Source: Allobosea sp. BK604
GTDB taxonomy: Bacteria > Pseudomonadota > Alphaproteobacteria > Rhizobiales > Beijerinckiaceae
DNA: 64,000 nucleotides
Assembly (NCBI RefSeq): GCF_004341515.1
Contig: NZ_SLZF01000009.1
Span: 62,001 to 126,000, forward strand
Direction of reading: 5' to 3'
Notes under the pieces: model-generated
Database searches by the model: none
What the model was told of the DNA's origin: nothing
Seen by the model: the letters and a program-made list of their open reading frames with translations, nothing else
In this document: positions 1 through 64,000 of the stretch, in pieces
How positions within the stretch are numbered: position 1 is the stretch's first letter
Layout of the letters: the number at the start of each line of letters is the position of its first letter
Position numbers and translations under genes: made by a program

Positions 1-165
1 GATATCTCGACGATCGAATGGACGGTACGAGCGGTCGCGCCCAGCGATGAGCGCGATATGACTGAGCTCGATGGCCAACCGGTAGCGACCCGCGCTCGGG
101 ACGAGGCAGCGGGATCCAAATCCAGGTCGGCCCGCGGCCTGGATCGATCAAGTCCCCGAGCGGCC

Positions 166-855
166 CTATTCGCCTGTTTTGCCCGCCGCCTGGGCTGCCA
201 GCACGCTCTCAGCGAGCCGGTCGAGCGCCGGATCGGGAATGCCGTGGGCGTGCAGCCCGTCGCGGGTCTGGAAGAGATAATCCGCCGAGCTGCCGAGAGC
301 CCCGGTCGCCGTCGCCAACCGTCGGATCATGTCGGCAGGGGCCAATCCGCCGGCATAGTTGAGGCCGGCCGGGTCGATGGTGAAGGCGATGGCGCTGCCG
401 AAGCGCGCGCCGCTCTCGTCGAACAGGTCGAGCCAGCGCGGGATATAGGCGCCTGACAGCATCTCGCGCTTCCACAGGATGGAGAGCTCGGATTCGAGCT
501 TCTCCTCGCAGAGGCGGAGGGCGACGCCGGTGCACTCGCCGCCCGCGTCGAGGCCGAGCACGAGGCCGGGATTGGCGAGCGAGCCGCGCCCGATCATGGT
601 CGAGAGGCAGAAGGCGCGGTGCCAGCCGATGATGCGGGCCGTCCGGCTTTCCACCGCAGCGATGGTCGGGTTCCAGATCAGCGAGCCATAGGCGAAGAGC
701 CAGGCATCGCCCTCCGGCCGGGCGGCAAGCGTCGCCTGAAGCGAGGCCGAACGCTCGGCCTCGGTCAGGACACGCATCGTTGGGGCTTCGCGGGCGACGA
801 GGGCGTCGATGCCGCCGCTCTCGATCATCTCGCGGGTGAGGATGTGCTTGTCCAT
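166..855 (-). CDS. ChaC-like gamma-glutamylcyclotransferase
   Basis: Probable glutathione-specific gamma-glutamylcyclotransferase, which cleaves glutathione to 5-oxoproline and Cys-Gly in the cytoplasm. The sequence has the family's substrate-loop motif FAYGSLIWNP near residue 55, followed by a WHRAFCL stretch and a PGLVLGLDAGGECTGVA stretch that match the ChaC core. At 229 residues it has the usual bacterial ChaC length. The start is the ATG at 855 (MDKHILTRE). The reading frame stays open upstream to 1071, but that extension is low complexity and unlike the family. An ATG at 873 is the only close alternative. No upstream ribosome binding site is strong. It stands alone, followed by unassigned sequence on both sides. 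Family assignment is firm; specificity for glutathione is inferred from the family. Confidence 0.85.
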   Translation of the reverse strand: MDKHILTREMIESGGIDALVAREAPTMRVLTEAERSASLQATLAARPEGDAWLFAYGSLIWNPTIAAVESRTARIIGWHRAFCLSTMIGRGSLANPGLVLGLDAGGECTGVALRLCEEKLESELSILWKREMLSGAYIPRWLDLFDESGARFGSAIAFTIDPAGLNYAGGLAPADMIRRLATATGALGSSADYLFQTRDGLHAHGIPDPALDRLAESVLAAQAAGKTGE

Positions 856-1426
856 GGTCTGTCTCTGTATCATCACATGATGAGGCTTCGCCTTTCCCGC
901 CTCAGTGAGGCTGGACGAGGCTGAGCTCAGCCGGTTCGGCAGAGGCTGGCGCAGGCAAATCTGCGGCCAGGGGCGCGAACATGTCGGTGACGCCCACGCC
1001 AAGCTGCATCCACCGGCATTTATCGCCTCACCATGCCGAGATGGCGCTACCCCGCCGCCTGGATAGCGCAACCTGGACTTCGGGAGTGCTCACGCCCTCC
1101 CTCGACATGATCGATCGCAGGCGGGCACTGACCGTAGAGTTCGCGAGGCTGCGGCGGGCGCAAAGCGGGAGGACGATCATGAGCTGGGATATCGGATCGA
1201 GCCATCTCGCGACCGGCGCGGCGCTTGCCGAGCTCAAGACGATCCCTGCAGAAGGCGCGCGTCGATGCGCTGCCACGTGTATAAAGTCGATTGAGATGCC
1301 CCCGGCCTGCGTTTCATGCGGCCGTTGCCGGGTCGATGACGGCAAGCGCGCGGCGCGCCAGCATGAACCCGCCGCAGCCGGCGAGCCCATGCCTGACGGA
1401 CAAGATTTCAGGACAGGAGCATGTCA
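856..1426. other. intergenic, no gene recognised
   Basis: Several overlapping open frames exist on both strands, but none has recognisable family features, a convincing ribosome binding site or typical codon bias. The right end carries the ribosome binding site AGGACAGGAGC of the cupin gene. Confidence 0.4.
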
Positions 1427-1888
1427 ATGAGAACGACGCTGAGCGCTGCGGCAACAGCCTTGTTGCTGATCGTCGCAAGTGCGAATGCCCAGGACAAGGC
1501 GCGAGAACCCGGAGATCAGGGAAGGAGCGTGACCTTTGCCGGGGCAAAGAACGCCAAGGTCACGCAAGTCTACCAGCGCGCCTTGCCGGGCATCCCCGGA
1601 AAGAGCCTCAAGGGCGTTCTGGTCGAATATGGCCCCGGCGGCTATTCGCCCTCACATACCCACGCGAAATCCGCGGTCATCTACGCGACCGTCATCGAAG
1701 GCTCCGTGCGCAGCCAGGTCGGCGACGGGCCCGTCGTCACCTACAGGACCGGACAGAACTGGACGGAACTGCCGGGGGACCATCATCGCGTCAGCGCCAA
1801 TGCGAGCCGGGTCCGTCCCGCAAAAATCCTCGCGGTCTTCGTCGTCGACGATGCCGATCCCGAACTCACCATCCCCGACAAGAACTGA
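1427..1888 (+). CDS. secreted cupin-domain protein
   Basis: Small single-domain cupin exported by the Sec pathway. Residues 1-22 form a signal peptide (MRTTLSAAATALLLIVASANA, cleavage after ANA). The mature part has a cupin motif 1 of the form GPGGYSPSHTHAKSAVIYATVIEG, with the paired His residues that usually bind a metal, and a motif 2 region around GQNWTELPGDHHRVSANAS. Metal binding and any enzymatic role are inferred from the fold only. The AGGAG sits only one base from an ATG at 1421 but seven from the ATG at 1427, so the later start is preferred; it also gives a normal signal peptide beginning MR. The gene is monocistronic. Function unknown beyond a periplasmic cupin. Confidence 0.8.
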   Translation: MRTTLSAAATALLLIVASANAQDKAREPGDQGRSVTFAGAKNAKVTQVYQRALPGIPGKSLKGVLVEYGPGGYSPSHTHAKSAVIYATVIEGSVRSQVGDGPVVTYRTGQNWTELPGDHHRVSANASRVRPAKILAVFVVDDADPELTIPDKN

Positions 1889-2006
1889 TCGGTCCGGGAC
1901 AGCGCATGGCGGCGTGGCGCCGTTGTCGCCCGTCGAACTCAGCCGCTCAGTCGGAGCGCAGGCCCGAAGCGGACGCCCTGGCGAAGCGAGCGAAGGTCCC
2001 GTCCGA

Positions 2007-2213
2007 TTATCGGCGGGCGCCCTTCAGGACGCTCGCCAGCAGCACGCCCAAGAGGCCAAGCAACAGCAGAAGGCCAAGCCGGTAGCTGGCGTCGTGAGTG
2101 ACATGGGCGATGAGCCAGCACGCGCCCACGACGCCCAGGATCGAAACGGCCAATTTCTCATCGTCGACGAACAGACCCATGATCTCTGCAAGAATGCTGC
2201 GGAGCAGGTTCAT
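2007..2213 (-). CDS. small two-helix membrane protein
   Basis: A 68-residue protein that starts at the ATG overlapping the stop codon of the upstream COG4280 gene (ATGA), so the two are probably translationally coupled. It has an N-terminal amphipathic stretch followed by two hydrophobic segments, about residues 18-35 and 43-63, joined by a short loop containing HVTHDASYR. A longer frame reaches 2315 but would overlap the upstream gene extensively. The family is not recognised. Position and coupling suggest an accessory subunit of the membrane protein encoded just before it. Confidence 0.65.
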   Translation of the reverse strand: MNLLRSILAEIMGLFVDDEKLAVSILGVVGACWLIAHVTHDASYRLGLLLLLGLLGVLLASVLKGARR

Positions 2214-2956
2214 CGCGTAGCTCCTTGCGGCCGGCGAGCGATCGGAACGAGGGCCAGGCCAGCGGCGAGAAATGTTCCCGCCAGTGCCAAAAGCGCGAGG
2301 TCGTGGCCGGGCCACGCCACACCCAGCCCCTCTCCGGTCCAGTAGACACCGAAGGCGGAGAGCATGACGCCGACGCCGAATTTCAGCGAGTTCTCAGGGA
2401 CCCGGGAGAGCGGCTTGTGGATCGCGATTCCGGCCACGAGGACGATCGCGCAGGCGGCGAGCGCTCCCAGCGCAGCGGGCCAGAGCAGCCCGCGCCCGGC
2501 GCCGACCGCGACCACGACGAAGACGATCTCGATGCCCTCGAGCACGATCGCCTTGAATGCGGCAAGACCTGCGATCCAGTTTCGGCGCGTCGCTTCACGG
2601 CTGGCCGCCTCGCCCAGGCTCGCCGTCTCCCTGGCATAGGCGAGTTCTTCGTCGTGGAGGGCGATAATGCCGGCCGAGCGAAGGATCGCTTTCCGGAGCC
2701 AGCGCATCCCGAACAGCAACAGCAAGATGCCGATCACGAGCTGGATGATTTCGAGCGGAAGGCGCTCAACGACCGGACCAAGGGCCAGCACCAGCAGGCC
2801 AAGCAGCCCGAGCCCTGCGGCAGTGCCCGTCAGGGCCGGGCGCCAGCCTCCGACCGTGCCGACGGCCAATACGATCGTGAAGGCTTCGACCACCTCGACC
2901 AGGGAGGCGAGAAAACTCGCGGTTATGGCCGGCCCGGCAGTTGTCCAAGACATCAT
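2210..2956 (-). CDS. COG4280-type integral membrane protein
   Basis: A 248-residue polytopic membrane protein with about seven hydrophobic segments. Two similar acidic transmembrane motifs are visible: SLVEVVEAFTIVLAVG near the N terminus and VLEGIEIVFVVVAVG in the middle. Paired motifs of this kind suggest an internal repeat and a cation path, as in other two-repeat transporters, but the substrate is unknown. The ATG at 2956 has AGGAAG seven bases upstream. The gene is divergent from a ChrB-domain gene at 3067 and is followed, with a 4-base overlap, by a small membrane protein. The neighbour hints at metal or oxyanion stress, which is inference. Family call is by motif resemblance. Confidence 0.7.
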   Translation of the reverse strand: MMSWTTAGPAITASFLASLVEVVEAFTIVLAVGTVGGWRPALTGTAAGLGLLGLLVLALGPVVERLPLEIIQLVIGILLLLFGMRWLRKAILRSAGIIALHDEELAYARETASLGEAASREATRRNWIAGLAAFKAIVLEGIEIVFVVVAVGAGRGLLWPAALGALAACAIVLVAGIAIHKPLSRVPENSLKFGVGVMLSAFGVYWTGEGLGVAWPGHDLALLALAGTFLAAGLALVPIARRPQGATR

Positions 2957-3066
2957 GGCTTGGCTTCCTCATAGCGAGTGTGCAAATTCTGACGTGACGG
3001 TGGTATGCACTTCTGCCTACCCATCTAACGAATTAAATGTAACGACCGTAACAATCAAGGGGTGCC

Positions 3067-3621
3067 ATGGCTGCGTTGGAGTGGTTGCTGCTGACCTACA
3101 AGGTCCCGGCCGAGCCGGCCCGCAAGCGGGTCTCGATCTGGCGCAAGCTCAAGGGGATGGGTGCGATCTACCTGCAGGGCGGCGTCTGCGTGCTGCCGAA
3201 GACCGATGACCATCTGCGGCGCCTGAAGATGCTCGAAAACGAAATCGCAGAGGCCGAGGGAGAGGCCGTCCTGCTGGCGACCGTCGGGCTCGACCAGAAG
3301 CAGCAAGAGAAGATCATCGCGCGCTTCAACGCCGATCGCGACGACGAATACAAGGAATTCATCGAGAAATGCATCGCGTTCGAAGCGGAGATCGAGGAAG
3401 AAACCCGCGTCAAGCATTTCACCTTTGCGGAGCTCGAAGAAAACGAGCAGGAACTGCAAAAATTCAGGACCTGGATCGCCAGGATCCAGAAGCTCGATTT
3501 CTATAAGGCCCGACGTGCAGACGAAGCCGTCGACCGCCTCGCCCGCTCAGAGTCGATTCTGGACGCCTACGCGCATTGTGTTTTTGCGGCTCAGGATGAA
3601 AACAAGCCGACCGGGTCCTGA
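3067..3621 (+). CDS. ChrB N-terminal-domain protein
   Basis: A 184-residue protein that begins with the pattern seen in the N-terminal domain of chromate-resistance regulator ChrB: WLLLTYKVPAEPARKRVSIWRKL followed by GAIYLQGGVCVLP. Full ChrB proteins are over 300 residues and carry a second, chromate-sensing domain; here only the N-terminal part and a charged, mostly helical C-terminal half (residues 60-170) are present. It could bind DNA and regulate the divergent COG4280 gene. There is no ChrA chromate exporter in the window. The ATG at 3067 follows CAAGGGG. A perfect hairpin follows the stop codon. The domain assignment is good; the regulatory role is inferred. Confidence 0.8.
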   Translation: MAALEWLLLTYKVPAEPARKRVSIWRKLKGMGAIYLQGGVCVLPKTDDHLRRLKMLENEIAEAEGEAVLLATVGLDQKQQEKIIARFNADRDDEYKEFIEKCIAFEAEIEEETRVKHFTFAELEENEQELQKFRTWIARIQKLDFYKARRADEAVDRLARSESILDAYAHCVFAAQDENKPTGS

Positions 3622-3640
3622 GGCTGCCCCTCGGCAGCCT
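3621..3640 (+). terminator. hairpin after the ChrB-domain gene
   Basis: A perfect 8-bp inverted repeat AGGCTGCC-CCTC-GGCAGCCT begins at the last base of the stop codon. No clear T run follows, so it is a probable rather than certain intrinsic terminator. Confidence 0.55.
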
Positions 3641-3835
3641 TGGGCGCTGAGCGTGGAGTGCGCCGAAGCCGATGAATATGAATAGGCGGCGTCGAGTCCA
3701 TCGACGACGCACCGGCGCGGCGTGCCGAACAGACTTCCGCAAAGGGCCGATGACCTTCGCCAGGGCAACGATCCGCCAATGTCCTCCCCGCTCGGCCGCT
3801 AGCTCAACAAGGCCGGCCCTGGATCTGGAGGCGGA

Positions 3836-4909
3836 TCATGTCGGCTGCTGCTGCAACCATTCCTGCAGCAGCACGTAGCTGACGGCCAGAAGGACGGGCC
3901 CGACGAAGATCCCCAGAAGCCCGTCGACGATCATGCCGCCGATGACACCGATCAGGATGACCGGCATCGGGACTTCCAGGCCCCGGCCGAGCATCAAGGG
4001 TCTCAGGACATTGTCGCTTAGCCCCGCGATGATGTTCCAGATCAGGAAGATGACAGCCGGCTGCGTTGCTTCGGTCATGAAGACATAAACGACGACCGGC
4101 AGCGTCAGTAACATCAACGGCACCTGCATGATGCCCAGTAGAAGCGCGACAAGCGTCAAGGGCCCGGCGGCCTGAAGCCCGATGGCGAAATAGCCGAGGC
4201 CCAGCAGCAGCGACTGGATCAGCGCGACGCCGATCACGCCAAGCCCCACTCCCCGGATCGTGGCCGCGGTCAAGCCGACCAGATGCACCGCGCGCGAGTT
4301 GCTTCCCGTAATGCGCTCCAGCACCTGCCGGGTGAAGCTGATGCCCTCATCGCCATAGGCGACGAGGGCCGCGGCGATCGCGAACGAAACCACGAAGGAG
4401 AGCTCGCCAATGGCGAGGCCACCGGCGAACGAAGCCAGCCATGCCGCGGGGCCGCTGAGGAGATGACCGTATTGTTTGAGTGCCGCCGGCAGGTTGGAGG
4501 CGACGAGAGCCCAGATCTCCGTCAGCTTCTTGCCCACCAAAGGGGTGCCGTCGAGCCATTGTGGTGGCGGTGGCAATGCCAGGTCCTGGGCCTGCAATCC
4601 CGGAAGCAATGAATAGAGCGAGGTCGCGAGCGACGTCACAACGATCACCATCGGCCCCAGCATCACGGCGATGCCGATCAGCCCGAGCAGCAGCGCCGAG
4701 CCACGATTCCCCAACCATGCCGCCAGGCGCCGGTGGAGCGGATGCAGCATCACCGCCAGGATCGCCGACCAGATCAACAGGAAAGCAAAGGGCAGGACGA
4801 TGCGGATGCAGGCATAGGCCAGCAACGCCACCAGACCGATCCGGATCGCGATGTCGATCATGGTCGAAGACGTGACCGGGGTGCCGAGATCTTTCGTTCT
4901 TCTGTCCAT
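3836..4909 (-). CDS. AI-2E family transporter (YdgH/PerM-like exporter family)
   Basis: A 357-residue inner membrane protein with the layout of the AI-2E/PerM family: two early transmembrane segments (about 18-55), a further hydrophobic pair, a soluble middle section (about 105-160) and a C-terminal block of hydrophobic segments. That block ends in the conserved DNVLRPLMLGRG ... PVILIGVIGGM ... GLLGIFVGPVLLAV stretch typical of the family. Members export diverse small molecules or act in ion/pH homeostasis; autoinducer-2 transport is known for only a few, so the substrate cannot be stated. The ATG at 4909 is preceded by a G-rich ribosome binding site. It is monocistronic, converging with the ChrB-domain gene. 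Confidence 0.88.
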   Translation of the reverse strand: MDRRTKDLGTPVTSSTMIDIAIRIGLVALLAYACIRIVLPFAFLLIWSAILAVMLHPLHRRLAAWLGNRGSALLLGLIGIAVMLGPMVIVVTSLATSLYSLLPGLQAQDLALPPPPQWLDGTPLVGKKLTEIWALVASNLPAALKQYGHLLSGPAAWLASFAGGLAIGELSFVVSFAIAAALVAYGDEGISFTRQVLERITGSNSRAVHLVGLTAATIRGVGLGVIGVALIQSLLLGLGYFAIGLQAAGPLTLVALLLGIMQVPLMLLTLPVVVYVFMTEATQPAVIFLIWNIIAGLSDNVLRPLMLGRGLEVPMPVILIGVIGGMIVDGLLGIFVGPVLLAVSYVLLQEWLQQQPT

Positions 4910-4960
4910 TGAACCATCCCCCCTGGCTCAATTCACGCGCGGGCCTCATGGCCAGGCACC

Positions 4961-5101
4961 TTATCTCAGCTTCGGGCTGACCTTGCGGATCGCCCAGGCG
5001 ATCTCTCCCTCTTCGGCGAGGGCGATATCCTCACGGAGAGCCGCGCGATCGAATACGGTCGCCCGCGCTCGCCCGCATCGATCTAAGAACGCTTTTCTCA
5101 T
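4961..5101 (-). CDS. possible 46-residue small protein
   Basis: A short frame from the ATG at 5101 to a TAA at 4961. The predicted peptide is charged and helix-prone at its C-terminal half (LREDIALAEEGEIAWAIRK, then a basic end SPKLR), which looks more protein-like than most chance frames in this GC-rich sequence. There is no good ribosome binding site and no recognised family. It may be a real small gene or the tail of a decayed one. It sits 51 bases upstream of the AI-2E gene on the same strand. Confidence 0.25.
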   Translation of the reverse strand: MRKAFLDRCGRARATVFDRAALREDIALAEEGEIAWAIRKVSPKLR

Positions 5102-5629
5102 CAGCGGTACCGCAGCGGATCATACCACTGCTACCGGTGCCTGTACCGGGTCGACACGTGCGTCCCACTGACCGAACTTTTGCAGGCCCTCGGGCGGAAC
5201 CTCGAACGGACATGCGCCGATAGCGCGCCGACACGGAGCTGCGACCGAAGGTCAATCGGGAGCCGGGCGGGCTGCCGTCCAACGCCCGGCGAAATTGTCC
5301 CCGACATGGCCAGCCCCGGCCAGGCGGTATTGGGAAGCAGGGAATAAATCTCCGAATAGCTTAGCCTGTCAAAAATACTATTTAACGGCACCACCGACAA
5401 CTTCAGGCACGAATGACAACGGCAATATTCAACCAGAATTCTTGCAACCTCAGCCAGACACCTCAAGATAAATAAGAATTCGTTTCACGGCCCCTACGGA
5501 AAGTTGTCAAAATATCACGTCCAGGCACTTTCGACGACGATCAGGCCGAAGCAAGACATTATCGTGCTTCACAGTCTTAGTTGCGCATGCGAACATGCGA
5601 TTGATGAACCGCCTATAAGGGAGACTTGT
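5102..5629. other. long leader/intergenic region before the porin
   Basis: About 530 bases without a supported gene. The right half (5,330-5,600) is clearly more AT-rich than the surroundings, as expected for a promoter and untranslated leader of a strongly expressed outer membrane protein. The frame open from 5504 is upstream of the true porin start. Confidence 0.4.
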
Positions 5630-6358
5630 ATGCGCCTAAATCTCGTATCCACGGCCGTCCTGGCGACCTTCCTGGCGACGTCGAGCTACGCGGCCGATCT
5701 GCCGTCCCGTAAGGCCGAGCCTCCCATGGTCTACGCTCCTGCGTTCACCTGGACCGGCTTCTATGTCGGTCTCAACGCCGGCGTGGGCTGGTCGGATTCG
5801 CGTAACGTCGTCATCACCGGACCGACGCCGGGCTCCTCCGGCATCCTGTCCGGCGGCGGCGGCGACGGCGTCTTCGTCGGCGGCGGCCAGATCGGCTATA
5901 ACTTCCAGGTCGGCTCGATCGTCTACGGTGTCGAGACCGACATCCAGTATGTCGATGTCGGCGGCGACGTCTCGTGGGGTGCCTATAGCTGGTGGGCCCG
6001 CGGCGGAAATGACGGCGGCTATCTCGGCACCGTCCGCGCCCGTATCGGTTACGCCATCGACCGGACCCTGATCTATATCACCGGCGGTCTGGCCTATGGT
6101 GGCCTGAACAGCAATCCGCTGACCGGCAACAACACCAGCAATATCGGCTGGACCATCGGCGGCGGCGTCGAATACGCCTTCACCAACAACTGGACGATGA
6201 AGATCGAAGGTCTCTACATCGAGAACGGCGAGGGACGTAAGAGCCGCGCCTTCGTCAACGGGCCGGGCGGCGTGCTTCCCGCCGGTCTCTATACCGCGAC
6301 CACCGACGGCAACGGCGCCGGCGGCATCCTGCGCGTCGGCGTGAACTACAAGTTCTGA
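5630..6358 (+). CDS. Omp25/31-type outer membrane beta-barrel porin family protein
   Basis: A 242-residue outer membrane protein of the Hyphomicrobiales Omp25/Omp31/RopB group. Residues 1-21 are a Sec signal peptide ending SSYA, and the mature protein begins ADLPSRK, the hallmark start of this group. The next conserved element is FTWTGFYVGLNAGVGWS. Alternating beta strands with Gly-rich turns follow, and the protein ends in VGVNYKF with the terminal Phe recognised by the BAM machinery. The ATG at 5630 has AAGGGAGA seven bases upstream; the upstream in-frame extension from 5504 is not protein-like. A strong intrinsic terminator follows. It is a structural envelope protein, perhaps with a weak pore function. 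Confidence 0.93.
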   Translation: MRLNLVSTAVLATFLATSSYAADLPSRKAEPPMVYAPAFTWTGFYVGLNAGVGWSDSRNVVITGPTPGSSGILSGGGGDGVFVGGGQIGYNFQVGSIVYGVETDIQYVDVGGDVSWGAYSWWARGGNDGGYLGTVRARIGYAIDRTLIYITGGLAYGGLNSNPLTGNNTSNIGWTIGGGVEYAFTNNWTMKIEGLYIENGEGRKSRAFVNGPGGVLPAGLYTATTDGNGAGGILRVGVNYKF

Positions 6359-6381
6359 CGCACAGCCTTTCGGACTTCTGG

Positions 6382-6410
6382 AACAGCCCGGCGCCCTGCG
6401 CCGGGCTGTT
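6382..6410 (+). terminator. intrinsic terminator of the porin gene
   Basis: A perfect 13-bp GC-rich stem (AACAGCCCGGCGC / GCGCCGGGCTGTT) with a 3-base loop, ending in TTT, starts 23 bases after the porin stop codon. Confidence 0.85.
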
Positions 6411-6446
6411 TGCATGTCCGGCCTTCAGCGCGGCCGTTGCCGCGAT

Positions 6447-6466
6447 CTGGATCATCGGACCGGATA
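6447..6466 (+). repeat. short match to the repeat at 48,978
   Basis: The 20-mer ctggatcatcggaccggata occurs here and at 48,978-48,997. Only this core is shared, so this is at most a fragment of the dispersed element. Confidence 0.5.
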
Positions 6467-6643
6467 TCGGCGAGCCTGAGCAGGCCCCAAAGGTGGTAGA
6501 GATCATCGCCGAGCAAGGACGGGCGCCAGGCGCTGCACATCCCATCGCAAAGCGCAACCTTCCCTAAATGGCGATGGATTGCTCGCAGCAATCCCCTTAC
6601 GTTAGCCTGCGGGTGTGGCGCCCGAAACATTGCAGGTGAAGCC

Positions 6644-7324
6644 ATGAATACGCTGCTCGCGCTCCCTGTTGCCGCTCTGATCGGCTTTGGCAGTCTCGTC
6701 TTCAGCGCCAGTGATGCAGAAGCCCAGGGCCGTGGTTTCGGCGCGGGCGGGGGTTACCGCGGCGCTGCCGTGGGCGGTGGCTACCGGGGTGGGTACCGAG
6801 GCGCTGCCGTCGGCTACAGAGGTGGATATCGTGCCGCCTACCGCGCCGGGTACCGTGGAGCCTACCGTGGGGCAGCCTATCGCGGCGCCTATTACGGCAA
6901 CCGCTATTATGGCGGCCGTGCGCTCGCAGCCGGTGTCGGCCTCGCTGCAGGTGCCGCCTATTACGGCAGCGGCTATGGCTACGGTTCCGGCTACGGCTAC
7001 GGTTCCGGCTATGACTACGCCGCTCCAGCCAGTTACGGCTACTATGGCAATGCCGGCTATAGCGCCGCGCCCTATGCCACCACCGTTTATTCCGGCGGCA
7101 CCTATTGCGATCCGGGAACCGTGAGCGGCTATCCGCAAACCGTTTATTACAACACGCCAGCCTCGACCTATTATGGCGGCAGCGGGTATTATGGCGGTGG
7201 TTACTACGGAGGCGGCTATTACGGGGGCGGCTATTATGGCCGGCCTGTCATTCGTGCAGGCATTCGCCGCGCCGCATACTATAATAATCGACCGGTTGTT
7301 GAGCCCTATGGCAGGCGCTGGTGA
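6644..7324 (+). CDS. secreted Gly/Tyr/Arg-rich repeat protein
   Basis: A 226-residue low-complexity protein. Residues 1-28 are a signal peptide (cleavage near AEA|QGRG). Residues 29-90 consist of YRG/YRGA-type repeats rich in Gly, Arg and Tyr. The middle has three GSGYGYGSGYGY-like units, and residues 180-200 have four YYGGG repeats. A single Cys lies near residue 152 (GTYCDPG). Proteins of this composition are common, poorly characterised envelope proteins in Hyphomicrobiales. No enzymatic domain is seen. The ATG at 6644 follows CAGGTGAAGCC. The function is unknown; an extracellular or periplasmic adhesive/structural role is only a guess. Confidence 0.8.
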   Translation: MNTLLALPVAALIGFGSLVFSASDAEAQGRGFGAGGGYRGAAVGGGYRGGYRGAAVGYRGGYRAAYRAGYRGAYRGAAYRGAYYGNRYYGGRALAAGVGLAAGAAYYGSGYGYGSGYGYGSGYDYAAPASYGYYGNAGYSAAPYATTVYSGGTYCDPGTVSGYPQTVYYNTPASTYYGGSGYYGGGYYGGGYYGGGYYGRPVIRAGIRRAAYYNNRPVVEPYGRRW

Positions 7325-7390
7325 GCGCCGATCCCGGACGGCGAAAAACCCGCTGACCCGTCAAGGCGACCTGGACGCAGCGAGGCCCCC

Positions 7391-7798
7391 CTACCCTTCT
7401 GCACCGGCGGGGCTCTTCGCAGCCTCGCAGGCCGTGGCGGTGACGGCGTCAGGCAATGTATGCGCCTGGAACGCCTCGCCCCAGTCGCGCAGGCTTATCA
7501 GCACCGGCTCGAGCGTTCTCCCGAACGGCGTCAGCTCATACTCGACGCGCGGCGGCACCTCCGGATAGACGATCCGCCAGATGACACCATCCGCTTCCAG
7601 CTCACGCAGTTGCAGCGTGACCATGCGCGGCGTCGCATTCGGCGTCAGCCGGCACAGCGCGTTGAAGCGAACCCGCCCCTCGAGCAGGTGAAACACCAGG
7701 ACCGGCTTCCAGAGCCCGCCGACCACGCTCATCGTCGCCTCGACGGCACATCCGGTCTTGGTCGCGCGGCGGCGCTGGCCGCTGACACTATCATTCAT
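7391..7798 (-). CDS. HxlR-family transcriptional regulator
   Basis: A 135-residue winged-helix regulator. It has the HxlR signature: a Cys in TGCAVEATMSVVGGLWKPVLVFHLLEG, the recognition region RFNALCRLTPNATPRMVTLQLRELEADG, and the wing with RVEYELTPFGRTLEPVL. The N-terminal Cys (about residue 17) sits where redox- or electrophile-sensing Cys residues occur in this family. It is divergent from an oxidoreductase gene at 7885 with an 86-bp gap containing the inverted repeat CGTACA-N9-TGTACG. The usual arrangement is repression of the neighbouring oxidoreductase and relief by quinones or aldehydes; that role is inferred from family and position. Confidence 0.9.
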   Translation of the reverse strand: MNDSVSGQRRRATKTGCAVEATMSVVGGLWKPVLVFHLLEGRVRFNALCRLTPNATPRMVTLQLRELEADGVIWRIVYPEVPPRVEYELTPFGRTLEPVLISLRDWGEAFQAHTLPDAVTATACEAAKSPAGAEG

Positions 7799-7801
7799 GA
7801 G

Positions 7802-7822
7802 CGTACATGTTCCTTTTGTACG
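7802..7822. promoter_or_regulatory. candidate HxlR operator
   Basis: A perfect inverted repeat CGTACA-N9-TGTACG lies four bases upstream of the HxlR start and 62 bases upstream of the divergent oxidoreductase. Size and placement suit a dimeric winged-helix regulator. Confidence 0.5.
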
Positions 7823-7884
7823 TACTTATCCTAGTCACCCCACGACGCTACGTCCATCCCGGCTGACAAACCAGGAGAGACGTC

Positions 7885-8886
7885 ATGCGAGCATACCGTT
7901 TGAATGGAGCGACTGCGCCGTTGGCGCGCGTCGAGGAGGCGGATCCGCGACCGGGCCCGGGCGAGTTGCTGATCGACCTGAAGGCCGCGACCCTGAACTA
8001 TCGCGACACGATCGTGCGCGAGGCCCGCTATGGCGGCGAGCAGCGCGCCGACCTCATACCCCTGTCGGATGGCGCGGGAATCGTCGCGGCTGTCGGCGAA
8101 GGCGTCCCGCAAGAGCGGATCGGCGAGCGTGTCGCGATCGGCTTCATGCCGAGATGGATCGAAGGACCGTTCACCGCGGCCAAGCAGGCCGAAGCACTGG
8201 GCGGCGGTTTCGTCGACGGTGTCCTGGCCGAGCGGATCGTCGTCCCGGCCGGCGGCGTCGCGCGGCTGCCCGACGACTGGTCATTCGTGGAGGGCGCTGC
8301 CTATCCGTGCGCGGGCGTGACCGCGTGGAACTGCCTGTTCGGCGGTCGCGGCATCCGGGCGGGCGACACGGTGCTGGTCGAGGGCACGGGTGGTGTCTCC
8401 ACCTTCGCCTTGCAGCTTGCGCGAGCCGCCGGAGCCCGGGTCATCGTCACCTCGAGTTCCGACGACAAGCTCGCGCAGGCGCGCAAGCTGGGGGCCGAGA
8501 TCGGCATCAACTACCGCGACACGCCGGACTGGGGCGCCCGGGCGGCGCAGATCGCGGGAGGCGAAGGCGTGGACCATGTGGTGGAAGTCGGCGGCTCCGG
8601 GACGATCAACCAGGCGCTCCAGGCCGTACGCCCCGGCGGGGAAGTATCCCTGGTCGGCGTGCTCACCGGCTTCGGCGGGGACGTCAATACCGGCGCGATC
8701 CTGATGAAGGCCATCAATGTCCGTGGCGTCTATGTCGGATCCGTGTCCGACCTGTCCGCCGCGCTGCGATCCGGCATTCGCCCGGTCATCGACGAGGTCT
8801 TCCCGTTCGAGCGGGCAGACGAAGCCTTCGAGCGGCTGCGCAGCGGCCAGCATCGCGGGAAGGTCGCGATACAGATCGCGGCCTGA
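7885..8886 (+). CDS. zinc-independent NAD(P)-dependent alcohol dehydrogenase / quinone oxidoreductase-like MDR
   Basis: A 333-residue medium-chain dehydrogenase/reductase. The N-terminal GroES-like fold (1-130) contains LNYRDTIVREARYGG and VPLSDGAG-type elements but lacks the CxxD/GHE zinc ligands and the Cys cluster of zinc alcohol dehydrogenases. The Rossmann half has VEGTGGVSTFALQLARAAGARVIVTSS, the dinucleotide-binding motif. This matches the zinc-independent group related to quinone oxidoreductase. The substrate is probably an enone, quinone or aldehyde, which is inference. The gene is divergent from an HxlR regulator and is followed by a strong terminator, so it is a single-gene unit controlled from the shared gap. 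Confidence 0.88.
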   Translation: MRAYRLNGATAPLARVEEADPRPGPGELLIDLKAATLNYRDTIVREARYGGEQRADLIPLSDGAGIVAAVGEGVPQERIGERVAIGFMPRWIEGPFTAAKQAEALGGGFVDGVLAERIVVPAGGVARLPDDWSFVEGAAYPCAGVTAWNCLFGGRGIRAGDTVLVEGTGGVSTFALQLARAAGARVIVTSSSDDKLAQARKLGAEIGINYRDTPDWGARAAQIAGGEGVDHVVEVGGSGTINQALQAVRPGGEVSLVGVLTGFGGDVNTGAILMKAINVRGVYVGSVSDLSAALRSGIRPVIDEVFPFERADEAFERLRSGQHRGKVAIQIAA

Positions 8887-8893
8887 GAGATCT

Positions 8894-8926
8894 GGGTGCA
8901 GGGCGGCTTCGAGCCGCCCTGCACCC
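8894..8926 (+). terminator. hairpin after the MDR gene
   Basis: A perfect 15-bp stem (GGGTGCAGGGCGGCT / AGCCGCCCTGCACCC) with a 3-base loop starts eight bases after the stop codon. No T run follows. Confidence 0.7.
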
Positions 8927-9037
8927 GAGACGAATGCCTCCTGAAACCATGGTGTCGTTCGGCTAGGCTCGAATGACCATCCCCAAGGAAAATGGCGCCT
9001 TGCGGGGCCCTTTCTGTCGGCGTCGGCCCGCGGCCGC

Positions 9038-9160
9038 TCAGGCGAAGCGGAAGTCGTCCTGGGCGAGGCTGGCGAGCTGGACGCCCTTCAGCGTCAGCGA
9101 GGTCTCGGCACCGATCGTGAAGACGACGTCGCCGCCAAGTGGTCGGCCTTGCCCGCCGCG
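9038..9160 (-). pseudogene. C-terminal remnant of an RTX-type secreted protein
   Basis: Read on the minus strand, the last codons before the TGA at 9038 encode GGDVVFTIGAETSLTLKGVQ followed by LASLAQDDFRFA. This matches the extreme C-terminal end (type I secretion signal region) of haemolysin-type calcium-binding repeat proteins. Upstream of about 9160 the frame no longer resembles an RTX repeat and no start exists. It is therefore read as a leftover of a deleted gene, not a functional one. The remaining 8,937-9,336 holds nothing else I can support. Confidence 0.5.
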
Positions 9161-9336
9161 CGCTCTCGAATTGAGCTGGCAACATCAGGCCTACAAGGAG
9201 CTATCGGAGGGCCTGGCTGCCGCGCACCCAAGCCAAAAAGGGCCCTGAGACCATCATCGGCCAGCGCGGCTTGATCGCCGCCATCAGGTCCACCTGAAGG
9301 CCCGGGCGCGAGGTGCCGGCTCCTGGGCCGCCGAGT

Positions 9337-9442
9337 CTAGAGCATTTCCGCGTTTCTCCGAATCGCGAAAATTCTCTATCCCTTTGTGTTAACGCATTTT
9401 CTTCACGCGAACCGGAATCCACTTCGCTCGAAAATGCTCTAG
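9337..9442 (-). repeat. RIME-like intergenic repeat, copy 1
   Basis: A roughly 106-bp palindromic element bounded by CTAGAGCATTT and AAATGCTCTAG. On the minus strand it contains AGAGCATTTTCGAGCGAAGT, GGTTCGCGTGAAGAAAATGC and, near the far end, CGGAAATGCTCT. The same element occurs in the opposite orientation at 46,888. Such mosaic elements are widespread between genes in Hyphomicrobiales. Its end overlaps the stop codon of the small gene at 9439. Confidence 0.8.
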
Positions 9443-9618
9443 CGGAGTTTGGCGATACCGATACCGTCGAGTTTCGCGCGGTCCTTGATCGATTCTTCGC
9501 TGCGCGTCATCGCTTTCGCAATCGCCTTCAAGGCCATGCCCTTCCCAGCGAGCAGTTTCAGCTTCTGAAGCTCCTCGGAGGTCCAGGGTTGGCGGTGCCG
9601 TTCAAATCGCTCCGTCAC
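9439..9618 (-). CDS. small helix-turn-helix-like protein
   Basis: A 59-residue basic protein starting at a GTG at 9618, chosen because GCAGGAGCGGATT puts AGGAG six bases upstream. An ATG at 9690 would extend it by 24 residues with no such site. The core, WTSEELQKLKLLAGKGMAL, then KAIAKAMTRSEESIKDRAK, reads as a short helix-turn-helix or SANT-like unit of the type found in many small hypothetical proteins of Hyphomicrobiales. The stop codon lies within the RIME-like repeat. The function is unknown; nucleic-acid binding is inferred from the pattern. Confidence 0.65.
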   Translation of the reverse strand: MTERFERHRQPWTSEELQKLKLLAGKGMALKAIAKAMTRSEESIKDRAKLDGIGIAKLR

Positions 9619-9733
9619 AATCCGCTCCTGCTTTGCGCTCACGCTTGAGGCGCGATCTATAGCAGCAATAGCGATGACATTGACCGACATGTGGCGAGAT
9701 CACCCACCGGGTCCCGCCACGAGCAGCGGCCCC

Positions 9734-10627
9734 CTACCCGGCTCCATCGCGCGCGATATCGATAAAGGCGCGCAGTGCCGAGCTCACCTGTCGCTGGCGC
9801 GGATAATAGAGCACGAAGCTCGGCAGCGGCGGGCACCAATCCTCCAGCAGCCGGACCAGACGGCCGGAGGCCAGGAAGGGCAGAGCCGGCTGCTCGAATA
9901 CGAAGGCCGGCCCCACGCCGTCGAGCGCCGCGCGTAGCGCGAGCTCCTGCTCGCCGACCGTGAGCCGCCCGGCGACGTCGAGCATGAGCTCCTGCCCGTC
10001 CTTCTCGAATTCCCAGCGGAAGATTCGGCCATGGGTCAGGCGGTAGCGCACGCATTCATGCGCGAGCAGGTCGCGCGGATGTTCGATCGGCTCATGCGCC
10101 GCGATCCAGGCCGGCGTCGCCACCACCGCGAAACGGCAGGACGGCCCGAGCGGCACTGCGACCATGTCCTCCGGCACCGCGTCGGGATAGCGGATGCCGG
10201 CGTCGAAGCCGGCGCCGACCACGTCGATCAGTTCCATGTCCTCGACGATCTCGAGGCAGAGATCGGGATAGGCCGCCAGGAAACGGGCGACCACCGGGGC
10301 AATCACCATATGCGCCGCCACCAGTGAGGTATTGATCCTCACCGTCCCCGTCGGGGAGGCGCGGAAGAGGTTCATGGCCTCGACCGCCTCGTCGACATGG
10401 TGCAGCGCCGGCGCCAGCCGCTCCAGGAAATGCTGCCCCGCCTCGGTCAGCGCGACGCTGCGTGTCGTGCGGTTGAACAGCGTCACGCCCAGCCGCTCCT
10501 CCAGCCCGCGGATCGCATGGCTCACCGCCGAGGTCGACAGACCGGTCTCCTGCCCGGCGCGCTGGAAGCTCAGGTGCCGGGCGACGGCAGCGAAGACGGT
10601 CAGGTGCGAGAGGTTGGGCGCCGGCAC
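9734..10627 (-). CDS. LysR-family transcriptional regulator
   Basis: A 297-residue LysR regulator. The winged HTH occupies residues 5-65 (FAAVARHLSFQRAGQETGLSTSAVSHAIRGLEERLG, then LFNRTTRSVALTEAG). The effector domain begins near residue 90 (GTVRINTSLVAAHMVIAPVV). It belongs to the CrgA/AaeR-like group that often controls a divergent oxidoreductase. The start is a GTG at 10627, with GAGGAG twelve bases upstream; no ATG fits the conserved N terminus. The divergent neighbour is a zinc alcohol dehydrogenase gene that carries a nonsense codon, so this regulator's presumed target is probably inactive. Confidence 0.9.
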   Translation of the reverse strand: MPAPNLSHLTVFAAVARHLSFQRAGQETGLSTSAVSHAIRGLEERLGVTLFNRTTRSVALTEAGQHFLERLAPALHHVDEAVEAMNLFRASPTGTVRINTSLVAAHMVIAPVVARFLAAYPDLCLEIVEDMELIDVVGAGFDAGIRYPDAVPEDMVAVPLGPSCRFAVVATPAWIAAHEPIEHPRDLLAHECVRYRLTHGRIFRWEFEKDGQELMLDVAGRLTVGEQELALRAALDGVGPAFVFEQPALPFLASGRLVRLLEDWCPPLPSFVLYYPRQRQVSSALRAFIDIARDGAG

Positions 10628-10778
10628 GATTATTGAAATCTCCTCAACAACTCATGCCGGAAAAGCCTTTTGTCCGAAAGCGCCGGCACTCGTAATTATC
10701 CCGCTGTCCAGATCAATCGACGCGTTGCGGCCGGTCCCACCGGCGTCCTTCGCGCGTCACCATCCCGGAAACAATCCC

Positions 10779-11837
10779 ATGCTTCAGGTCCGCGGCTATG
10801 CCGCCCTTCAAGCCAATGCCCCGCTGACGCCTTTCAGCTTCCAGCGCCGCGAGGTCGGTCCGCATGATGTCCGGATCGAGATCCTCTATGCCGGCATCTG
10901 CCATTCCGACCTGCACCAGGCCCATGCCGACTGGGGCGCCGCGATCTTCCCGATGGTGCCGGGTCACTAGATCATCGGCCGCGTCGCCGCAATCGGCTCC
11001 CATGTCGTGAAGCTCAAGGTCGGCGACTATGCCGGTGTCGGCTGCATCGTCGATTCCTGCCTGCACTGCTCGGCCTGCGACGACGACCTCGAACAATATT
11101 GCGAGCACGGCCCGACCCTCACCTATAACGGCATGGAGTGCGACGGCGTCACGCCGACCTTTGGCGGCTATTCCGACCAGATCGTGGTCAAGGAGCATTT
11201 CGTCGTGAAGGTGCCGGAAACGCTCGACCTCAAGGGAGCCGCGCCGCTGCTCTGCGCGGGCATCACGACCTATTCGCCGCTGCGCCATTGGAAAGTCGGA
11301 GCGGGCGACAAGGTCGGCGTCATCGGTCTCGGAGGCCTCGGCCATATGGGCGTCAAGTTCGCCAAGGCGCTGGGCGCCCATGTGGTGATGATCACGACCT
11401 CTCCCGAGAAAGGGCGCGATGCGGCGCGGCTGGGGGCCGACGAGGTGCTGGTCTCGCGGGATGCGGAAGCGATGGCAAGGCACGCCGGAAGCTTCGATTT
11501 CCTGCTCAACACCATCCCGGTCGGCCACGACGTCAATCCCTATCTCGCGCTGCTGAAGCGCGACGCGACCATGTGCCTGGTCGGGGCGCTGGAGGAGCTG
11601 ACGCCGGCGGTCAACGGCGTCAATCTCATCATCGGCCGCAAGAGCATCGCCGGCTCGGCCATCGGCGGCATGGAAGAGACCCAGGAGATGATCGATTTCT
11701 GCGCGGAGCACGGCATCGTCTCGGATGTCGAGATCGTTTCGATCCAAGAGGTCAACGAGGCCTGGGAACGGCTGGCGAAGAACGACGTCAAGTACCGCTT
11801 CGTGATCGACATGAGCTCGCTCAAGGCGGCCGCCTGA
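10779..11837 (+). pseudogene. zinc-dependent alcohol dehydrogenase interrupted by one amber codon
   Basis: The full frame would encode a 352-residue medium-chain zinc alcohol dehydrogenase of the YahK/CAD type. It has the catalytic-zinc Cys in ICHSDLH, the structural-zinc cluster CIVDSCLHCSACDDDLEQYC near residue 90, and the cofactor motif GLGGLGHMG. The normal MVPGHEIIGRV motif here reads GH-stop-IIGRV: codon 64 is TAG (10,968-10,970) in place of a Glu codon next to the zinc-binding His. All else is intact and in frame. A restart at the ATG at 11007 would lack the catalytic Cys and His, so it should be inactive. A sequencing error or suppression cannot be excluded. Confidence 0.85.
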
Positions 11838-11910
11838 AGCACCGGCTCGGCCAGGAGCAATCCGCCATGGTCGCGCGGGCGCGCCGGGTTCCGGCTGCGC
11901 CCGCGCCAAT

Positions 11911-12684
11911 TCAATCCTCGACCGGCACGGTGTAGTTCAGGATCAGCCGCCCGCCATCGGGATAGATCGTCTGGCCGACGATATAGGAGGCATCGTCGCT
12001 GGCGAGGAAGGAGGCGACGCTCGCCACTTCCGAGGGCTCGCCGCAGCGTCCGATCGGCGTGCGCGAGAGCACGGCCCGGCGCTGGGCGTCGTTCGCCATG
12101 ACGGCCTTGGCCAGATCGGTGAGGATCGTGCCCGGGCCGATCGCGTTGACCCGGATGCCGTGACGGATCAGCGACACCGCCATCACCGCGGTCAATTGCT
12201 TGATGCCGCCCTTCGACACGGCGTAGCCGACCGAGTTCGGGATCGCCAGGATCGCGTTGATCGACGACATGTTGATGATCGAGCCGCCGCGCTTCTGCGC
12301 GATCATCGCTCTCGCGACGGCCTGGCCGAGCAGGAACGGCGCCTTCAGGTTGATCCGCTGGATGCGGTCGAAGACATCCTCGGGAAAATCGACGAACTCG
12401 GCCTGGTGGATGATGCCGGCATTGTTGATCAGGACATCGACGCCGCCGAATTCAGCCGATGCCTTGTCGACGATCTCCTTCGCCATGGCCGGCGACACCT
12501 CGGCGAGATCGCCAGCCCACCAGGAGGCGCGCTCGCCAAGACGCTCCGCCTGGTGCTTCGCCTCGTCGGCGAGAATATCCACGAGCAGCACATTGGCGCC
12601 GTCGGCATGAAAGCGCTCGGCGCAGGCCAGGCCCAGCCCCTGCGCGGCTCCCGTCACGATGACCGTCTTGTCTCGATGCTTCAT
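11911..12684 (-). CDS. SDR-family oxidoreductase
   Basis: A 257-residue classical short-chain dehydrogenase/reductase. It has the cofactor motif TGAAQGLGLA (residues 11-20), an acidic residue at the end of the second strand (LLVD) pointing to NAD(H), the NNAG motif (about 87-90), catalytic Ser in NMSSINA, and YAVSK for the catalytic Tyr and Lys. The C-terminal end has the usual YIVGQTIYPDGG. The substrate is unknown; relatives oxidise sugars, polyols or secondary alcohols. It converges with the broken alcohol dehydrogenase and has no co-transcribed neighbour. Confidence 0.9.
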   Translation of the reverse strand: MKHRDKTVIVTGAAQGLGLACAERFHADGANVLLVDILADEAKHQAERLGERASWWAGDLAEVSPAMAKEIVDKASAEFGGVDVLINNAGIIHQAEFVDFPEDVFDRIQRINLKAPFLLGQAVARAMIAQKRGGSIINMSSINAILAIPNSVGYAVSKGGIKQLTAVMAVSLIRHGIRVNAIGPGTILTDLAKAVMANDAQRRAVLSRTPIGRCGEPSEVASVASFLASDDASYIVGQTIYPDGGRLILNYTVPVED

Positions 12685-13044
12685 GCAATGCCTCGCTTGC
12701 GCGCCAGCACATCATCGTGCCGCGCAACCTCACGTCAAACCGGGAACGCTGTATCGGACTGGTTATAGCGCCGGTCCGCCCAAGCCTCCCACTCGGGATC
12801 GGCATGGGCGAGCTGCCGCCTGCGGGGCTTGTGCGAGATCAGTCGTAGCGGGGTGAAGGGTGGCGGCAGCCACGAATCCGGGACGTGTCAACCAGGCGAT
12901 CGTGGATCGGGCCGTTGCCGTCCGGGATAAGCTCTGCAATTGGGGTCGAGCGGAGGTTCGGGCGCGCCGCTCGGCCAATCCGCCCCCCGCCAGGGGCGGA
13001 ACCTGGGCGTCGGCCGCAAAGCCGACATTGGCCGGTGAATTCCC
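12685..13044. other. intergenic, no gene recognised
   Basis: About 360 bases between two minus-strand genes. Short open frames exist on both strands but show no family features. It holds the promoter of the SDR gene; nothing else is supported. Confidence 0.4.
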
Positions 13045-14076
13045 CTAGCGGACCGGCGCCGCATTCTGGCGCAGGGAACGCGGCGTTTCCCCGAACGCCG
13101 CTTTGAAATCGCGCGAGAGATGGGCGCTGTCGGCGAAGCCGGCGCCCATGGCGACGTCGGTGAGCGAGCGCTTGCTGTTGAGGATCAGCCAGCGTGCATA
13201 TTCGAGCCGGAGCTTGCGCTGGAAGGCCGCGGGACTCTGGCCCAGCGAGGCGCCGAACAAGCGCTCGAGCTGGCGCGGGCTGACACCGACATAGCGCGCG
13301 ACCGCAGCGATCGGCGGGGGATTGTCGAGCCGCTGTTCGATGAAATGCGTCGCCTGCTGCACGCGGACATCCAGGTTCGGGCCGAGCGCGGCGTAGAAAT
13401 GCGGTTGCGTCATCTCGGCCGGGCGCATGTCCTGCAGCATCATGTGCCGCATCGCCTGCTGGGCCTTGTCGCGGCCGCAATGGCGGGCAACCAGATAGAG
13501 TCCGAGGTCGATCGCCGCGGTCGAGCCGGCGCAGGTGATCAGATCGCCCTCGTCGATGAAGAGGCGCTCGACCCCTGCCGAGACCTTGGGAAAGCGCTCC
13601 TTGAAGGCGTCGAGCACATTCCAGTGCACGCAGACCCGGCGTGGGCCGACGAGGCCGGCGCGGGCGATGGCGAAGGTGCCGGTGCAGATGCCGAGCAGCC
13701 GCACGCCTGATGTCGCAGCCCGGCGCAGATAGCCCAGCAGGCTCTCGGGCAAGGCGTCGTTGAGATAGTCATTGCCGCCGCAGACCGCGACATAGTCGAA
13801 GCCGGCAGGGTCGAGCAGGCCTGCATTCGGGGTGACCGAGACGCCGCAGCTCGAACGCCGGGGCTCGCCATCGAGGCTCATCACGGTCCAGCTCGCATGA
13901 AGCTGGCGGCTGCGTCCGCCATGGTCCGCCGCCAGCCGCAGCACGTCGATCAGACCTGAGAAGGCGGCGAGCGTGAACTGGTCGAGCAGCAGGAAACCGA
14001 TCCGCAGCCGCGACACGGGGACGGGCGCGGACTGTGGCCGCTCGCTGGCCGGTTGGACGAGTTCGATGATGCTCAT
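13045..14076 (-). CDS. GlxA-family transcriptional regulator (DJ-1/PfpI + AraC HTH)
   Basis: A 343-residue regulator with two domains. Residues 20-190 are a DJ-1/PfpI-like amidotransferase fold, including the nucleophile-elbow sequence LLGICTGTFAIARAGLV with Cys in place. Residues 225-335 are an AraC double HTH (IAAVARYVGVSPRQLERLFG ... LTDVAMGAGFADSAHLSRDF). GlxA-type regulators typically control uptake and breakdown of amines, betaines and amino acids. It is divergent from the polyamine-type ABC operon and proline-racemase-like gene, its likely targets. The ATG at 14076 is preferred to a TTG five codons upstream. The domain call is secure; the target is inferred from position. Confidence 0.9.
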   Translation of the reverse strand: MSIIELVQPASERPQSAPVPVSRLRIGFLLLDQFTLAAFSGLIDVLRLAADHGGRSRQLHASWTVMSLDGEPRRSSCGVSVTPNAGLLDPAGFDYVAVCGGNDYLNDALPESLLGYLRRAATSGVRLLGICTGTFAIARAGLVGPRRVCVHWNVLDAFKERFPKVSAGVERLFIDEGDLITCAGSTAAIDLGLYLVARHCGRDKAQQAMRHMMLQDMRPAEMTQPHFYAALGPNLDVRVQQATHFIEQRLDNPPPIAAVARYVGVSPRQLERLFGASLGQSPAAFQRKLRLEYARWLILNSKRSLTDVAMGAGFADSAHLSRDFKAAFGETPRSLRQNAAPVR

Positions 14077-14183
14077 GTCGCGATTATTCAAATTTTGGGC
14101 CGGCGCATTCTAGTGCCTTTTGCGGCCTGCGCGCCAACATGTCCCGACAGAAGCGCGAAGACGCTGAGCAGAGGAGAACGACG

Positions 14184-15227
14184 ATGACCCCGACCGTCCG
14201 GCTGGCCACGGCCATGCTCGCCACCACCTTGCTGCCCGCCTCGGCCCTGGCGCAGCAGCCCTCGTCGATCACGGTCGCCTGGTACGGCGGCAACTGGGGC
14301 GACGCCTTCAAGGCGTGCGTCGCCGAGCCCTTCACCAAGGCGACCGGCATCGCCGTCAATGCCGAGATCGGAACCTCGACCGTCACCCTGGCGAAGCTGC
14401 AGCAGCAGAAGGCGGCCCCGACCATCGACGTCGCCTGGATGGATGGCGGGATCAGCGAGCTCGCGCTGGCCGCCGAGGTGACCGACAATCTCGACCCGGC
14501 GGCGATCCCCAATCTCGCCAACACCCTGCCGGAGGCGATCTACAAGAGCGGCGCGACGACCTATGCGGTCGGCACCGGCTATTATTCGCTCGGGTTGACC
14601 TACAACACCCAGAAGGTCAAGGCGGTCCCGACCTCCTGGAACGATCTCTGGAAGCCGGAATTCGAGGACGCCGTCACCATCCCCTCGCCGGCGAATTCCT
14701 CCGGCGTCCCCTTCGTGATGTTCCTGTCGAAGATCTGGGGCCATCCGGCCAGCGATCTCGCCCCGACCTTCAAGAAGATCAAGGAGCTGAAGGCGGCGCT
14801 GTTCTTCGATTCCTCGGGCGCCGCCACCAACGCCTATCAGAGCGGCGAGGCGATCATCGGCGCGCATTTCAACGTCGGCGCCTGGGACCTCGCCGACAAG
14901 GGCCTGCCGATCGGGTTCGTCGTGCCGAAGGAAGGCGCCTGGGCGACCGATGCCCGCCTGCATCTGGTCAAGGGCACGCCGAAGAAGGACGCGGCCGTGA
15001 AGTTCATCAACCAGGCGCTGACGCCGGAAGCGTCCGGCTGCCTGGCGGAAAAGCTCTATCTCGGCCCCTCCGTGAAGAACGTCACGGTCAAGCCCGAGAC
15101 TGCCCGCAAGCTGCCCTGGGGCGAGACCGGCTCGGTCAAGAACCTGCAACTGTTCGATTGGGCCGAGATCAATGGCCTGCGCTCGCGCGTGGTAGACGAC
15201 TGGAACCGCCAGATCGCCCGCAAGTGA
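14184..15227 (+). CDS. ABC transporter substrate-binding protein, polyamine (PotD) type
   Basis: A 347-residue periplasmic binding protein, first gene of an importer operon. Residues 1-24 are a Sec signal peptide (ASALAQ). The mature start ITVAWYGGNWGDAFKACVAEPF and the later SWNDLWKPEF and AYQSGEAIIGAHFNVGAWDLADKGLPIGFVVPKEGA match spermidine/putrescine-type and related amine-binding proteins. The ligand cannot be read from sequence; linked genes suggest an amino-acid-like amine such as a hydroxyproline or betaine. The ATG at 14184 follows GAGGAGAACGACG; the frame upstream to 14139 is not used. The genes at 15259, 16317, 17152 and 17976 follow closely on the same strand. Confidence 0.9.
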   Translation: MTPTVRLATAMLATTLLPASALAQQPSSITVAWYGGNWGDAFKACVAEPFTKATGIAVNAEIGTSTVTLAKLQQQKAAPTIDVAWMDGGISELALAAEVTDNLDPAAIPNLANTLPEAIYKSGATTYAVGTGYYSLGLTYNTQKVKAVPTSWNDLWKPEFEDAVTIPSPANSSGVPFVMFLSKIWGHPASDLAPTFKKIKELKAALFFDSSGAATNAYQSGEAIIGAHFNVGAWDLADKGLPIGFVVPKEGAWATDARLHLVKGTPKKDAAVKFINQALTPEASGCLAEKLYLGPSVKNVTVKPETARKLPWGETGSVKNLQLFDWAEINGLRSRVVDDWNRQIARK

Positions 15228-15258
15228 GCGAACCGGTCAGAGCATCGCGAGCCGCAGC

Positions 15259-16317
15259 ATGAGCGCCCCCATCCTCGCCATAGACGGCCTGTCCAAGCAT
15301 TTCGGCGGACAGCCGGCGCTGACGGCGATCGAGCTCGCCGTCGAGCAGGGCGAGTTCATCGCGCTGCTCGGGCCCTCGGGCTGCGGCAAGACCACGCTGC
15401 TGCGTTGCATCGCCGGCTTCCTGAGCCCCGAGGCCGGCACGATCCGGCTGGCGGGCGAAGACGTGACGCGGCTGCCGCCCTATCGGCGCCCGCTCAACAC
15501 GGTGTTCCAGAACTACGCGCTGTTCCCGCATATGAGCGTCGCCGACAACGTCGCCTATGGGCCGTGCCGGCAAGGCACGCCGAAGGGCCAGGCGGCGAAG
15601 CGGGCGGCCGAGGCGCTGGAGCTCGTCGGCCTCGCCGGCTTCGGCGAGCGCCTGCCGGCGCAGCTTTCGGGCGGCCAGCAGCAGCGCGTGGCGCTGGCGC
15701 GGGCCATCGTCAACCGGCCGCAATTGCTGCTGCTCGACGAGCCGCTCAGCGCGCTCGACCTGAAGCTGCGCAAGAAGGTCCAGGGCGAGCTCAAGCAGAT
15801 CCAGCACCGGCTCGGCATCGCCTTCCTGTTCGTCACGCACGACCAGGAGGAGGCGATGACGATGGCCGACCGGATCGTCTTGATGAATCGCGGCCGCATC
15901 GAGCAGATCGGCCGTGGCCAGGACATCTATGCCCGCCCGGCGACCCGCTTCGCCGCCGATTTCATCGGCGATGCCAATCTGCTCGCGGCCGAACGGCGCG
16001 GCGACGGCAGCGTCTCGCTGCTCGACGGCGCGATCATCCTGCCTGCTTCGGATGAACAGCAAGGCGCGTTCACCGGCGTGCTGCGGCCGGAGGATATCCT
16101 CGTCGGGACCGAGCCCGCCGCCGGGCGCCTCGCCCTGCCGGCCGTCGTTTCAGAGATCGTCCATGTCGGCAGCCATGCCTCGGTGGCACTGACTGTCGGT
16201 GCCACCACCCTGACGGCCCGTCTCGCCCCGTCCGCACTGGCCGGACTGACTACCAGCCAGCCCGTCTTCGCCAATATCCGCCTCGCCGACCTCAGTCTCG
16301 TGCCGGGGGATGCGTGA
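15259..16317 (+). CDS. ABC transporter ATP-binding protein, PotA type
   Basis: A 352-residue cytoplasmic ATPase. Walker [10 protein letters not shown] at about residues 38-46, Q-loop [11 protein letters not shown], signature LSGGQQQR, Walker [13 protein letters not shown] and H-loop FVTHDQEEA are all intact. Residues 240-352 form a TOBE-like regulatory domain ([11 protein letters not shown]), as in PotA, CysA and MalK relatives. It energises the importer formed with the binding protein upstream and the two permeases downstream. The stop codon shares one base with the ATG of the next gene (TGATG), indicating translational coupling. Confidence 0.93.
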
Positions 16318-17150
16318 TGAGCGGAACGCTGCGCCCGGTCCTGCTGCTCTGCGCCCTGCCGGCGGCCTTCTTCGTCGCCTTCTTCCTGGCGCCGATGGCG
16401 GTCGTCCTGATCGCGAGCCTGACGACGCCGGCGGGCCAGCCGACCTTCGCGCATTATCTGCGCATCCTCGCCGACGCCTATCACTGGGACGTGCTCTGGG
16501 TGACCTTCCGGATCGGCGCGCGGACCACGCTCGTCTGCGTGCTCATCGGCTATCCGCTCGCGTGGTATCTCGTCCGCATCGTCAAATGGCGACCCTGGCG
16601 CCGGTTCTGCGTGATCCTCCTGGTCGTGCCGCTGTTCACCAGCAACATCGTCCGTTCCTTCGGCTGGATGGTGCTGCTCGGTCGCAACGGCCTCGTCAAT
16701 GACGGGTTGATCGGGCTCGGCCTGATCGAACGGCCGATGCGCTTCCTCGGCACCGAGCTCGGCATCCTGATCGGCCTCGTCTACATCCTGCTGCCCTTCA
16801 TCGTGCTCGCCGTCGGCAATGCGCTCGCCAAGGTCGATCCGGCTCTGGAGGACGCCTCCGCCGATCTCGGCGCGACGCCGGCCGGCACGTTCCGCACGAT
16901 CATCTTCCCGCTCAGCCTGCCCGGCCTGATGGCCGGCGCGGTGATGGTCTTCATGCTGGCCGTCAGCGCCTATGTGACGCCGGCACTGCTCAGCGGCGGG
17001 CGGATCACCGTCTTCTCGATGCTGATCTTCCAGCAATACAGCTCGGTCTTCGATTTCAACTATGGCGGCGCCCTCAGCATCACCATGCTGGTGCTGACGC
17101 TGGCGCTCGTCGCCATCGCCGGGCGCCTCAGTGAGCCGAGGAGGGCCTGA
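16317..17150 (+). CDS. ABC transporter permease, PotB type
   Basis: A 277-residue inner membrane permease with six predicted transmembrane segments. The cytoplasmic EAA loop is present as LEDASADLGATPAGTFRTIIFPLSLPG (about residues 178-204), the contact point for the ATPase. The ATG at 16317 is used; the GTG directly before it lies inside the previous gene's end. One base separates its stop from the next permease start, so the two are co-translated partners of the heterodimeric channel. Confidence 0.92.
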   Translation: MSGTLRPVLLLCALPAAFFVAFFLAPMAVVLIASLTTPAGQPTFAHYLRILADAYHWDVLWVTFRIGARTTLVCVLIGYPLAWYLVRIVKWRPWRRFCVILLVVPLFTSNIVRSFGWMVLLGRNGLVNDGLIGLGLIERPMRFLGTELGILIGLVYILLPFIVLAVGNALAKVDPALEDASADLGATPAGTFRTIIFPLSLPGLMAGAVMVFMLAVSAYVTPALLSGGRITVFSMLIFQQYSSVFDFNYGGALSITMLVLTLALVAIAGRLSEPRRA

Positions 17151-17151
17151 G

Positions 17152-17940
17152 ATGGTCTCAGCTCTCATCCGGATCGTCTCCTTCGCCGCACTGGCCTATC
17201 TGGCTCTGCCCCTCGTCGTGCTCGTCGGGGCGTCCCTGACCACGACCAGCTTCCTCGCCTTCCCGCCGCAGGGGCTGACGCTTGCCTGGTACGGCAAGAT
17301 GCTGGGCGATCCGTCCTATGTTTCGGCCTTCCTGATCAGCACGGTTCTCGCGGTCGCCGCGACCATCGTCGCCGTGGCGCTGGCCGTGCCGGCGGCGATC
17401 GCGATCGCGCGCTATCGCTTCCCTGGCCGCACCCTGCTCGCGGAGACGCTGATGTCGCCGCTGATCCTGCCGCATGTCGTGCTCGGCGCGGCGCTGCTGC
17501 AGTACGGCAGCGCGATCGGACTGGTCCGCAGCTTCCCGGCGCTGCTCGTCGGGCATGTCGTGATCATCATGCCCTTCGTCCTGCGCGCCGTGCTGCCGCA
17601 GCTCAGCGACGAGCAGCGCAGCCTGGAAGAGGCTTCCGCCGATCTCGGAGCCCGGCCGCTGACCACCTTCTTCCTCGTGACCCTGCCGCAGATCCGCAGC
17701 GGGCTGGTCAGCGGCGCGATCTTCGCCTTCATCGCCTCCTGGATCAATGTCGAGCTCAGCATCTTCAACACCACGGCCGAGCTGACGACGATCCCGGTCA
17801 AGCTGTTCAACTACGTCCAGTACACGATCGACCCGACGATCGCGGCGGTCTCCGGCCTGACGATCATCGTCGCCGCCGTGGTGATCGTCGTGCTCGATCT
17901 CACCATCGGCCTCGACGTGCTCTCGGAGCGACGCCGCTAA
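17152..17940 (+). CDS. ABC transporter permease, PotC type
   Basis: A 262-residue inner membrane permease, second half of the channel. It has six hydrophobic segments and the EAA motif LEEASADLGARPLTTFFLVTLPQIRSG near residues 155-180. The ATG at 17152 follows GAGGAGGGCC; the open frame seven codons further upstream overlaps the previous gene and is not favoured. The operon continues after 35 bases into the proline-racemase-family gene. Confidence 0.92.
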   Translation: MVSALIRIVSFAALAYLALPLVVLVGASLTTTSFLAFPPQGLTLAWYGKMLGDPSYVSAFLISTVLAVAATIVAVALAVPAAIAIARYRFPGRTLLAETLMSPLILPHVVLGAALLQYGSAIGLVRSFPALLVGHVVIIMPFVLRAVLPQLSDEQRSLEEASADLGARPLTTFFLVTLPQIRSGLVSGAIFAFIASWINVELSIFNTTAELTTIPVKLFNYVQYTIDPTIAAVSGLTIIVAAVVIVVLDLTIGLDVLSERRR

Positions 17941-17975
17941 GCCACTCAACCGACTGTTTTCCCAAGGAGCCGACC

Positions 17976-18989
17976 ATGCGCCAGCAGAATGTCTTCGACG
18001 TCGTATACACGCATACCGAGGGTGAGCCCCTCTGTATCATCCATAGCGGGATTCCGTATCCGGCCGGATCGAGCATCCTGGAGAAGCGCCGCTTCCTCGA
18101 GGAGAACTATGACTGGCTGCGCTGCGCCCTGATGCGCGAGCCGCGCGGGCACAAGGACATGTTCGGCGTCTTCCTGACGCCGCCGTCGAGCCCGGACTAC
18201 GATGCCGGCCTGATCTATATCGACGGCACGCAGTATTCCCATATGTGCGGGCACGGCACGATCGCGGTCGGCATGGCGATGGTCGCGCTCGGCCTCGTCC
18301 GGCGCGGCGAGAACGGCCGCACCACCATCCGCTTCGAGACCACCGCCGGGCTGGTCACGGCAGAGGTCGCCAATGACGGGCCCGAGGTGCTCTGGACGCG
18401 CTTCGAGAACGTGCCGGCCTATGTCGCGGCGCAGGACGTGCCGTTCGACCTGCCGGGCGTCGGCCCGCTCAAGGCCGACATCGTCTGGGGCGGCAACTAT
18501 TTCGGCATCATCGACCTGCGCGGGACCTCGCTCAGGATCTCGCCGGAAAACGGCTCGGAGCTCTCGCGCCTCGGCATCATCGCGCGCGAGCAGCTCCGCC
18601 AGAAGGTCGCGATCCAGCATCCGGCTTCGGCCCATATCAACAACTTCAACTTCGTCACCTTCTGGCACGAGCCGACGATCGAAGGCGCCTTCTACAAGAA
18701 CGTCCACGTCTTCTCGGCCGGCCAGCTCGACCGCTCGCCGGGCGGCACCGGCACGAGCGCGATGATGGCGATGTTCGAGGCGCGCGGCCTGATGAAGCTG
18801 CAGCAGCCGATCCGCTCCGAGGGCCTGCTCGGCTCCGGCACATTCGAGGGCTGCCTGATCGGCGAAGCCAGCCTCAACGGCACCCGCGCCGTGCGCCCGA
18901 CCGTGAAGGGCACCGCGGGCCTGCTTGGTACGGCACGCTGGACGATCAACCGCGACGATCCGGTCGACGCCGGCTTCCTCGTGGCGTGA
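17976..18989 (+). CDS. proline racemase / hydroxyproline dehydratase superfamily protein, Cys/Gly active site
   Basis: A 337-residue member of the proline racemase fold. The first catalytic position is intact, Cys91 in HMCGHGTI. The second catalytic position, normally Cys in racemases and epimerases (SPCGTGTS) and Thr or Ser in trans-3-hydroxyproline dehydratases, is Gly256 here (LDRSPGGTGTSAMM). With a single acid/base thiol, racemisation is unlikely, and a dehydratase or other one-base reaction on a hydroxyproline-like substrate is more plausible. That is inference; I know of no tested Cys/Gly member. It is the last gene of the amine ABC operon, which presumably imports its substrate. A strong terminator hairpin follows. 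Confidence 0.85.
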   Translation: MRQQNVFDVVYTHTEGEPLCIIHSGIPYPAGSSILEKRRFLEENYDWLRCALMREPRGHKDMFGVFLTPPSSPDYDAGLIYIDGTQYSHMCGHGTIAVGMAMVALGLVRRGENGRTTIRFETTAGLVTAEVANDGPEVLWTRFENVPAYVAAQDVPFDLPGVGPLKADIVWGGNYFGIIDLRGTSLRISPENGSELSRLGIIAREQLRQKVAIQHPASAHINNFNFVTFWHEPTIEGAFYKNVHVFSAGQLDRSPGGTGTSAMMAMFEARGLMKLQQPIRSEGLLGSGTFEGCLIGEASLNGTRAVRPTVKGTAGLLGTARWTINRDDPVDAGFLVA

Positions 18990-18998
18990 TCAATGACA

Positions 18999-19032
18999 GC
19001 GCCGGGCCAGCCAAACCGGGCTGGCCCGGCGC
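18999..19032 (+). terminator. terminator of the amine ABC operon
   Basis: A perfect 14-bp GC-rich stem (GCGCCGGGCCAGCC / GGCTGGCCCGGCGC) with a 6-base loop, nine bases after the stop codon. No T run follows. Confidence 0.7.
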
Positions 19033-19358
19033 ACTCGCGGTCAGGGACCATGGGCGTCTTCGCGCCAAGTCCTCACGTCAAACATCGACCTGAAACCGGA
19101 GATCGGGAGCCTTGCGTCCGGAGATCGGCGTTGATGGCACCCGTTACTGCGTAGCTGCAGGCGGCATTTCGTCACAAAATTCTGTATTTTTCAAATAGGT
19201 TGCAACTAACAAGTCGCCAGATGTCTGCGTGGTAACTGCTTCGCAGAAATCCCCATTCCGTCCTATGACGACGAGCAACGCTCAACCACGCATTAAGTCG
19301 TGCTTGTATTCTTCAACCCCGTTCGTATGACGCTTAGTCTGGGCGGGGGCGGCGAACA
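19033..19358. other. AT-richer leader of the STAND-like gene
   Basis: A 326-base gap. The stretch 19,170-19,330 has clearly lower GC than the catabolic genes on the left and presumably carries the promoter of the NTPase gene. No repeats, tRNA or integrase were seen at this boundary. Confidence 0.4.
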
Positions 19359-22300
19359 ATGAAGTCAGACGGCGGTGTAATCTGGGCCTGGCGCGCTGGT
19401 CTGGTCGCGACTGGAGGCCTACTTGGGGCTGGTATTTTCGCCGCGCTATCGAGGTGGTCTCCGGGCGGGTTCGTCGATCGTGTGAGCGCTTGGGTGCGCG
19501 AAGCCGCCAAACTGCTGCCCCCTGAATGGCCAATAGAAATCGCTGCCGGTGTGGCCGTCGCCATTGTCTTGATGCCGGTAGTTGAGTGGCCAGCGCAGTG
19601 GCTTAGCAATCGGTTTCGGGCATTCGACGATGCTCTCTTAGGGCGTATTGGAAGAGCAAAGCCATTCGATCCCTTTCGCGGACTCGAAGTAGCGGATTTT
19701 CTGGGGGCTAATCGAACGGAAGGTGAAAAAATAGCTGCCGCCCTTTTGGACGATCAAGGCAAACCGGGCCGCAAAGACCTCGGAGCAGAGAGCAGAAGGA
19801 GGCGTCTGCTTTTCCCTCTTCCATTCCCTCATGATGACATGGATCCGAAGCGGCGGCCGGCACTAGCAGCCGCGTGGAATGATCTCCTCCGCTTCGCAAG
19901 GGCAGATGTGGACGCATCGGGGCCGGCCGGGGGAATGCGCTGGACGATCCTAACAGGACGAAACGGTATCGGTAAGAGCAGGCTGGCACTGGAATTCGCG
20001 CGATACCTGGCGCAGCGGCCGAAGCCCACGAGCGATGCCGCAAAAGCTACTACAGCGCAGCGGTTTCGGGTCTTTCGAGAAGCCATTTTCAATCGATCGC
20101 AGGCTGGCATTCGCTGGGATGCAGGCTGGATAGGATCGGTGGAGGAAATATCAGTCGCCGGCAGTCCCCACACTCCGCGCCAACATCGCAAACGACTTAC
20201 TGAGTCATATCTATCGCGACTTTCGGACTGGCGCCCTCGGCGACCGACGATCCTCGTACTTGACGATGCCTATCCGGGCGATGCGGCAAGAGTTATCAAT
20301 GCCCTATCGCACGCATCTCATCACCATCCTGTGCGCCTAATTATTGTGGGAGCAAGTGTTGCTGAGGATCTGCAGCTTGAACACGACGCGGGCGGCTCAC
20401 TCACGCCACTAGCGAGGTTCGATGGAAAGCCAATTGTTCTGAACGATGCATCTGGCTTTGATGCTGCAGATATCAGAGCATTGACGGGTCTAGACGGCTT
20501 TCGTGATTGGTTGCCTAGCGCGCTGCTGGAGTGCTCAGATCAGAGTTGGGGCAATCGTCAGACCGCTGCAATAGATGAGTTCCTCGCGGCAACCGAGGGC
20601 AACCCGTTTCTAGTTGAACTCGCACTAGTGGCTCTTTGGCAGCGTCGCGGCATTGAGGCGATTGACACCAGTAAACTCCTCTCAGAGCGAGCGGATCGTG
20701 TCATCCAAGCAATTCAGTCTGCAGGGCTTCATAGCCGAGAAAGCCTCGCGCTTTTTGCGGCGGCGACTTTGGCGGGCGGGGCCGATGACCTGGGTCCTGT
20801 AGCCCGATCCACCCTTCTTCACAGTTTCCCGGAAGCTTTGCCGGCTGATGCGGCTCGCAAATCGTTGGGTGGTGCGGTTCCTCAAGACCTCTTCGACGGC
20901 CTCGATCTCACGACATGGATACCACCAGTCCGCCCGAGACGGATTGGGCTCGCAGTAGTTCGTCGAATAATTGCAGCCTTCGAAGGAGAGGATGAGCAAC
21001 GAAAAATTGCTCAACGGATTGCTGATGCTGCTTGGAAAGCCGCGCCCCGCGCAACGCTACGTGCAGCAGTCACAACACGGAGTGACAAGACCTCCGATGA
21101 TGTGCTGGCCCGAGCGCTCTCGGTTGGTCCGCTAAACGGTATGGCCATTCCTCCTCTGACGCTGGCTATCGCCTATATCGAGGAGGCAGTGCTTGTACCT
21201 AGAACCGTCTGGGACCGCGGCTGCAGTGAGGTCTCGGCGCCTCTGTGGGAGGATGTTCAAGCACTGTGCCGCAACCTGTCGCCGGAAGAAGCGAACAGGG
21301 CCCGCGCTCATTTGATGACGCTGCTTATTCCAGATCGTAACAAACAGATCGTGCGAGGACCTGAAGCTGCAGTGCTTCTACTCCACCTCTGGCGTTCGGA
21401 GTTGCAGGACATCAACGCATTCACAGATGCGCGTCTGACGTGGCTGTGGACCATCGTCGAGGGATTGCGCCAAGTAAACAATAATTGGGGACTGGCTCTG
21501 CAAGGCAGTCCTCAAGCGGACCTTGCGGCAGGAATCCTGAGAGAGCTTTGGCTCGCCAGGTGCGAAGGGCAAGATGGGCTAATCTACGATGAACTGGTTA
21601 ATGGACTTCCAGAAATTATCCTATCTGATTGGACGAGCGGCTTATTCAAGTTCCTTATACTATCCATCCGCACCGGAAATGCAAAAGAAGACGGCATAGT
21701 TTCAGAATTGATCGCGGTATTGAGTGATTTAAAAAATCGCTCTGATATGGTCCATGTTGCCCGCATGGGAGATGGTTTTATAAATCCAGCCTCTCAAATT
21801 TTGGCCGAGACATTTAGACGAGTATTTGAACTAGCAAATTCGAAGAGCCACAGTCCAAATTACAAACTATTTGCAGTATCTCTTTCAGTCGCTGGGATCA
21901 GGTGCTTAGATAAGGCCGATCTATCTGCAGAATTTGACCGGATATTAGGCGCGATCGACGCGTGGGGAGGTGCTTACGCCGATAACTGGCGTTCACTCGC
22001 TTATCTCGAAATGGTAGGCCTTCTCTACGGCATAGAGCTAATACAATCTTTGCAGATTTATGCGTCAGATGGCAACAATTTTGTGGCTCAAATAGGCGCA
22101 GCACACGGTACTTTGCACGAACTTGTGCAGAACGCGTTGTCTTTTCACGTGGATCAGGACGATCTCGCGCATCGCTTTGTTGAGATATTGAACACAAAGA
22201 TAGAGCAAAACACTTTGAACGCGCGTTCATATGAATCTTTTATGCTATGTAATTCGGCATACATCAAAAGATCATCTGTATATGATAAATTAGAGGGACA

Positions 22301-23231
22301 GTCATACATCAGCGAATGGAACGAATTATTGAGTATAATCGATTCGAGACGGAGCAATTGGGTCGGCCATATGCATGTCGAGGCGCAATATGCGTCTATT
22401 CTCTCGGCGGCGTCGCGCGCTCATCGCAATAATATTGATGAAACCAGAAGCAGGGCGCGGCAAGTCGAGAGAATTGTCAAGCCGTTCTTATCCATCTCCA
22501 GCCCGGTTGGTGCTTGCCTAGATGCATGGCGGATACATGCTTTTGCACTATCGGAAATGAACGACACCGATAGTTTCCACGAGCTTATTGACGTCGTGGC
22601 TGGCATAGATCGCTTGGCGAGAAGGCATACATTTAATCCATTTAATCTGATAGTCGCTTTGCCGACGGCGTTGGCGCACGAGTACGCAGCCAAGGCATGT
22701 AAGAAGCGCGGTCGCGATTGTACAGAATTAATTATCAATGCCATTCATTACCAAACACCATTAGTCGCTCATGGCGCATTTCGAGATACGATATTTTCGT
22801 TCCTGACGAATTTAATAGATAACCCCGGCGTTCCAATTGATATTAGTAGATCTGCGGCGGCTCATCAGCAGATGATTGACTATATAGGTGGAAGATTGCC
22901 ATATATAGGATCGTTTCCTACTGGCACGCTGACGGACCCGCGGTTGAACCGCTCGATGCTAGAATGGTGGGCTAATCTTGCTATATCTCAGGCGCCTCGC
23001 TATCCCGGTCAAGCTGAGGTAATTTGCGTGCATCTCGATGCAACTATCCGTTCTGCTGATTGCGGTCAGGAGGAAGCTGCCGTGGCTGCCCGTTCGCGGG
23101 CGTGGGGTGCATTAGGCCGAGTTCCGCCACCACTTCACGTTGAACCGCTTCGATACCAACAGCGATGGGATGAACAAGGAAAGGCGCAGCCAGAGTACCG
23201 GATCTCATTTGTCGAGAATGGGGATTACTAA
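19359..23231 (+). CDS. membrane-anchored STAND-like P-loop NTPase, 1290 residues
   Basis: A very large protein without an assigned function. Two hydrophobic segments (about 12-31 and 60-76) suggest N-terminal membrane anchoring. A P-loop follows: Walker A GRNGIGKS at 200-207 and Walker B ILVLDD at 298-303. EGNPFLVELAL at 413-423 matches the GxP motif that marks STAND NTPases of the AP/NACHT type. Residues 440-1290 are long, helix-rich and lack a recognised domain; they may be a repeat-built sensor. GC content falls well below the neighbours, to near 45% in parts of 21,600-22,900, which suggests horizontal transfer. STAND NTPases often act in immunity or signalling, so an anti-phage role is possible but unproven. 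It is a single gene between two unrelated operons. The ATG at 19359 follows a G-rich site. Confidence 0.75.
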   Translation: MKSDGGVIWAWRAGLVATGGLLGAGIFAALSRWSPGGFVDRVSAWVREAAKLLPPEWPIEIAAGVAVAIVLMPVVEWPAQWLSNRFRAFDDALLGRIGRAKPFDPFRGLEVADFLGANRTEGEKIAAALLDDQGKPGRKDLGAESRRRRLLFPLPFPHDDMDPKRRPALAAAWNDLLRFARADVDASGPAGGMRWTILTGRNGIGKSRLALEFARYLAQRPKPTSDAAKATTAQRFRVFREAIFNRSQAGIRWDAGWIGSVEEISVAGSPHTPRQHRKRLTESYLSRLSDWRPRRPTILVLDDAYPGDAARVINALSHASHHHPVRLIIVGASVAEDLQLEHDAGGSLTPLARFDGKPIVLNDASGFDAADIRALTGLDGFRDWLPSALLECSDQSWGNRQTAAIDEFLAATEGNPFLVELALVALWQRRGIEAIDTSKLLSERADRVIQAIQSAGLHSRESLALFAAATLAGGADDLGPVARSTLLHSFPEALPADAARKSLGGAVPQDLFDGLDLTTWIPPVRPRRIGLAVVRRIIAAFEGEDEQRKIAQRIADAAWKAAPRATLRAAVTTRSDKTSDDVLARALSVGPLNGMAIPPLTLAIAYIEEAVLVPRTVWDRGCSEVSAPLWEDVQALCRNLSPEEANRARAHLMTLLIPDRNKQIVRGPEAAVLLLHLWRSELQDINAFTDARLTWLWTIVEGLRQVNNNWGLALQGSPQADLAAGILRELWLARCEGQDGLIYDELVNGLPEIILSDWTSGLFKFLILSIRTGNAKEDGIVSELIAVLSDLKNRSDMVHVARMGDGFINPASQILAETFRRVFELANSKSHSPNYKLFAVSLSVAGIRCLDKADLSAEFDRILGAIDAWGGAYADNWRSLAYLEMVGLLYGIELIQSLQIYASDGNNFVAQIGAAHGTLHELVQNALSFHVDQDDLAHRFVEILNTKIEQNTLNARSYESFMLCNSAYIKRSSVYDKLEGQSYISEWNELLSIIDSRRSNWVGHMHVEAQYASILSAASRAHRNNIDETRSRARQVERIVKPFLSISSPVGACLDAWRIHAFALSEMNDTDSFHELIDVVAGIDRLARRHTFNPFNLIVALPTALAHEYAAKACKKRGRDCTELIINAIHYQTPLVAHGAFRDTIFSFLTNLIDNPGVPIDISRSAAAHQQMIDYIGGRLPYIGSFPTGTLTDPRLNRSMLEWWANLAISQAPRYPGQAEVICVHLDATIRSADCGQEEAAVAARSRAWGALGRVPPPLHVEPLRYQQRWDEQGKAQPEYRISFVENGDY

Positions 23232-23548
23232 AACCTCGCGCCTAGTCGATAGAGGAGCAGACGGGGCGCTTCGTCCCAGCGATAGCCGCATGCTTCCGAT
23301 AGCCGTCATCGCCGGGGTGATAAAGCTCGCGATGTGGGGGGGGCTGATGTAGCGCCCCCTTCCTACAGCAGGCTCGCCTGAGCGCGTGTTGCATCCACAA
23401 GACTGAAGATAAGGGGCTCACTGCCCGGAAGCGGTCATTCCACGCGAATGGGATAAAGGGTAACTGGGCGGGCGTCCGGGCAGGGGATGGGCGGGATCGA
23501 AGATATGGACATGGCAGTCGCAGGTGCCGGGCGGCGCGAGGCTGTCCG
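23232..23548. other. intergenic after the STAND-like gene
   Basis: Converging gap of about 317 bases. It contains an 8-G run near 23,335 and a 20-codon hydrophobic frame (23,290-23,352) without a ribosome binding site. No gene, terminator or attachment-site repeat is supported. Confidence 0.4.
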
Positions 23549-24550
23549 TCACGCCGTTTCCCTCAGCAAGCGCTTCAGCCGGTCGGCATGCTCGGCGTTG
23601 ACGGCACCGGGCGGCAGGCGTCCTTGCAGCAGCGCCGCAACCTGCTCGACCGTGTCGAAGGCCTGATGCTGTGTCGCTTCCGGCGTCAGCCCTCCGATAT
23701 GGGGCGTCGCGATCACGTCGGCCCGGCCCGCCAGCGCGGGAGAGGGCATCTGGTTGGGCGCGCGGCCGACATCGACGGCTGCGCCGCGCAGATGGCCACG
23801 ATCCAGCGCCGCGATGAGGCTCGCCTCGTCGACGAGTTCGCCGCGGGCCAGGTTGATGAAGAAGCTTCCCCGGCGCATGGCCGCGAAGGCGCGCGCATCC
23901 ATCAGGTTCTCGGTCTCGGGCAGCACCGGCGCCAGGCAGATCACGAAATCGCTCCGGCCCAGCAGCTCCGCCATTTCGACCTGCTCGATGCCCGGCTGCG
24001 CGATCAAGACCGGGTCGCTGGCGAGGACGGTCATGCCGAGCGCGCCCGCAAGCGTTCCGACCTGCCGGCCGATCGCGCCGAAACCGATGATGCCGACGGT
24101 CGCCGTCGACAATTGCACGCCCATCTCGATCGCCGGCATGTCACCGGCGCGGTAGGATGCGGTGGCCCGGCTGACCCCGCGCGACAGATCGATCATGAAG
24201 CCGATGGCGAGCTCGGCGACGGCATCGACAAAGCCCGCGGTCGCCCGCGTGACCAGGACGCCGGCACGGCTGGCGGCCGGAACATCGATGGAGCGGATAT
24301 CCATCGCACAGCGCAGGAAGGCGACGAGACCGGGCAGCGCCTCGAACAGCGCCGCTTCGCCGTCCGTCTGCCGATCGGCGATGATGACGTCGCAATCCCT
24401 GGCCTGCGCGATCAGCCCGGCCGTATCGAGCGGCGCGTCGCTCTCGTGAAGCCGCACCTCGACGAGCTCGCGCAAGCGCGCCAGCGCGACATCGCCATAG
24501 TAGTTCGCGCGGACATGCGGCGTGTGGGTCAGGAGCACGCGCATGGTCAT
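23549..24550 (-). CDS. D-2-hydroxyacid dehydrogenase (NAD-dependent)
   Basis: A 333-residue member of the D-isomer 2-hydroxyacid dehydrogenase family (phosphoglycerate, glyoxylate and formate dehydrogenase relatives). It has the NAD-binding motif VGIIGFGAIGRQVG (about 152-165), the conserved FINLARGELVDEASL segment with the substrate-binding Arg, the catalytic acid region near AVDVGRAPNQMPSP, and the catalytic His in VIATPHIGG. It probably oxidises or reduces a 2-hydroxy/2-keto acid imported by the adjacent TRAP system. Its ATG overlaps the stop of the LacI gene (ATGA), so the two are coupled; it is the last gene of a TRAP/LacI unit. Confidence 0.9.
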   Translation of the reverse strand: MTMRVLLTHTPHVRANYYGDVALARLRELVEVRLHESDAPLDTAGLIAQARDCDVIIADRQTDGEAALFEALPGLVAFLRCAMDIRSIDVPAASRAGVLVTRATAGFVDAVAELAIGFMIDLSRGVSRATASYRAGDMPAIEMGVQLSTATVGIIGFGAIGRQVGTLAGALGMTVLASDPVLIAQPGIEQVEMAELLGRSDFVICLAPVLPETENLMDARAFAAMRRGSFFINLARGELVDEASLIAALDRGHLRGAAVDVGRAPNQMPSPALAGRADVIATPHIGGLTPEATQHQAFDTVEQVAALLQGRLPPGAVNAEHADRLKRLLRETA

Positions 24551-25620
24551 GCCCGCTGCGGCTGCCGGGCTCTGTCGCTGCCGTGATGGCGGGGTGCGGC
24601 GGCGGTCGAACGGCGGACGAGCAGTTCCGGCGCGAACCGGAATTCGCCGAGCGGCGTGCCGGGCGCTTCGAGACGGGTGATGATGCGGTTCACCATGGTT
24701 TGGGCCATCTCCGCGAGCGGGGTGCGGATCGTGGTCAGGGCCGGTGCGAAATAGGTGCCGAGCGACAGCGCGTCGAAGCCGACGACGGACATGTCCTCCG
24801 GCGCGGTGAGCCCGACCTCGCGCAATCCCGCGATCAGGCCGATCGCCATCATGTCGTTGATCGTGACTGCGGCGGTCGGCTTCGCGGGATGCGCGACGAT
24901 CTCGCCCGCCAGCGCCTGGCCGAGCTCGGCCATCTCGGCGTCGGAATAGGTCGAGGCCGTGGCGCCTTCGACGACGACCGTGGCGACGCCGTGCTTTGCC
25001 GCGGCATCGAAAAAGCCTTGCCGCTTCTCGGCGCGGCTGAAAGTCCAGCCCGAAGGCGTGACGAAGGCGATCGTGCGATGCCCGAGCCCGATCAGATGCT
25101 CGGTGGCGAGCCCGGCGGCGGCGGCATTGTCCACCGAGATGTAGTCGAGGATCGGCATGGCATCGCGCCTGGCATGGCTGTCATAGCTGACGACGACCAT
25201 GCCGCGTGCGATCGGCTCCTCGAAATGCCGCTCGTCGGGCAAGGAGGAGACGACGATCGCCCCTCTTGCCCCATGCGACCAGAGATCGTCGAGGAAGGCG
25301 CGCTCCTGCTCCGGATCGCGATACGTGCTGGCGACGATGACGCGATAGCCATGGGCCGCGCGCGCCGCAGCCTCGATCTCGCGCGCCAGCATGCTGTAGC
25401 TCGGATTGGCCAGCGACGGTACGAGCAGGCCGAAGAGCTCGGCCTGCCCGGTCTTGAGTTGGCGCGCGGCGCGATTGGGCTGGAAGCCGAGCTCCGCCAT
25501 CGCCCGCTCGACGCGGGACAACGTGTCCTTCTTCATCCGGTCGGCACGCCCGTTGAGCACGTTCGAGACGGTCGTGATCGACACGCCGGCCAGCCTTGCA
25601 ACGTCGATGATGGTCGACAC
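24547..25620 (-). CDS. LacI-family transcriptional regulator
   Basis: A 357-residue LacI/GalR regulator. The HTH is at the N terminus (IIDVARLAGVSITTVSNVLN), followed by the hinge (LGFQPNRAARQLKTGQ) and a periplasmic-binding-like sensor domain from about residue 60 (LFGLLVPSLANPSYSMLAREIE). The start is the GTG at 25620, the only start that gives a normal HTH; AGAGAGA lies upstream. A very long open frame continues upstream in this phase, but there it is out-of-frame sequence inside the TRAP permease gene. It overlaps the dehydrogenase start by four bases and lies 14 bases after the TRAP permease, so it probably autoregulates the unit. The effector is unknown. Confidence 0.92.
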   Translation of the reverse strand: MSTIIDVARLAGVSITTVSNVLNGRADRMKKDTLSRVERAMAELGFQPNRAARQLKTGQAELFGLLVPSLANPSYSMLAREIEAAARAAHGYRVIVASTYRDPEQERAFLDDLWSHGARGAIVVSSLPDERHFEEPIARGMVVVSYDSHARRDAMPILDYISVDNAAAAGLATEHLIGLGHRTIAFVTPSGWTFSRAEKRQGFFDAAAKHGVATVVVEGATASTYSDAEMAELGQALAGEIVAHPAKPTAAVTINDMMAIGLIAGLREVGLTAPEDMSVVGFDALSLGTYFAPALTTIRTPLAEMAQTMVNRIITRLEAPGTPLGEFRFAPELLVRRSTAAAPRHHGSDRARQPQRA

Positions 25621-25634
25621 GGTCTCTCTTGAAC

Positions 25635-27515
25635 TCAGGTCAGGCCGAGGCGGGTGGGCAGCCACAGCGAAAGCGACGGAAACAGGATCAGCAGGATAAG
25701 GCCAAGCACCAGCACCGCCAAATATTTCGCCATCGGCCGCGCGACATCCTCCATCTTCGTGCCGGTCATGGCGCAGGTCGCGAAGAGTCCGAGCCCGACC
25801 GGCGGCGCGAACAGGCCGAGCCCCATGGCGATCACCATGATCGTGCCGAAATGCAGCGGGTTCACCCCGAGCTGCAGGGCGATCGGCGTCAATAGCGGTC
25901 CGAAGATGATCAGCGCCGGCGCGCCTTCGAGCACGGCTCCGAAGAACACCATCAGCACCGCCGCCAGCGCGATGAACATGAGGCTGCCATAGGCCTGCCC
26001 GAACGCGACCAGCGAATGCGACAGCGCCGCCGGAATCTGCTCGATGGTCAGGGCGAAGGCGAAGTTCGAGGCAGCCGCGACGATGAACAGGATACCGCCC
26101 GCCATCGAGGCCGATTGCGTGAACAGGGCGATGGTCGAGCGCAGCGTCAGTTCGCGGAAGGAGAGCCCGCCGACGACCAGCGCATAGACCACGGCGAAGG
26201 CCGAGATCTCGGTGGAGGTCGCGATGCCGGAGGTGACGCCGCGGCCGATCATGACGACCATGACGAGCGCGATCAGCGAGCCGGCGATCAGTTGCAGCAA
26301 GGTCCGCCCGCTCGTCACGTCGGACGGGTCGATCCTGCTGCCGAACCAGATCGCCACGGCGGCAAGGCACAGGGCCAGCACGGCGGCGGGGATGAGGCCC
26401 GCCATGAACAGCCCCCCGACCGAGATGTTCGCGACGAAGGCGAAGATGATCATGTTGACGCAGGGCGGAATGGTTTCCGACATCACCGCCGTGCAGGCGA
26501 GCAGGCCGGCGGCCTCGTTGGGGTCCTGCTTCGTCTTGCGCACGGCCGGCATGATGATGCCGCTGACCGCCGCGATATCCGCGAGCTTCGAGCCCGAAAT
26601 GCCGGAGAACAGCGCGGTTGCGACGATGCTGATCAGGTTGAGGCCGCCCTTCAGCCGCCCCATCATGCGCAGCAGGAGCTCGATCAGCCGCGCCGACATG
26701 CCGTTCGCCTCCATCGCCAGACCCGCCACAACGAAGAACGGGATGGCGAGCAGCACGAAATGATCCGCGCCCGAGGCCATCTGCTGGGCGTAGATCACCA
26801 GCGGCAGCGAGGGGTCGTTCAGGAAATAGATCAGCGAGGCGAAGGCGAGCGCGAAGGCGATCGGCACGCCGATGATCACGCTGCCGACGAAGGTCAGGAT
26901 CAGCAGCCAAAGCGGCCTCAACGCCAGGCCCGGCATCAGCAGGTGGTTCCAGGCATAGACCGCGGCGACGATCGCGAGGCCGGCGGCGAGCGTGCCCCAG
27001 ACCAGGCGCGGCGGCCCCTCCAGCGCGTTGGCGACGCCGAAGATCGCGATGAACAGACTGCCGGCGACGACCGGCCAGAGATAGATCGCCTGCGGCAGGC
27101 CCAGCGGGGTGGTCTGGTCGCTGGTCTCGATGGTCAGGCCGACCGAGGTGACGCAGAGCGCCAGCGCGACCGCGACGATGATCCAGCAGCACATCTGCAC
27201 CAGGGCCGGGCGCCAATGGACCGGCAGCAGCCCGCGAATGACGTCGACGCCCGCGTGCCGCCCCCGGCCCAGCACGGTGCCCGCGCCGAAGAACACCAAC
27301 AGCACCATGATGGCGCGCGCGACCTCCTCGGCCCATTCCAGCGGCTCGTGCAGCGCGTAGCGGAAGATCACCGAGACGAAGACCACGAGCACGTCGACCG
27401 CGAGCGCGAAGGCGGCGAGCGCTTCCATGATGTGGAGCAATCCGCGCAGGACCCGGCCGGTCGAGCCGAAGCCGGGGTAGAGCATGGGCATGACGCCCGC
27501 ATCGGATGCATGCAT
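25635..27515 (-). CDS. TRAP transporter fused permease (DctQ-DctM)
   Basis: A 626-residue inner membrane protein. Residues 1-190 are the small DctQ-type subunit (four segments, FRYALHEPLEWAEEVARAIMVLLVF). Residues 200-626 are the large DctM-type subunit (VPIAFALAFASLIYFL ... ISGSKLADIAAVSGIIMPA ... GLGLFAPPVGLGLF). Fused forms of this kind are common. It works with the binding protein encoded upstream at 27590 to import an organic acid by Na+ or H+ symport. The start at 27515 is chosen because the frame upstream to 27911 runs through the binding-protein gene in another phase; an ATG at 27491 is an alternative. The ribosome binding site is weak. Confidence 0.9.
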   Translation of the reverse strand: MHASDAGVMPMLYPGFGSTGRVLRGLLHIMEALAAFALAVDVLVVFVSVIFRYALHEPLEWAEEVARAIMVLLVFFGAGTVLGRGRHAGVDVIRGLLPVHWRPALVQMCCWIIVAVALALCVTSVGLTIETSDQTTPLGLPQAIYLWPVVAGSLFIAIFGVANALEGPPRLVWGTLAAGLAIVAAVYAWNHLLMPGLALRPLWLLILTFVGSVIIGVPIAFALAFASLIYFLNDPSLPLVIYAQQMASGADHFVLLAIPFFVVAGLAMEANGMSARLIELLLRMMGRLKGGLNLISIVATALFSGISGSKLADIAAVSGIIMPAVRKTKQDPNEAAGLLACTAVMSETIPPCVNMIIFAFVANISVGGLFMAGLIPAAVLALCLAAVAIWFGSRIDPSDVTSGRTLLQLIAGSLIALVMVVMIGRGVTSGIATSTEISAFAVVYALVVGGLSFRELTLRSTIALFTQSASMAGGILFIVAAASNFAFALTIEQIPAALSHSLVAFGQAYGSLMFIALAAVLMVFFGAVLEGAPALIIFGPLLTPIALQLGVNPLHFGTIMVIAMGLGLFAPPVGLGLFATCAMTGTKMEDVARPMAKYLAVLVLGLILLILFPSLSLWLPTRLGLT

Positions 27516-27589
27516 GACGAGACCACGAAAGGAAGGAGCCAGCAGCCGGCGCCGTTCGGCAGCCGGCTGCACGATTGCGGCGGCAGGCG

Positions 27590-28612
27590 TCAGCCGCGCG
27601 CCTTGGCGACGATCTCGAACAGCGCCTTGGTCGGCGGGTACTGCCTGGAGAAGTCGGCGTAGAGCTTCTCCGACATCGGCTGCAGGATCGCGGCCCGCTC
27701 CTCCTTCGGCATCGGCGTGAAGCTCAGGCCGAGCCCCTTCAGTTCCGCGATCGCGCCGGCGCCCCTCGAGGCCGCCTCGGCGCGTTGGAAGGCCGTCGCC
27801 TCCTGGGCGCAGGCGAGGAAGGCCGCCTTCGCCTCGGGCGGGACCTTGCCCATGCCGCGCTTGCCGATCACCGCGACCATCGGGCTGAACAGATGGTCGG
27901 TCTGGTAGCAATGCTTGGTGACTTCATAGAGCCGGTTGGCGATGACGCTGGCGGCATCGTGCTCGAAGCCGTCGACGACGCCCGTCTGCAGCGCGGTGTA
28001 GAGCTCGTTGAACGGGATCGGCACCGGAACGGCGCCCATGATCTTGAAGGTCTCGATGAAGGCCGGCGCCGGCAGAACCCGCAGCTTGACCCCCTTCAGA
28101 TCGGTCAGGCTCGCGACATTGGCCTTGGTGTAGACGTTGCGGGCGCCGAAATGGAAGCCCCAGCCCAGCACCTCGGCGCCGCGCCGTTCGAGCAGCAGCT
28201 TGCCCAGCGCATCGCCGAGCCCGGCGTCGATGGCCTTCACGGCATGGTCCTGGCTGTCGAAGACATAGCCGAGGTCGAGCATGCCCCATTCCGCCACCGA
28301 CGTCGCCCAGATCGAGGAACCGGTGATCATGATGTCGGTCGAGCCCAGCACGACCTGCTGCACCACGTCGGCCTCGCGGCCGAGCTGGCTGTTGGCGAAA
28401 TAGTCGAGCTTGATCTTGTCGCCGACGCGGTCCTTCACCAGCGCCTGGAAGCGTTCGAACCAGACGAAATGGGCAGCGTTCCGGTCCGCCGGCATCGATG
28501 ACGAGACGCGAAACGAGACCGGCGTTTGCGCACGCAGGATCGAGGGGCTGACGACAGCCGTGGCGGCGCCGCCGACGGCGCCACCCAGCAGGGCGCGGCG
28601 TGAAATGCTCAT
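27590..28612 (-). CDS. TRAP transporter substrate-binding protein DctP
   Basis: A 340-residue periplasmic binding protein and first gene of the TRAP/LacI/dehydrogenase unit. Residues 1-29 are a twin-arginine-like signal (SRRALLGGAVGG ... ILRAQ). DctP hallmarks include SQLGREADVVQQVVLGSTDIM, LKGVKLRVLPAPAFIETFKIMGA with the carboxylate-binding Arg, and PFNELYTALQTGVVDGFEHD. The ligand is probably a carboxylic or sugar acid; the linked 2-hydroxyacid dehydrogenase points to a 2-hydroxy or keto acid. A pair of direct repeats upstream is the likely LacI-controlled promoter region. Confidence 0.92.
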   Translation of the reverse strand: MSISRRALLGGAVGGAATAVVSPSILRAQTPVSFRVSSSMPADRNAAHFVWFERFQALVKDRVGDKIKLDYFANSQLGREADVVQQVVLGSTDIMITGSSIWATSVAEWGMLDLGYVFDSQDHAVKAIDAGLGDALGKLLLERRGAEVLGWGFHFGARNVYTKANVASLTDLKGVKLRVLPAPAFIETFKIMGAVPVPIPFNELYTALQTGVVDGFEHDAASVIANRLYEVTKHCYQTDHLFSPMVAVIGKRGMGKVPPEAKAAFLACAQEATAFQRAEAASRGAGAIAELKGLGLSFTPMPKEERAAILQPMSEKLYADFSRQYPPTKALFEIVAKARG

Positions 28613-28659
28613 GGACGTTCCTTCCCGAATTCCATCACGGCCGTCTTGGATGCGGCTAG

Positions 28660-28684
28660 TAAAACCTTACACTAAAACGTTACA
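28660..28684 (-). promoter_or_regulatory. tandem 12-mer upstream of the TRAP operon
   Basis: Read on the plus strand, TAAAACCTTACA and TAAAACGTTACA are separated by one base, giving two near-identical sites in tandem 48-72 bases upstream of the dctP-type start. The element could be a LacI binding site, and the AACGTT core is typical of LacI-family operators. Confidence 0.4.
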
Positions 28685-29178
28685 CAGATGTCAAGCGGGT
28701 GGTTTTTGGCATTGGCTCCGGCGACAGCCATTGGCGGGTGGCATCGTTGACGGTGTTGCCTCACGAAGCGTCTCTTCAACGGCGATCAGGTACGCCCGCC
28801 TGTCCCTGGGCTCCGCGCCGGCGGGAATGGCCGATCACCGGAGCAGGCTTCGCCCGCCCGCCCAGGCGCGGCTGATACCGGGGCGGGCGCGCCGCCCCCT
28901 GCCCCGCAACCCGGAAATCATGGCGGAGGGGCCGCATCGGCTTGCCCGCGGTCCTTGGCAGCCCGACCGGTGCAGGAGCCTGGCGGAGAGATCGGGCCTG
29001 GCGGAGAGATCGGGCCTGCCATTTGGCTGGTGCCGAATTTGGCAAAAGCGGTGCGCCAGTGGCACTCTCTTTCTCGCCTCAAATTGGAAATGCTGTTCTC
29101 GATCAGTCGTTCTAGTATGGCTTGTGGCCTCGCAGCGACCGAGAGATCTTGCTGCTATTGACTCAACGGAAACTGCGC
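28685..29178. other. intergenic, no gene recognised
   Basis: Nearly 500 bases between divergent genes. It contains an 18-bp tandem duplication (28,981-29,016) and falls in GC towards 29,180, where the promoter of the Bug-type gene must lie. Short frames here lack protein features. Confidence 0.4.
28981..29016. repeat. 18-bp tandem duplication
   Basis: The unit tggcggagagatcgggcc occurs twice head to tail with no mismatch, in non-coding sequence. Confidence 0.8.
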
Positions 29179-30150
29179 ATGAGACGCTTGCAATTCTTGT
29201 TTATCTCAATTGCAGCGTTGGTATTTCAGTCAGAACTGGCCTGTTCGCAGACACTCTATCCTGCGCATCCCATCACTCTGATCGTTCCATTCGTACCGGG
29301 CGGAAGCGCCGATGTCATCGCGCGGGCTGTGGCTCGAGGGCTCGAAACCGAGCTCGGCCAGCCAATCGTCGTTGAAAATCGAGGTGGAGGTTCCGGCGCA
29401 ATCGGAACTGCGGCTGCAGCAAAGGCGGCGCCTGACGGATACACAATTCTTCTCGGACATACGACCGCCCTGGCGGTGTTGCCGCATCTGCGCGCCAATC
29501 TGAGCTATGTTGTGCGACGCGACTTTGCGCCGATTACGTTGTTGGGGGCGACGCCGCACGTTCTTGTGGTTCACCCATCAGTCGCAAGAACAATTGGCGA
29601 GTTTGTCAAACGTGCCAAAGCCGAGCCGGGAACGCTGAACTATGCGAGTGGCGGCATCGCAACCCCGCCGCATCTGGCAGGAGAACTGTTCAAGCAGCAG
29701 GCACAAGTGGACATTGTGCACATCCCCTTCAATGGCAGCCCGCAAGCGACGACAGCGCTGCTTGGACGGCATGTGGATGCGCTGTTCCAGAACATTGATT
29801 CCATCATGCCGTTGATCAAGTCTGGCGAGGTTACGGCGCTAGCAATTTCAGCAGAGAATAGATCTCCGTATTTGCCGGATGTTCCAACCTTCGAGGAGGC
29901 AGGATTTTCGGATCTGGTGAACAAGAGCTGGTTCAGTCTTGTTGCGCCGTCCGGAACACCTCCCGCCGTGCTTGAATTGCTCCAGGAGAAGTCTCGCGCT
30001 GTTGCCGAGTCGAAGGCGTTTCGTGAATTTCTTGGATCGCAGATCATCGAGCCGATGCCTGCCGGTCCCGAGGCGCTTCTTTCGTTCCTGAACGAGGAGA
30101 ACCAGCGCTGGGCGCGCGTCCTCAAGAACGCGGCCATCAAGGTCGAATGA
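29179..30150 (+). CDS. Bug-family (TctC) tripartite tricarboxylate transporter substrate-binding protein
   Basis: A 323-residue periplasmic binding protein. Residues 1-24 are a signal peptide ending ACSQ. The family pattern is clear: YPAHPITLIVPFVPGGSADVIAR, GQPIVVENRGGGSGAIGT, AAPDGYTILLGH, and LPDVPTFEEAG. Bug proteins bind carboxylates; the ligand here is unknown. No TctA or TctB membrane genes are nearby, as is usual for the many orphan Bug genes. A large PAS histidine kinase starts 141 bases downstream on the same strand, so a sensing role alongside it is possible. The ATG at 29179 is used; an upstream extension to 29122 lacks a signal peptide. Codon use is slightly less GC-rich than its neighbours. 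Confidence 0.9.
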   Translation: MRRLQFLFISIAALVFQSELACSQTLYPAHPITLIVPFVPGGSADVIARAVARGLETELGQPIVVENRGGGSGAIGTAAAAKAAPDGYTILLGHTTALAVLPHLRANLSYVVRRDFAPITLLGATPHVLVVHPSVARTIGEFVKRAKAEPGTLNYASGGIATPPHLAGELFKQQAQVDIVHIPFNGSPQATTALLGRHVDALFQNIDSIMPLIKSGEVTALAISAENRSPYLPDVPTFEEAGFSDLVNKSWFSLVAPSGTPPAVLELLQEKSRAVAESKAFREFLGSQIIEPMPAGPEALLSFLNEENQRWARVLKNAAIKVE

Positions 30151-30291
30151 TGTGAGCCATGGGAACGTGTGTTTCCGATCGAGCGCAGAGATGCAGGCGG
30201 TGCGCCGGGGGGCATGGATTTCCATAGGGTGCAACCGGTGGCAGCGGGCACTAGGCTGGGCGGTCAGCCATCCCCCAGTCGGTGAAGCGGA

Positions 30292-33273
30292 ATGCCAAGC
30301 GAGATCCTGAAACACGGCAGGAGCAGCCGGTTAATGATCGTTGTGCCTCCGCAAAAGCTGGCCTTTTTGATCGTGGTATCGGCGGCCGGGATCGCGGTCT
30401 CATCGCTCACCGGGACGATGTGCGGCTTGCTGGTTCCCATCGCGGCACTCTTCCTTTGTGTGCGCGATCGTGGAGTCCTGTTCCTGAATCTTGCCTTGGC
30501 AATCGGGTTCGCCGGGTCACTGCTTATGACTTACGTCGGTGCAGGTGCCATCGTCACCTTGTCGTGGCCGGCCTTCTTTGCCGTGGCGCTCTGCATCGGC
30601 GCCATCGTGACCACCAGGGTGTCAGCATCGCGTGATGTCGGGACAGCAGGGCTCGCGACCCAGAGCCCATCCGATAAAGGAACGTCACGACCTGCTGCAG
30701 CCCGGGCCAGTTTCGACGAAACGACCGCGGCCGATGTGGTGTCGTCCTTGAACCTTATTCACCCGGAGGACCGGCAAGCGGCGGCTCATGCGGCCGCCCG
30801 CGCCTTCTGGACTGGCGTCCCCCAGGTCACGAGACATCGGCGACGCCAGTCCGACGGCAGCTATCGTTGGACGGAAACACGCTCAGAGCCCGGATATGTC
30901 GTCAGCGTCGATATCAATGACCTGGTGACAGAGAGGGAGCCTCCACGAGCCACCGCGTCAAGCCGGTTCGTCGAAAACGAACCCGAGCCAATGAGGTCGG
31001 CGAGGGTGATCGAGAGCCTGTTCGGCGACGGATGGGCGTTCGACGCGGACGGAAGGTGGATTTACCTGCATCCGTTCGCCCAGAGCTCCCTCGGAATGAC
31101 GCTGGACGACCTGAATGCTCCGTTGGAGGACGGGCATGCCGCCTGGAAGAAATTGCTTCACCCTGATGACTATGACCGGGTCGACGACGCATGGCGTCAT
31201 TGCCTGCAGACTGGAGATCATTTCAATGTGGAGTTTCGCTTTCGGCGCGTGACTGGCGGCTATGTCTGGGCTCGCGCGGCCGCTCGGCCGACACGCGACG
31301 AGCAGGGTCGCATCACCGGATGGTATGGCATCGCGCTTGACGTCGATGTCTACAAGAGAACCGTGGCGGCTTTGCGCGATCGGGAACGCGAACTCTCGCA
31401 TCTCGTCGACATGGTTCCGAGCCTCATCTGGCGCCTGGCGCCGGACGGCGAGCCGATTTTCTTCAACAAGCGCATGGTGAACTTTCTTGGCCTTGACGTC
31501 GTGGGCACAGATAAGCCGGGCGTGACCAGGCTGGCGGCGTTCATAGAACGCGCCGTGCATCCGGAGGACGCGGCGCTACTGAGAAAAACCCTCAGCAGCT
31601 GTCTGATTACTGGCGACAGCTTCGACTTGCGCTACCGCTTGCGCCGCGCCGATGGCGTGTATCGCTGGATGTCAAGTCGCGCGGAGCCAATGCGGGATGA
31701 CGCCCGCCGTATCGTCCAATGGTACGGCCTGTGCCACGACATCGACGGTCAGATGCATGCCGAAGAGGCTTTGCGAAAAAGCGAGCGACAATTGCAGCAA
31801 TTGGTCGATGCCGTACCGGCTTCGATCTGGTGCACTGCGCGCGATGGAACGCCACTCTATCGCAACAAGCGCCACGCCAATACGACGGGCGCATCTCTCA
31901 AGGATTTCACGGTGACAGGGGGCTACTCCTCCCCCTTGGCCGCCATGGCACATCCCGATGACAGGGCAGCAGCGGAACAAGTCCGCGCCAGCGCATTCGA
32001 GAGCGGTCGCTCCTATGTCGTCCGATATCGCCAGATTCGAAGCGACGGCACCTATCGTTGGACCGAAAGCAGGGCGGAGCCGTTGCGCGACGAGTCTGGC
32101 GAGGTTCTGCGCTGGTACGGCGTGAGCGTCGATGTCCATGACCTGGTCACAGCCCAGGAGGCGTTGCAGCGGAGCGAGCGGGAGTTGTCGCAGCTGGTGA
32201 ACCTGTTGCCGGTCCATATCAGGCGCCTTTCACCCGAAGGCGAGACGATGTTCTTCAACAAGCGCCTGGTGGATTTTGTCGGACTGGACCTGGCTGAATT
32301 GGACAAGCTTGGCATGAGCGGATTGGCCGGAACCGTCCAGGTTCTCGTGCATCCGGACGATGCTGCGAGCCTGAAAGAGACGATCAGCCACGCCCTTGCC
32401 ACCGGTGAGAGCTATGCCAACAGGTACCGCGTCCGTCGCGCTGACGGTGTGTACCGCTGGATGGAAGGCCGGGGAGAGCCGGTGCGGGATCAGCATGGCG
32501 CGATCCTTCAATGGTACGGCATTTCCATCGACATCGACGGTGAGGTTCGGGCGCAGGAGGAATTGCGCCTGGCTCGGGACGCCGTTGCCCGTGCCAGCCA
32601 AGCGGCGAGTCTGGCAGAGCTCTCGGCTTCGATCGCGCATGAGGTCAATCAACCGCTCGCCGCGATCGTGGCCAATTCGCATGCCTGCCAGCGTTGGCTC
32701 AAGACTGAACCGCCCAATCTGGAGCGCGCGCAGACCACTGTGGAGCGGGTCATCCGAGACGCCAACTCCGCGGCGGATGTCGTCGGTCGCATCCGCGCCT
32801 TGTTCAAGCAGTCCGTGGAGCCAAGGAACTATACCGCGTTCGATGGCGTCATTGACGAAGCGCGTAACCTCATGGCCGACGAAGCGGCACGGCGCCGTAT
32901 CCGGATGACCATTGATGTTGAGCGCAATCTGCCGCCGATCGCATTCGATCGCGTACAAATTCAGCAGGTTCTGATCAATCTCATTCGCAATGGTTTCGAT
33001 GCGATGGATTCTGTTGCCGGCGAAAAGGCGCTTGAGCTGCGCGTGCACCGGATCGGGGATGTCGTGCGAACCGAGATCCGTGATCGGGGCGTCGGCATTG
33101 AATCATCGGAGAAAATATTCGATCCGTTCTTCACGACAAAAGAGCACGGGATGGGCATGGGGCTCGCCATCTGCCGTTCGATCGTCGAGTCTCACGGCGG
33201 ACAGTTGTGGACTGAGAAGAACCAGCCAAATGGCGCCGTCTTCATCTTCACGTTGCTGATCGGCCAGGCTTGA
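30292..33273 (+). CDS. membrane histidine kinase with five PAS domains
   Basis: A 993-residue sensor kinase. Four hydrophobic segments span residues 22-107. PAS-type domains follow at about 143-215 (degenerate), 238-355, 368-500, 505-625 and 630-757, each closed by a PAC-like RWxE...V(D) strand. The third and fifth are close copies (FFNKRMVNFLGLD versus FFNKRLVDFVGLD), indicating recent duplication. The HisKA phosphoacceptor is His783 in SIAHEVNQPLAAI. The ATPase domain has an N box (NLIRNGFDAM), a G1 box (DRGVGI), F box (FDPFFTTK) and G2 box (GMGMGLAI). The HEVNQPL form is typical of FixL/DctB-like kinases. No response regulator lies in the window, so the partner is unknown. ATG at 30292; ATG 15 is an alternative. 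Confidence 0.9.
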   Translation: MPSEILKHGRSSRLMIVVPPQKLAFLIVVSAAGIAVSSLTGTMCGLLVPIAALFLCVRDRGVLFLNLALAIGFAGSLLMTYVGAGAIVTLSWPAFFAVALCIGAIVTTRVSASRDVGTAGLATQSPSDKGTSRPAAARASFDETTAADVVSSLNLIHPEDRQAAAHAAARAFWTGVPQVTRHRRRQSDGSYRWTETRSEPGYVVSVDINDLVTEREPPRATASSRFVENEPEPMRSARVIESLFGDGWAFDADGRWIYLHPFAQSSLGMTLDDLNAPLEDGHAAWKKLLHPDDYDRVDDAWRHCLQTGDHFNVEFRFRRVTGGYVWARAAARPTRDEQGRITGWYGIALDVDVYKRTVAALRDRERELSHLVDMVPSLIWRLAPDGEPIFFNKRMVNFLGLDVVGTDKPGVTRLAAFIERAVHPEDAALLRKTLSSCLITGDSFDLRYRLRRADGVYRWMSSRAEPMRDDARRIVQWYGLCHDIDGQMHAEEALRKSERQLQQLVDAVPASIWCTARDGTPLYRNKRHANTTGASLKDFTVTGGYSSPLAAMAHPDDRAAAEQVRASAFESGRSYVVRYRQIRSDGTYRWTESRAEPLRDESGEVLRWYGVSVDVHDLVTAQEALQRSERELSQLVNLLPVHIRRLSPEGETMFFNKRLVDFVGLDLAELDKLGMSGLAGTVQVLVHPDDAASLKETISHALATGESYANRYRVRRADGVYRWMEGRGEPVRDQHGAILQWYGISIDIDGEVRAQEELRLARDAVARASQAASLAELSASIAHEVNQPLAAIVANSHACQRWLKTEPPNLERAQTTVERVIRDANSAADVVGRIRALFKQSVEPRNYTAFDGVIDEARNLMADEAARRRIRMTIDVERNLPPIAFDRVQIQQVLINLIRNGFDAMDSVAGEKALELRVHRIGDVVRTEIRDRGVGIESSEKIFDPFFTTKEHGMGMGLAICRSIVESHGGQLWTEKNQPNGAVFIFTLLIGQA

Positions 33274-33296
33274 AGTGTCCTGGCGCAGGGCCGGTT

Positions 33297-34553
33297 TCAG
33301 AAGCGCGGGCGCGCCGGATTGAAGTCCGGCCGGTACTTGCGCATCTCCTTGGCGTCGTCGCGCACCCGGATGCCGCAATCGAGATATTGCTGGTGAAAGC
33401 GCGCCAGTGCGGTGCGGTCCAGCCGCACGCCAAGCCCGGGGCCTTCCGGCGGCGCAAGCGAGCCGTCCTCGATTCTGAGCTTGCCACCCTCGATGACCTC
33501 CTCGACCTGCCAAGGATAATGCGTGTCGCAGGCATAGGCGAGATTGGGGATCGTGGCGCCGACATGGGTCATCGCCGCCAGGCTGATGCCCATATGTGAG
33601 TTCGAGTGCATCGAGATGCCGAAGCCGAAAACCCGGCCGAGATGTGCGAGATGCTGGGTGGCGCGCAGGCCGCCCCAGTAATGATGGTCGGACAAGACGA
33701 CATGAACAGCGTTCAGGCGGATCGTTTCGGGAATATGGCCGAAGGCGATCGTGACCATGTTGGTGGCGAGCGGCATCGGCGCGAATGTCGCGACCTGCCC
33801 CATCTCGGCGAGCGTCCGGGTGGGATCCTCGAGATATTCGAGCAATCCCTCCAATTGCGGCATCACGCGCCGCGTCGTCTCGACCGACCAGCCGGCATTG
33901 GGGTCGATCCGCAGGGGGTGGTCCGGAAACGCCTTGCGCAGGTGGCGGAGCGTCTCGATCTCGAAATCCGGCTCGAACACGCCCGCCTTGAGCTTGATGG
34001 AGCCGAAGCCGAACTCGCTCACCATCCGGCGCGCCTGCTCGACCATCTGCTCATGGTCGAGCGCCTCGCCCCAATCATCGGCGGGATAACCGGGATCATC
34101 CTTGTGCCGTGCGAACTTGTAGAAAAGATAGGCGCTGTAGGGCACGCGGTCGCGCAGCTTGCCGCCAAGGATGTCGTAGAGCGGGCGGCCGGTGATCTGG
34201 CCCTGGAGATCGAGGAAGGCGACCTCGAAGGCGGCGAGCGCCGAGGCGCGGGCCTTGTCGCCGGCCGGCGCGAAGGTCTGGCCGGGATTCGCGTCGTCGC
34301 CGACAGCCGCGTAGACGACGCGCGTCAGCCCGTTCAGGTCGAAGGGATCGAGCCCGATCAGGCCGGCTCTCGCCTTGCCGAGATTGGCCAGGGTCTCCAG
34401 ATCGCCATAGCTCTCGCCGAGCCCGACATGGCCGTCGGCGGTTTCGACTTCGATGATGCTGCGCAGGGCCCAGGGCTCGTGCACGCCGGAGACGTTCAGA
34501 AGCGGCGGGTCGCGGAAGGCAATCGGAGTGACACGGACATCAACGATGCGCAT
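33297..34553 (-). CDS. glucarate dehydratase-type enolase superfamily enzyme
   Basis: A 418-residue sugar-acid dehydratase. The glucarate dehydratase subgroup is indicated by KLKAG (Lys187/Lys189), metal ligands Asp217 (RIDPN), Glu242 (LEDP) and the region around Asp289 (LSDHHYWGG), and the diagnostic FGISMHSNSHMGISLAAMTH segment with the catalytic His. The expected reaction is D-glucarate (or an epimer) to 5-keto-4-deoxyglucarate. It is downstream of uronate dehydrogenase on the same strand, which makes glucarate or galactarate the likely in vivo substrate. The ATG at 34553 is chosen; the frame upstream to 34826 lies inside the dehydrogenase gene in another phase. It converges with the histidine kinase gene. 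Confidence 0.88.
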   Translation of the reverse strand: MRIVDVRVTPIAFRDPPLLNVSGVHEPWALRSIIEVETADGHVGLGESYGDLETLANLGKARAGLIGLDPFDLNGLTRVVYAAVGDDANPGQTFAPAGDKARASALAAFEVAFLDLQGQITGRPLYDILGGKLRDRVPYSAYLFYKFARHKDDPGYPADDWGEALDHEQMVEQARRMVSEFGFGSIKLKAGVFEPDFEIETLRHLRKAFPDHPLRIDPNAGWSVETTRRVMPQLEGLLEYLEDPTRTLAEMGQVATFAPMPLATNMVTIAFGHIPETIRLNAVHVVLSDHHYWGGLRATQHLAHLGRVFGFGISMHSNSHMGISLAAMTHVGATIPNLAYACDTHYPWQVEEVIEGGKLRIEDGSLAPPEGPGLGVRLDRTALARFHQQYLDCGIRVRDDAKEMRKYRPDFNPARPRF

Positions 34554-34623
34554 CTGAGGCCTCGGCAGGATTGGGGGCAGGTCGGGGGCAGTGAGTTGGA
34601 TCGTCGCGGGGCGAGCTGGCGAC

Positions 34624-35469
34624 TCAGGCAAGTGGCGCGGTCGGAGGAACGGGTGCGCCGGCATATTCGAGGGAGCAGAAGCCGCCGCCCTGGAAATAGA
34701 GCGCCGGCGGCTCGTGCGTGAGCTCGGCCTCCCCGGCCATGGCCTCCTGCGTGTAGGCCTCGGCATGATCCTGGGGCCTGTAGCCCAGTCGACGGGCGAC
34801 GGCATTGTCGTACCAGCCGCCGGCATTGTCCGAGACGCCGTAGACGATGGTGTTATGGATGTCGGGATGCTCCAGGCCGATCAGGCAGAGCTGGGCGAGA
34901 TCGCGTCCGCTGATCCAGATCTTCAGCGTGCGGGCATTGCCGGGAATGTCGGCGGCATTGCCGATCCGGACATGCATGCTGCGGATGCCGTATTTGTCGG
35001 CATAGAGGGCGCCAACCGCCTCCCCCCAGCATTTGCTCAGCCCGTAGCGGCCGTCCGGGCGCGGCAGGACCGACTCGTCGAGGCGCTGATGCCTGGGATA
35101 GAAGCCGACGGCATGGTTGCTCGAACCGAAGACGACGCGCCCGACGCCCTGGCGTCGCGCCGCTTCATAGACATTCCAGGTGCCGACGACATTGGCCTGC
35201 AGGATGGCCTCGAACGGCGCTTCGCGCACCACACCCGCCATGTGGATCACTGCATCCATGCCCTCCATGGCCCGCTCGACGGCGGCGATGTCGGAGACAT
35301 CGGCCTGTACGGCCTCCTCGTTGGCGGCAAGGGCGGCTGGAGCGACGGCATCGATTATGCGGATGCGCGTGAAGCGCGCGCCGAGTTCGTGGCGCAGTTT
35401 TCGCCCGATATTGCCGGCGCCGCCCGTGATCAGAAGGTTGCGAATGACGGTCGGCTCTTTTGGTACCAT
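34624..35469 (-). CDS. udh: uronate dehydrogenase
   Basis: A 281-residue extended SDR-type enzyme that oxidises D-galacturonate or D-glucuronate with NAD+ to the aldaro-lactone. It shows GGAGNIG (16-22), the NAD-discriminating acid in RIID, HMAGV, the uronate dehydrogenase-like GSSNHAVGFYPR segment, and the catalytic YGLSK (Tyr142, Lys146). Length is close to that of known enzymes (about 265-275). It lies between the IclR/SMP-30 regulator and the glucarate-dehydratase-type gene, which supplies the next chemical step after lactone opening. Identification rests on motif and operon context together. Confidence 0.87.
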   Translation of the reverse strand: MVPKEPTVIRNLLITGGAGNIGRKLRHELGARFTRIRIIDAVAPAALAANEEAVQADVSDIAAVERAMEGMDAVIHMAGVVREAPFEAILQANVVGTWNVYEAARRQGVGRVVFGSSNHAVGFYPRHQRLDESVLPRPDGRYGLSKCWGEAVGALYADKYGIRSMHVRIGNAADIPGNARTLKIWISGRDLAQLCLIGLEHPDIHNTIVYGVSDNAGGWYDNAVARRLGYRPQDHAEAYTQEAMAGEAELTHEPPALYFQGGGFCSLEYAGAPVPPTAPLA

Positions 35470-35526
35470 GCGTCTTCTCCCGGCTTTTGTTCTTGAGCGA
35501 ATGAGTGGGCCCGATGCGTCTCCGGT

Positions 35527-37254
35527 TCAGCGCAGCAGGGCGGCACGAAGCCGCCCGTCGAGGGCAAAGACGCTCCCGGATGCCGGGGCTTCGGCAATCT
35601 GCTGCGGCGTCAGTCCAATCCGGCCACTCGTGACGTAGAGCAGGTCCCCGTCTTGCCCGCCGAAGGCCAGTCCGGTGGGACGCGGCACCGGCAGGGACAA
35701 GAGCCGCATGTCGGACCCATCGCGCCGCAGACGCGCCAGGCTCCAGCCATCCCAGAGGGCAACCCAGAGATGATCGGGCTCTTCCAGGGCAAGGGCCATG
35801 GGGCGGCCATCGATGGCGTCGACCCGCGCGACCAGCTCCTGGCCCGCGCATGTTCCGTCCGGGGCGATCCGGACACGGATGATCTCGCCAACATCTCTCA
35901 AGGCCGCATAGAGATGACGCCGGGCCGGGTCGATCAGGATATCGGTCGCGGCGGCCGGCAATTTCACTTCCAGAACAGGCTTCCCGGCCGCAAACCGGTA
36001 CAGGCCGGGCCCGTCAGGAGAGGACGACGTCTCGCCGGTCCCGAACCAGATCTGCCCATCCGGCCCGTGGCAGGCGGACGAGATCCCGGCCAGCAATTCC
36101 AACGGCAAGGGCGGGTCCAGGGAGGCGAATTGCGCATTGCGGTCGACGGTCATGGCGCCCTTTTCCGTCGCCACGAACCAGCGCCCCTCCCCGATCGTGG
36201 TCAGGGCCAGCGCAGGTGCGGTAAACTTCGCCATCACCTCCGAGCGGGACGGAGCCCCGGATTCGCCGGCTCCCGCACGCATGATCGCAGGTGCCAGCGC
36301 ATCCAGCCAGAGCAGCGAACCCGTCTGCGCATCCCAGCTCGGCGACTTTCCCAGGAAGGAACGCCCGATGGCGGCGAGCGGCACTTCCGCGCCATCGGGC
36401 CTGGCGCGCGGACGGACCCCGCCCTGCCGCCTGACGGCCTCGCCGAGCCGCCGGGCGGCGGTTGCAACCTCGGGCCCGATCTGGTGCACCCGCTCCAGCG
36501 TCATCCGATAGCAGGGGCCCGATACCGTGAAGGCTCCGAGCGGGACGTCGCCCTCGCCCGGCACGGCGGCGCTGACGCAACGAACCCCCTCCATGAACTC
36601 CTCGTCGTCGATCGCGTATCCCCGCTGCCGGAAAACATCGAGCTGCGAGCGCAGCTGGGCCGGATCCGTGATCGTGCGGTCCGTGACGCGTTCGAAGCTC
36701 ATGCCACCGATCAGGGCCTCGCGCTCGGCAGGTGCGAGCGCCGCGAGATGCGCCTTGCCCATTCCGGAGCAATAGAGCGGCCGCAGGCTGCCGAGCGGAG
36801 CTCCCGTGCTGATCGGATAAAGGCTCATGATCTTCTGAATGATGATCATGTTGGTGCCGCCCGGCGCGGCGAAATAGACGGTCTCCCCGCTGAGCTCGTG
36901 AAGCCAGCGGATCTCCGTCATGGCGAGCATCGGCAGGTCCGGCATCGGCCAGACGGCCTGGGCGTATTCGAGGAACCGGAAGCCCGGGAAAAAGCCCTGC
37001 CCGCTCGCCTCGACGCGCACCAGGCCGCGCTGCTGCAACGTGTTGATGATGCGGTAGACCGTGCTGCGTGGAACGCCCAGCTCGTCGGCCAGGGTCTGCG
37101 CCCGGTGCTCGCCCGGCGAGGCGGCGATCAGATCGATCAGGTTCAGCGCCTTGCCGACGAGCCTCGTGCCGCGAATCTCGGTGACGGCACGGCCCTTCGG
37201 CCCCTCGTCTTCGGGCGCGACATCCGGTTCGAGGCTGACGAGGCGATGAGGCAT
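35527..37254 (-). CDS. IclR regulator fused to a degenerate SMP-30/gluconolactonase domain
   Basis: A 575-residue two-part protein. Residues 30-280 are an IclR regulator: HTH at 51-78 (AQTLADELGVPRSTVYRIIN) and an IclR effector domain with MGKAHLAALAP and VRCVSAAVP. Residues 292-575 follow the SMP-30 beta-propeller pattern (PSWDAQTGSLLWLD, GPDGQIWFGT, LWVALWDGWSLARL, PVPRPTGLAFGG). The metal ligands of active lactonases are replaced: the Glu of GEGPxW is Lys303 (LGKSPSW), the NDG Asn is within SSA392-394, the SNGL Asn is Thr437, and the PDGL Asp is Met486. It should be a sensor, not an enzyme. It heads the udh/dehydratase operon and is divergent from the transport operon. ATG at 37254; a longer upstream frame is not protein-like. 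Confidence 0.88.
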   Translation of the reverse strand: MPHRLVSLEPDVAPEDEGPKGRAVTEIRGTRLVGKALNLIDLIAASPGEHRAQTLADELGVPRSTVYRIINTLQQRGLVRVEASGQGFFPGFRFLEYAQAVWPMPDLPMLAMTEIRWLHELSGETVYFAAPGGTNMIIIQKIMSLYPISTGAPLGSLRPLYCSGMGKAHLAALAPAEREALIGGMSFERVTDRTITDPAQLRSQLDVFRQRGYAIDDEEFMEGVRCVSAAVPGEGDVPLGAFTVSGPCYRMTLERVHQIGPEVATAARRLGEAVRRQGGVRPRARPDGAEVPLAAIGRSFLGKSPSWDAQTGSLLWLDALAPAIMRAGAGESGAPSRSEVMAKFTAPALALTTIGEGRWFVATEKGAMTVDRNAQFASLDPPLPLELLAGISSACHGPDGQIWFGTGETSSSPDGPGLYRFAAGKPVLEVKLPAAATDILIDPARRHLYAALRDVGEIIRVRIAPDGTCAGQELVARVDAIDGRPMALALEEPDHLWVALWDGWSLARLRRDGSDMRLLSLPVPRPTGLAFGGQDGDLLYVTSGRIGLTPQQIAEAPASGSVFALDGRLRAALLR

Positions 37255-37387
37255 GAAACGGGGGCGGCCTGTCGGAGCGGGCTGAGGCGGAGCGGGCCGC
37301 AGCTTACGCAGACACGCAATCGGCCGCAATGGACCAGTATCACGATGTGAGAATAACAGCTGCACAACGCGAGAAGTAACTCTGCTT

Positions 37388-37404
37388 TTCATACATAGTA
37401 AGAA
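37388..37404. promoter_or_regulatory. candidate IclR operator
   Basis: TTCATACATAGTAAGAA is an inverted repeat of form TTCnTACnnnGTAnGAA in an AT-rich patch of the 227-bp divergent gap. It lies seven bases before a TTGACA box, placed to control both operons. Confidence 0.55.
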
Positions 37405-37410
37405 TGGTCG

Positions 37411-37439
37411 TTGACAGCCTGCGCAGCCACTCCTAGCCT
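37411..37439 (+). promoter_or_regulatory. candidate sigma70-type promoter
   Basis: A consensus -35 box TTGACA at 37,411-37,416 and a 17-bp spacer precede TAGCCT at 37,434-37,439. It would start transcription about 35 bases upstream of the aldose-epimerase-like gene. Confidence 0.45.
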
Positions 37440-37481
37440 TTCCGCAAGATCGGGGTTCTCCCGGCTCAGTGGGGACGAAAC

Positions 37482-38429
37482 GTGGCAATGGTGGACGCGA
37501 CGACGTCACCACTCCGTTCGGCCGAGGCCTCGCCTCACGTCCACGCCCTGACGGCGGGACGGATGCGCGCGAGCGTGAGGCCGCTCGATGGCGGGCGGCT
37601 CGCGTCACTGTGGCGGGAGGAGCCCGGGGGCGGCCGTACGGACGTGCTGGTGCCGATGCCCGAGACCGGCTTCGACCCGCTGTTCTGGCCGAAGGCCGGC
37701 ACGTATCCGCTCGTTCCGTTTTCCAACCGCATCCGTGCAGCTGCGTTCCGGTTCGGCGAAACCCCGGTCGCGCTTGCGTCGCACCCGGCCGCGGCGCCAC
37801 ATGCGCTGCATGGCTTCTGCCAGATGCGGCCATGGACCGTGACCCGGCGCTCGCAGGCGCAGGTCGAGATGCGCTATCGGCACGTCCCGGAGAGCGCTCC
37901 GGATGCCTGGCCCTGGGAATTCGAAGCCCTCCAGCGCATTACGCTGGACGCGTCCGGCGTGATCCACGAGATCGGCGTCGAAAGCCGGGCGGCGTCGCCG
38001 ATGCCGATCGGCCTGGGACTTCATCCCTATTTCGCGGTATCGCCGGGCGACCGCATCCGGTTTGCCGCCGATGCCGTGTGGAAAGCGGATGCCGACGGCT
38101 GCGGCCGGGAGCTCTTGACGCTCACGGGCAGTGCCCGCCTCCACGATTCACGTCATGGCGAGGATGAGGTCACGACCTATCACGCCGGCTGGGGCGGCAC
38201 GGCATCGCTCGATCGGCGCGATGGCACGCAGGTCGTGATCGCGGCGAGCGCCCCGCTCGACCACCTCGTGTTCCACGTCCCCGCCGGCGGGCGCTACCTG
38301 TGCCTCGAGCCGGTGAGCCATGTCGCCGACGCTTTCAACCTCGCGGCTTCAGGAAAAGCGGGCACCGGCGCCCGGGTGCTGCGCGCCGGCGAGGCGATCT
38401 CGGCCAGCATGTGGATCGAGCTGGCATGA
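37482..38429 (+). CDS. aldose 1-epimerase (GalM)-like protein
   Basis: A 315-residue galactose mutarotase-fold protein. Family elements are YPLVPFSNRIRAAAF near the N terminus, ALHGFCQMRPW with the first catalytic-type His, and GLGLHPYFAV with the second His. It probably interconverts anomers of a sugar or uronate taken up by the transporter encoded next, or trims its lactone equilibrium. The GTG at 37482 has GGGGA five bases before it; the ATG at 37488 is two codons later and equally possible. It is the first gene of a plus-strand operon running to 46824. Confidence 0.85.
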   Translation: MAMVDATTSPLRSAEASPHVHALTAGRMRASVRPLDGGRLASLWREEPGGGRTDVLVPMPETGFDPLFWPKAGTYPLVPFSNRIRAAAFRFGETPVALASHPAAAPHALHGFCQMRPWTVTRRSQAQVEMRYRHVPESAPDAWPWEFEALQRITLDASGVIHEIGVESRAASPMPIGLGLHPYFAVSPGDRIRFAADAVWKADADGCGRELLTLTGSARLHDSRHGEDEVTTYHAGWGGTASLDRRDGTQVVIAASAPLDHLVFHVPAGGRYLCLEPVSHVADAFNLAASGKAGTGARVLRAGEAISASMWIELA

Positions 38430-38512
38430 GGTGAGCCGAAAGGCGGCAGCGACCATTCTACCCAAGGCGACAAGGCCAAAAGGCCGGGCATCATCTCTAT
38501 CGGGAGGAAAGC

Positions 38513-40471
38513 ATGAGCAGGGATACCGAACACGGACCACGTCTGCGCCCAGGCCTCGATCGTCGCGACATGCTGAAGGGGCTTGCCGGCGCCACCGCGC
38601 TCTCGGCTCTGCCCGATAGGGCTTTCGCCCAGGCGGCCAAGGAAGCGCCGGCTCTCGCGAAGCTGGCGGCCGAAGGCAAGCTGCCGCCGCTGGCAGAGCG
38701 CATCTCGGCAAATCCGCTGGTCATCACGGTGGATAAGGTCGGCCGCTATGGCGGCTCGCTCAGGCGGGGCCTGCGCGGCTCGTCCGACCATAACGGCATC
38801 CTGCGCATGGTCGGCAACCAGGGCCTCGTGCGCTGGAACCTTGCCTTCACCGCAGTCCTGCCGAACGTGGCCGACAAATGGGAGGTCAACGCGGATTCGA
38901 CCGAATTCACCTTCCATCTCCGCAAGGGCATGAAATGGTCCGACGGCAAGCCGTTCACGGCCGATGACGTCGTCTTCTCGATCGAGGACTGCGCCAAGAA
39001 TACCGAGCTCTACAAGTCGCCCCCTTCGCCGATCGTGATCGACAACAAGGCGGGCACCGCGACCAGGATCGACGAAACCACGGTCAAGTTCACCTTCGCC
39101 AGCCCCTATGCCCTGTTCCTCGAGATGATGGCGACCCCGCTCGGGCAGCACCCGACGCTGTTCGCCAAGCACTACTGCAGCCAGTTCCACCCGAAGTACA
39201 ATCCCGGCGTGGCGGAGCTGGTCAAGGCGGCGAACCTCTCCGACTGGGGCACGCTGTTCCGCAACAAGTGCGGCGATATCGAGATTCCGTCGCGCTGGGG
39301 CAATGCCGACAAGCCGACACTCGACCCCTGGGTCATCAAGGAGCCCTATACCGGCGGCGCGACGCGCGTGGTGATGGAGCGCAATCCCTATTTCTGGCAG
39401 GTCGACACCGCCGGCAACCAGCTACCCTATATCGACAGGCTCACTTTCAGCATCTCGCAGGACGTCGAGTCGCTGATGCTCGATGCGATTTCCGGGCGCC
39501 TCGACATCCAGGAGCGCCATCTCGACACGCTCCAGAACAAGCCGACCCTGTCGCAGAACATGCAGAAGGGCGGCTACCGCCTGATCGAGTTGGTCAGCTC
39601 CTCGTCGCAGCAGGTTCAGATCTACCTGAACATGACGCACAAGGACGCGAAGATGCGGGAGATGTTCGCCAACAAGGAGTTCCGCAAGGCGCTCTCGCTG
39701 GGCATGGACCGCAAGGAAATCATCGACCTCGTCTATCTCGGCCAGTCGCAGCCGCACCAGACCGGACCGCGCCCGGGCCACCCCTGGTATCACGCGGGCC
39801 TGTCCGAGCAGTTCACCAGCCACGACCCGGCCCAGGCCAACGCCATCCTGGACAAGCTCGGCTACACCAAAAAGGACGCCAATGGCATCAGGCTGCGGCC
39901 GGACGGGCAGAGGATCTTCTTCGCCATCGACGTCATCCCGACCCTGTATCCCGACGAGGTCGACGCGCTCGAACTGGTGAAGCGGCACTGGGCCGAGATC
40001 GGCGTCGACATCAAGGTCAATACGATCGAGCGCGCGCTCTACTACACGCGCGGCGACAATAACGACCATGACGCCGCCGTCTGGCCGGGACCCGGCGGGC
40101 TCGATCCGATGCTCGATCCGCGCGACTACTTCGCCCAGCACACCCAGGGCTCGCGCTACGCGATTCCGTGGGCGCAATGGTACGTCTCGGGAGGCAAGGA
40201 CGGCCAGGAGCCGCCGGAGGGCCAGAAGCAGCGGATGAAGCTCTTCGATCAGGCCCGCGCCACCGCCGACCTGGAGAAGCGTGCGGCGCTCATGAAGCAG
40301 GTCTTCGACCTGACGGCCGAGGCGTTCGAGACGATCGGCATCTGCCTCGCGGTCAACGCCTTCGGCATCTGCAAGAACAACCTGCAGAACGTGCCGCAGA
40401 AATATCCAAACGCCTGGACCTGGCCCAATCCCGGCCCGGCCCTGCCGCAGCAGTTCTTCTTCGCGACCTGA
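38513..40471 (+). CDS. ABC transporter substrate-binding protein, family 5
   Basis: A 652-residue periplasmic binding protein of the peptide/nickel/oligosaccharide family 5. A twin-arginine signal is visible at residues 17-26 (RRDMLKGLAG) with cleavage near AFAQ. The body has LRKGMKWSDGKPFTADDVVFSIED, the family signature, and KEFRKALSLGMDRKEII. At 652 residues it is longer than peptide-binding members (about 530) and similar to members that bind oligosaccharides and plant cell wall sugars. Neighbouring sugar-acid enzymes suggest an oligogalacturonide or related uronoside, which is inference. Strong site GGGAGGAAAGC precedes the ATG. A stem-loop separates it from the permease genes. Confidence 0.9.
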   Translation: MSRDTEHGPRLRPGLDRRDMLKGLAGATALSALPDRAFAQAAKEAPALAKLAAEGKLPPLAERISANPLVITVDKVGRYGGSLRRGLRGSSDHNGILRMVGNQGLVRWNLAFTAVLPNVADKWEVNADSTEFTFHLRKGMKWSDGKPFTADDVVFSIEDCAKNTELYKSPPSPIVIDNKAGTATRIDETTVKFTFASPYALFLEMMATPLGQHPTLFAKHYCSQFHPKYNPGVAELVKAANLSDWGTLFRNKCGDIEIPSRWGNADKPTLDPWVIKEPYTGGATRVVMERNPYFWQVDTAGNQLPYIDRLTFSISQDVESLMLDAISGRLDIQERHLDTLQNKPTLSQNMQKGGYRLIELVSSSSQQVQIYLNMTHKDAKMREMFANKEFRKALSLGMDRKEIIDLVYLGQSQPHQTGPRPGHPWYHAGLSEQFTSHDPAQANAILDKLGYTKKDANGIRLRPDGQRIFFAIDVIPTLYPDEVDALELVKRHWAEIGVDIKVNTIERALYYTRGDNNDHDAAVWPGPGGLDPMLDPRDYFAQHTQGSRYAIPWAQWYVSGGKDGQEPPEGQKQRMKLFDQARATADLEKRAALMKQVFDLTAEAFETIGICLAVNAFGICKNNLQNVPQKYPNAWTWPNPGPALPQQFFFAT

Positions 40472-40473
40472 TC

Positions 40474-40515
40474 GGCGGGAGCCCGGTGGCGCCGTCGGCG
40501 CGACCGGGCTCCGCC
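40474..40515 (+). promoter_or_regulatory. intra-operon stem-loop after the binding-protein gene
   Basis: GGAGCCCGGT (40,478-40,487) pairs with ACCGGGCTCC (40,503-40,512), and inside it GCGCCG pairs with CGGCGC. Its place between binding protein and permeases suits partial termination or 3'-end protection, which raises binding protein output. Confidence 0.6.
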
Positions 40516-40534
40516 AATCGAGACAGGCAGTGCC

Positions 40535-41521
40535 ATGCTTCGCTTCATCGCCAAGCGCCTCCTCTGGATGGTGCCCTCGCTGATCGTCGTCAGCTTTCTC
40601 GCCTTCGTGCTGATCCAGCTCCCGCCGGGCGACTTCGTCACGACCTATATCGCCACGCTCGCCGCCTCGAACGAAGTGGTCGACCAGAACACGGCTGCCG
40701 ATCTCAGGCTTCGCTTCGGGCTCGACCAGCCGATGATCGTCCAATATTTCAAGTGGATCAGCGGCATCGTGCTCAGAGGCGATTTCGGCCTCAGCTTCGA
40801 ATGGCAGCAGCCGGTCGGCGACCTGATCTGGGAACGGATGGCGCTGACCCTGGTGCTGACCTTCTCGACGCTGCTCGCGACCTGGGGCATCGCGCTGCCG
40901 ATCGGCGTGTTCTCGGCGGTCAGGAAATATTCGATCGGCGACTATATCGTCACCTTCTTCAGCTTCCTCGGCCTTGCCATTCCGAGCTTCCTGCTCGCGC
41001 TCGTGCTGATGTATGTCGCGGCGGTCGAGTTCGGGCAGGAGGTCGGCGGGCTCTTCTCCGAGCAGTACCTCACGGCCCCCTGGAGCATCGGCAAGGTCAT
41101 CGACCTGCTGCAGCACCTCTGGATTCCGGTGATCATCCTGGCCGTCTCCGGCACCGCCAGCCTGATCCGCGTCATGCGCGCCAACATGCTGGACGAGCTC
41201 AACAAGCCCTATGTCACGACCGCGCGCGCCAAGGGCCTCTCGGAATTCCACCTGCTGGTGAAATACCCGCTCCGCCTCGCGCTCAACCCGTTCATCTCGA
41301 CGATTTCCTGGCTGCTGCCGAACCTCGTCTCCGGCTCGATCATCGTCGCCATCGTGCTCAGCCTGCCGACGGCGGGGCCCCTCCTGCTCCAGTCGCTGAT
41401 GAGCCAGGACATGTATCTGGCCGGCGCCTTCGTGCTGCTGATCTGCGCGCTCACGCTGGTCGGCTCGCTGATCAGCGACATCCTGCTCGCCCTCGTCGAT
41501 CCACGCATCAGGCTGGAATAG
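40535..41521 (+). CDS. ABC transporter permease, DppB type
   Basis: A 328-residue inner membrane permease. It starts with the DppB-like MLRFIAKRLLWMVPSLIVVS and has the LRLRFGLDQPMIVQYFKWI periplasmic segment, the cytoplasmic TTARAKGLSEFHLLVKYPLRLAL loop that contacts the ATPase, and the C-terminal LVDPRIRLE. It is the first half of the channel; three bases separate its stop from the next permease, so they are co-translated. Confidence 0.93.
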   Translation: MLRFIAKRLLWMVPSLIVVSFLAFVLIQLPPGDFVTTYIATLAASNEVVDQNTAADLRLRFGLDQPMIVQYFKWISGIVLRGDFGLSFEWQQPVGDLIWERMALTLVLTFSTLLATWGIALPIGVFSAVRKYSIGDYIVTFFSFLGLAIPSFLLALVLMYVAAVEFGQEVGGLFSEQYLTAPWSIGKVIDLLQHLWIPVIILAVSGTASLIRVMRANMLDELNKPYVTTARAKGLSEFHLLVKYPLRLALNPFISTISWLLPNLVSGSIIVAIVLSLPTAGPLLLQSLMSQDMYLAGAFVLLICALTLVGSLISDILLALVDPRIRLE

Positions 41522-41524
41522 GCA

Positions 41525-42648
41525 ATGACCGACGCTGCCCTCTCATCCGTCGACAGCAAGCGGCTGGCCGTCGCCTCGCAATGGCAACTCGTCTGGTGGG
41601 CGTTCAAGCGCCACCACCTCGCCATGGCCGGGCTGGTCGTCACGGTCCTGCTCTACATCATCGCCATCGCGCCCGGCTTCTTCGCCATCAACGACCCGTC
41701 GCTGCAGAATGCGCGGGCTGCCTTTCATCCGCCGCAGGTGATCCATTTCATCGACAGGGCCGAGGATGGGAGCTGGGCGTTCCGCCCCTTCATCCATCCC
41801 TCCGTCTTCAAGCGCGATCCGCAGACGCTCTCGGCCATCTATAGCGAGGACAAGACCCGCAAGAGCTATATCCGGTTCTTCGGCACGGGCTATGAGTACA
41901 GCCTGTTCGGCCTGTTCAGCACGACCACCCACCTGATCGCCTCGGAGAACAAGGCTCAGCCGATCTTCCTGCTCGGGACGGACCGCCTCGGCCGCTGCGT
42001 CTTCAGCCGCATCATCCAGGGCACCCAGATTTCCCTCTCGGTCGGCCTGGTCGGCGTGCTGCTCTCCCTGACCATCGGGATCCTGCTCGGCGGCATCTCC
42101 GGCTATTTCGGCGGGCGGATCGATTTCGCGGTGCAGCGCGTCATCGAGTTCGTGCTGTCATTGCCCAGCATCCCGATCTGGCTCGCGCTCTCGGCGGCCC
42201 TGCCGCAGGATTGGCCGGCGACGCTCAACTACTTCATGATCACGCTGATCCTCTCGCTGACCGGCTGGGCTCAGCTCGCCCGGGTCGTGCGCGGCCGCTT
42301 CCTGAGCCTGCGCACGGAGGAATTCGTCACTGCGGCACGGCTCGACGGCGTCTCGGAAGGGCGGGTGATCTTCCGCCATATGCTGCCGAGCTTCGCCAGC
42401 CACATCATCGCCTCGATCTCGCTGGCGATCCCGGCGATGATCCTGGCCGAGACCGCGCTCAGCTTCCTCGGACTGGGTCTGCAGCCGCCGACCATCTCCT
42501 GGGGCGTGCTGCTGCGCGAGGCCCAGAACATCCGCTCGATCGCGACAGCGCCCTGGCTGTTCGCGCCTGGCGTCGCCGTGGTGGTTGCCGTGATCGCCCT
42601 CAACTTCCTGGGAGACGGATTGCGCGACGCCGCCGATCCGTACAACAA

Positions 42649-42652
<4 letters not shown>
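41525..42652 (+). CDS. ABC transporter permease, DppC type
   Basis: A 375-residue inner membrane permease, longer than usual for DppC (about 300) because of a periplasmic insertion at roughly residues 60-145 after the first transmembrane segment (contains FHPPQVIHFIDRAEDGSWAF). This insertion is a known feature of a subgroup of DppC-like permeases. The core motif LLGTDRLGRCVFSRIIQGTQISL and the ATPase-contact loop TAARLDGVSEGRVIFRHMLPSF are intact. Its stop overlaps the start of the fused ATPase (ATGA). Confidence 0.92.
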
Positions 42653-44376
<1,724 letters not shown>

Positions 44377-44396
44377 TTGAACCCCGGGGCATAGCC

Positions 44397-45617
44397 ATGA
44401 AGATCGTCGATATCAGGACCTTCCTGATGCATGCGGGTGCGCCCAACCTCAAGAGCTGGGCGTCCGACGGATCATTCGGCACGCAGCAATTCTCGAAGAA
44501 CCTCACCGGCAGCCGCAACTGGCTGTTCGTCAAGGTTGTCACCGATGAAGGCATCACCGGCATAGGCGAATGCTCGGGCTGGCCGCGCGTGATCAGAACC
44601 GCGGTCGAGGACCTGAAATCGCTGCTGGTCGGTGAGGATCCGACGCATATCGAGCGGCTCTGGCAGAAGATGCAGATCGCAATCATGGGCCACGGCATGA
44701 CCGGCGTGGTCGGCGCCGGCGCCATGACCGGCATTGACATGGCGCTCTGGGACATCAAGGGCAAGGCGCTGAAAACACCGGTCTGGAACCTGCTCGGCGG
44801 CAAGCTGCGCGACAAGATCCGCATCTATGGCCATGCGAATACCCCGGAGACCGCGCTGTCGCTGAAGCAGCGCGGCGTCACCGCGATCAAATGCGGAGGC
44901 GTCTCCGATCCCGTCAGGAAGGTCGCGGCGCTGCGCGAAGCGGTCGGTGAGGAGATGGACATCGCCATCGACCTGCACGGCCCGCCATGGCTGACGCCGG
45001 CCGATGCGACGCAGGTCTGCCGTGCCCTCGAACCCTTCAAGATGATGTGGGTCGAGGATCCGATTGCGCCCGACAATCTCGACGGCTACCGCCGTATCCG
45101 CGACCACTCGGCGGTGACGCTGGCGGCTGGCGAGCGCATGGCGACGATCTTCGGCGAACGCGAGCTGATCGAGCGCGAGCTGATCGATGTGGTGCAGCCC
45201 GACACCGGACGGGCCGGCGGCATCACGCAGCTCAAGAAGATCGCGGCGATGGCGGAGGCGCATCACATCATGCTGGCGCCTCATTCCGGCTCGCTCGGGC
45301 CGGTCGCGGAATATGCCGCGCTGCATCTGCTCGCGAGCTGCCCGAACGGCCTGATCCTTGAGCGCATCGAGGACGATTGGGATGGCCGCGCCCAGACGGT
45401 CATCCCGCACCCGACCTCGCGCGACGGCTATCTCGACGTGCCCGACCGCCACGGCCTTGGCGTCGAGATCGACGAGGATTTCGTCGCGCGATGGCCGAGC
45501 GAGATGAACGTCTCGATCCCTGTGACGGAGGGCGCCGGCTCCTATGCCGAGGGCACCTTTCACGAGCATGTCTATGTCCAGACGCGCTGGAAGCGCGGCG
45601 TCTATTTCAAGGGTTGA
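44397..45617 (+). CDS. mandelate racemase/muconate lactonizing enzyme family dehydratase, galactonate-dehydratase-like (1)
   Basis: A 406-residue enolase-superfamily enzyme. The N-terminal cap has TDEGITGIGECSGWPR. The barrel carries the metal ligands Asp in AIDLHG, Glu in WVEDP and Glu in LAAGERM, and a catalytic His in MLAPHSGSLGP. The usual KxK on the second strand is replaced by IKCGG, so the first base differs from mandelate racemase; the DxHG arrangement recalls acid-sugar dehydratases in which a His acts instead. The substrate is probably an aldonate or aldarate. It is 20 bases after the ATPase gene and four before a second dehydratase. Confidence 0.85.
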   Translation: MKIVDIRTFLMHAGAPNLKSWASDGSFGTQQFSKNLTGSRNWLFVKVVTDEGITGIGECSGWPRVIRTAVEDLKSLLVGEDPTHIERLWQKMQIAIMGHGMTGVVGAGAMTGIDMALWDIKGKALKTPVWNLLGGKLRDKIRIYGHANTPETALSLKQRGVTAIKCGGVSDPVRKVAALREAVGEEMDIAIDLHGPPWLTPADATQVCRALEPFKMMWVEDPIAPDNLDGYRRIRDHSAVTLAAGERMATIFGERELIERELIDVVQPDTGRAGGITQLKKIAAMAEAHHIMLAPHSGSLGPVAEYAALHLLASCPNGLILERIEDDWDGRAQTVIPHPTSRDGYLDVPDRHGLGVEIDEDFVARWPSEMNVSIPVTEGAGSYAEGTFHEHVYVQTRWKRGVYFKG

Positions 45618-45621
45618 GCCT

Positions 45622-46824
45622 ATGAAGATCGAGCGCCTGCGGGCCTATATGTCGCGCGACAAGGATCGTCCCCGCGTCGTTGTCGCAATCGACACCGATG
45701 ACGGATTGACTGGCTGGGGCGAGTGCTACAATCACGGGCCCGACAAGGCGTTGCTGCCGCTGCTCGACTATCTGTTCGAGTTCATCCGCGGCCAAGACCC
45801 GCGACGGATCGAATACCTGATCCTCTATCTGTTGCAGCAGAGCCGTTTCCCGCCCGGCGCGCTCGGGCTGGCGGCGATCTCGGCCATCGACCACTGCCTT
45901 TGGGATATATCGGCCAAGGCGCTCGGCGTTCCCGTCTATAGGCTGCTCGGCGGCAATGTCCGCGACCGGGTCCGCGTCTATGCCGGCGTCTATACCGCGC
46001 CGGACCCGGCCATCGCGCGCGATGCGCTCGATGCGCTGAACGAGCAATGGGGGCTGACGGCGTTCAAGCTCAGCCCCTACCGGATCGACATGCATGCCCA
46101 TCGCTGGGGCGAGGTCGTGCGCACCAGCGCCGAGTATTTCCGCGCCCTGCGCGAGACCGTGCGTTCGGATTATGAAATCGCCTTCGACGCCCATGCCAAG
46201 ATCTTCGAGGTCGGGCAGGCGATGCAACTCGGCAATGCGCTCGCCCCCTATGATCCGCTCTTCTTCGAGGAGCCGCTGCGGCCCGAGAACTTTGAGGCCT
46301 GGGGCGAGCTCAAGCGCGGACTGAGCTGCACGCTCGCGACCGGCGAGTCCCTGTACAGCCGGTTCGAGTTCCTGCGGCTGCTCTCGGTCAAGGGCTGCGA
46401 CATCATCCAGCCCGATATCTGCGTCGTCGGCGGCCTGCTGGAGATGCGAAAGATCGCCGCCATTGCCGAAGCGCATTACGTGACCATCGCGCCCCATAAC
46501 CCGATGGGACCACTGGCCACCGCGGTGAACCTGCATTTCTCGGCGGCGCAGCCCAACTTCCGGATCCTCGAGTACCGGCTCCCGCATGGCCCCAATTACG
46601 CCTTCGGCGACGGCAGGGGCGATGCCAATGCGCAGCCGGATCGCTCGCAGGGGGCATGGTACGTCAAGGACCCCTATTTGCCGAAGGACGGCTATCTCGA
46701 CTTGCGACCCGACCGCCCCGGCTGGGGCGTCGAAATGGACATGGACGTCCTGGCCAGGGAGGACTACGTCCACTGGGAGCGCAAGGTCCCGCGCCGCCCG
46801 GACGGCTCGACAGCCTATGCCTGA
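45622..46824 (+). CDS. mandelate racemase/muconate lactonizing enzyme family dehydratase, galactonate-dehydratase-like (2)
   Basis: A 400-residue enolase-superfamily enzyme, last gene of the plus-strand sugar-acid operon. Visible residues are TDDGLTGWGECYNHGPDKA in the cap, then the barrel: FKLSPY on the second strand (no KxK), FDAHAK with metal-binding Asp and a nearby His, Glu in LFFEEPL, Glu in ATGESL, and a His in IAPHNPMGPLA. This layout matches galactonate dehydratase-like enzymes. It shares little sequence with the preceding dehydratase outside the motifs, so the two likely act on different sugar acids. ATG at 45622; the frame upstream overlaps the previous gene. Confidence 0.85.
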   Translation: MKIERLRAYMSRDKDRPRVVVAIDTDDGLTGWGECYNHGPDKALLPLLDYLFEFIRGQDPRRIEYLILYLLQQSRFPPGALGLAAISAIDHCLWDISAKALGVPVYRLLGGNVRDRVRVYAGVYTAPDPAIARDALDALNEQWGLTAFKLSPYRIDMHAHRWGEVVRTSAEYFRALRETVRSDYEIAFDAHAKIFEVGQAMQLGNALAPYDPLFFEEPLRPENFEAWGELKRGLSCTLATGESLYSRFEFLRLLSVKGCDIIQPDICVVGGLLEMRKIAAIAEAHYVTIAPHNPMGPLATAVNLHFSAAQPNFRILEYRLPHGPNYAFGDGRGDANAQPDRSQGAWYVKDPYLPKDGYLDLRPDRPGWGVEMDMDVLAREDYVHWERKVPRRPDGSTAYA

Positions 46825-46887
46825 TGCGGCAGGCGGAAGGGTGACGGGTCCGGGTTGCAGCGCGGTGCTGAACCGGGCCTGGCTCGT

Positions 46888-46990
46888 TAGAGCATTTTCG
46901 AGCGAAGTGGCTACCGGTTCGCGTGAAGAAAATGCGACAAAACAAAAGCCTAGAGTATTTTCGCGATCCGAAGAAACGCGGAAATGCTCA
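46888..46990 (+). repeat. RIME-like intergenic repeat, copy 2
   Basis: About 103 bp, the same element as at 9,337-9,442 in the opposite orientation. AGAGCATTTTCGAGCGAAGT is identical and the far end CGGAAATGCTC is shared; the middle diverges. It sits between the sugar-acid operon and the convergent binding-protein gene. Confidence 0.8.
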
Positions 46991-47061
46991 AGACCACGCT
47001 GCGGAAAGCATATGTCCCGGGCGGCGGCGTGCGGCCCGGGATGTCTGATGTCATTCGCGGC

Positions 47062-48675
47062 TTACTTCGACGGCTTGCCGTCCTCCGACCAGGCGTCCCA
47101 GAACGAATAATAGGAATAGGCGCTCCATTCGTGCAGGCCGTGGATCTTCTTGTTCCAGACGCCGAGAATGCCGATCTCGACCAGCCAGATCATCGGCTCG
47201 TCCTGGGCCAGGACACGCTGGGCCTCACGATATGCCTGCGTCCTCTTCTCGGTCGACGAGGTGTTCTGGCCTTCGAGCATCAGCTTGTCGATCGCTTCGC
47301 TCCTGTAGCCGGCGCCATTCGTGAAATTGACCGGGCGGATATTCGTCGACACGTAGAGCCGCGACACGTCGATGGCGGGGTCGGCACCCGTCGAGAACGT
47401 GTGCAGGAACGTGTCGTACTCGCGCTTGCTGTAGACGCGATCGAGCATGACGTTGCGCTCGACGAGCTGGATCTCGACTTTGACGCCGATCTGCCCGTAC
47501 TGCTCCTTCAGGATCTCGGCGGTCTTGCGGTTGAATTCGACGCCGCCATCGGCGGTCAGGCGCAGGCTGAACCGTGTCCCGTCCGCCTTGACCGGATAGC
47601 CGGCCTCGTCGAGCATTTTTGCCGCCACGGCCGGATCGAACTTGTAGAGCTCGACATTCGGCTCATAGGCCCAGCTGCTGGAGGCGATCGGTCCCGTGGC
47701 GGGCTTGCCGATGCTATAATCCGCCCGCTCCGCGATCAGCTGCTTGTTGGTGGCATAGGCCAGCGCGCGGCGGACGCGCACATCCTTGAGGATCGCATTG
47801 TCCTGGTTGAAGGTCAGCATCGCGATCGAGGCGAGCGACTCGAAGCCCTTTTTCGTCGAGGTCAGCTTCGGATTCTTCAGCAGGCGCCCGGCCGCCGAGG
47901 ACGGAACCGACTCGTAGGACAGGTAGTCGATATCGCCGGACTCGAGCGCAAGGACGCGGCTGGAGGCGTCAGGAATGACCTGGAAGATCAGGCGATCGAG
48001 ATGCGGCTTGTTCGCGTCGTAGAAATCCTTGTTCCGCTCGAGGGTGATGTGCGAGCCCTTCTTCCATTCGGCGAACTTGAACGGGCCCGTTCCGATCGGC
48101 TTCGAATTGTAGGGATTGCTGCGGATGTCCGTGCCCTCGTAGAGGTGCTTGGGCAGGATGAAGAAGTCGTAGCCCAGAGCGTTCATCAGCGGGCCGAACG
48201 GCGTCTTCAGCCGGATGATGACGGTGTTGTCGTCGGGCGCATCGACCTTGGAGATGATGCTGCCATAGGTCGAGCCACGGCCATGCAGCGGGATGATGAC
48301 GTTCTCGATCGTGAACTTCACATCCGCCGAGGAGAATGGCTGACCGTCATGCCATTTGACGCCCTTGCGGAGGTTGAACGTGTAGCTCAGGCCGTCATCG
48401 GATACGCTCCAGGTTTCCGCCAGGTCCGGAACGGGCTCGAACTTGAAATTGAGCCTGATCAGCATGCTGAAGACATTGCTCGAGACGGTCTTCTCGAGGA
48501 GATTCGCGCTGATCGCGGCGTTGAGAATGCCGGGCTCGCCGGCGAGCCCGACGATCATCGCGCCGCCGACGCGCGGCTTCTCCGCCTGCGCCGAAGCCGG
48601 CGAATGGCTCAAGAGCGTGACGCAGACGAGCAGCGCCACAGCGCGGAGCACGCTCCTGAAACTCAATGCTGGCAT
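47062..48675 (-). CDS. ABC transporter substrate-binding protein, family 5 (dipeptide type)
   Basis: A 537-residue periplasmic binding protein. Residues 1-30 are a Sec signal ending ASAQ. Family 5 signatures are LRKGVKWHDGQPFSSADVKFTIENV, KPIGTGPFKFAEWKKGSHI and DVRVRRALAYATNKQLI. The length is normal for dipeptide/oligopeptide-binding members. It lies on the same strand as, and downstream of, the lyase/permease/PrpD unit at 49.9-54.8 kb, separated by the GntR regulator, and is most likely the binding protein for those permeases. GGGAGGTTTCAC gives a good start at 48675. The ligand would be an amino-acid conjugate if the cluster works as proposed; that is inference. Confidence 0.9.
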   Translation of the reverse strand: MPALSFRSVLRAVALLVCVTLLSHSPASAQAEKPRVGGAMIVGLAGEPGILNAAISANLLEKTVSSNVFSMLIRLNFKFEPVPDLAETWSVSDDGLSYTFNLRKGVKWHDGQPFSSADVKFTIENVIIPLHGRGSTYGSIISKVDAPDDNTVIIRLKTPFGPLMNALGYDFFILPKHLYEGTDIRSNPYNSKPIGTGPFKFAEWKKGSHITLERNKDFYDANKPHLDRLIFQVIPDASSRVLALESGDIDYLSYESVPSSAAGRLLKNPKLTSTKKGFESLASIAMLTFNQDNAILKDVRVRRALAYATNKQLIAERADYSIGKPATGPIASSSWAYEPNVELYKFDPAVAAKMLDEAGYPVKADGTRFSLRLTADGGVEFNRKTAEILKEQYGQIGVKVEIQLVERNVMLDRVYSKREYDTFLHTFSTGADPAIDVSRLYVSTNIRPVNFTNGAGYRSEAIDKLMLEGQNTSSTEKRTQAYREAQRVLAQDEPMIWLVEIGILGVWNKKIHGLHEWSAYSYYSFWDAWSEDGKPSK

Positions 48676-49057
48676 GTGAAACCTCCCGAAGGTCCTTGGC
48701 GTGTCGGCGTCTTGCGCTTCTTCAGCGGTATCTGACCGGCTTCGCTCTTGCCGGCAACAGCTTTGCCGACACTTCGACTATGTGCTGTCGGCCCGATAAT
48801 GTCTATGCTTAAAGGGTTATGTCTATATATCAGAGGTCGCGCCCGCGCCTTTTCGATGCGGTTTCGAGCATCGCCATCCAGCCGCTCGCCCGATGTGGCG
48901 GCCAGCACAGGCGGGCTGGCGCATCGGCCCGAAAAGTGGCTTGCGGTTTTCGGAAAAGCCGATGCGAAAACACGAAGCTGGATCATCGGACCGGATACGA
49001 CAATCAGGTCCGATGATCCAGCGGCGAACGAAGCGCCTATTCCGTAGAGTGACCGCC
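48676..49057. other. leader of the binding-protein gene with RIME-like hairpins
   Basis: A 382-base gap. On the minus strand TAGACA and CATTAT at 18-bp spacing (about 48,795-48,826) could be a promoter, and ATGTCTAT occurs twice 20 bases apart (48,799 and 48,819). The rest is the repeat at 48,921-49,022. Confidence 0.35.
48921..49022. repeat. RIME-like double hairpin
   Basis: Two adjacent palindromes. The first has outer arms GCATCGGC / GCCGATGC (48,921-48,928 and 48,958-48,965) and inner arms CCGAAAA / TTTTCGG. The second has 16-bp arms starting GCTGGATCATCGGACC (48,977-48,992 and 49,007-49,022). The CCCGAAAAGTGG and TTTTCGG elements are characteristic of Hyphomicrobiales mosaic repeats. 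Confidence 0.7.
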
Positions 49058-49777
49058 CTATTCCGTTGAAAGACTTGGCGAAAACCGCGCGATCAGCTCA
49101 TGCGCGTTTCCAGGATAGGTGAGCCGCACCTGGGTCAGGCCCTGCTTGCGACGCCATGTCCGCCGTTCGACGACGAGGCAAGGGCTCCCCTGCTCGACAT
49201 CCAGCTGCTCGGCTCCTTCCGCCGACGCGGCGATCGCCATGATGCGGTGCTCGGCCGATGTCCACGGGATGGAATTTTTCATCCAGGTGCCTGGCGGCTC
49301 GGTCTCGAACCGCTCGCCTTCGGCCTCCGGAACGCCGTCCAGGCTGATGACGCGCTCTTCGAGGCAGAACGGCGTATCGCGGGCGAAGTGACGACAGGCC
49401 AGATCGAGGACATAGGCGTTCGGAGGCAGGTTGAGAGCCATGCGCTCGGCCGAATTCGCGCGCCGCTTGCGCCTCGCCGTGATGTCGAAGCGGTAGGGCG
49501 CTCCGAGGGCTGATACTTCCGCCCTGATGTCCATGATCTCCAGCACCGCATGCTGGGTATGGGGCTGCCGCACGAAGCTGCCGGCCTTGCGGCGCCGCTC
49601 GATCAGCCCGGCGCCGGTGAGCTGGGTCAAGACCTTGCTCACAGTCATGCGCGAGCAGTTATAGCGCTCGGTCAGCGCCTGCTCGATCGGGATCCGATAG
49701 CCCGGCGGCCACTCGCCCGACAGGATCGAGCCTTCTATGTCTCTCAGGATCCGCTCATGAAGAGAAACGGCCTTCAT
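49058..49777 (-). CDS. GntR-family regulator, HutC subgroup
   Basis: A 239-residue regulator. The winged HTH is at residues 5-70 (GEWPPGYRIPIEQALTERYNCSRMTVSKVLTQLTGAGLI). The C-terminal half is a UTRA ligand-binding domain; its end, RRTWRRKQGLTQVRLTYPGNAHELIARFSP, closely follows the histidine-utilisation repressor HutC. No histidine-degradation gene is nearby, so the ligand is probably another compound, perhaps an intermediate from the lyase/PrpD pathway beside it. A TGTATATACA palindrome, the HutC-type operator core, lies upstream of the lyase gene at 54,909. It is 197 bases downstream of the PrpD-type gene. Confidence 0.88.
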   Translation of the reverse strand: MKAVSLHERILRDIEGSILSGEWPPGYRIPIEQALTERYNCSRMTVSKVLTQLTGAGLIERRRKAGSFVRQPHTQHAVLEIMDIRAEVSALGAPYRFDITARRKRRANSAERMALNLPPNAYVLDLACRHFARDTPFCLEERVISLDGVPEAEGERFETEPPGTWMKNSIPWTSAEHRIMAIAASAEGAEQLDVEQGSPCLVVERRTWRRKQGLTQVRLTYPGNAHELIARFSPSLSTE

Positions 49778-49974
49778 GGAACATGCCTCGTGCTGACCTC
49801 GAGAGCCGATTGAGCCACTCCGAACCTATCCAATCCGCTTTCCCTCCAGCCTGCCAAGCAAGGAGCGGTCCAACTGATCCTGCGTTCGAGCGGCGGATAG
49901 GCTGGCGCGCGCTTCGGCAGGATGCAGATGGGAGGCACCCGGCTTCCCCGCGGGATCATGCTGCCTCGAAACGC

Positions 49975-51360
49975 TCAGCCTTGCACAATATAGGCACCTT
50001 CAGCGCGAACATCATGGTGAGCTCGCTCCGTGGGGGTCATCGAGGTCACGATGCCGGCGAGGAGGTGAGCGAGCCCGGCCACGTCATCTGCCGACGCGCA
50101 GGTCGTCGCCAGCCTTTGCAGCGAAGCGACTGCCGCGCCGTCATATGAGGCGCAGACGGCCGCGAACCTGCGCTCGACATCGGAGACGGAGAGATTGCTG
50201 AGCGGTTCCGCTCCCTCCTGCCTCGTGCCGTCGTCCCAGGTCAGGGTCACGCGGGCAAATCTTGGCGGAAGCGACGGGTCCCCGCCGCTATGGATAAGGG
50301 GATACCACTTGCCCACATCCGGATCGCTCAACCAGGCCGCGGGCGGGCGGACCTGCTCGGCCGGGTAGCCCGCCAGAACCAATGCGATGGCGAACTGCAC
50401 GCTGAATTTCGCCGCGAGCAGATTGCCGGGCTCCCGCACCGAGACGAGCTCGGCGGTCGGTGGACACAGGACGGCATCCACGCGTCGGAGATGGTGGAGT
50501 GGTCGCTTCGCCGCCGCCAGCAGGGCCTTCACGCCTTCCAACGGCTCGAAGCAACCCAGGCAGAATGGGTAGCGCTTGAAGATGTTGCGCAGGATCGACC
50601 AGCGCTGGCCGAGGTCGTGAAGGCCGTAGCGATCTTTCGCGTCCAGACCGTCGCCGCCGTCAGCTTCGGCATCCAGCGCGTTCAGGAAGCCCTTCTGGCC
50701 GTCCAGGCTCGCCGGCGACGCCTTGAGGCCGAGCCCGGCCAGCCTCGCGGAACGCACGGCCCTCTCGGCGGCAAAGCCCGAATGCATGTGCTTGAGGCCG
50801 ATCGCCTCGGTGCTGATGCCTTCCCAGAGCCCGCTCGCCGAGGTCGCGGCGATGCCGATCGCATTGCGGATCTGGTCGCGCGAGAGCCCAAGGACGACAG
50901 AGGCGGCCGCAGCCGCGCCGATCGCACCGCATGTCGCGGTGGTGTGAAAATAGCGATAGTGGCTAGGCCCGGCGATGACGCCGAGGCGAACGGCGACGTC
51001 GTAGCCGACCGCAATCGCGGCGAGCACCGTGTCGAAAGGCACCGGGCGGTAGCGAGTCGCCGCGATCGCAGCCGCCACGACGACGGATCCCGTATGCAGC
51101 GACGTGTCGAAATGCACGTCGTCGATCTCGTCGACGGTGGATGCAGCGCCGAGGCAGAGCGCCAGCTGTTCACCCGACAGGCCGGTCGCATCGGCGGGGA
51201 GATAGGCTCGCAGCAAGTCTCCGGTTTCGCTTCTCAGGCCGTAGAGCACCGCATGGAGGTGATCGATGAAGCATAGTCGTGCACGGTCGCTCACGTCCTT
51301 CGGCAGCGGCCGGCCGGCGCTGTCATGGCAGAATTGAGCGAACGCGGTAGCCAGGGACAT
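49975..51360 (-). CDS. MmgE/PrpD family protein (2-methylcitrate dehydratase / iminodisuccinate epimerase fold)
   Basis: A 461-residue member of the MmgE/PrpD family. Family stretches are DDVHFDTSLHTGSVVVAAAIA, SHYRYFHTTATCGAIGAAAAAS, IGLKHMHSGFAAERAVRSAR and FKRYPFC. The family includes 2-methylcitrate dehydratase, cis-aconitate decarboxylase and iminodisuccinate epimerase. No prpB or prpC genes are near, so propionate catabolism is unlikely. Its location downstream of an argininosuccinate-lyase-like gene and ABC permeases favours an epimerase or dehydratase acting on an imported substituted succinate. GGGAG is nine bases upstream of the ATG. The exact reaction is unproven. Confidence 0.88.
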   Translation of the reverse strand: MSLATAFAQFCHDSAGRPLPKDVSDRARLCFIDHLHAVLYGLRSETGDLLRAYLPADATGLSGEQLALCLGAASTVDEIDDVHFDTSLHTGSVVVAAAIAATRYRPVPFDTVLAAIAVGYDVAVRLGVIAGPSHYRYFHTTATCGAIGAAAAASVVLGLSRDQIRNAIGIAATSASGLWEGISTEAIGLKHMHSGFAAERAVRSARLAGLGLKASPASLDGQKGFLNALDAEADGGDGLDAKDRYGLHDLGQRWSILRNIFKRYPFCLGCFEPLEGVKALLAAAKRPLHHLRRVDAVLCPPTAELVSVREPGNLLAAKFSVQFAIALVLAGYPAEQVRPPAAWLSDPDVGKWYPLIHSGGDPSLPPRFARVTLTWDDGTRQEGAEPLSNLSVSDVERRFAAVCASYDGAAVASLQRLATTCASADDVAGLAHLLAGIVTSMTPTERAHHDVRAEGAYIVQG

Positions 51361-51482
51361 CAGGAGCGCTCCCGTCGATAGAATTCAGTCTTCGCCGGCT
51401 TCGAGCCGCCTTGAAAAAGATAATGGCCGCGCTCGTCCCGTCACGGGCGCGCGCTGGCCGCGCCGGTCTTCCTGCGCCGGAA

Positions 51483-52313
51483 TCACCGCCTGTTTCCGTT
51501 CTGGCGTGGATCGAGCAAGTCGTTGAGGCCATCGCCCAGAAGGTTGAAACCCAGGGTCGTGATCAGGATCGCGCAGCCCGGAAAGACGGCCATCCACCAG
51601 GCCTGAGCCAGGAAGGGCTGCGCGCTGAACAGGAGCTGGCCCCAGCTGATCTTGTCCGGGTCGCCCAATCCCAGAAAGCTGAGATTGGCCTCGGTCAGGA
51701 TGGCGCTGGCGATTTGCAGCGACGCATTGACGATGACGGGCGGCAATGCGTTCGGCAGGATCTCCTTGAAGATGATCCGGACCCGGGAGGCTCCGGCGAC
51801 CTCGGCGGCGGCAACGAAATCCGTGCTGCGCAGACGGAGGAATTCCGCCCTGACGATGCGCGCCGTACTCGGCCAGCTCAGGATTCCGATGACGATGACG
51901 ATCTTGGTCAGGGACGGGCCGAACAGGGCCACGATCAGGATCGCCAGGAAGAATTGCGGGATGATCTGGAAACCTTCCGAGACCCGCATCAGCAATTCGT
52001 CGGTGACGCCGCCGGTATAGCCCGCGACGGAACCGATGAGGATGCCGATGATGCAGGAGCAGATCGCCGCCGCGAAACCGACGATCAGCGAGACCTGGGC
52101 GCCGCGCGCCATCCGGACGAACATGTCGCGGCCCAGATCATCCGAGCCGAAGATGCAGCCCGGGCCGGGCGGGCAGAACGCCTCCGCGCCCATCTCCGAG
52201 CCCGAGCCGGCGAGCAGCGGCCCGATGATCGCGATCGACAGCGCGATCAGGACGACGGCCAGGCCGACGACGGCGGATGGGCTGCGCTGAAGGCGAGACC
52301 AGAATTGCGACAT
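51483..52313 (-). CDS. ABC transporter permease, DppC type
   Basis: A 276-residue inner membrane permease. It has the DppC N-terminal segment, GSDDLGRDMFVRMARGAQVSL, the ATPase-contact loop AAAEVAGASRVRIIFKEILPN and a C-terminal GDGLNDLLDPRQ. The ATG at 52313 is used rather than a GTG three codons earlier. It pairs with the DppB-type gene 16 bases upstream. No ATPase gene follows; the next gene on this strand, 122 bases on, encodes the MmgE/PrpD protein. Confidence 0.92.
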   Translation of the reverse strand: MSQFWSRLQRSPSAVVGLAVVLIALSIAIIGPLLAGSGSEMGAEAFCPPGPGCIFGSDDLGRDMFVRMARGAQVSLIVGFAAAICSCIIGILIGSVAGYTGGVTDELLMRVSEGFQIIPQFFLAILIVALFGPSLTKIVIVIGILSWPSTARIVRAEFLRLRSTDFVAAAEVAGASRVRIIFKEILPNALPPVIVNASLQIASAILTEANLSFLGLGDPDKISWGQLLFSAQPFLAQAWWMAVFPGCAILITTLGFNLLGDGLNDLLDPRQNGNRR

Positions 52314-52329
52314 AGCCGGCACGGTCCGT

Positions 52330-53316
52330 TCAGCTGTAGCGAATGCGGGGGTCGATGAGCGCGTAGAGAATATCGGTCACCAGGTTGACCAGGATCACCG
52401 CGACGGTCGCGCACAGGATGATTCCGGTGATCAGCGGGTAGTCCCGCGCCATGACGCCGTCGTAGAGCAGGCGGCCCATGCCTGGCCACGCGAAGACGAC
52501 TTCGACCAGGACCGATCCGGTCAGCATCGTGCCGAAATCCATGCCGACGATCGTGATGACCGGCAACAACGCGTTCGGCAGCGCGTGCGTCGACAGCATG
52601 GCGCGTTCGCTGAGCCCCTTCGCGCGTGCCGTCGTCATGTAGTCCAGGCGAAGCACCTGCATCATGCTCGATCGCGTCATGCGCATGCTGAGCGCGACGA
52701 AGCGCATGCCGAGCGCCAGCGCGGGCAGCGCCAGGTGCAGGGCGATGTCGAGCACTTTCCCCCAGCCCTCGGTCGGGTTCCGCAGGTTGAGCATGCCCTG
52801 CGTCGGGAAAAGCCCGAGCTTGAGGGCGAAGACGATGACCAGCAGCTGACCCAGCCAGAACACCGGCACCGACCAGCCGAACAGGCCGATGCCGCTCAGC
52901 ACCAATCCCGCCCGCGAGTTCGGATAGCGCGCGGCCAGGACCCCCAGAAGGATGCCGATGCTGATGAAGAGGATCATCGCCGGCACCATCAGGATCAACG
53001 TCGCCGGCAGCCGGTCGATGATCAGGGACGCGACCGATTCCTGGTACCGGTACGACATGCCGAAATCGCCGGTCAGGATCTTCGATACGTACAGGTAGTA
53101 CTGGACGCCGAGCGACTGATCCAAACCGTATGCGCGCTTGAGCTCGGCGAGTTGGGCGTCGCTGAGGTCCGCGTCGCCCGTGATGAAGTTCAGCGGATTG
53201 CCCGGCGCCAGGTGAACCATCATGAAGACGGCGCTCACCACGATGAACAGGGTCGGAACCCCGAACATGACCCGCCGCAGCACGAAGCCGAGCAATCCAG
53301 GGCTACCCGAGGACAT
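52330..53316 (-). CDS. ABC transporter permease, DppB type
   Basis: A 328-residue inner membrane permease with FVLRRVMFGVPTLFIVVSAVF at the start, the LKRAYGLDQSLGVQYYLY periplasmic segment, the cytoplasmic loop TTARAKGLSERAMLSTHALPN, and the C-terminal LIDPRIRYS. Its ATG lies two bases after the stop codon of the lyase gene, so lyase and permease are translated together. This tight link indicates the lyase substrate is imported by this transporter. Confidence 0.93.
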   Translation of the reverse strand: MSSGSPGLLGFVLRRVMFGVPTLFIVVSAVFMMVHLAPGNPLNFITGDADLSDAQLAELKRAYGLDQSLGVQYYLYVSKILTGDFGMSYRYQESVASLIIDRLPATLILMVPAMILFISIGILLGVLAARYPNSRAGLVLSGIGLFGWSVPVFWLGQLLVIVFALKLGLFPTQGMLNLRNPTEGWGKVLDIALHLALPALALGMRFVALSMRMTRSSMMQVLRLDYMTTARAKGLSERAMLSTHALPNALLPVITIVGMDFGTMLTGSVLVEVVFAWPGMGRLLYDGVMARDYPLITGIILCATVAVILVNLVTDILYALIDPRIRYS

Positions 53317-53318
53317 CT

Positions 53319-54842
53319 CTATTCTGCCGCGAGGATGGCATCGATGGCGGCTTCGAGATCGGCGCCGGCCTTGTCCAGCCTGGCGCTGAGCGCGGCGCCG
53401 GCGCCGCGATCCGCCGCGATTGTCTCGCGAGCCTTCTCGAGCTGATGCGCTACCTGGTTCGGGGCCGGCGAGCCCTCGACGAAATGGCGAGCCTTGAGGG
53501 AAAGCTCGGGATCCAGCGCCTCGGTGATGTGCTGCTGCGAGATCGTGAGCGGCTGTCCGAGCACTTTCTCCGCGATTGCGGAAATATAGGCCGGATCGAT
53601 CTCGGCCGGGCTGATATTCTGCTCGATGGTTTCGCGCACGAGATGGGCGAGCACCTGATGCGCATCGCGCCAGGAGAGTCCGCCATGCTGCGTCAGCGCG
53701 GCGGCCAGATCGGCCGCCTGGGTCCAGCCTTGCGAGGCGCTGTCCCTGAGGCGCGCCGCATCGAACCGGACCGAGCCGACGATGCCCGACAGCATCTCGA
53801 ACATGTCCTCGGCGGTCTCGCGCGCCTCGTAATAGCTCCACGGCGCCATCAACGTGTCTTCGAGGCCGTCGGACTCGGTCTTCAGCAGCGAGAAGATACC
53901 GCCCATCTTGTTCAGCTCGACCGCCGACTGCCCCCTGATCCAGGCGAGGGCCCAAGAATTCTTCTTCTGCGGCATGATGCTGCTGGTGCTGCAGTAGCGG
54001 TCGTCAAGTTCGGCGAACTTGATCGTGCTCATCGTCCACAAATAGAGATCGCTGGCGACGCTCGCCGCATTCGAGATTGCGATGGACAGCAGCGAATGGG
54101 CGTGGAGCAGGCTGTCGAGATTGATCACCGCGTCGCGCGTGTTGATCTGGACCGCGTCGAAACCCAGCAGGGCGGCGGTCCGGGCGCGCGAGATCCGGAA
54201 GGGCGAGCCGGTCATGATGCCGGAGCCGGCCGGGCTTTCCGCCACCTCCTCGAACAGCGCCAGGGCACGCCGGACATCGCGCGCGAACGGCGCTTCCCAG
54301 GACAGGAGGACATGACCGAGCGAGGTGCATTGCGCGTGCTGGCCGATGCTGAAGGCCGGCATCACGGTATTCACATGCAGCGCCGCGACATTCACCAGGC
54401 TTTCCCTGAGGTCGTTCAGCTTCGCGACGAGCCGGGGAATGCTCCTGCGCAGATTGAAGCGCCAGGCCACGGCGTCTAGATCGCCCGAGCTCCGGCCCAT
54501 GTTGATCCAGCCTGCGCCCGTCGAGCCGAGCGTCTCGGTGAGGAACGCCTCGCCGGAGTGGCGGCCGCCGCCCATCCGGTCACGGACGGTCTCAATGCCT
54601 TCCGCCTCCATATTGCGGAGGCCGCCGAGCAGGCTGCGGGCGATGTCACGGCTGATGAGGCCGCCTTCGAGAAGGGCGATGGTGTGGGCCTTGTCGAAGC
54701 TGTGGAAGGCCAGATAGCTGTGCCGAAGATTCGTGATCGAGCCGGGATAAAAGCGCTTCTGAAGCAGCGGATCGACTTGCTTCGTCAAGCGCGCGCCAAC
54801 CTGGCGAACGACATCGGCCAATGGTCTTCTCCCTTTCGGCAT
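53319..54842 (-). CDS. argininosuccinate lyase-like C-N lyase (fumarase/aspartase superfamily)
   Basis: A 507-residue lyase. The superfamily signature is TSSIMPQKKNSWALA at 286-300, with the mobile-loop catalytic Ser. The second conserved region is QHAQCTSLGH (168-177), and the first is GRSSGDLD (116-123), where true argininosuccinate lyases have GRSRND. That change, the extra length over the usual 460 residues, and the absence of argG nearby argue against arginine synthesis. EDDS lyase, of about 500 residues, belongs to this group and releases fumarate from N-substituted aspartates. It heads an operon with two permeases and an MmgE/PrpD gene. An in-frame TTG at 54821, with AGGGAG upstream, is an alternative start. 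Confidence 0.85.
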   Translation of the reverse strand: MPKGRRPLADVVRQVGARLTKQVDPLLQKRFYPGSITNLRHSYLAFHSFDKAHTIALLEGGLISRDIARSLLGGLRNMEAEGIETVRDRMGGGRHSGEAFLTETLGSTGAGWINMGRSSGDLDAVAWRFNLRRSIPRLVAKLNDLRESLVNVAALHVNTVMPAFSIGQHAQCTSLGHVLLSWEAPFARDVRRALALFEEVAESPAGSGIMTGSPFRISRARTAALLGFDAVQINTRDAVINLDSLLHAHSLLSIAISNAASVASDLYLWTMSTIKFAELDDRYCSTSSIMPQKKNSWALAWIRGQSAVELNKMGGIFSLLKTESDGLEDTLMAPWSYYEARETAEDMFEMLSGIVGSVRFDAARLRDSASQGWTQAADLAAALTQHGGLSWRDAHQVLAHLVRETIEQNISPAEIDPAYISAIAEKVLGQPLTISQQHITEALDPELSLKARHFVEGSPAPNQVAHQLEKARETIAADRGAGAALSARLDKAGADLEAAIDAILAAE

Positions 54843-55143
54843 AGTGCCCTAGCGGCAGGCACTGGATGTCGCATATCCCAGATCGCCTGACGCTAGTCAT
54901 AATTATTATTGTATATACATATTGAGGGCTCCCAAACCTGTCAAACCTGGCGGGCTGAAGACGATCGTTCCGTCGAGGGAGCCGTCGGGCCGGAGCTTCG
55001 TCCCCGCGGATCGCCGTGCCATCCGTCGCGCCCCGCAGGTTGAACGGTCGGCCGTTTCCCCACCAGCTCCCGAATCGCTTATCGGTAGCCGGCAAATTAT
55101 CTGGACATACCGAGCCGGATCCCAGGCCGCGGACGGGCGGTGG
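54843..55143. other. promoter region of the lyase operon
   Basis: A 301-base gap. The AT-rich patch 54,896-54,925 contains the HutC-like palindrome. The remainder is GC-rich and shows nothing further. Confidence 0.4.
54909..54920. promoter_or_regulatory. candidate HutC-type GntR operator
   Basis: TTGTATATACAT contains the perfect palindrome TGTATATACA, the core recognised by HutC-subgroup regulators. It is 67 bases upstream of the lyase start in an otherwise GC-rich region, and the regulator gene lies in the same cluster at 49058. Confidence 0.55.
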
Positions 55144-56217
55144 CTAGCGAGGCTTCGCTGCGTCAGCCGGCCGGGCGACCATCCGAATGGATGCATGCCG
55201 CGCGGCTTCGGCGGGTGTCTTGCCGAACCGGCGGCCGAACGCGGTGGCGAACCGTGTTGCGTTGGTGAAACCGTAACGGCGGGCGATCGCCGCGACCGAC
55301 GCCTCGCCGATGCCGCGTGCGAGCTCGTCATGCGCCAGATCGAGCCGGATGGCATGGAGCGCCGCCAGCGGGGTGCTGCCGCGGAAATGTCTGAAGACGC
55401 TCGTCAGGGTCCGCAAACTGCAGCCGGCGGCCGCGGCGACATGCGTCATTCGGATCGGCTGCGCGCCATGGGCGCGCATGAAATCCTCCGCACGCCGGAC
55501 ATAGGCGGGGATCGCCGTGTCGCCCGTGCTGGCGAGCCGCGCGGTATGGTTATGGCGGGCGCCATGCAGAACCAGCGAGATGATCGAATCGGTCAGGGAT
55601 GCCAGGGCGACCGGGCTGCTCGGCACGCCGTCCTCCCTCTGGAACTCGTGCATGACGAAATCGAGCTGGTGCATCAGGCTGGCCGTGAGCCCCCTGCTCC
55701 AATCGAGGCCGGGCTCGAAATCCAGGGACTGGCGCAGCGGCTCGTCCAGCATGTGCTCCAGCGCGGTCTCCAGATCCGCGACCTTGAAGAAGATGTTGTT
55801 GCGCGCATTGTCGTCGCTGATCGAGAGCCGGCCGCCCGGACCGGGCCTCCAGACGAGGCCCGACCGGGTCGTCGCCGTCGTGACCGCCCCCCCCTTCGCC
55901 AAGGTGATCTGGCCCGCCAGCATGGTCGTGAAGCAGTACAGGTCGCCATCGTCGCCATCGACGGAGACGACGGTTGCGAAACTGCTATCGGCATAGCTCG
56001 CCAGGATCGCCCCCGTTCCACGCGTGGCAAGCGTGAAGATCGGCTGTTCGAACCGCATGCGCCACAGCGCGCGATCCTGCAGTTGATAGGTGTAGACGCG
56101 GCGCGAACGTTCGGCCCGTTCGGGCACGTGAATCTGGCCGTTCAGATCGTCCGGATCATTCGTCCGGACGACATCGAACATCGCCAATCGGGCGGAAGCG
56201 CCCAAAGGTTCGGCCAT
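55144..56217 (-). CDS. AraC-family regulator with N-terminal ligand domain
   Basis: A 357-residue regulator. Residues 35-215 form an AraC-binding-like beta-rich domain. Residues 250-345 are the double HTH: MTHVAAAAGCSLRTLTSVFRHFRG and SVAAIARRYGFTNATRFATAFGRRFGKTPAE. The ATG at 56217 is preferred because GGGGG is six bases upstream; an ATG two codons earlier touches the same site. Longer upstream frames would run into the promoter of the divergent autotransporter gene. The 196-bp divergent gap suggests it controls that gene, as AraC regulators of surface proteins often do; this is inference. Confidence 0.88.
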   Translation of the reverse strand: MAEPLGASARLAMFDVVRTNDPDDLNGQIHVPERAERSRRVYTYQLQDRALWRMRFEQPIFTLATRGTGAILASYADSSFATVVSVDGDDGDLYCFTTMLAGQITLAKGGAVTTATTRSGLVWRPGPGGRLSISDDNARNNIFFKVADLETALEHMLDEPLRQSLDFEPGLDWSRGLTASLMHQLDFVMHEFQREDGVPSSPVALASLTDSIISLVLHGARHNHTARLASTGDTAIPAYVRRAEDFMRAHGAQPIRMTHVAAAAGCSLRTLTSVFRHFRGSTPLAALHAIRLDLAHDELARGIGEASVAAIARRYGFTNATRFATAFGRRFGKTPAEAARHASIRMVARPADAAKPR

Positions 56218-56413
56218 CGACATCCCCCTGCCCCGGCCTTCATCGCCCGAATCTCCCGCCAACTTTGACAAAATCGGCAGCGGATCGACAGATTCGGCGA
56301 CGAAATCCTGAATGTCATCAGAAACATCATCGCCTGTTTCGGGCGATATGCAACCGTGAGTTCCCCGCCTCCCAGCCGCGACTCTGGGGCCCGACATCTT
56401 TCGGATTATACCT

Positions 56414-59400
56414 ATGCCAGCTCTGAACTTCCTCCGCCCCCGGCGCGGAGTCCCGACCGCTGGTCTGGTCGCCCTCGGCTTGTTGCTGGCCACCGCCGAC
56501 GAAGCCTTCGCACAATGCGCGGCAAACGCCTGCGTGGTCACCAGCAGCGCCGACACCTTGGGTGGCGCTCAGACGACGCTCCGGGACGCGATCACCTACG
56601 CGAACGCCAATGCCGGAACCACGATCACGTTCTCAAACGCGATCGCAGGGCAGACGATCACCGTAGGCAGCTCCGGGCTGAACGAACTGCCGCTCGTGAT
56701 CGGGAACAACACCGTCATCGACGGCGGTGCGAACAACATCACCGTGAGCGGCGGCTCGACCAGCGCAACCACCGGCTACCGCGTGTTCTTCATCGGCGAT
56801 GCCGGCCAAACCGGCGCCGCAAGGACGAATGCGACAATCCAGAACCTGACCATAACGGCCGCCAACGCCCGCGGCGGCAGCATCGGTGGCGCCGGCAGCG
56901 GCGGCGGCGGCGGCGCGGGATTGGGCGGCGCGATCTTCGTCAGCTCGACGGGTGCGTTGACGGCTGGGAACCTCACCCTTGCCTCGAACAGCGCCACGGG
57001 CGGGAATGCCCTCGGGCCGAACCACCCCGCCAATATCCACGGTCCCGGCGCAGGCATGGGCGGCGATGTCCCCGACTGCTGCAACGGCGGCGCCGGCGGC
57101 TTCGGAAGCGGGGCGACCGGTGGCGCTGCCGGAGGCGGCTCGGGAGCTCCTGGAGCGTTCACGGGGGGCGCCAGCGCGGGCTCGAGCAATGGCGCCGGGG
57201 GGGCCAGTGGCGGCGGAGGCGGAGGCGGGATCGGGTTCGCTGAAAGCGGCGGCGGCGGCGTCGGCGGCACGCACGCCGGTGGGTTCGGCGGCGGCGGCGG
57301 TGGCGACGGCTTCGGTAGCGGCGGCGCCGGCGGGTTCGGTGGCGGTGGCGGCGCTGGGGCGGTCGGAGGATTCGGCGGCGGTGGCGGCGTTGGAAGCGCC
57401 GGCGGCTTTGCGGGAGGCTCCGGCACCTCTGGCGCCGGAGCCGGCGGCGGCGGAGGCGCCGGCCTGGGGGGCGCCATCTTCGTCACGGAGGGCGGCTCTC
57501 TCACATTCAACAATTCGCTGAACGTCACCGGTAACAGCGTGACGGCCGGCACGGCGACGCCGCCCGCGGCGGCCGGCTCGGCCTTCGGGGCGGGGCTCTT
57601 CCTGCAGGGGAACGGCAACATCGTCTTCAACCCGGCGCTCGGAGCCTCCCAGAGCATCGGCAACGCCATCGCCGACCAGACGGGGTCGGGCGGCACGGGC
57701 ACCTTCGCATCGGGCGGGCCGACCTGCACGCCTGGGGCCGCGACGCCCTGCGCCGGTTATGCCGGCGCCGGGAGCTGGAGCTTGACCAAGAACGGGGCTG
57801 GCACGCTGACCCTGTCGGGCCCCAACACCTATTCCGGCGGCACGACGATCAATGCCGGCACGCTGGTCGGTTCGTCGACCTCCTTCGGATCGGGCGCGAT
57901 CAACGACAATGCGGCCCTGATCCTCGATCAGGCGGCCGCGGGCACCTTGGCCAACCTCATCACCGGCACCGGAACGGTCACCAAGACCGGGGCCGGGGCC
58001 CTCACCCTGACCGGCCCCAACTCCTACCTGGGCGGCACGACGATCAGTGCCGGCACGCTGATCGGCTCGTCGACCTCCTTCGGATCGGGCGCGATCGATG
58101 ACAATGCGGCCCTGATCCTCGATCAGGCGACCGCGGCCACCTTCGCCAACCTGATCACCGGCACGGGAACGCTCACCAAGACCGGAGCGGGCGCGCTCAC
58201 GCTGACCGGCCCCAACACCTACTTGGGCGGAACGACGATCAGTGCCGGCACGCTGATCGGCTCGTCGACCTCCTTCGGATCGGGAGCGATCGACAACAAT
58301 GCGGCCCTGATCCTCGATCAGGCGACCGCGGCCACCTTCGCCAACCTGATCACCGGCACGGGAACACTCACCAAGACCGGAGCGGGCGCCCTCACCCTGA
58401 CGGGCTCCAACACCTACTTGGGCGGCACGACGATCAGTGCCGGCACGCTGATCGGGTCCTCCACCAGCTTCGGTACCGGGCCGATCGTGAACGACGCCGC
58501 GCTCGAGATCGATCAGGCGGCCGCAGGCACCCTCGCTGGCGCCATCTCGGGCAGTGGCACCCTGACGAAGACAGGAGCGGGCGCCCTCACCCTGGCCGGC
58601 CCCAACACCTATGCAGGCGGCACGACGATCAGCGCCGGCACACTGATCGGCTCGTCGACCTCCTTCGGATCGGGCGCGATCGACAACAATGCCGCCCTGA
58701 TCCTCGATCAGGCGACCGCGGGCACCCTCGCCAACCTGATCACCGGCACCGGAACGGTCACCAAGACCGGTGCGGGCGCCCTCGCCCTGACCGGCACCAA
58801 CAGCTATGCGGGCGGCACGACGATCAGTGCCGGCACGCTGATCGGGTCCTCCACCAGCTTCGGTACCGGGTCGATCGCCAACGACGCCACGCTCGAGATC
58901 GATCAGGCGACCGCAGGCACGCTCGCCAACCTGATCACCGGCACCGGAACGGTCACCAAGACCGGAGCGGGCGCGCTCACCCTGGCCGGCCCCAACACCT
59001 ACCTGGGCGGCACGACGATCAGCGCCGGCACGCTGATCGGCTCGTCGACCTCCTTCGGATCGGGCGTGATCGACGACAATGCGGCCCTGATCCTCGATCA
59101 GGCGACCGCGGCCACCTTCGCCAACCTGATCACCGGCACCGGAACGCTCACCAAGACCGGGGCCGGGGCGCTCACCCTGACCGGCCCCAACAGCTATGCG
59201 GGCGGCACGACCATCGTGGCCGGCACGCTGATCGGGTCCTCCACCAGCTTCGGTACCGGGCCGGTCGTGAACGATGCCGCGCTCCAGATCGATCAGGCGG
59301 CCGCAGGCACGCTCGCTGGCGCCATCTCGGGCAGCGGCACCTTGACCAAGACCGGAGCGGGCGCCCTCACCCTGACCGGCTCCAACACCTATGCGGGCGG

Positions 59401-61774
59401 CACGACGATCAGTGCCGGCATGCTGATCGGGTCCTCCACCAGTTTTGGTACCGGTCCGATCGCGAACGGCGCCGCGCTCCAGATCGATCAGGCGGCCGCA
59501 GGCACGCTTGCTGGCGCCATCTCGGGCAGCGGCACCCTGACCAAGACCGGAGCGGGCGCCCTCACCCTGACCGGTCCCAACACCTACTTGGGCGGAACGA
59601 CGATCAGTGCCGGCACGCTGATCGGCTCGTCGACCTCCTTCGGATCGGGCGCGATCGACGACAATGCGGCCCTGATCCTCGATCAGGCGACCGCGGGCAC
59701 CTTCGCCAACCTGATCACCGGCACCGGAACGGTCACCAAGACCGGAGCGGGCGCCCTCACCCTGACCGCGGCCAATACCTATTCGGGCATGACGACGATC
59801 GAGACCGGCGTCCTGGCGGGTGGCGCGGCCAACAGGTTCAGCAATGCCAGCACGACCTGGGTCAATCCCGGCGGAACGCTTGACCTCGGCGGCTTCGCCC
59901 AGTCCATCGCCAATGTGACGCTGAACGGTGGCACGCTGCGCAACGGCGCCTTGACGGGGGCGGTGACCTCCAATGGCGGCACGGTCAACGGGCTGGGCGG
60001 GCCGGCTTCGCTGACCAGCGTTGCCGGCACGACGACCGTTCTGGGCACGAACGCCTATACCGGTGCGACGACCGTCACGGCAGGCACGCTGATCGTGAAC
60101 GGCTCGATCGCTTCGTCCTCCGGCCTGAGCGTCGCAGCGGGCGGGACGGTGGGCGGCTCGGGCACGCTGCCGACGGCGGTCGTGAACGGCACGCTGTCTC
60201 CAGGCAATTCGCCTGGAACCATCAGCATCAACGGCAATCTGACGCTCGGCGCCAGCTCGCTCTACCTGGCCGAGCTGCAGGGTGCCGTCGCCGACCGGAT
60301 CAACGTCACCGGCACGGCGAGCCTCGCCGGGACATTGCAGCTGGTGCCGCTCGGCAACGCCTTTCTCTTCTCCTCGCCCTATACCCTGCTATCGGCCGCC
60401 GGCGGCCTCGGCGGCACGCGCTTCGGCACGGACAATGCCAGCACCTCCTTCGGCGATGGCGTCACCAGCACCGTCAGCTACACCGCGACGGATGTGCAGC
60501 TGACCCTGGAGCCGAAGCCTCTGGCGCCGATCGTCATCGATCCGGTGATACCGCCGCCCGTAGCGCCCACTCTGACGCCCGCCACCAGCCTCGGGCGGCC
60601 GACGAACGCGCTGTCGGTCGCGCTGGCGATCGACCGGGCGGTCGCGAACGGAGCCGATCCGTCGGCGCTCTTCGCGATCTACAACCTGCCGGCCGCGGCC
60701 ATTCCCGCCGCCGTGAACCAGCTCTCGGGAGAGGTGCACACGGCCGCTCCCGCGATGGCCGCCAGCGGCGCGGACCAGTTCCTGCGCACGATGCTCGATG
60801 GTTCCGGGCCGGGCCGGCTCATGGGTGGGCCGAACGGCCCTGCCGGCGCCGCCGGCTTCACCGCCGATCTTCCGTCCAGAGCGGATGGGGCCGGACGCCC
60901 GACATTCGATCCCGCGCGCTTTTCCGTCTGGGGCGCGACCTTCGGCTCGACGGGACGGACCGACGGCGATGCGACGACGGGGACCGCGAACCGCAATCTC
61001 TCCGACGGCTATGTCGCTGTCGGCGCCGATATCCGGCTCGGCTCCAATACGGTTGCGGGCTTCGCGGCCTCCGGCGGCCAGTCGCGAGCCTCGCTCTCCG
61101 GCGGGCTCGGCAAGGCGGATGCCGACGTCTTCCAGGCCGGTCTCTACGGCCGCACCATGCTCGGATCGCTCAACCTCGCCGCCGCGCTCAGCTATGCGAG
61201 GCTCGACACCGACACGACACGGGCGATTCCGTCGCTCGGCCGCAGCGGCGTGACCGCGTCCTACGACACGCAGGCCTGGAGCGGCCGGGCCGAGGCCAGC
61301 TTTCCCGTGGCCACATGGGCCCTGGGGGCCGGAAGCCGCATTGCGGTCCTGCCGCTCGCCGCATTCCAGTTCGTGCAGGCGAGGAGCCCGGCGGCGGTCG
61401 AGCGCGACTGGACCGGCGCCCCGGCGGGGACATTGGCCCTGGCGCGTCGTTCCGACATGACGAGCCGCAGCGAACTCGGCGTCCGGATCGAGGGCGATCT
61501 GATGGCCGGCGCGATGCCTGTCACGGGTTTTGTCCGCGCCGCCTGGGCGCATTACTACCAGCGCGACGCGGAGCTATCCGCCTCGATCAACGGCTTGCCC
61601 GGGGCGATTTTTGGGGTGACCGGCGCCAAACCGGACCGCAACAGCGCCCTCATCGCCGCCGGCGCCGACATCAAGCTCAGCCAGACCGTCAGCCTGGGCA
61701 TGCGCGTCGATTCCGAACTCTCAGGAAACACGAAGCGGATCGGCGGCACGGCGCAGCTCAGGGTCAGCTTCTGA
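56414..61774 (+). CDS. giant autotransporter (type Va) with PATR-type repeats
   Basis: A 1786-residue surface protein. Residues 1-33 are a signal peptide ending AFA. Residues 40-155 look like a beta-helix start (SSADTLGGAQTTLRDAITYA). Residues 156-365 are extremely Gly-rich. Residues 461-1110 are ten 65-residue autotransporter-associated beta-strand repeats with TYxGGTTIxAGTLIGSSTSFG cores. A further passenger section reaches about 1390 and ends in a Pro-rich linker (VIPPPVAPTL). The last 290 residues are the autotransporter barrel (FSVWGATFGS ... QLRVSF with terminal Phe). It should be exported across the outer membrane and act as an adhesin or in aggregation. The ligand is unknown. It is divergent from an AraC gene. 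Confidence 0.92.
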   Translation: MPALNFLRPRRGVPTAGLVALGLLLATADEAFAQCAANACVVTSSADTLGGAQTTLRDAITYANANAGTTITFSNAIAGQTITVGSSGLNELPLVIGNNTVIDGGANNITVSGGSTSATTGYRVFFIGDAGQTGAARTNATIQNLTITAANARGGSIGGAGSGGGGGAGLGGAIFVSSTGALTAGNLTLASNSATGGNALGPNHPANIHGPGAGMGGDVPDCCNGGAGGFGSGATGGAAGGGSGAPGAFTGGASAGSSNGAGGASGGGGGGGIGFAESGGGGVGGTHAGGFGGGGGGDGFGSGGAGGFGGGGGAGAVGGFGGGGGVGSAGGFAGGSGTSGAGAGGGGGAGLGGAIFVTEGGSLTFNNSLNVTGNSVTAGTATPPAAAGSAFGAGLFLQGNGNIVFNPALGASQSIGNAIADQTGSGGTGTFASGGPTCTPGAATPCAGYAGAGSWSLTKNGAGTLTLSGPNTYSGGTTINAGTLVGSSTSFGSGAINDNAALILDQAAAGTLANLITGTGTVTKTGAGALTLTGPNSYLGGTTISAGTLIGSSTSFGSGAIDDNAALILDQATAATFANLITGTGTLTKTGAGALTLTGPNTYLGGTTISAGTLIGSSTSFGSGAIDNNAALILDQATAATFANLITGTGTLTKTGAGALTLTGSNTYLGGTTISAGTLIGSSTSFGTGPIVNDAALEIDQAAAGTLAGAISGSGTLTKTGAGALTLAGPNTYAGGTTISAGTLIGSSTSFGSGAIDNNAALILDQATAGTLANLITGTGTVTKTGAGALALTGTNSYAGGTTISAGTLIGSSTSFGTGSIANDATLEIDQATAGTLANLITGTGTVTKTGAGALTLAGPNTYLGGTTISAGTLIGSSTSFGSGVIDDNAALILDQATAATFANLITGTGTLTKTGAGALTLTGPNSYAGGTTIVAGTLIGSSTSFGTGPVVNDAALQIDQAAAGTLAGAISGSGTLTKTGAGALTLTGSNTYAGGTTISAGMLIGSSTSFGTGPIANGAALQIDQAAAGTLAGAISGSGTLTKTGAGALTLTGPNTYLGGTTISAGTLIGSSTSFGSGAIDDNAALILDQATAGTFANLITGTGTVTKTGAGALTLTAANTYSGMTTIETGVLAGGAANRFSNASTTWVNPGGTLDLGGFAQSIANVTLNGGTLRNGALTGAVTSNGGTVNGLGGPASLTSVAGTTTVLGTNAYTGATTVTAGTLIVNGSIASSSGLSVAAGGTVGGSGTLPTAVVNGTLSPGNSPGTISINGNLTLGASSLYLAELQGAVADRINVTGTASLAGTLQLVPLGNAFLFSSPYTLLSAAGGLGGTRFGTDNASTSFGDGVTSTVSYTATDVQLTLEPKPLAPIVIDPVIPPPVAPTLTPATSLGRPTNALSVALAIDRAVANGADPSALFAIYNLPAAAIPAAVNQLSGEVHTAAPAMAASGADQFLRTMLDGSGPGRLMGGPNGPAGAAGFTADLPSRADGAGRPTFDPARFSVWGATFGSTGRTDGDATTGTANRNLSDGYVAVGADIRLGSNTVAGFAASGGQSRASLSGGLGKADADVFQAGLYGRTMLGSLNLAAALSYARLDTDTTRAIPSLGRSGVTASYDTQAWSGRAEASFPVATWALGAGSRIAVLPLAAFQFVQARSPAAVERDWTGAPAGTLALARRSDMTSRSELGVRIEGDLMAGAMPVTGFVRAAWAHYYQRDAELSASINGLPGAIFGVTGAKPDRNSALIAAGADIKLSQTVSLGMRVDSELSGNTKRIGGTAQLRVSF
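57794..59743 (+). repeat. ten in-frame 195-bp tandem repeats in the autotransporter
   Basis: Ten units of exactly 195 bp, with no insertion or deletion, followed by a diverging eleventh partial unit. Units 1, 2, 3, 5, 7 and 10 are type A (GSGAIDDNAALILDQ ... NLITGTGT). Units 4, 8 and 9 are type B (GTGPIVNDAALEIDQ ... LAGAISGSGT). Unit 6 begins as B and ends as A, a likely recombinant. Confidence 0.9.
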
Positions 61775-62209
61775 GACGCATCGCGGCGCAGCTGATGGAC
61801 GGGCTTATCCCGCAAGCGCGCTGACCCGACGCAGGGCTTCGGCTGTCCGGATTTGCGGCTCTGCGCGTTGGCCGCAAGCCGGGATCGGGCGCTTGGGTTG
61901 AGTCGATCCTGCGCCAAGAACCGACATCGGCTCGACGCCGAGAGGCGGACATTGACAAGCGGTGAAACGGCGGTCTGCTGCGAACGAGATTGTGCGCAAG
62001 CGCGCTGACGGTCCTTGAGTGATCCGTGCCGTGGACCATGCGCTGAGTTTGCTTCGGGTTCGGATGAGCCGGCCGCCTCCTTTCGACGATGAAGCGCCGT
62101 CGCCCTCCGGATCGCCAGCGTGACATGCATGTCCCTGGTCTTAGTTGTGCCAAGAGCCGATGCCAGAAGGCCCGATTGCACTGGTGCACGGAATTGAGGC
62201 TGACCATAG
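61775..62209. other. intergenic, no gene recognised
   Basis: 435 bases between the autotransporter and the penicillin-binding protein gene. Frames on the minus strand are open but show no family features. No clear terminator was seen after the autotransporter. Confidence 0.4.
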
Positions 62210-64000
62210 GTGGCGAACGAAGGTGACCGGCAGCAGCCGGCTGTCAACGCGCTGGCGACCGCAGAGCCGGAACTGGTTTCTCGCCCCGCCTCCGAGGATC
62301 GCGAGCCCGAGGCCGCAGCACACGGGCCGGCCCCTGAAACCAGCGATGACGCGTCTCGCCAGCACGGGACGCGCCGGCCTGCGGGTGGCAGCTCGTTCCT
62401 GAGAATGCTGGCTTACTCCGGGCTCGCGGTCTGCCTGGCTGGCCTCATCGGGCTTTGCGGCGTCGTCGCCTACTACGCCTCGCAGCTGCCTCCGCTCAGT
62501 CAGCTCACGGTGCCGAAGAGGCCCCCGAACATCGCCATCCTGGCGCATGACGGCTCGTTTCTGGCGAATCGCGGCGCGACGGGCGGCCGCCAGGTCTCCC
62601 TCGGGGAGCTGCCACCCTTCCTGCCCCGGGCTTTCGTCGCCATCGAGGACCGGCGCTTCTACGACCATTGGGGCATCGACCTGATGGGCCTCATCCGCGC
62701 GGCCCACCGCAACCTGACCCATGACGGCGGCCTTCAGGGCGGCTCGACGCTGACCCAGCAGCTCGCGAAGAACCTGTTCCTGACACAGGAGCGCACGGTC
62801 TCGCGCAAGATCCAGGAAGCGATTCTGTCGCTTTGGCTGGAGCGGAGCTACAGCAAGGACCAGATTCTCGAACTCTATCTCAACCGGGTCTATTTCGGCG
62901 CCGGTGCCTATGGCGTCGAGGCCGCGGCGCAGCGCTATTACGGCAAGCCGGCCCGTGACGTCTCGCTGCCGGAAGCCGCGATGCTCGCTGGCCTCGTCCA
63001 GTCGCCGTCGCGCCTGGCCCCCAACCGCAACCGCGAGGCCGCTCAAGAGCGCGCCGAACGCGTGCTCGCCGCGATGAAGGAGCTCGGCTTCATTACGCCC
63101 GACATGGCCCAGACGGCTCTCGATGCGCCGGCCGAGCTGAAGTCTCCAAAAGGAGCCGGTTCCGCCAATTATGCCGCTGACTACGTGATGGAGACGCTCG
63201 ACGATGTCGTCGACACCATCGACTCCGATGTCGTGGTCTCGACCACCCTCGAGCCATCCCTGCAGGCGGCAGCCGAGCGGGTGCTATTGGACGAGCTCGA
63301 TGCGAAGGGCCAGAAGTTCAATGTGAGCCAGGGCGCCTTCGTGGCGATGCGGCCGGACGGGGCCGTCACAGCGCTCGTGGGTGGCCGCGACTACGAGGCG
63401 AGTCAGTTCAACCGGGCGACCTCCGCCCACCGCCAGCCGGGCTCGTCGTTCAAGCCATTCGTCTATCTGACGGCCCTCGAACGAGGGCTTCGCCCCGACA
63501 CCGTGCGCACGGATTCACCAGTCAATATCGACGGCTGGAGACCGGAGAACTATGACCGGGGCTATCGTGGGCCGATCACGCTGCGCAGGGCTCTCGCGCT
63601 GTCTCTCAACACGGTGGCGGTGAAGCTCAATATGGAGGTCGGTCCCACGGCCGTCGTGCAAACGGCGCAGCGCCTCGGCATCACCTCGCCGCTCCAGGCC
63701 GCCCCCTCGCTCGCGCTCGGCACCTCCGAAGTCACGCCGCTCGAGCTCGTGGGCGCCTATGCGACCTTCGCCAACGGCGGCTTCGCAGCTGTGCCCTATG
63801 TGATCACCGAGGTGAAGACCGCGGATGGCAAGCTCGTCTTCAGCCGCTCGGCTTCGGGTGACCGGGAGCAAGTCATCGATCCAGGCGCTGATGCCATGCT
63901 GAACGAAATGATGCACAACATCTTCGTCATCGGCACGGCCCAAAGGGCGCGGATGCCCGGCTGGCCGATGGCAGGCAAGACCGGCACCACCAACGACTTC
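62210..64000 (+). CDS. class A penicillin-binding protein 1A, truncated by window end
   Basis: The first 597 residues of a bifunctional peptidoglycan synthase. A Pro/Glu-rich cytoplasmic tail (1-64) precedes one transmembrane segment (66-89). The glycosyltransferase-51 domain has its catalytic Glu146 in AIEDRRFYDHWG, then GGSTLTQQLAKNLFL and the ELYLNRVYFG motif. The transpeptidase domain has SSFK (Ser412, Lys415), SLN near residue 466 and KTGT at 590, just before the sequence stops. The protein polymerises glycan strands and cross-links peptides in the periplasm. The GTG at 62210 directly follows an in-frame stop codon, so it is the earliest possible start; an ATG at 62405 would remove the cytoplasmic tail. 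Confidence 0.92.
   Translation, partial: MANEGDRQQPAVNALATAEPELVSRPASEDREPEAAAHGPAPETSDDASRQHGTRRPAGGSSFLRMLAYSGLAVCLAGLIGLCGVVAYYASQLPPLSQLTVPKRPPNIAILAHDGSFLANRGATGGRQVSLGELPPFLPRAFVAIEDRRFYDHWGIDLMGLIRAAHRNLTHDGGLQGGSTLTQQLAKNLFLTQERTVSRKIQEAILSLWLERSYSKDQILELYLNRVYFGAGAYGVEAAAQRYYGKPARDVSLPEAAMLAGLVQSPSRLAPNRNREAAQERAERVLAAMKELGFITPDMAQTALDAPAELKSPKGAGSANYAADYVMETLDDVVDTIDSDVVVSTTLEPSLQAAAERVLLDELDAKGQKFNVSQGAFVAMRPDGAVTALVGGRDYEASQFNRATSAHRQPGSSFKPFVYLTALERGLRPDTVRTDSPVNIDGWRPENYDRGYRGPITLRRALALSLNTVAVKLNMEVGPTAVVQTAQRLGITSPLQAAPSLALGTSEVTPLELVGAYATFANGGFAAVPYVITEVKTADGKLVFSRSASGDREQVIDPGADAMLNEMMHNIFVIGTAQRARMPGWPMAGKTGTTNDF

Follow-up and report, generated by a model that had tools for sequence, protein, structure and literature searches.

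What would a relative of argininosuccinate lyase do beside genes for an importer, an MmgE/PrpD-family protein and a HutC-type regulator? The question is raised by a locus in the 64,000-nucleotide stretch of the Allobosea sp. BK604 genome analyzed here (hereafter, the window). All the genes that a preliminary description had placed on one strand are indeed on the minus strand, and the two bases it gave between lyase and permease genes are exact: the measured gaps between the lyase, permease B, permease C, PrpD and regulator genes are 2, 7, 122 and 197 bases (Table 1). The binding-protein gene, which lay outside that description, follows the regulator gene after 382 bases; the hairpin in this gap is absent from the terminator-scan output. 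The arrangement is more than chance, because order and identity are conserved in a second genome (G556) and a genome-unique HutC operator lies in the promoter region. Gene content, gene order, the operator, clade membership and the residue sets given below are observations on the sequence itself.

Table 1. Features of the lyase/PrpD gene cluster (positions in the window)
Feature	Position	Strand	Basis
Aspartase/fumarase-superfamily lyase, RSSGD clade (P0001), probable C–X lyase	53319..54842	-	Pfam Lyase_1 + ASL_C2; own clade 100/98; below ArgH cut-off
Opp/Dpp-type permease B (P0005)	52330..53316	-	Pfam BPD_transp_1; G556 counterpart 72% identical
Opp/Dpp-type permease C (P0006)	51483..52322	-	Pfam BPD_transp_1 + OppC_N; G556 counterpart 72% identical
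MmgE/PrpD-family protein (P0002), probable epimerase/isomerase	49975..51360	-	Pfam MmgE_PrpD_N 155.5 bits; residue comparison
HutC-subfamily GntR/UTRA repressor (P0003)	49058..49777	-	NCBIfam TIGR02018 276.2 bits, cut-off 220; 44.5% identical to HutC of the genome's own hut locus
Family-5 solute-binding protein (P0004), probably same importer	47062..48675	-	Pfam SBP_bac_5 313 bits
HutC operator TGTATATACA overlapping weak promoter-like -10	54910..54919		sole exact match in 7.63 Mb genome
Weak HutC-like site TGTCTATATA upstream of binding-protein gene	48820..48829	+	1 mismatch to TGTMTAKACA
Hairpin, 20-base arms, possible terminator, between repressor and binding-protein genes	48977..49022		inverted-repeat search, 95% complementary

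The lyase belongs to the aspartase/fumarase superfamily, as judged from its Lyase_1 family and the signature loop SSIMPQKKN (SSIMPQKKNSW in P0001). It falls below the cut-off of the argininosuccinate lyase (ArgH) model TIGR00838 (233.9 vs 279.5 bits) and, aligned with ArgH-type sequences, lacks the ArgH motifs GRSRND and T-H, having GRSSGD and S-I; a clear ArgH (600.7 bits against the same cut-off) is encoded elsewhere in the genome. Lyases with the RSSGD motif form a clade of their own (support 100/98). When solved structures were searched with a profile of the family, EDDS lyase was the best relative (330 bits vs 277 for the next other enzyme), trans-aconitate decarboxylase and 3-carboxymuconate cycloisomerase being matched at 57–71 bits. 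The kinship with EDDS lyase that had been suggested thus stands at the level of the nearest solved relative, but not in the tree: a grouping of P0001 and its G556 counterpart P0018 with EDDS lyase and L045, a closer EDDS-lyase relative from Bradyrhizobium (100/100) that is separate from the window lyase, is rejected (AU test, p 0.000167). The groups tested follow the hypothesis of the preliminary description, L045 and P0018 (and likewise P0025 in the PrpD test below) having been added after the trees or searches. Moreover, among the residues that the accessible text on EDDS lyase places near the substrate (R112, N113, Q159, N288, D290 and Y320; PMC12363623), only N288 is kept in the alignment, and P0001 has S, G, I, W and L, in this order, at the other five positions; it may therefore handle another scaffold. 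From its sequence, it is a probable C–X lyase.

A profile of six PrpD proteins encoded near such lyases matched iminodisuccinate (IDS) epimerase at 238.6 bits, Bacillus subtilis IRG1 at 231.2 bits and 2-methylcitrate dehydratase at 65 bits. Tight clustering with 2-methylcitrate dehydratases, named at the outset as grounds for abandoning the epimerase idea, was thus not seen. P0002 itself gave no NCBIfam match at E ≤ 0.001, does not have this enzyme among its 10 PDB matches, and appears from these comparisons to be far from it. The proposed kinship with IDS epimerase holds narrowly for the six-protein profile and not for P0002 alone, which is nearer to IRG1 (99.9 vs 72.1 bits) and whose grouping with the epimerase is disfavored (AU test, p 0.0039, a value to be taken with caution, since the epimerase enters the PrpD tree as a mere fragment and the branches are long). 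As the lyase profile lies nearest to EDDS lyase and the PrpD proteins, narrowly, to IDS epimerase, the idea of an epimerase plus a lyase gains support.

The active site was compared with the IDS epimerase residues named in the accessible part of PMC12290011 (H85, D88, H99, Y145, H150, K198 and K266). Six of the seven are matched in P0002, one of them as a D-to-E change: H89, E78, H139, K190, K262 and Y135 align with H99, D88, H150, K198, K266 and Y145, and T75 stands for H85. At the position of T75, 25 of the 30 aligned family members carry His, as do 26 of 30 at that of F271. Y135 was set aside as proof of epimerase activity: 24 of the 30 have Tyr there (the PrpD proteins of G001, G330 and G530 do not), so the residue is no specific evidence for epimerization. 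Overall, P0002 is a probable epimerase or isomerase, judging from family and residues.

The regulator assignment rests on the HutC model, and the genome has a hut locus, with a HutC of its own, on contig C13. TGTATATACA has the TGTA-N2-TACA form given for the HutC operator in the accessible text of PMC12977541, and sits 67 bases before the lyase start. Sites of this type with at most one mismatch are expected 0.08 times in the window, and 7 of 100 shuffles had one. The promoter-like site it overlaps (54935-54908) scores 9/12, three such sites being found in the region vs 1.4 expected. The TGTCTATATA site is not significant, because two or more matches arose in 18 of 100 shuffles.

As for the importer, Pfam identifies Opp/Dpp parts: the family-5 binding protein and two permeases. 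An ATPase gene is missing from the gene list of the window cluster, and the 122-base gap between permease C and PrpD, where G556 carries a fused OppDF, is too short for one. A different ATPase gene lies elsewhere in the window, and the genes at 33–47 kb were read as a separate sugar-acid cluster. A uronate link through this cluster was considered and dropped; its ATPase might serve the importer.

The order lyase–permease B–permease C–(OppDF)–PrpD is conserved in G556, with identities of 63, 72, 72 and 50%. Lyase matches above 60% identity (E ≤ 1e-60) were confined to G556 besides the genome's own (385 class-level genomes, own included), and further PrpD matches above 40% (E ≤ 1e-35) to G556 (376 genomes). 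More broadly, among the matches listed, and leaving the window aside, an MmgE/PrpD gene is found near the lyase gene at 5 of 8 RSSGD loci vs 1 of 95 other lyase loci (one-sided Fisher test, p 3.7e-6), "near" meaning inside the stretch examined (the flanks, summed over both sides, have a median of 17.4 kb at RSSGD loci and 19.7 kb at the others). Since the scan of genome contigs gave at least 80 loci, most of them ArgH-type by motif, this type also prevails among the 95 other loci, which include the genome's own paralogs L022-L025. The MmgE/PrpD counting profile comprised 27 proteins, among them the ones encoded in the window and in G556 and G530. Six near-identical Bradyrhizobium plasmid matches were represented by L117, two Variovorax matches by one and two Thioclava matches by one; short copies of counted loci (L016-L018, L107-L111) and of the genome's own (L001-L007) were dropped, and L027, also RSSGD, was excluded because its lyase frame is interrupted on a 5-kb MAG contig. 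The contig of L112 ends within the PrpD gene. RSSGD is not an absolute marker of the pairing: three of the eight loci (L113, L117 and L120) have no PrpD gene in the flanking stretch examined, and L166, a GRSRND lyase, has one overlapping the lyase gene by 4 bases.

The lyase and the MmgE/PrpD protein are thus a recurring enzyme pair, and in G530 the genes for methylaspartate ammonia-lyase (MAL), a binding protein, PrpD, OppB, C, D and F and the lyase follow one another on a single strand. Neighbors vary between loci: four have an aspartate-related one (methylaspartate ammonia-lyase, a beta-aspartyl-peptidase-like protein, an aspartate/glutamate racemase family member and an asparaginase, one each, the asparaginase locus being without PrpD), and agmatinase-like, Mo-hydroxylase and methyltransferase genes are also present.

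Taken as a whole, the locus is best explained as a dedicated catabolic operon combining a repressed importer, MmgE/PrpD epimerization and lyase elimination of a 2-substituted succinate, an explanation that we hold with about even confidence. From the features above we infer repression, import, epimerization, elimination, product and ligand as follows. The HutC-type repressor, bound to TGTATATACA at the promoter, would keep the operon silent until freed by a ligand akin to the imported compound or its product. Uptake of the 2-substituted succinate, most likely a conjugate that derives from aspartate and resembles an opine or a peptide, would run through the binding protein and both Opp-type permeases, powered by an ATPase whose gene would lie elsewhere. 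The MmgE/PrpD enzyme would exchange a proton at the substituted carbon via an enolate, interconverting stereoisomers; the lyase would take one isomer and eliminate its substituent, so that fumarate, or an acid like it, forms together with an amine or amino acid. We likewise infer fumarate release, the N-linkage and the identity of the imported compound: the substrate is probably an aspartate-derived 2-substituted succinate, and unlikely to be EDDS or iminodisuccinate themselves.

Alternatively, the operon might serve to degrade a compound without nitrogen, such as a tricarboxylate; the lyase would then act on C–C or C–O bonds, like other members of its superfamily, and the PrpD protein would be of the aconitate/citrate type, which we regard as rather unlikely. 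The decarboxylase and cycloisomerase among the lyase-profile matches, and the loss of residues near the aspartate-type substrate of EDDS lyase, are compatible with it, but those matches score far below EDDS lyase, and the transporter parts are of the Opp type (permeases in the window, G556 and G530; binding proteins in the window and in G530). A Variovorax lyase and PrpD near tricarballylate dehydrogenase and binding proteins of tripartite tricarboxylate transporters also point this way; this pair is weak, however, the PrpD gene lying ~3 kb from the lyase gene and its product having a very long branch and several changed catalytic positions.

It is improbable that a chelator or metallophore, for instance EDDS, iminodisuccinate or aspergillomarasmine, serves as the substrate and is cleaved in an EDDS-lyase-like manner after epimerization, as the preliminary description had it in its narrow form. 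Among solved structures, the two families come closest to EDDS lyase and, narrowly, IDS epimerase, and the binding protein scores on the NCBIfam models NikA (187.5 bits) and CntA (127.4 bits), although both scores fall far short of the respective cut-offs and are lower than that for Opp4A (202.5 bits); against this stand the AU tests, which reject both enzyme groupings, the differences at five of the six published contact positions considered, and the separate position of L045. We find equally doubtful an N-methylated amino-acid conjugate or betaine from which the lyase would eliminate a methylated amine. In G556, the lyase gene is preceded on its own strand by genes for an MttB-family methyltransferase, a fusion of DMGDH-like and GcvT parts, and an incomplete DddP-like M24 protein, and a HutC-type regulator could imply a urocanate-like ligand. 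The MttB and DMGDH genes and the regulator had made ergothionase a lead idea, which was demoted to this low-confidence alternative because the window cluster has no similar genes (MttB, DMGDH-like or M24) and other loci are neighbored differently; the 12 NCBIfam matches of the lyase include no ergothioneine-named model (NCBIfam may hold no ergothionase model). Finally, a loose neighborhood of a divergent argininosuccinate lyase and an unrelated PrpD protein is likewise hard to credit: two further RSSGD lyases score above the ArgH cut-off (P0013, 314.6 bits; P0020, 318.0 bits), but P0001 misses the cut-off more clearly than P0018 (273.6), the G530 lyase (273.2) and P0019 (253.2), an ArgH is present elsewhere in the genome, and gene order, operator and recurrence favor linkage.

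Returning to the repressed epimerase-plus-lyase operon, a wider reading can be offered tentatively: the RSSGD lyase and MmgE/PrpD protein may form an isomerase-plus-lyase module repeatedly recruited, with various importers, for natural 2-substituted succinates, the window/G556 substrate being of a masked-carboxylate or hydrophobic-leaving-group type. Both active sites of this branch carry uncharged residues (I166 or Leu and W297 in the lyase; T75 or Ala and F271 in PrpD), a joint shift that suggests either that one carboxylate is masked, as in an amide or a peptide-like compound, or that the leaving group is bulky and hydrophobic. We know of no degradation route for such substituted succinates, and no description of such a lyase/PrpD operon was recognized in the accessible text of the literature searched, mostly outside subscription papers. 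Several importer-adjacent proteins annotated "argininosuccinate lyase" look catabolic. The window offers a testable system of two soluble enzymes, a binding protein and a repressor with one genome-unique operator, each of which can help name the compound. Iminodisuccinate is a synthetic chelator; if the reading is true, its epimerase-plus-lyase logic would extend to natural metabolites, and new C–X lyases would become available for biocatalysis.

Among known systems, EDDS lyase of Chelativorans BNC1 (PDB 6G3D-6G3I, 6RX8) is like P0001 as the best solved relative of the protein and its family, with the signature loop and N288 in common, and unlike it in clade and in the five changed contacts. 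XcbC, of bacterial coenzyme M synthesis, is the top NCBIfam model for P0001 (247.6 bits); this identity was rejected, as the score is far under the cut-off of 575 and XcbC1 lies on a separate 100/100 branch, and no look-alike of other coenzyme M genes was found among the cluster genes tested by Pfam. Iminodisuccinate degradation includes a C–N lyase step, and with its epimerase (PDB 2HP0/2HP3) draws on the same two protein families. P0002 keeps the equivalents of five of the published epimerase residues considered (H99, Y145, H150, K198 and K266), with Glu for D88; it differs in Thr for H85 and in the rejected sister placement, the comparison being with the epimerase of that pathway. The (S)/(R)-methylsuccinate isomerase, also of the MmgE/PrpD family, shares with P0002 the two-base His/Tyr isomerization residues and Glu at the D88 position, as far as the accessible description goes (PMC12290011), by which alone the two were likened; its setting is an itaconate cluster, with no such lyase partner described there. 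The hut operon, finally, shares a repressor of the HutC model and an operator of the same form, whereas in the window the HutC-type gene accompanies lyase and permease genes.

The five-gene arrangement of the preliminary description, running on one strand from the lyase gene through the HutC-type regulator gene, was borne out (see table), with intergenic gaps of 2, 7, 122 and 197 bases in that order. The gene of the family-5 binding protein follows the regulator gene after a 382-base gap, which contains a hairpin with 20-base arms, and no ATPase gene was found within the window cluster. Neither the AraC-type gene nor the plus-strand genes below 47 kb seem to belong to the cluster. Elsewhere in the window, GC content is 0.551 at 20-24 kb versus 0.616-0.692 in the remaining 4-kb bins, and the stretch around the 1290-residue ORF is perhaps acquired DNA.

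Features of the window, with the basis of each assignment
Feature	Coordinates	Strand	Basis or remarks
ORF of 1290 residues	19359-23231		low-GC stretch
Apparent sugar-acid (uronate) cluster: glucarate/galactonate-dehydratase-like proteins, uronate-dehydrogenase-like SDR, IclR-type regulator, Opp importer with fused ATPase	33297-46824		P0007 by Pfam/NCBIfam, others from translations
Family-5 binding protein	47062-48675		
HutC-type regulator	49058-49777	minus	Pfam GntR/UTRA
MmgE/PrpD protein (P0002)		minus	Pfam MmgE_PrpD_N
Two permeases, between the lyase and MmgE/PrpD genes		minus	Pfam BPD_transp_1
Lyase (P0001)	53319-54842	minus	Pfam Lyase_1/ASL_C2
Exact TGTATATACA	54910-54919		67 bases ahead of the lyase start
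AraC-type protein (P0008)	55144-56220		Pfam
Repetitive autotransporter-like protein, 1786 residues, past the AraC-type regulator	56414-61774		read from translation

The lyase P0001 scored below the cut-off of the argininosuccinate lyase model (233.9 versus 279.5 bits). On contig C1 the same genome encodes a protein that is clearly ArgH (600.7 bits), C2 has a second paralog that also passes the ArgH model (507.8 bits), and C14, C1, C10 and C8 have more lyase-like paralogs. By eye, the argininosuccinate-lyase-like gene on C14 (L003/L023; 265.3 bits, slightly below the cut-off) lies immediately 5' of an ABC ATPase gene; a C1 paralog (L005, 1237-2904) carries GRSSQD, has a very long branch in the lyase tree and is possibly periplasmic, since it has an apparent signal peptide by eye.

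Searched alone, P0001 had EDDS lyase as its top solved relative (168 bits; other argininosuccinate lyases at most 132). The PDB labels these EDDS-lyase chains 'argininosuccinate lyase', and 6G3H, from the same structure set, is named EDDS lyase in PMC12363623. With a profile of eight lyases sharing the RSSGD motif, EDDS lyase reached 330 bits and no other enzyme more than 277. P0001 fell, in trees of 32 and of 30 proteins, within a nine-row clade (100/98), RSSGD in all its members, that lay apart from EDDS lyase, ArgH and XcbC; grouping P0001 with EDDS lyase was rejected (p-AU 0.000167). Of the six EDDS-lyase residues named near the substrate (PMC12363623), P0001 keeps one, N288, while R112, N113, Q159, D290 and Y320 align with S119, G120, I166, W297 and L331. 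The signature loop SSIMPQKKN is complete, which makes it likely that P0001 is an active elimination enzyme with an altered pocket. A close EDDS-lyase relative (100/100 with 6G3D) occurs in Bradyrhizobium sp. LTSP885 (L045, 3235-4851); it carries GRSRDD and T-H, and no MmgE/PrpD gene lies within the 15 kb covered.

Searched alone, P0002 matched B. subtilis IRG1 best (99.9 bits), a protein of function described as undetermined (PMC12290011), and iminodisuccinate (IDS) epimerase second (72.1 bits); for P0021, the PrpD of genome G001, IDS epimerase came first (140.7 versus 114.2 bits for IRG1). A profile of six lyase-neighbouring PrpDs scored IDS epimerase at 238.6, IRG1 at 231.2, cis-aconitate decarboxylase at about 198-204 and 2-methylcitrate dehydratase at 65 bits or less, which sets these proteins apart from the last. 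P0002 matches the epimerase residues listed in PMC12290011 with E78 (for D88), H89, Y135, H139, K190 and K262; T75 replaces H85, and F271 stands at the position taken as human CAD H277. Grouping P0002 with IDS epimerase was rejected (p 0.0039), a result to be taken with caution since the known enzymes entered the tree only as fragments and its branches are long. P0002 is thus a plausible two-base isomerase acting on a 2-substituted succinate, though not necessarily an IDS epimerase. Two further MmgE/PrpD paralogs of this genome (L026, C3:82000-101500), about 5 kb apart at most, lie by eye beside apparent tripartite tricarboxylate transporter proteins and a GntR regulator.

Lyases were searched for in 61 relatives and in 297 order-, 385 class- and 398 phylum-level genomes (overlapping samples, own genome included) at E 1e-60, or 1e-70 for the phylum sample. 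Beyond the window's own, these samples yielded one lyase above 60% identity, in G556; the remaining matches listed were 30-37% identical. Against 116 genomes around G556, its lyase gave two further matches only (35 and 38%). P0002 had no other match among the 61 relatives at E 1e-40, and among 376 class-level genomes its sole match above 40% was in G556 (51%). There the order is lyase, permB (72%), permC (72%), fused OppDF and PrpD (50%), preceded in the same orientation by genes for MttB, a DMGDH-like/GcvT fusion and a partial M24 protein resembling DddP. G530 has a single-strand row of methylaspartate ammonia-lyase (442 bits, cut-off 286), binding protein, PrpD, OppB, OppC, OppD, OppF and lyase, OppD and OppF being assigned by reading translations only. 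In G001 and G330, PrpD is immediately 5' of the lyase and a family-3 binding protein adjoins; in G330 a beta-aspartyl-peptidase-like protein comes next (267.8 bits, under the cut-off of 331).

Among the lyase loci examined, MmgE/PrpD was present within the stretch covered at five of the eight RSSGD loci other than the window (L112, L118, L019, L021 and L114; absent at L113, L117 and L120) versus 1/95 other loci (0/87, 0/5 and 1/3; one-sided Fisher p 3.7e-6), a contrast that is partly one of catabolic versus biosynthetic lyases, since the control loci are mostly ArgH-type. The Variovorax pairing is weak, with PrpD about 3 kb off and several positions changed. The exception among the controls, L166 (G287, 823-17593), has a lyase with the ArgH-type motif GRSRND and an ArgH-model score above the cut-off (331.5), and a PrpD gene that shares four bases with the lyase gene. 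Adjoining them are an Opp importer, peptidases of the M20, M24 and M28 families and three arginase-family proteins; the whole may be a catabolic cluster for a guanidino-succinate or a compound like argininosuccinate. The L166 PrpD shares a 99/98 clade with those of G001, G330 and G530; the window and G556 PrpDs lie outside, a moderately supported split (91/82). Non-RSSGD 'argininosuccinate lyase' genes also adjoin Opp-type permease genes at four loci (L156, L157, L159 and L020, on plasmids of Geminicoccaceae, Roseibium and Agrobacterium vitis and in G021), and perhaps represent a wide, badly annotated catabolic lyase group.

The window regulator exceeds the HutC model cut-off (276.2 versus 220 bits) and is a paralog, 44.5% identical, of the HutC adjoining the genome's hut locus (hutI and hutF) on a different contig. 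For HutC, an operator core of TGTA-N2-TACA has been published (PMC12977541). TGTATATACA ahead of the lyase gene overlaps a weak promoter-like -10 and is the single copy in the 7.63 Mb genome (reversed-pattern control, 0); being a palindrome, this one place is matched on both strands. A weaker HutC-like site ahead of the binding-protein gene is within chance expectation. We infer from these sequence features that the operator links the regulator to the operon.

In the aspartase/fumarase superfamily, many lyases remove a substituent from a four-carbon 1,4-dicarboxylate core. Characterised MmgE/PrpD enzymes are described as having this same core in common, together with C2 proton exchange (PMC12290011). 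The recurrent lyase/PrpD pairing beside importers is best explained by a route, its steps and product inferred, in which a 2-substituted succinate would enter through an importer for peptide- or amino-acid-like solutes, be isomerised by the MmgE/PrpD enzyme and lose its substituent to the lyase. Aspartate-related neighbours at four loci (methylaspartate ammonia-lyase, beta-aspartyl-peptidase-like protein, aspartate/glutamate racemase family and asparaginase) lead us to favour an aspartate-derived substrate; these neighbours differ among loci, and the asparaginase locus, L117, is without PrpD. EDDS or IDS itself is an unlikely substrate of the window proteins. The initial proposal of an epimerase and a C-N lyase acting on N-substituted aspartates was modelled on IDS epimerase and EDDS lyase; with both tree groupings rejected, the window proteins fall outside these two families, but the proposal is partly supported, in a more general form, and the cluster may work like an epimerase-plus-lyase route.
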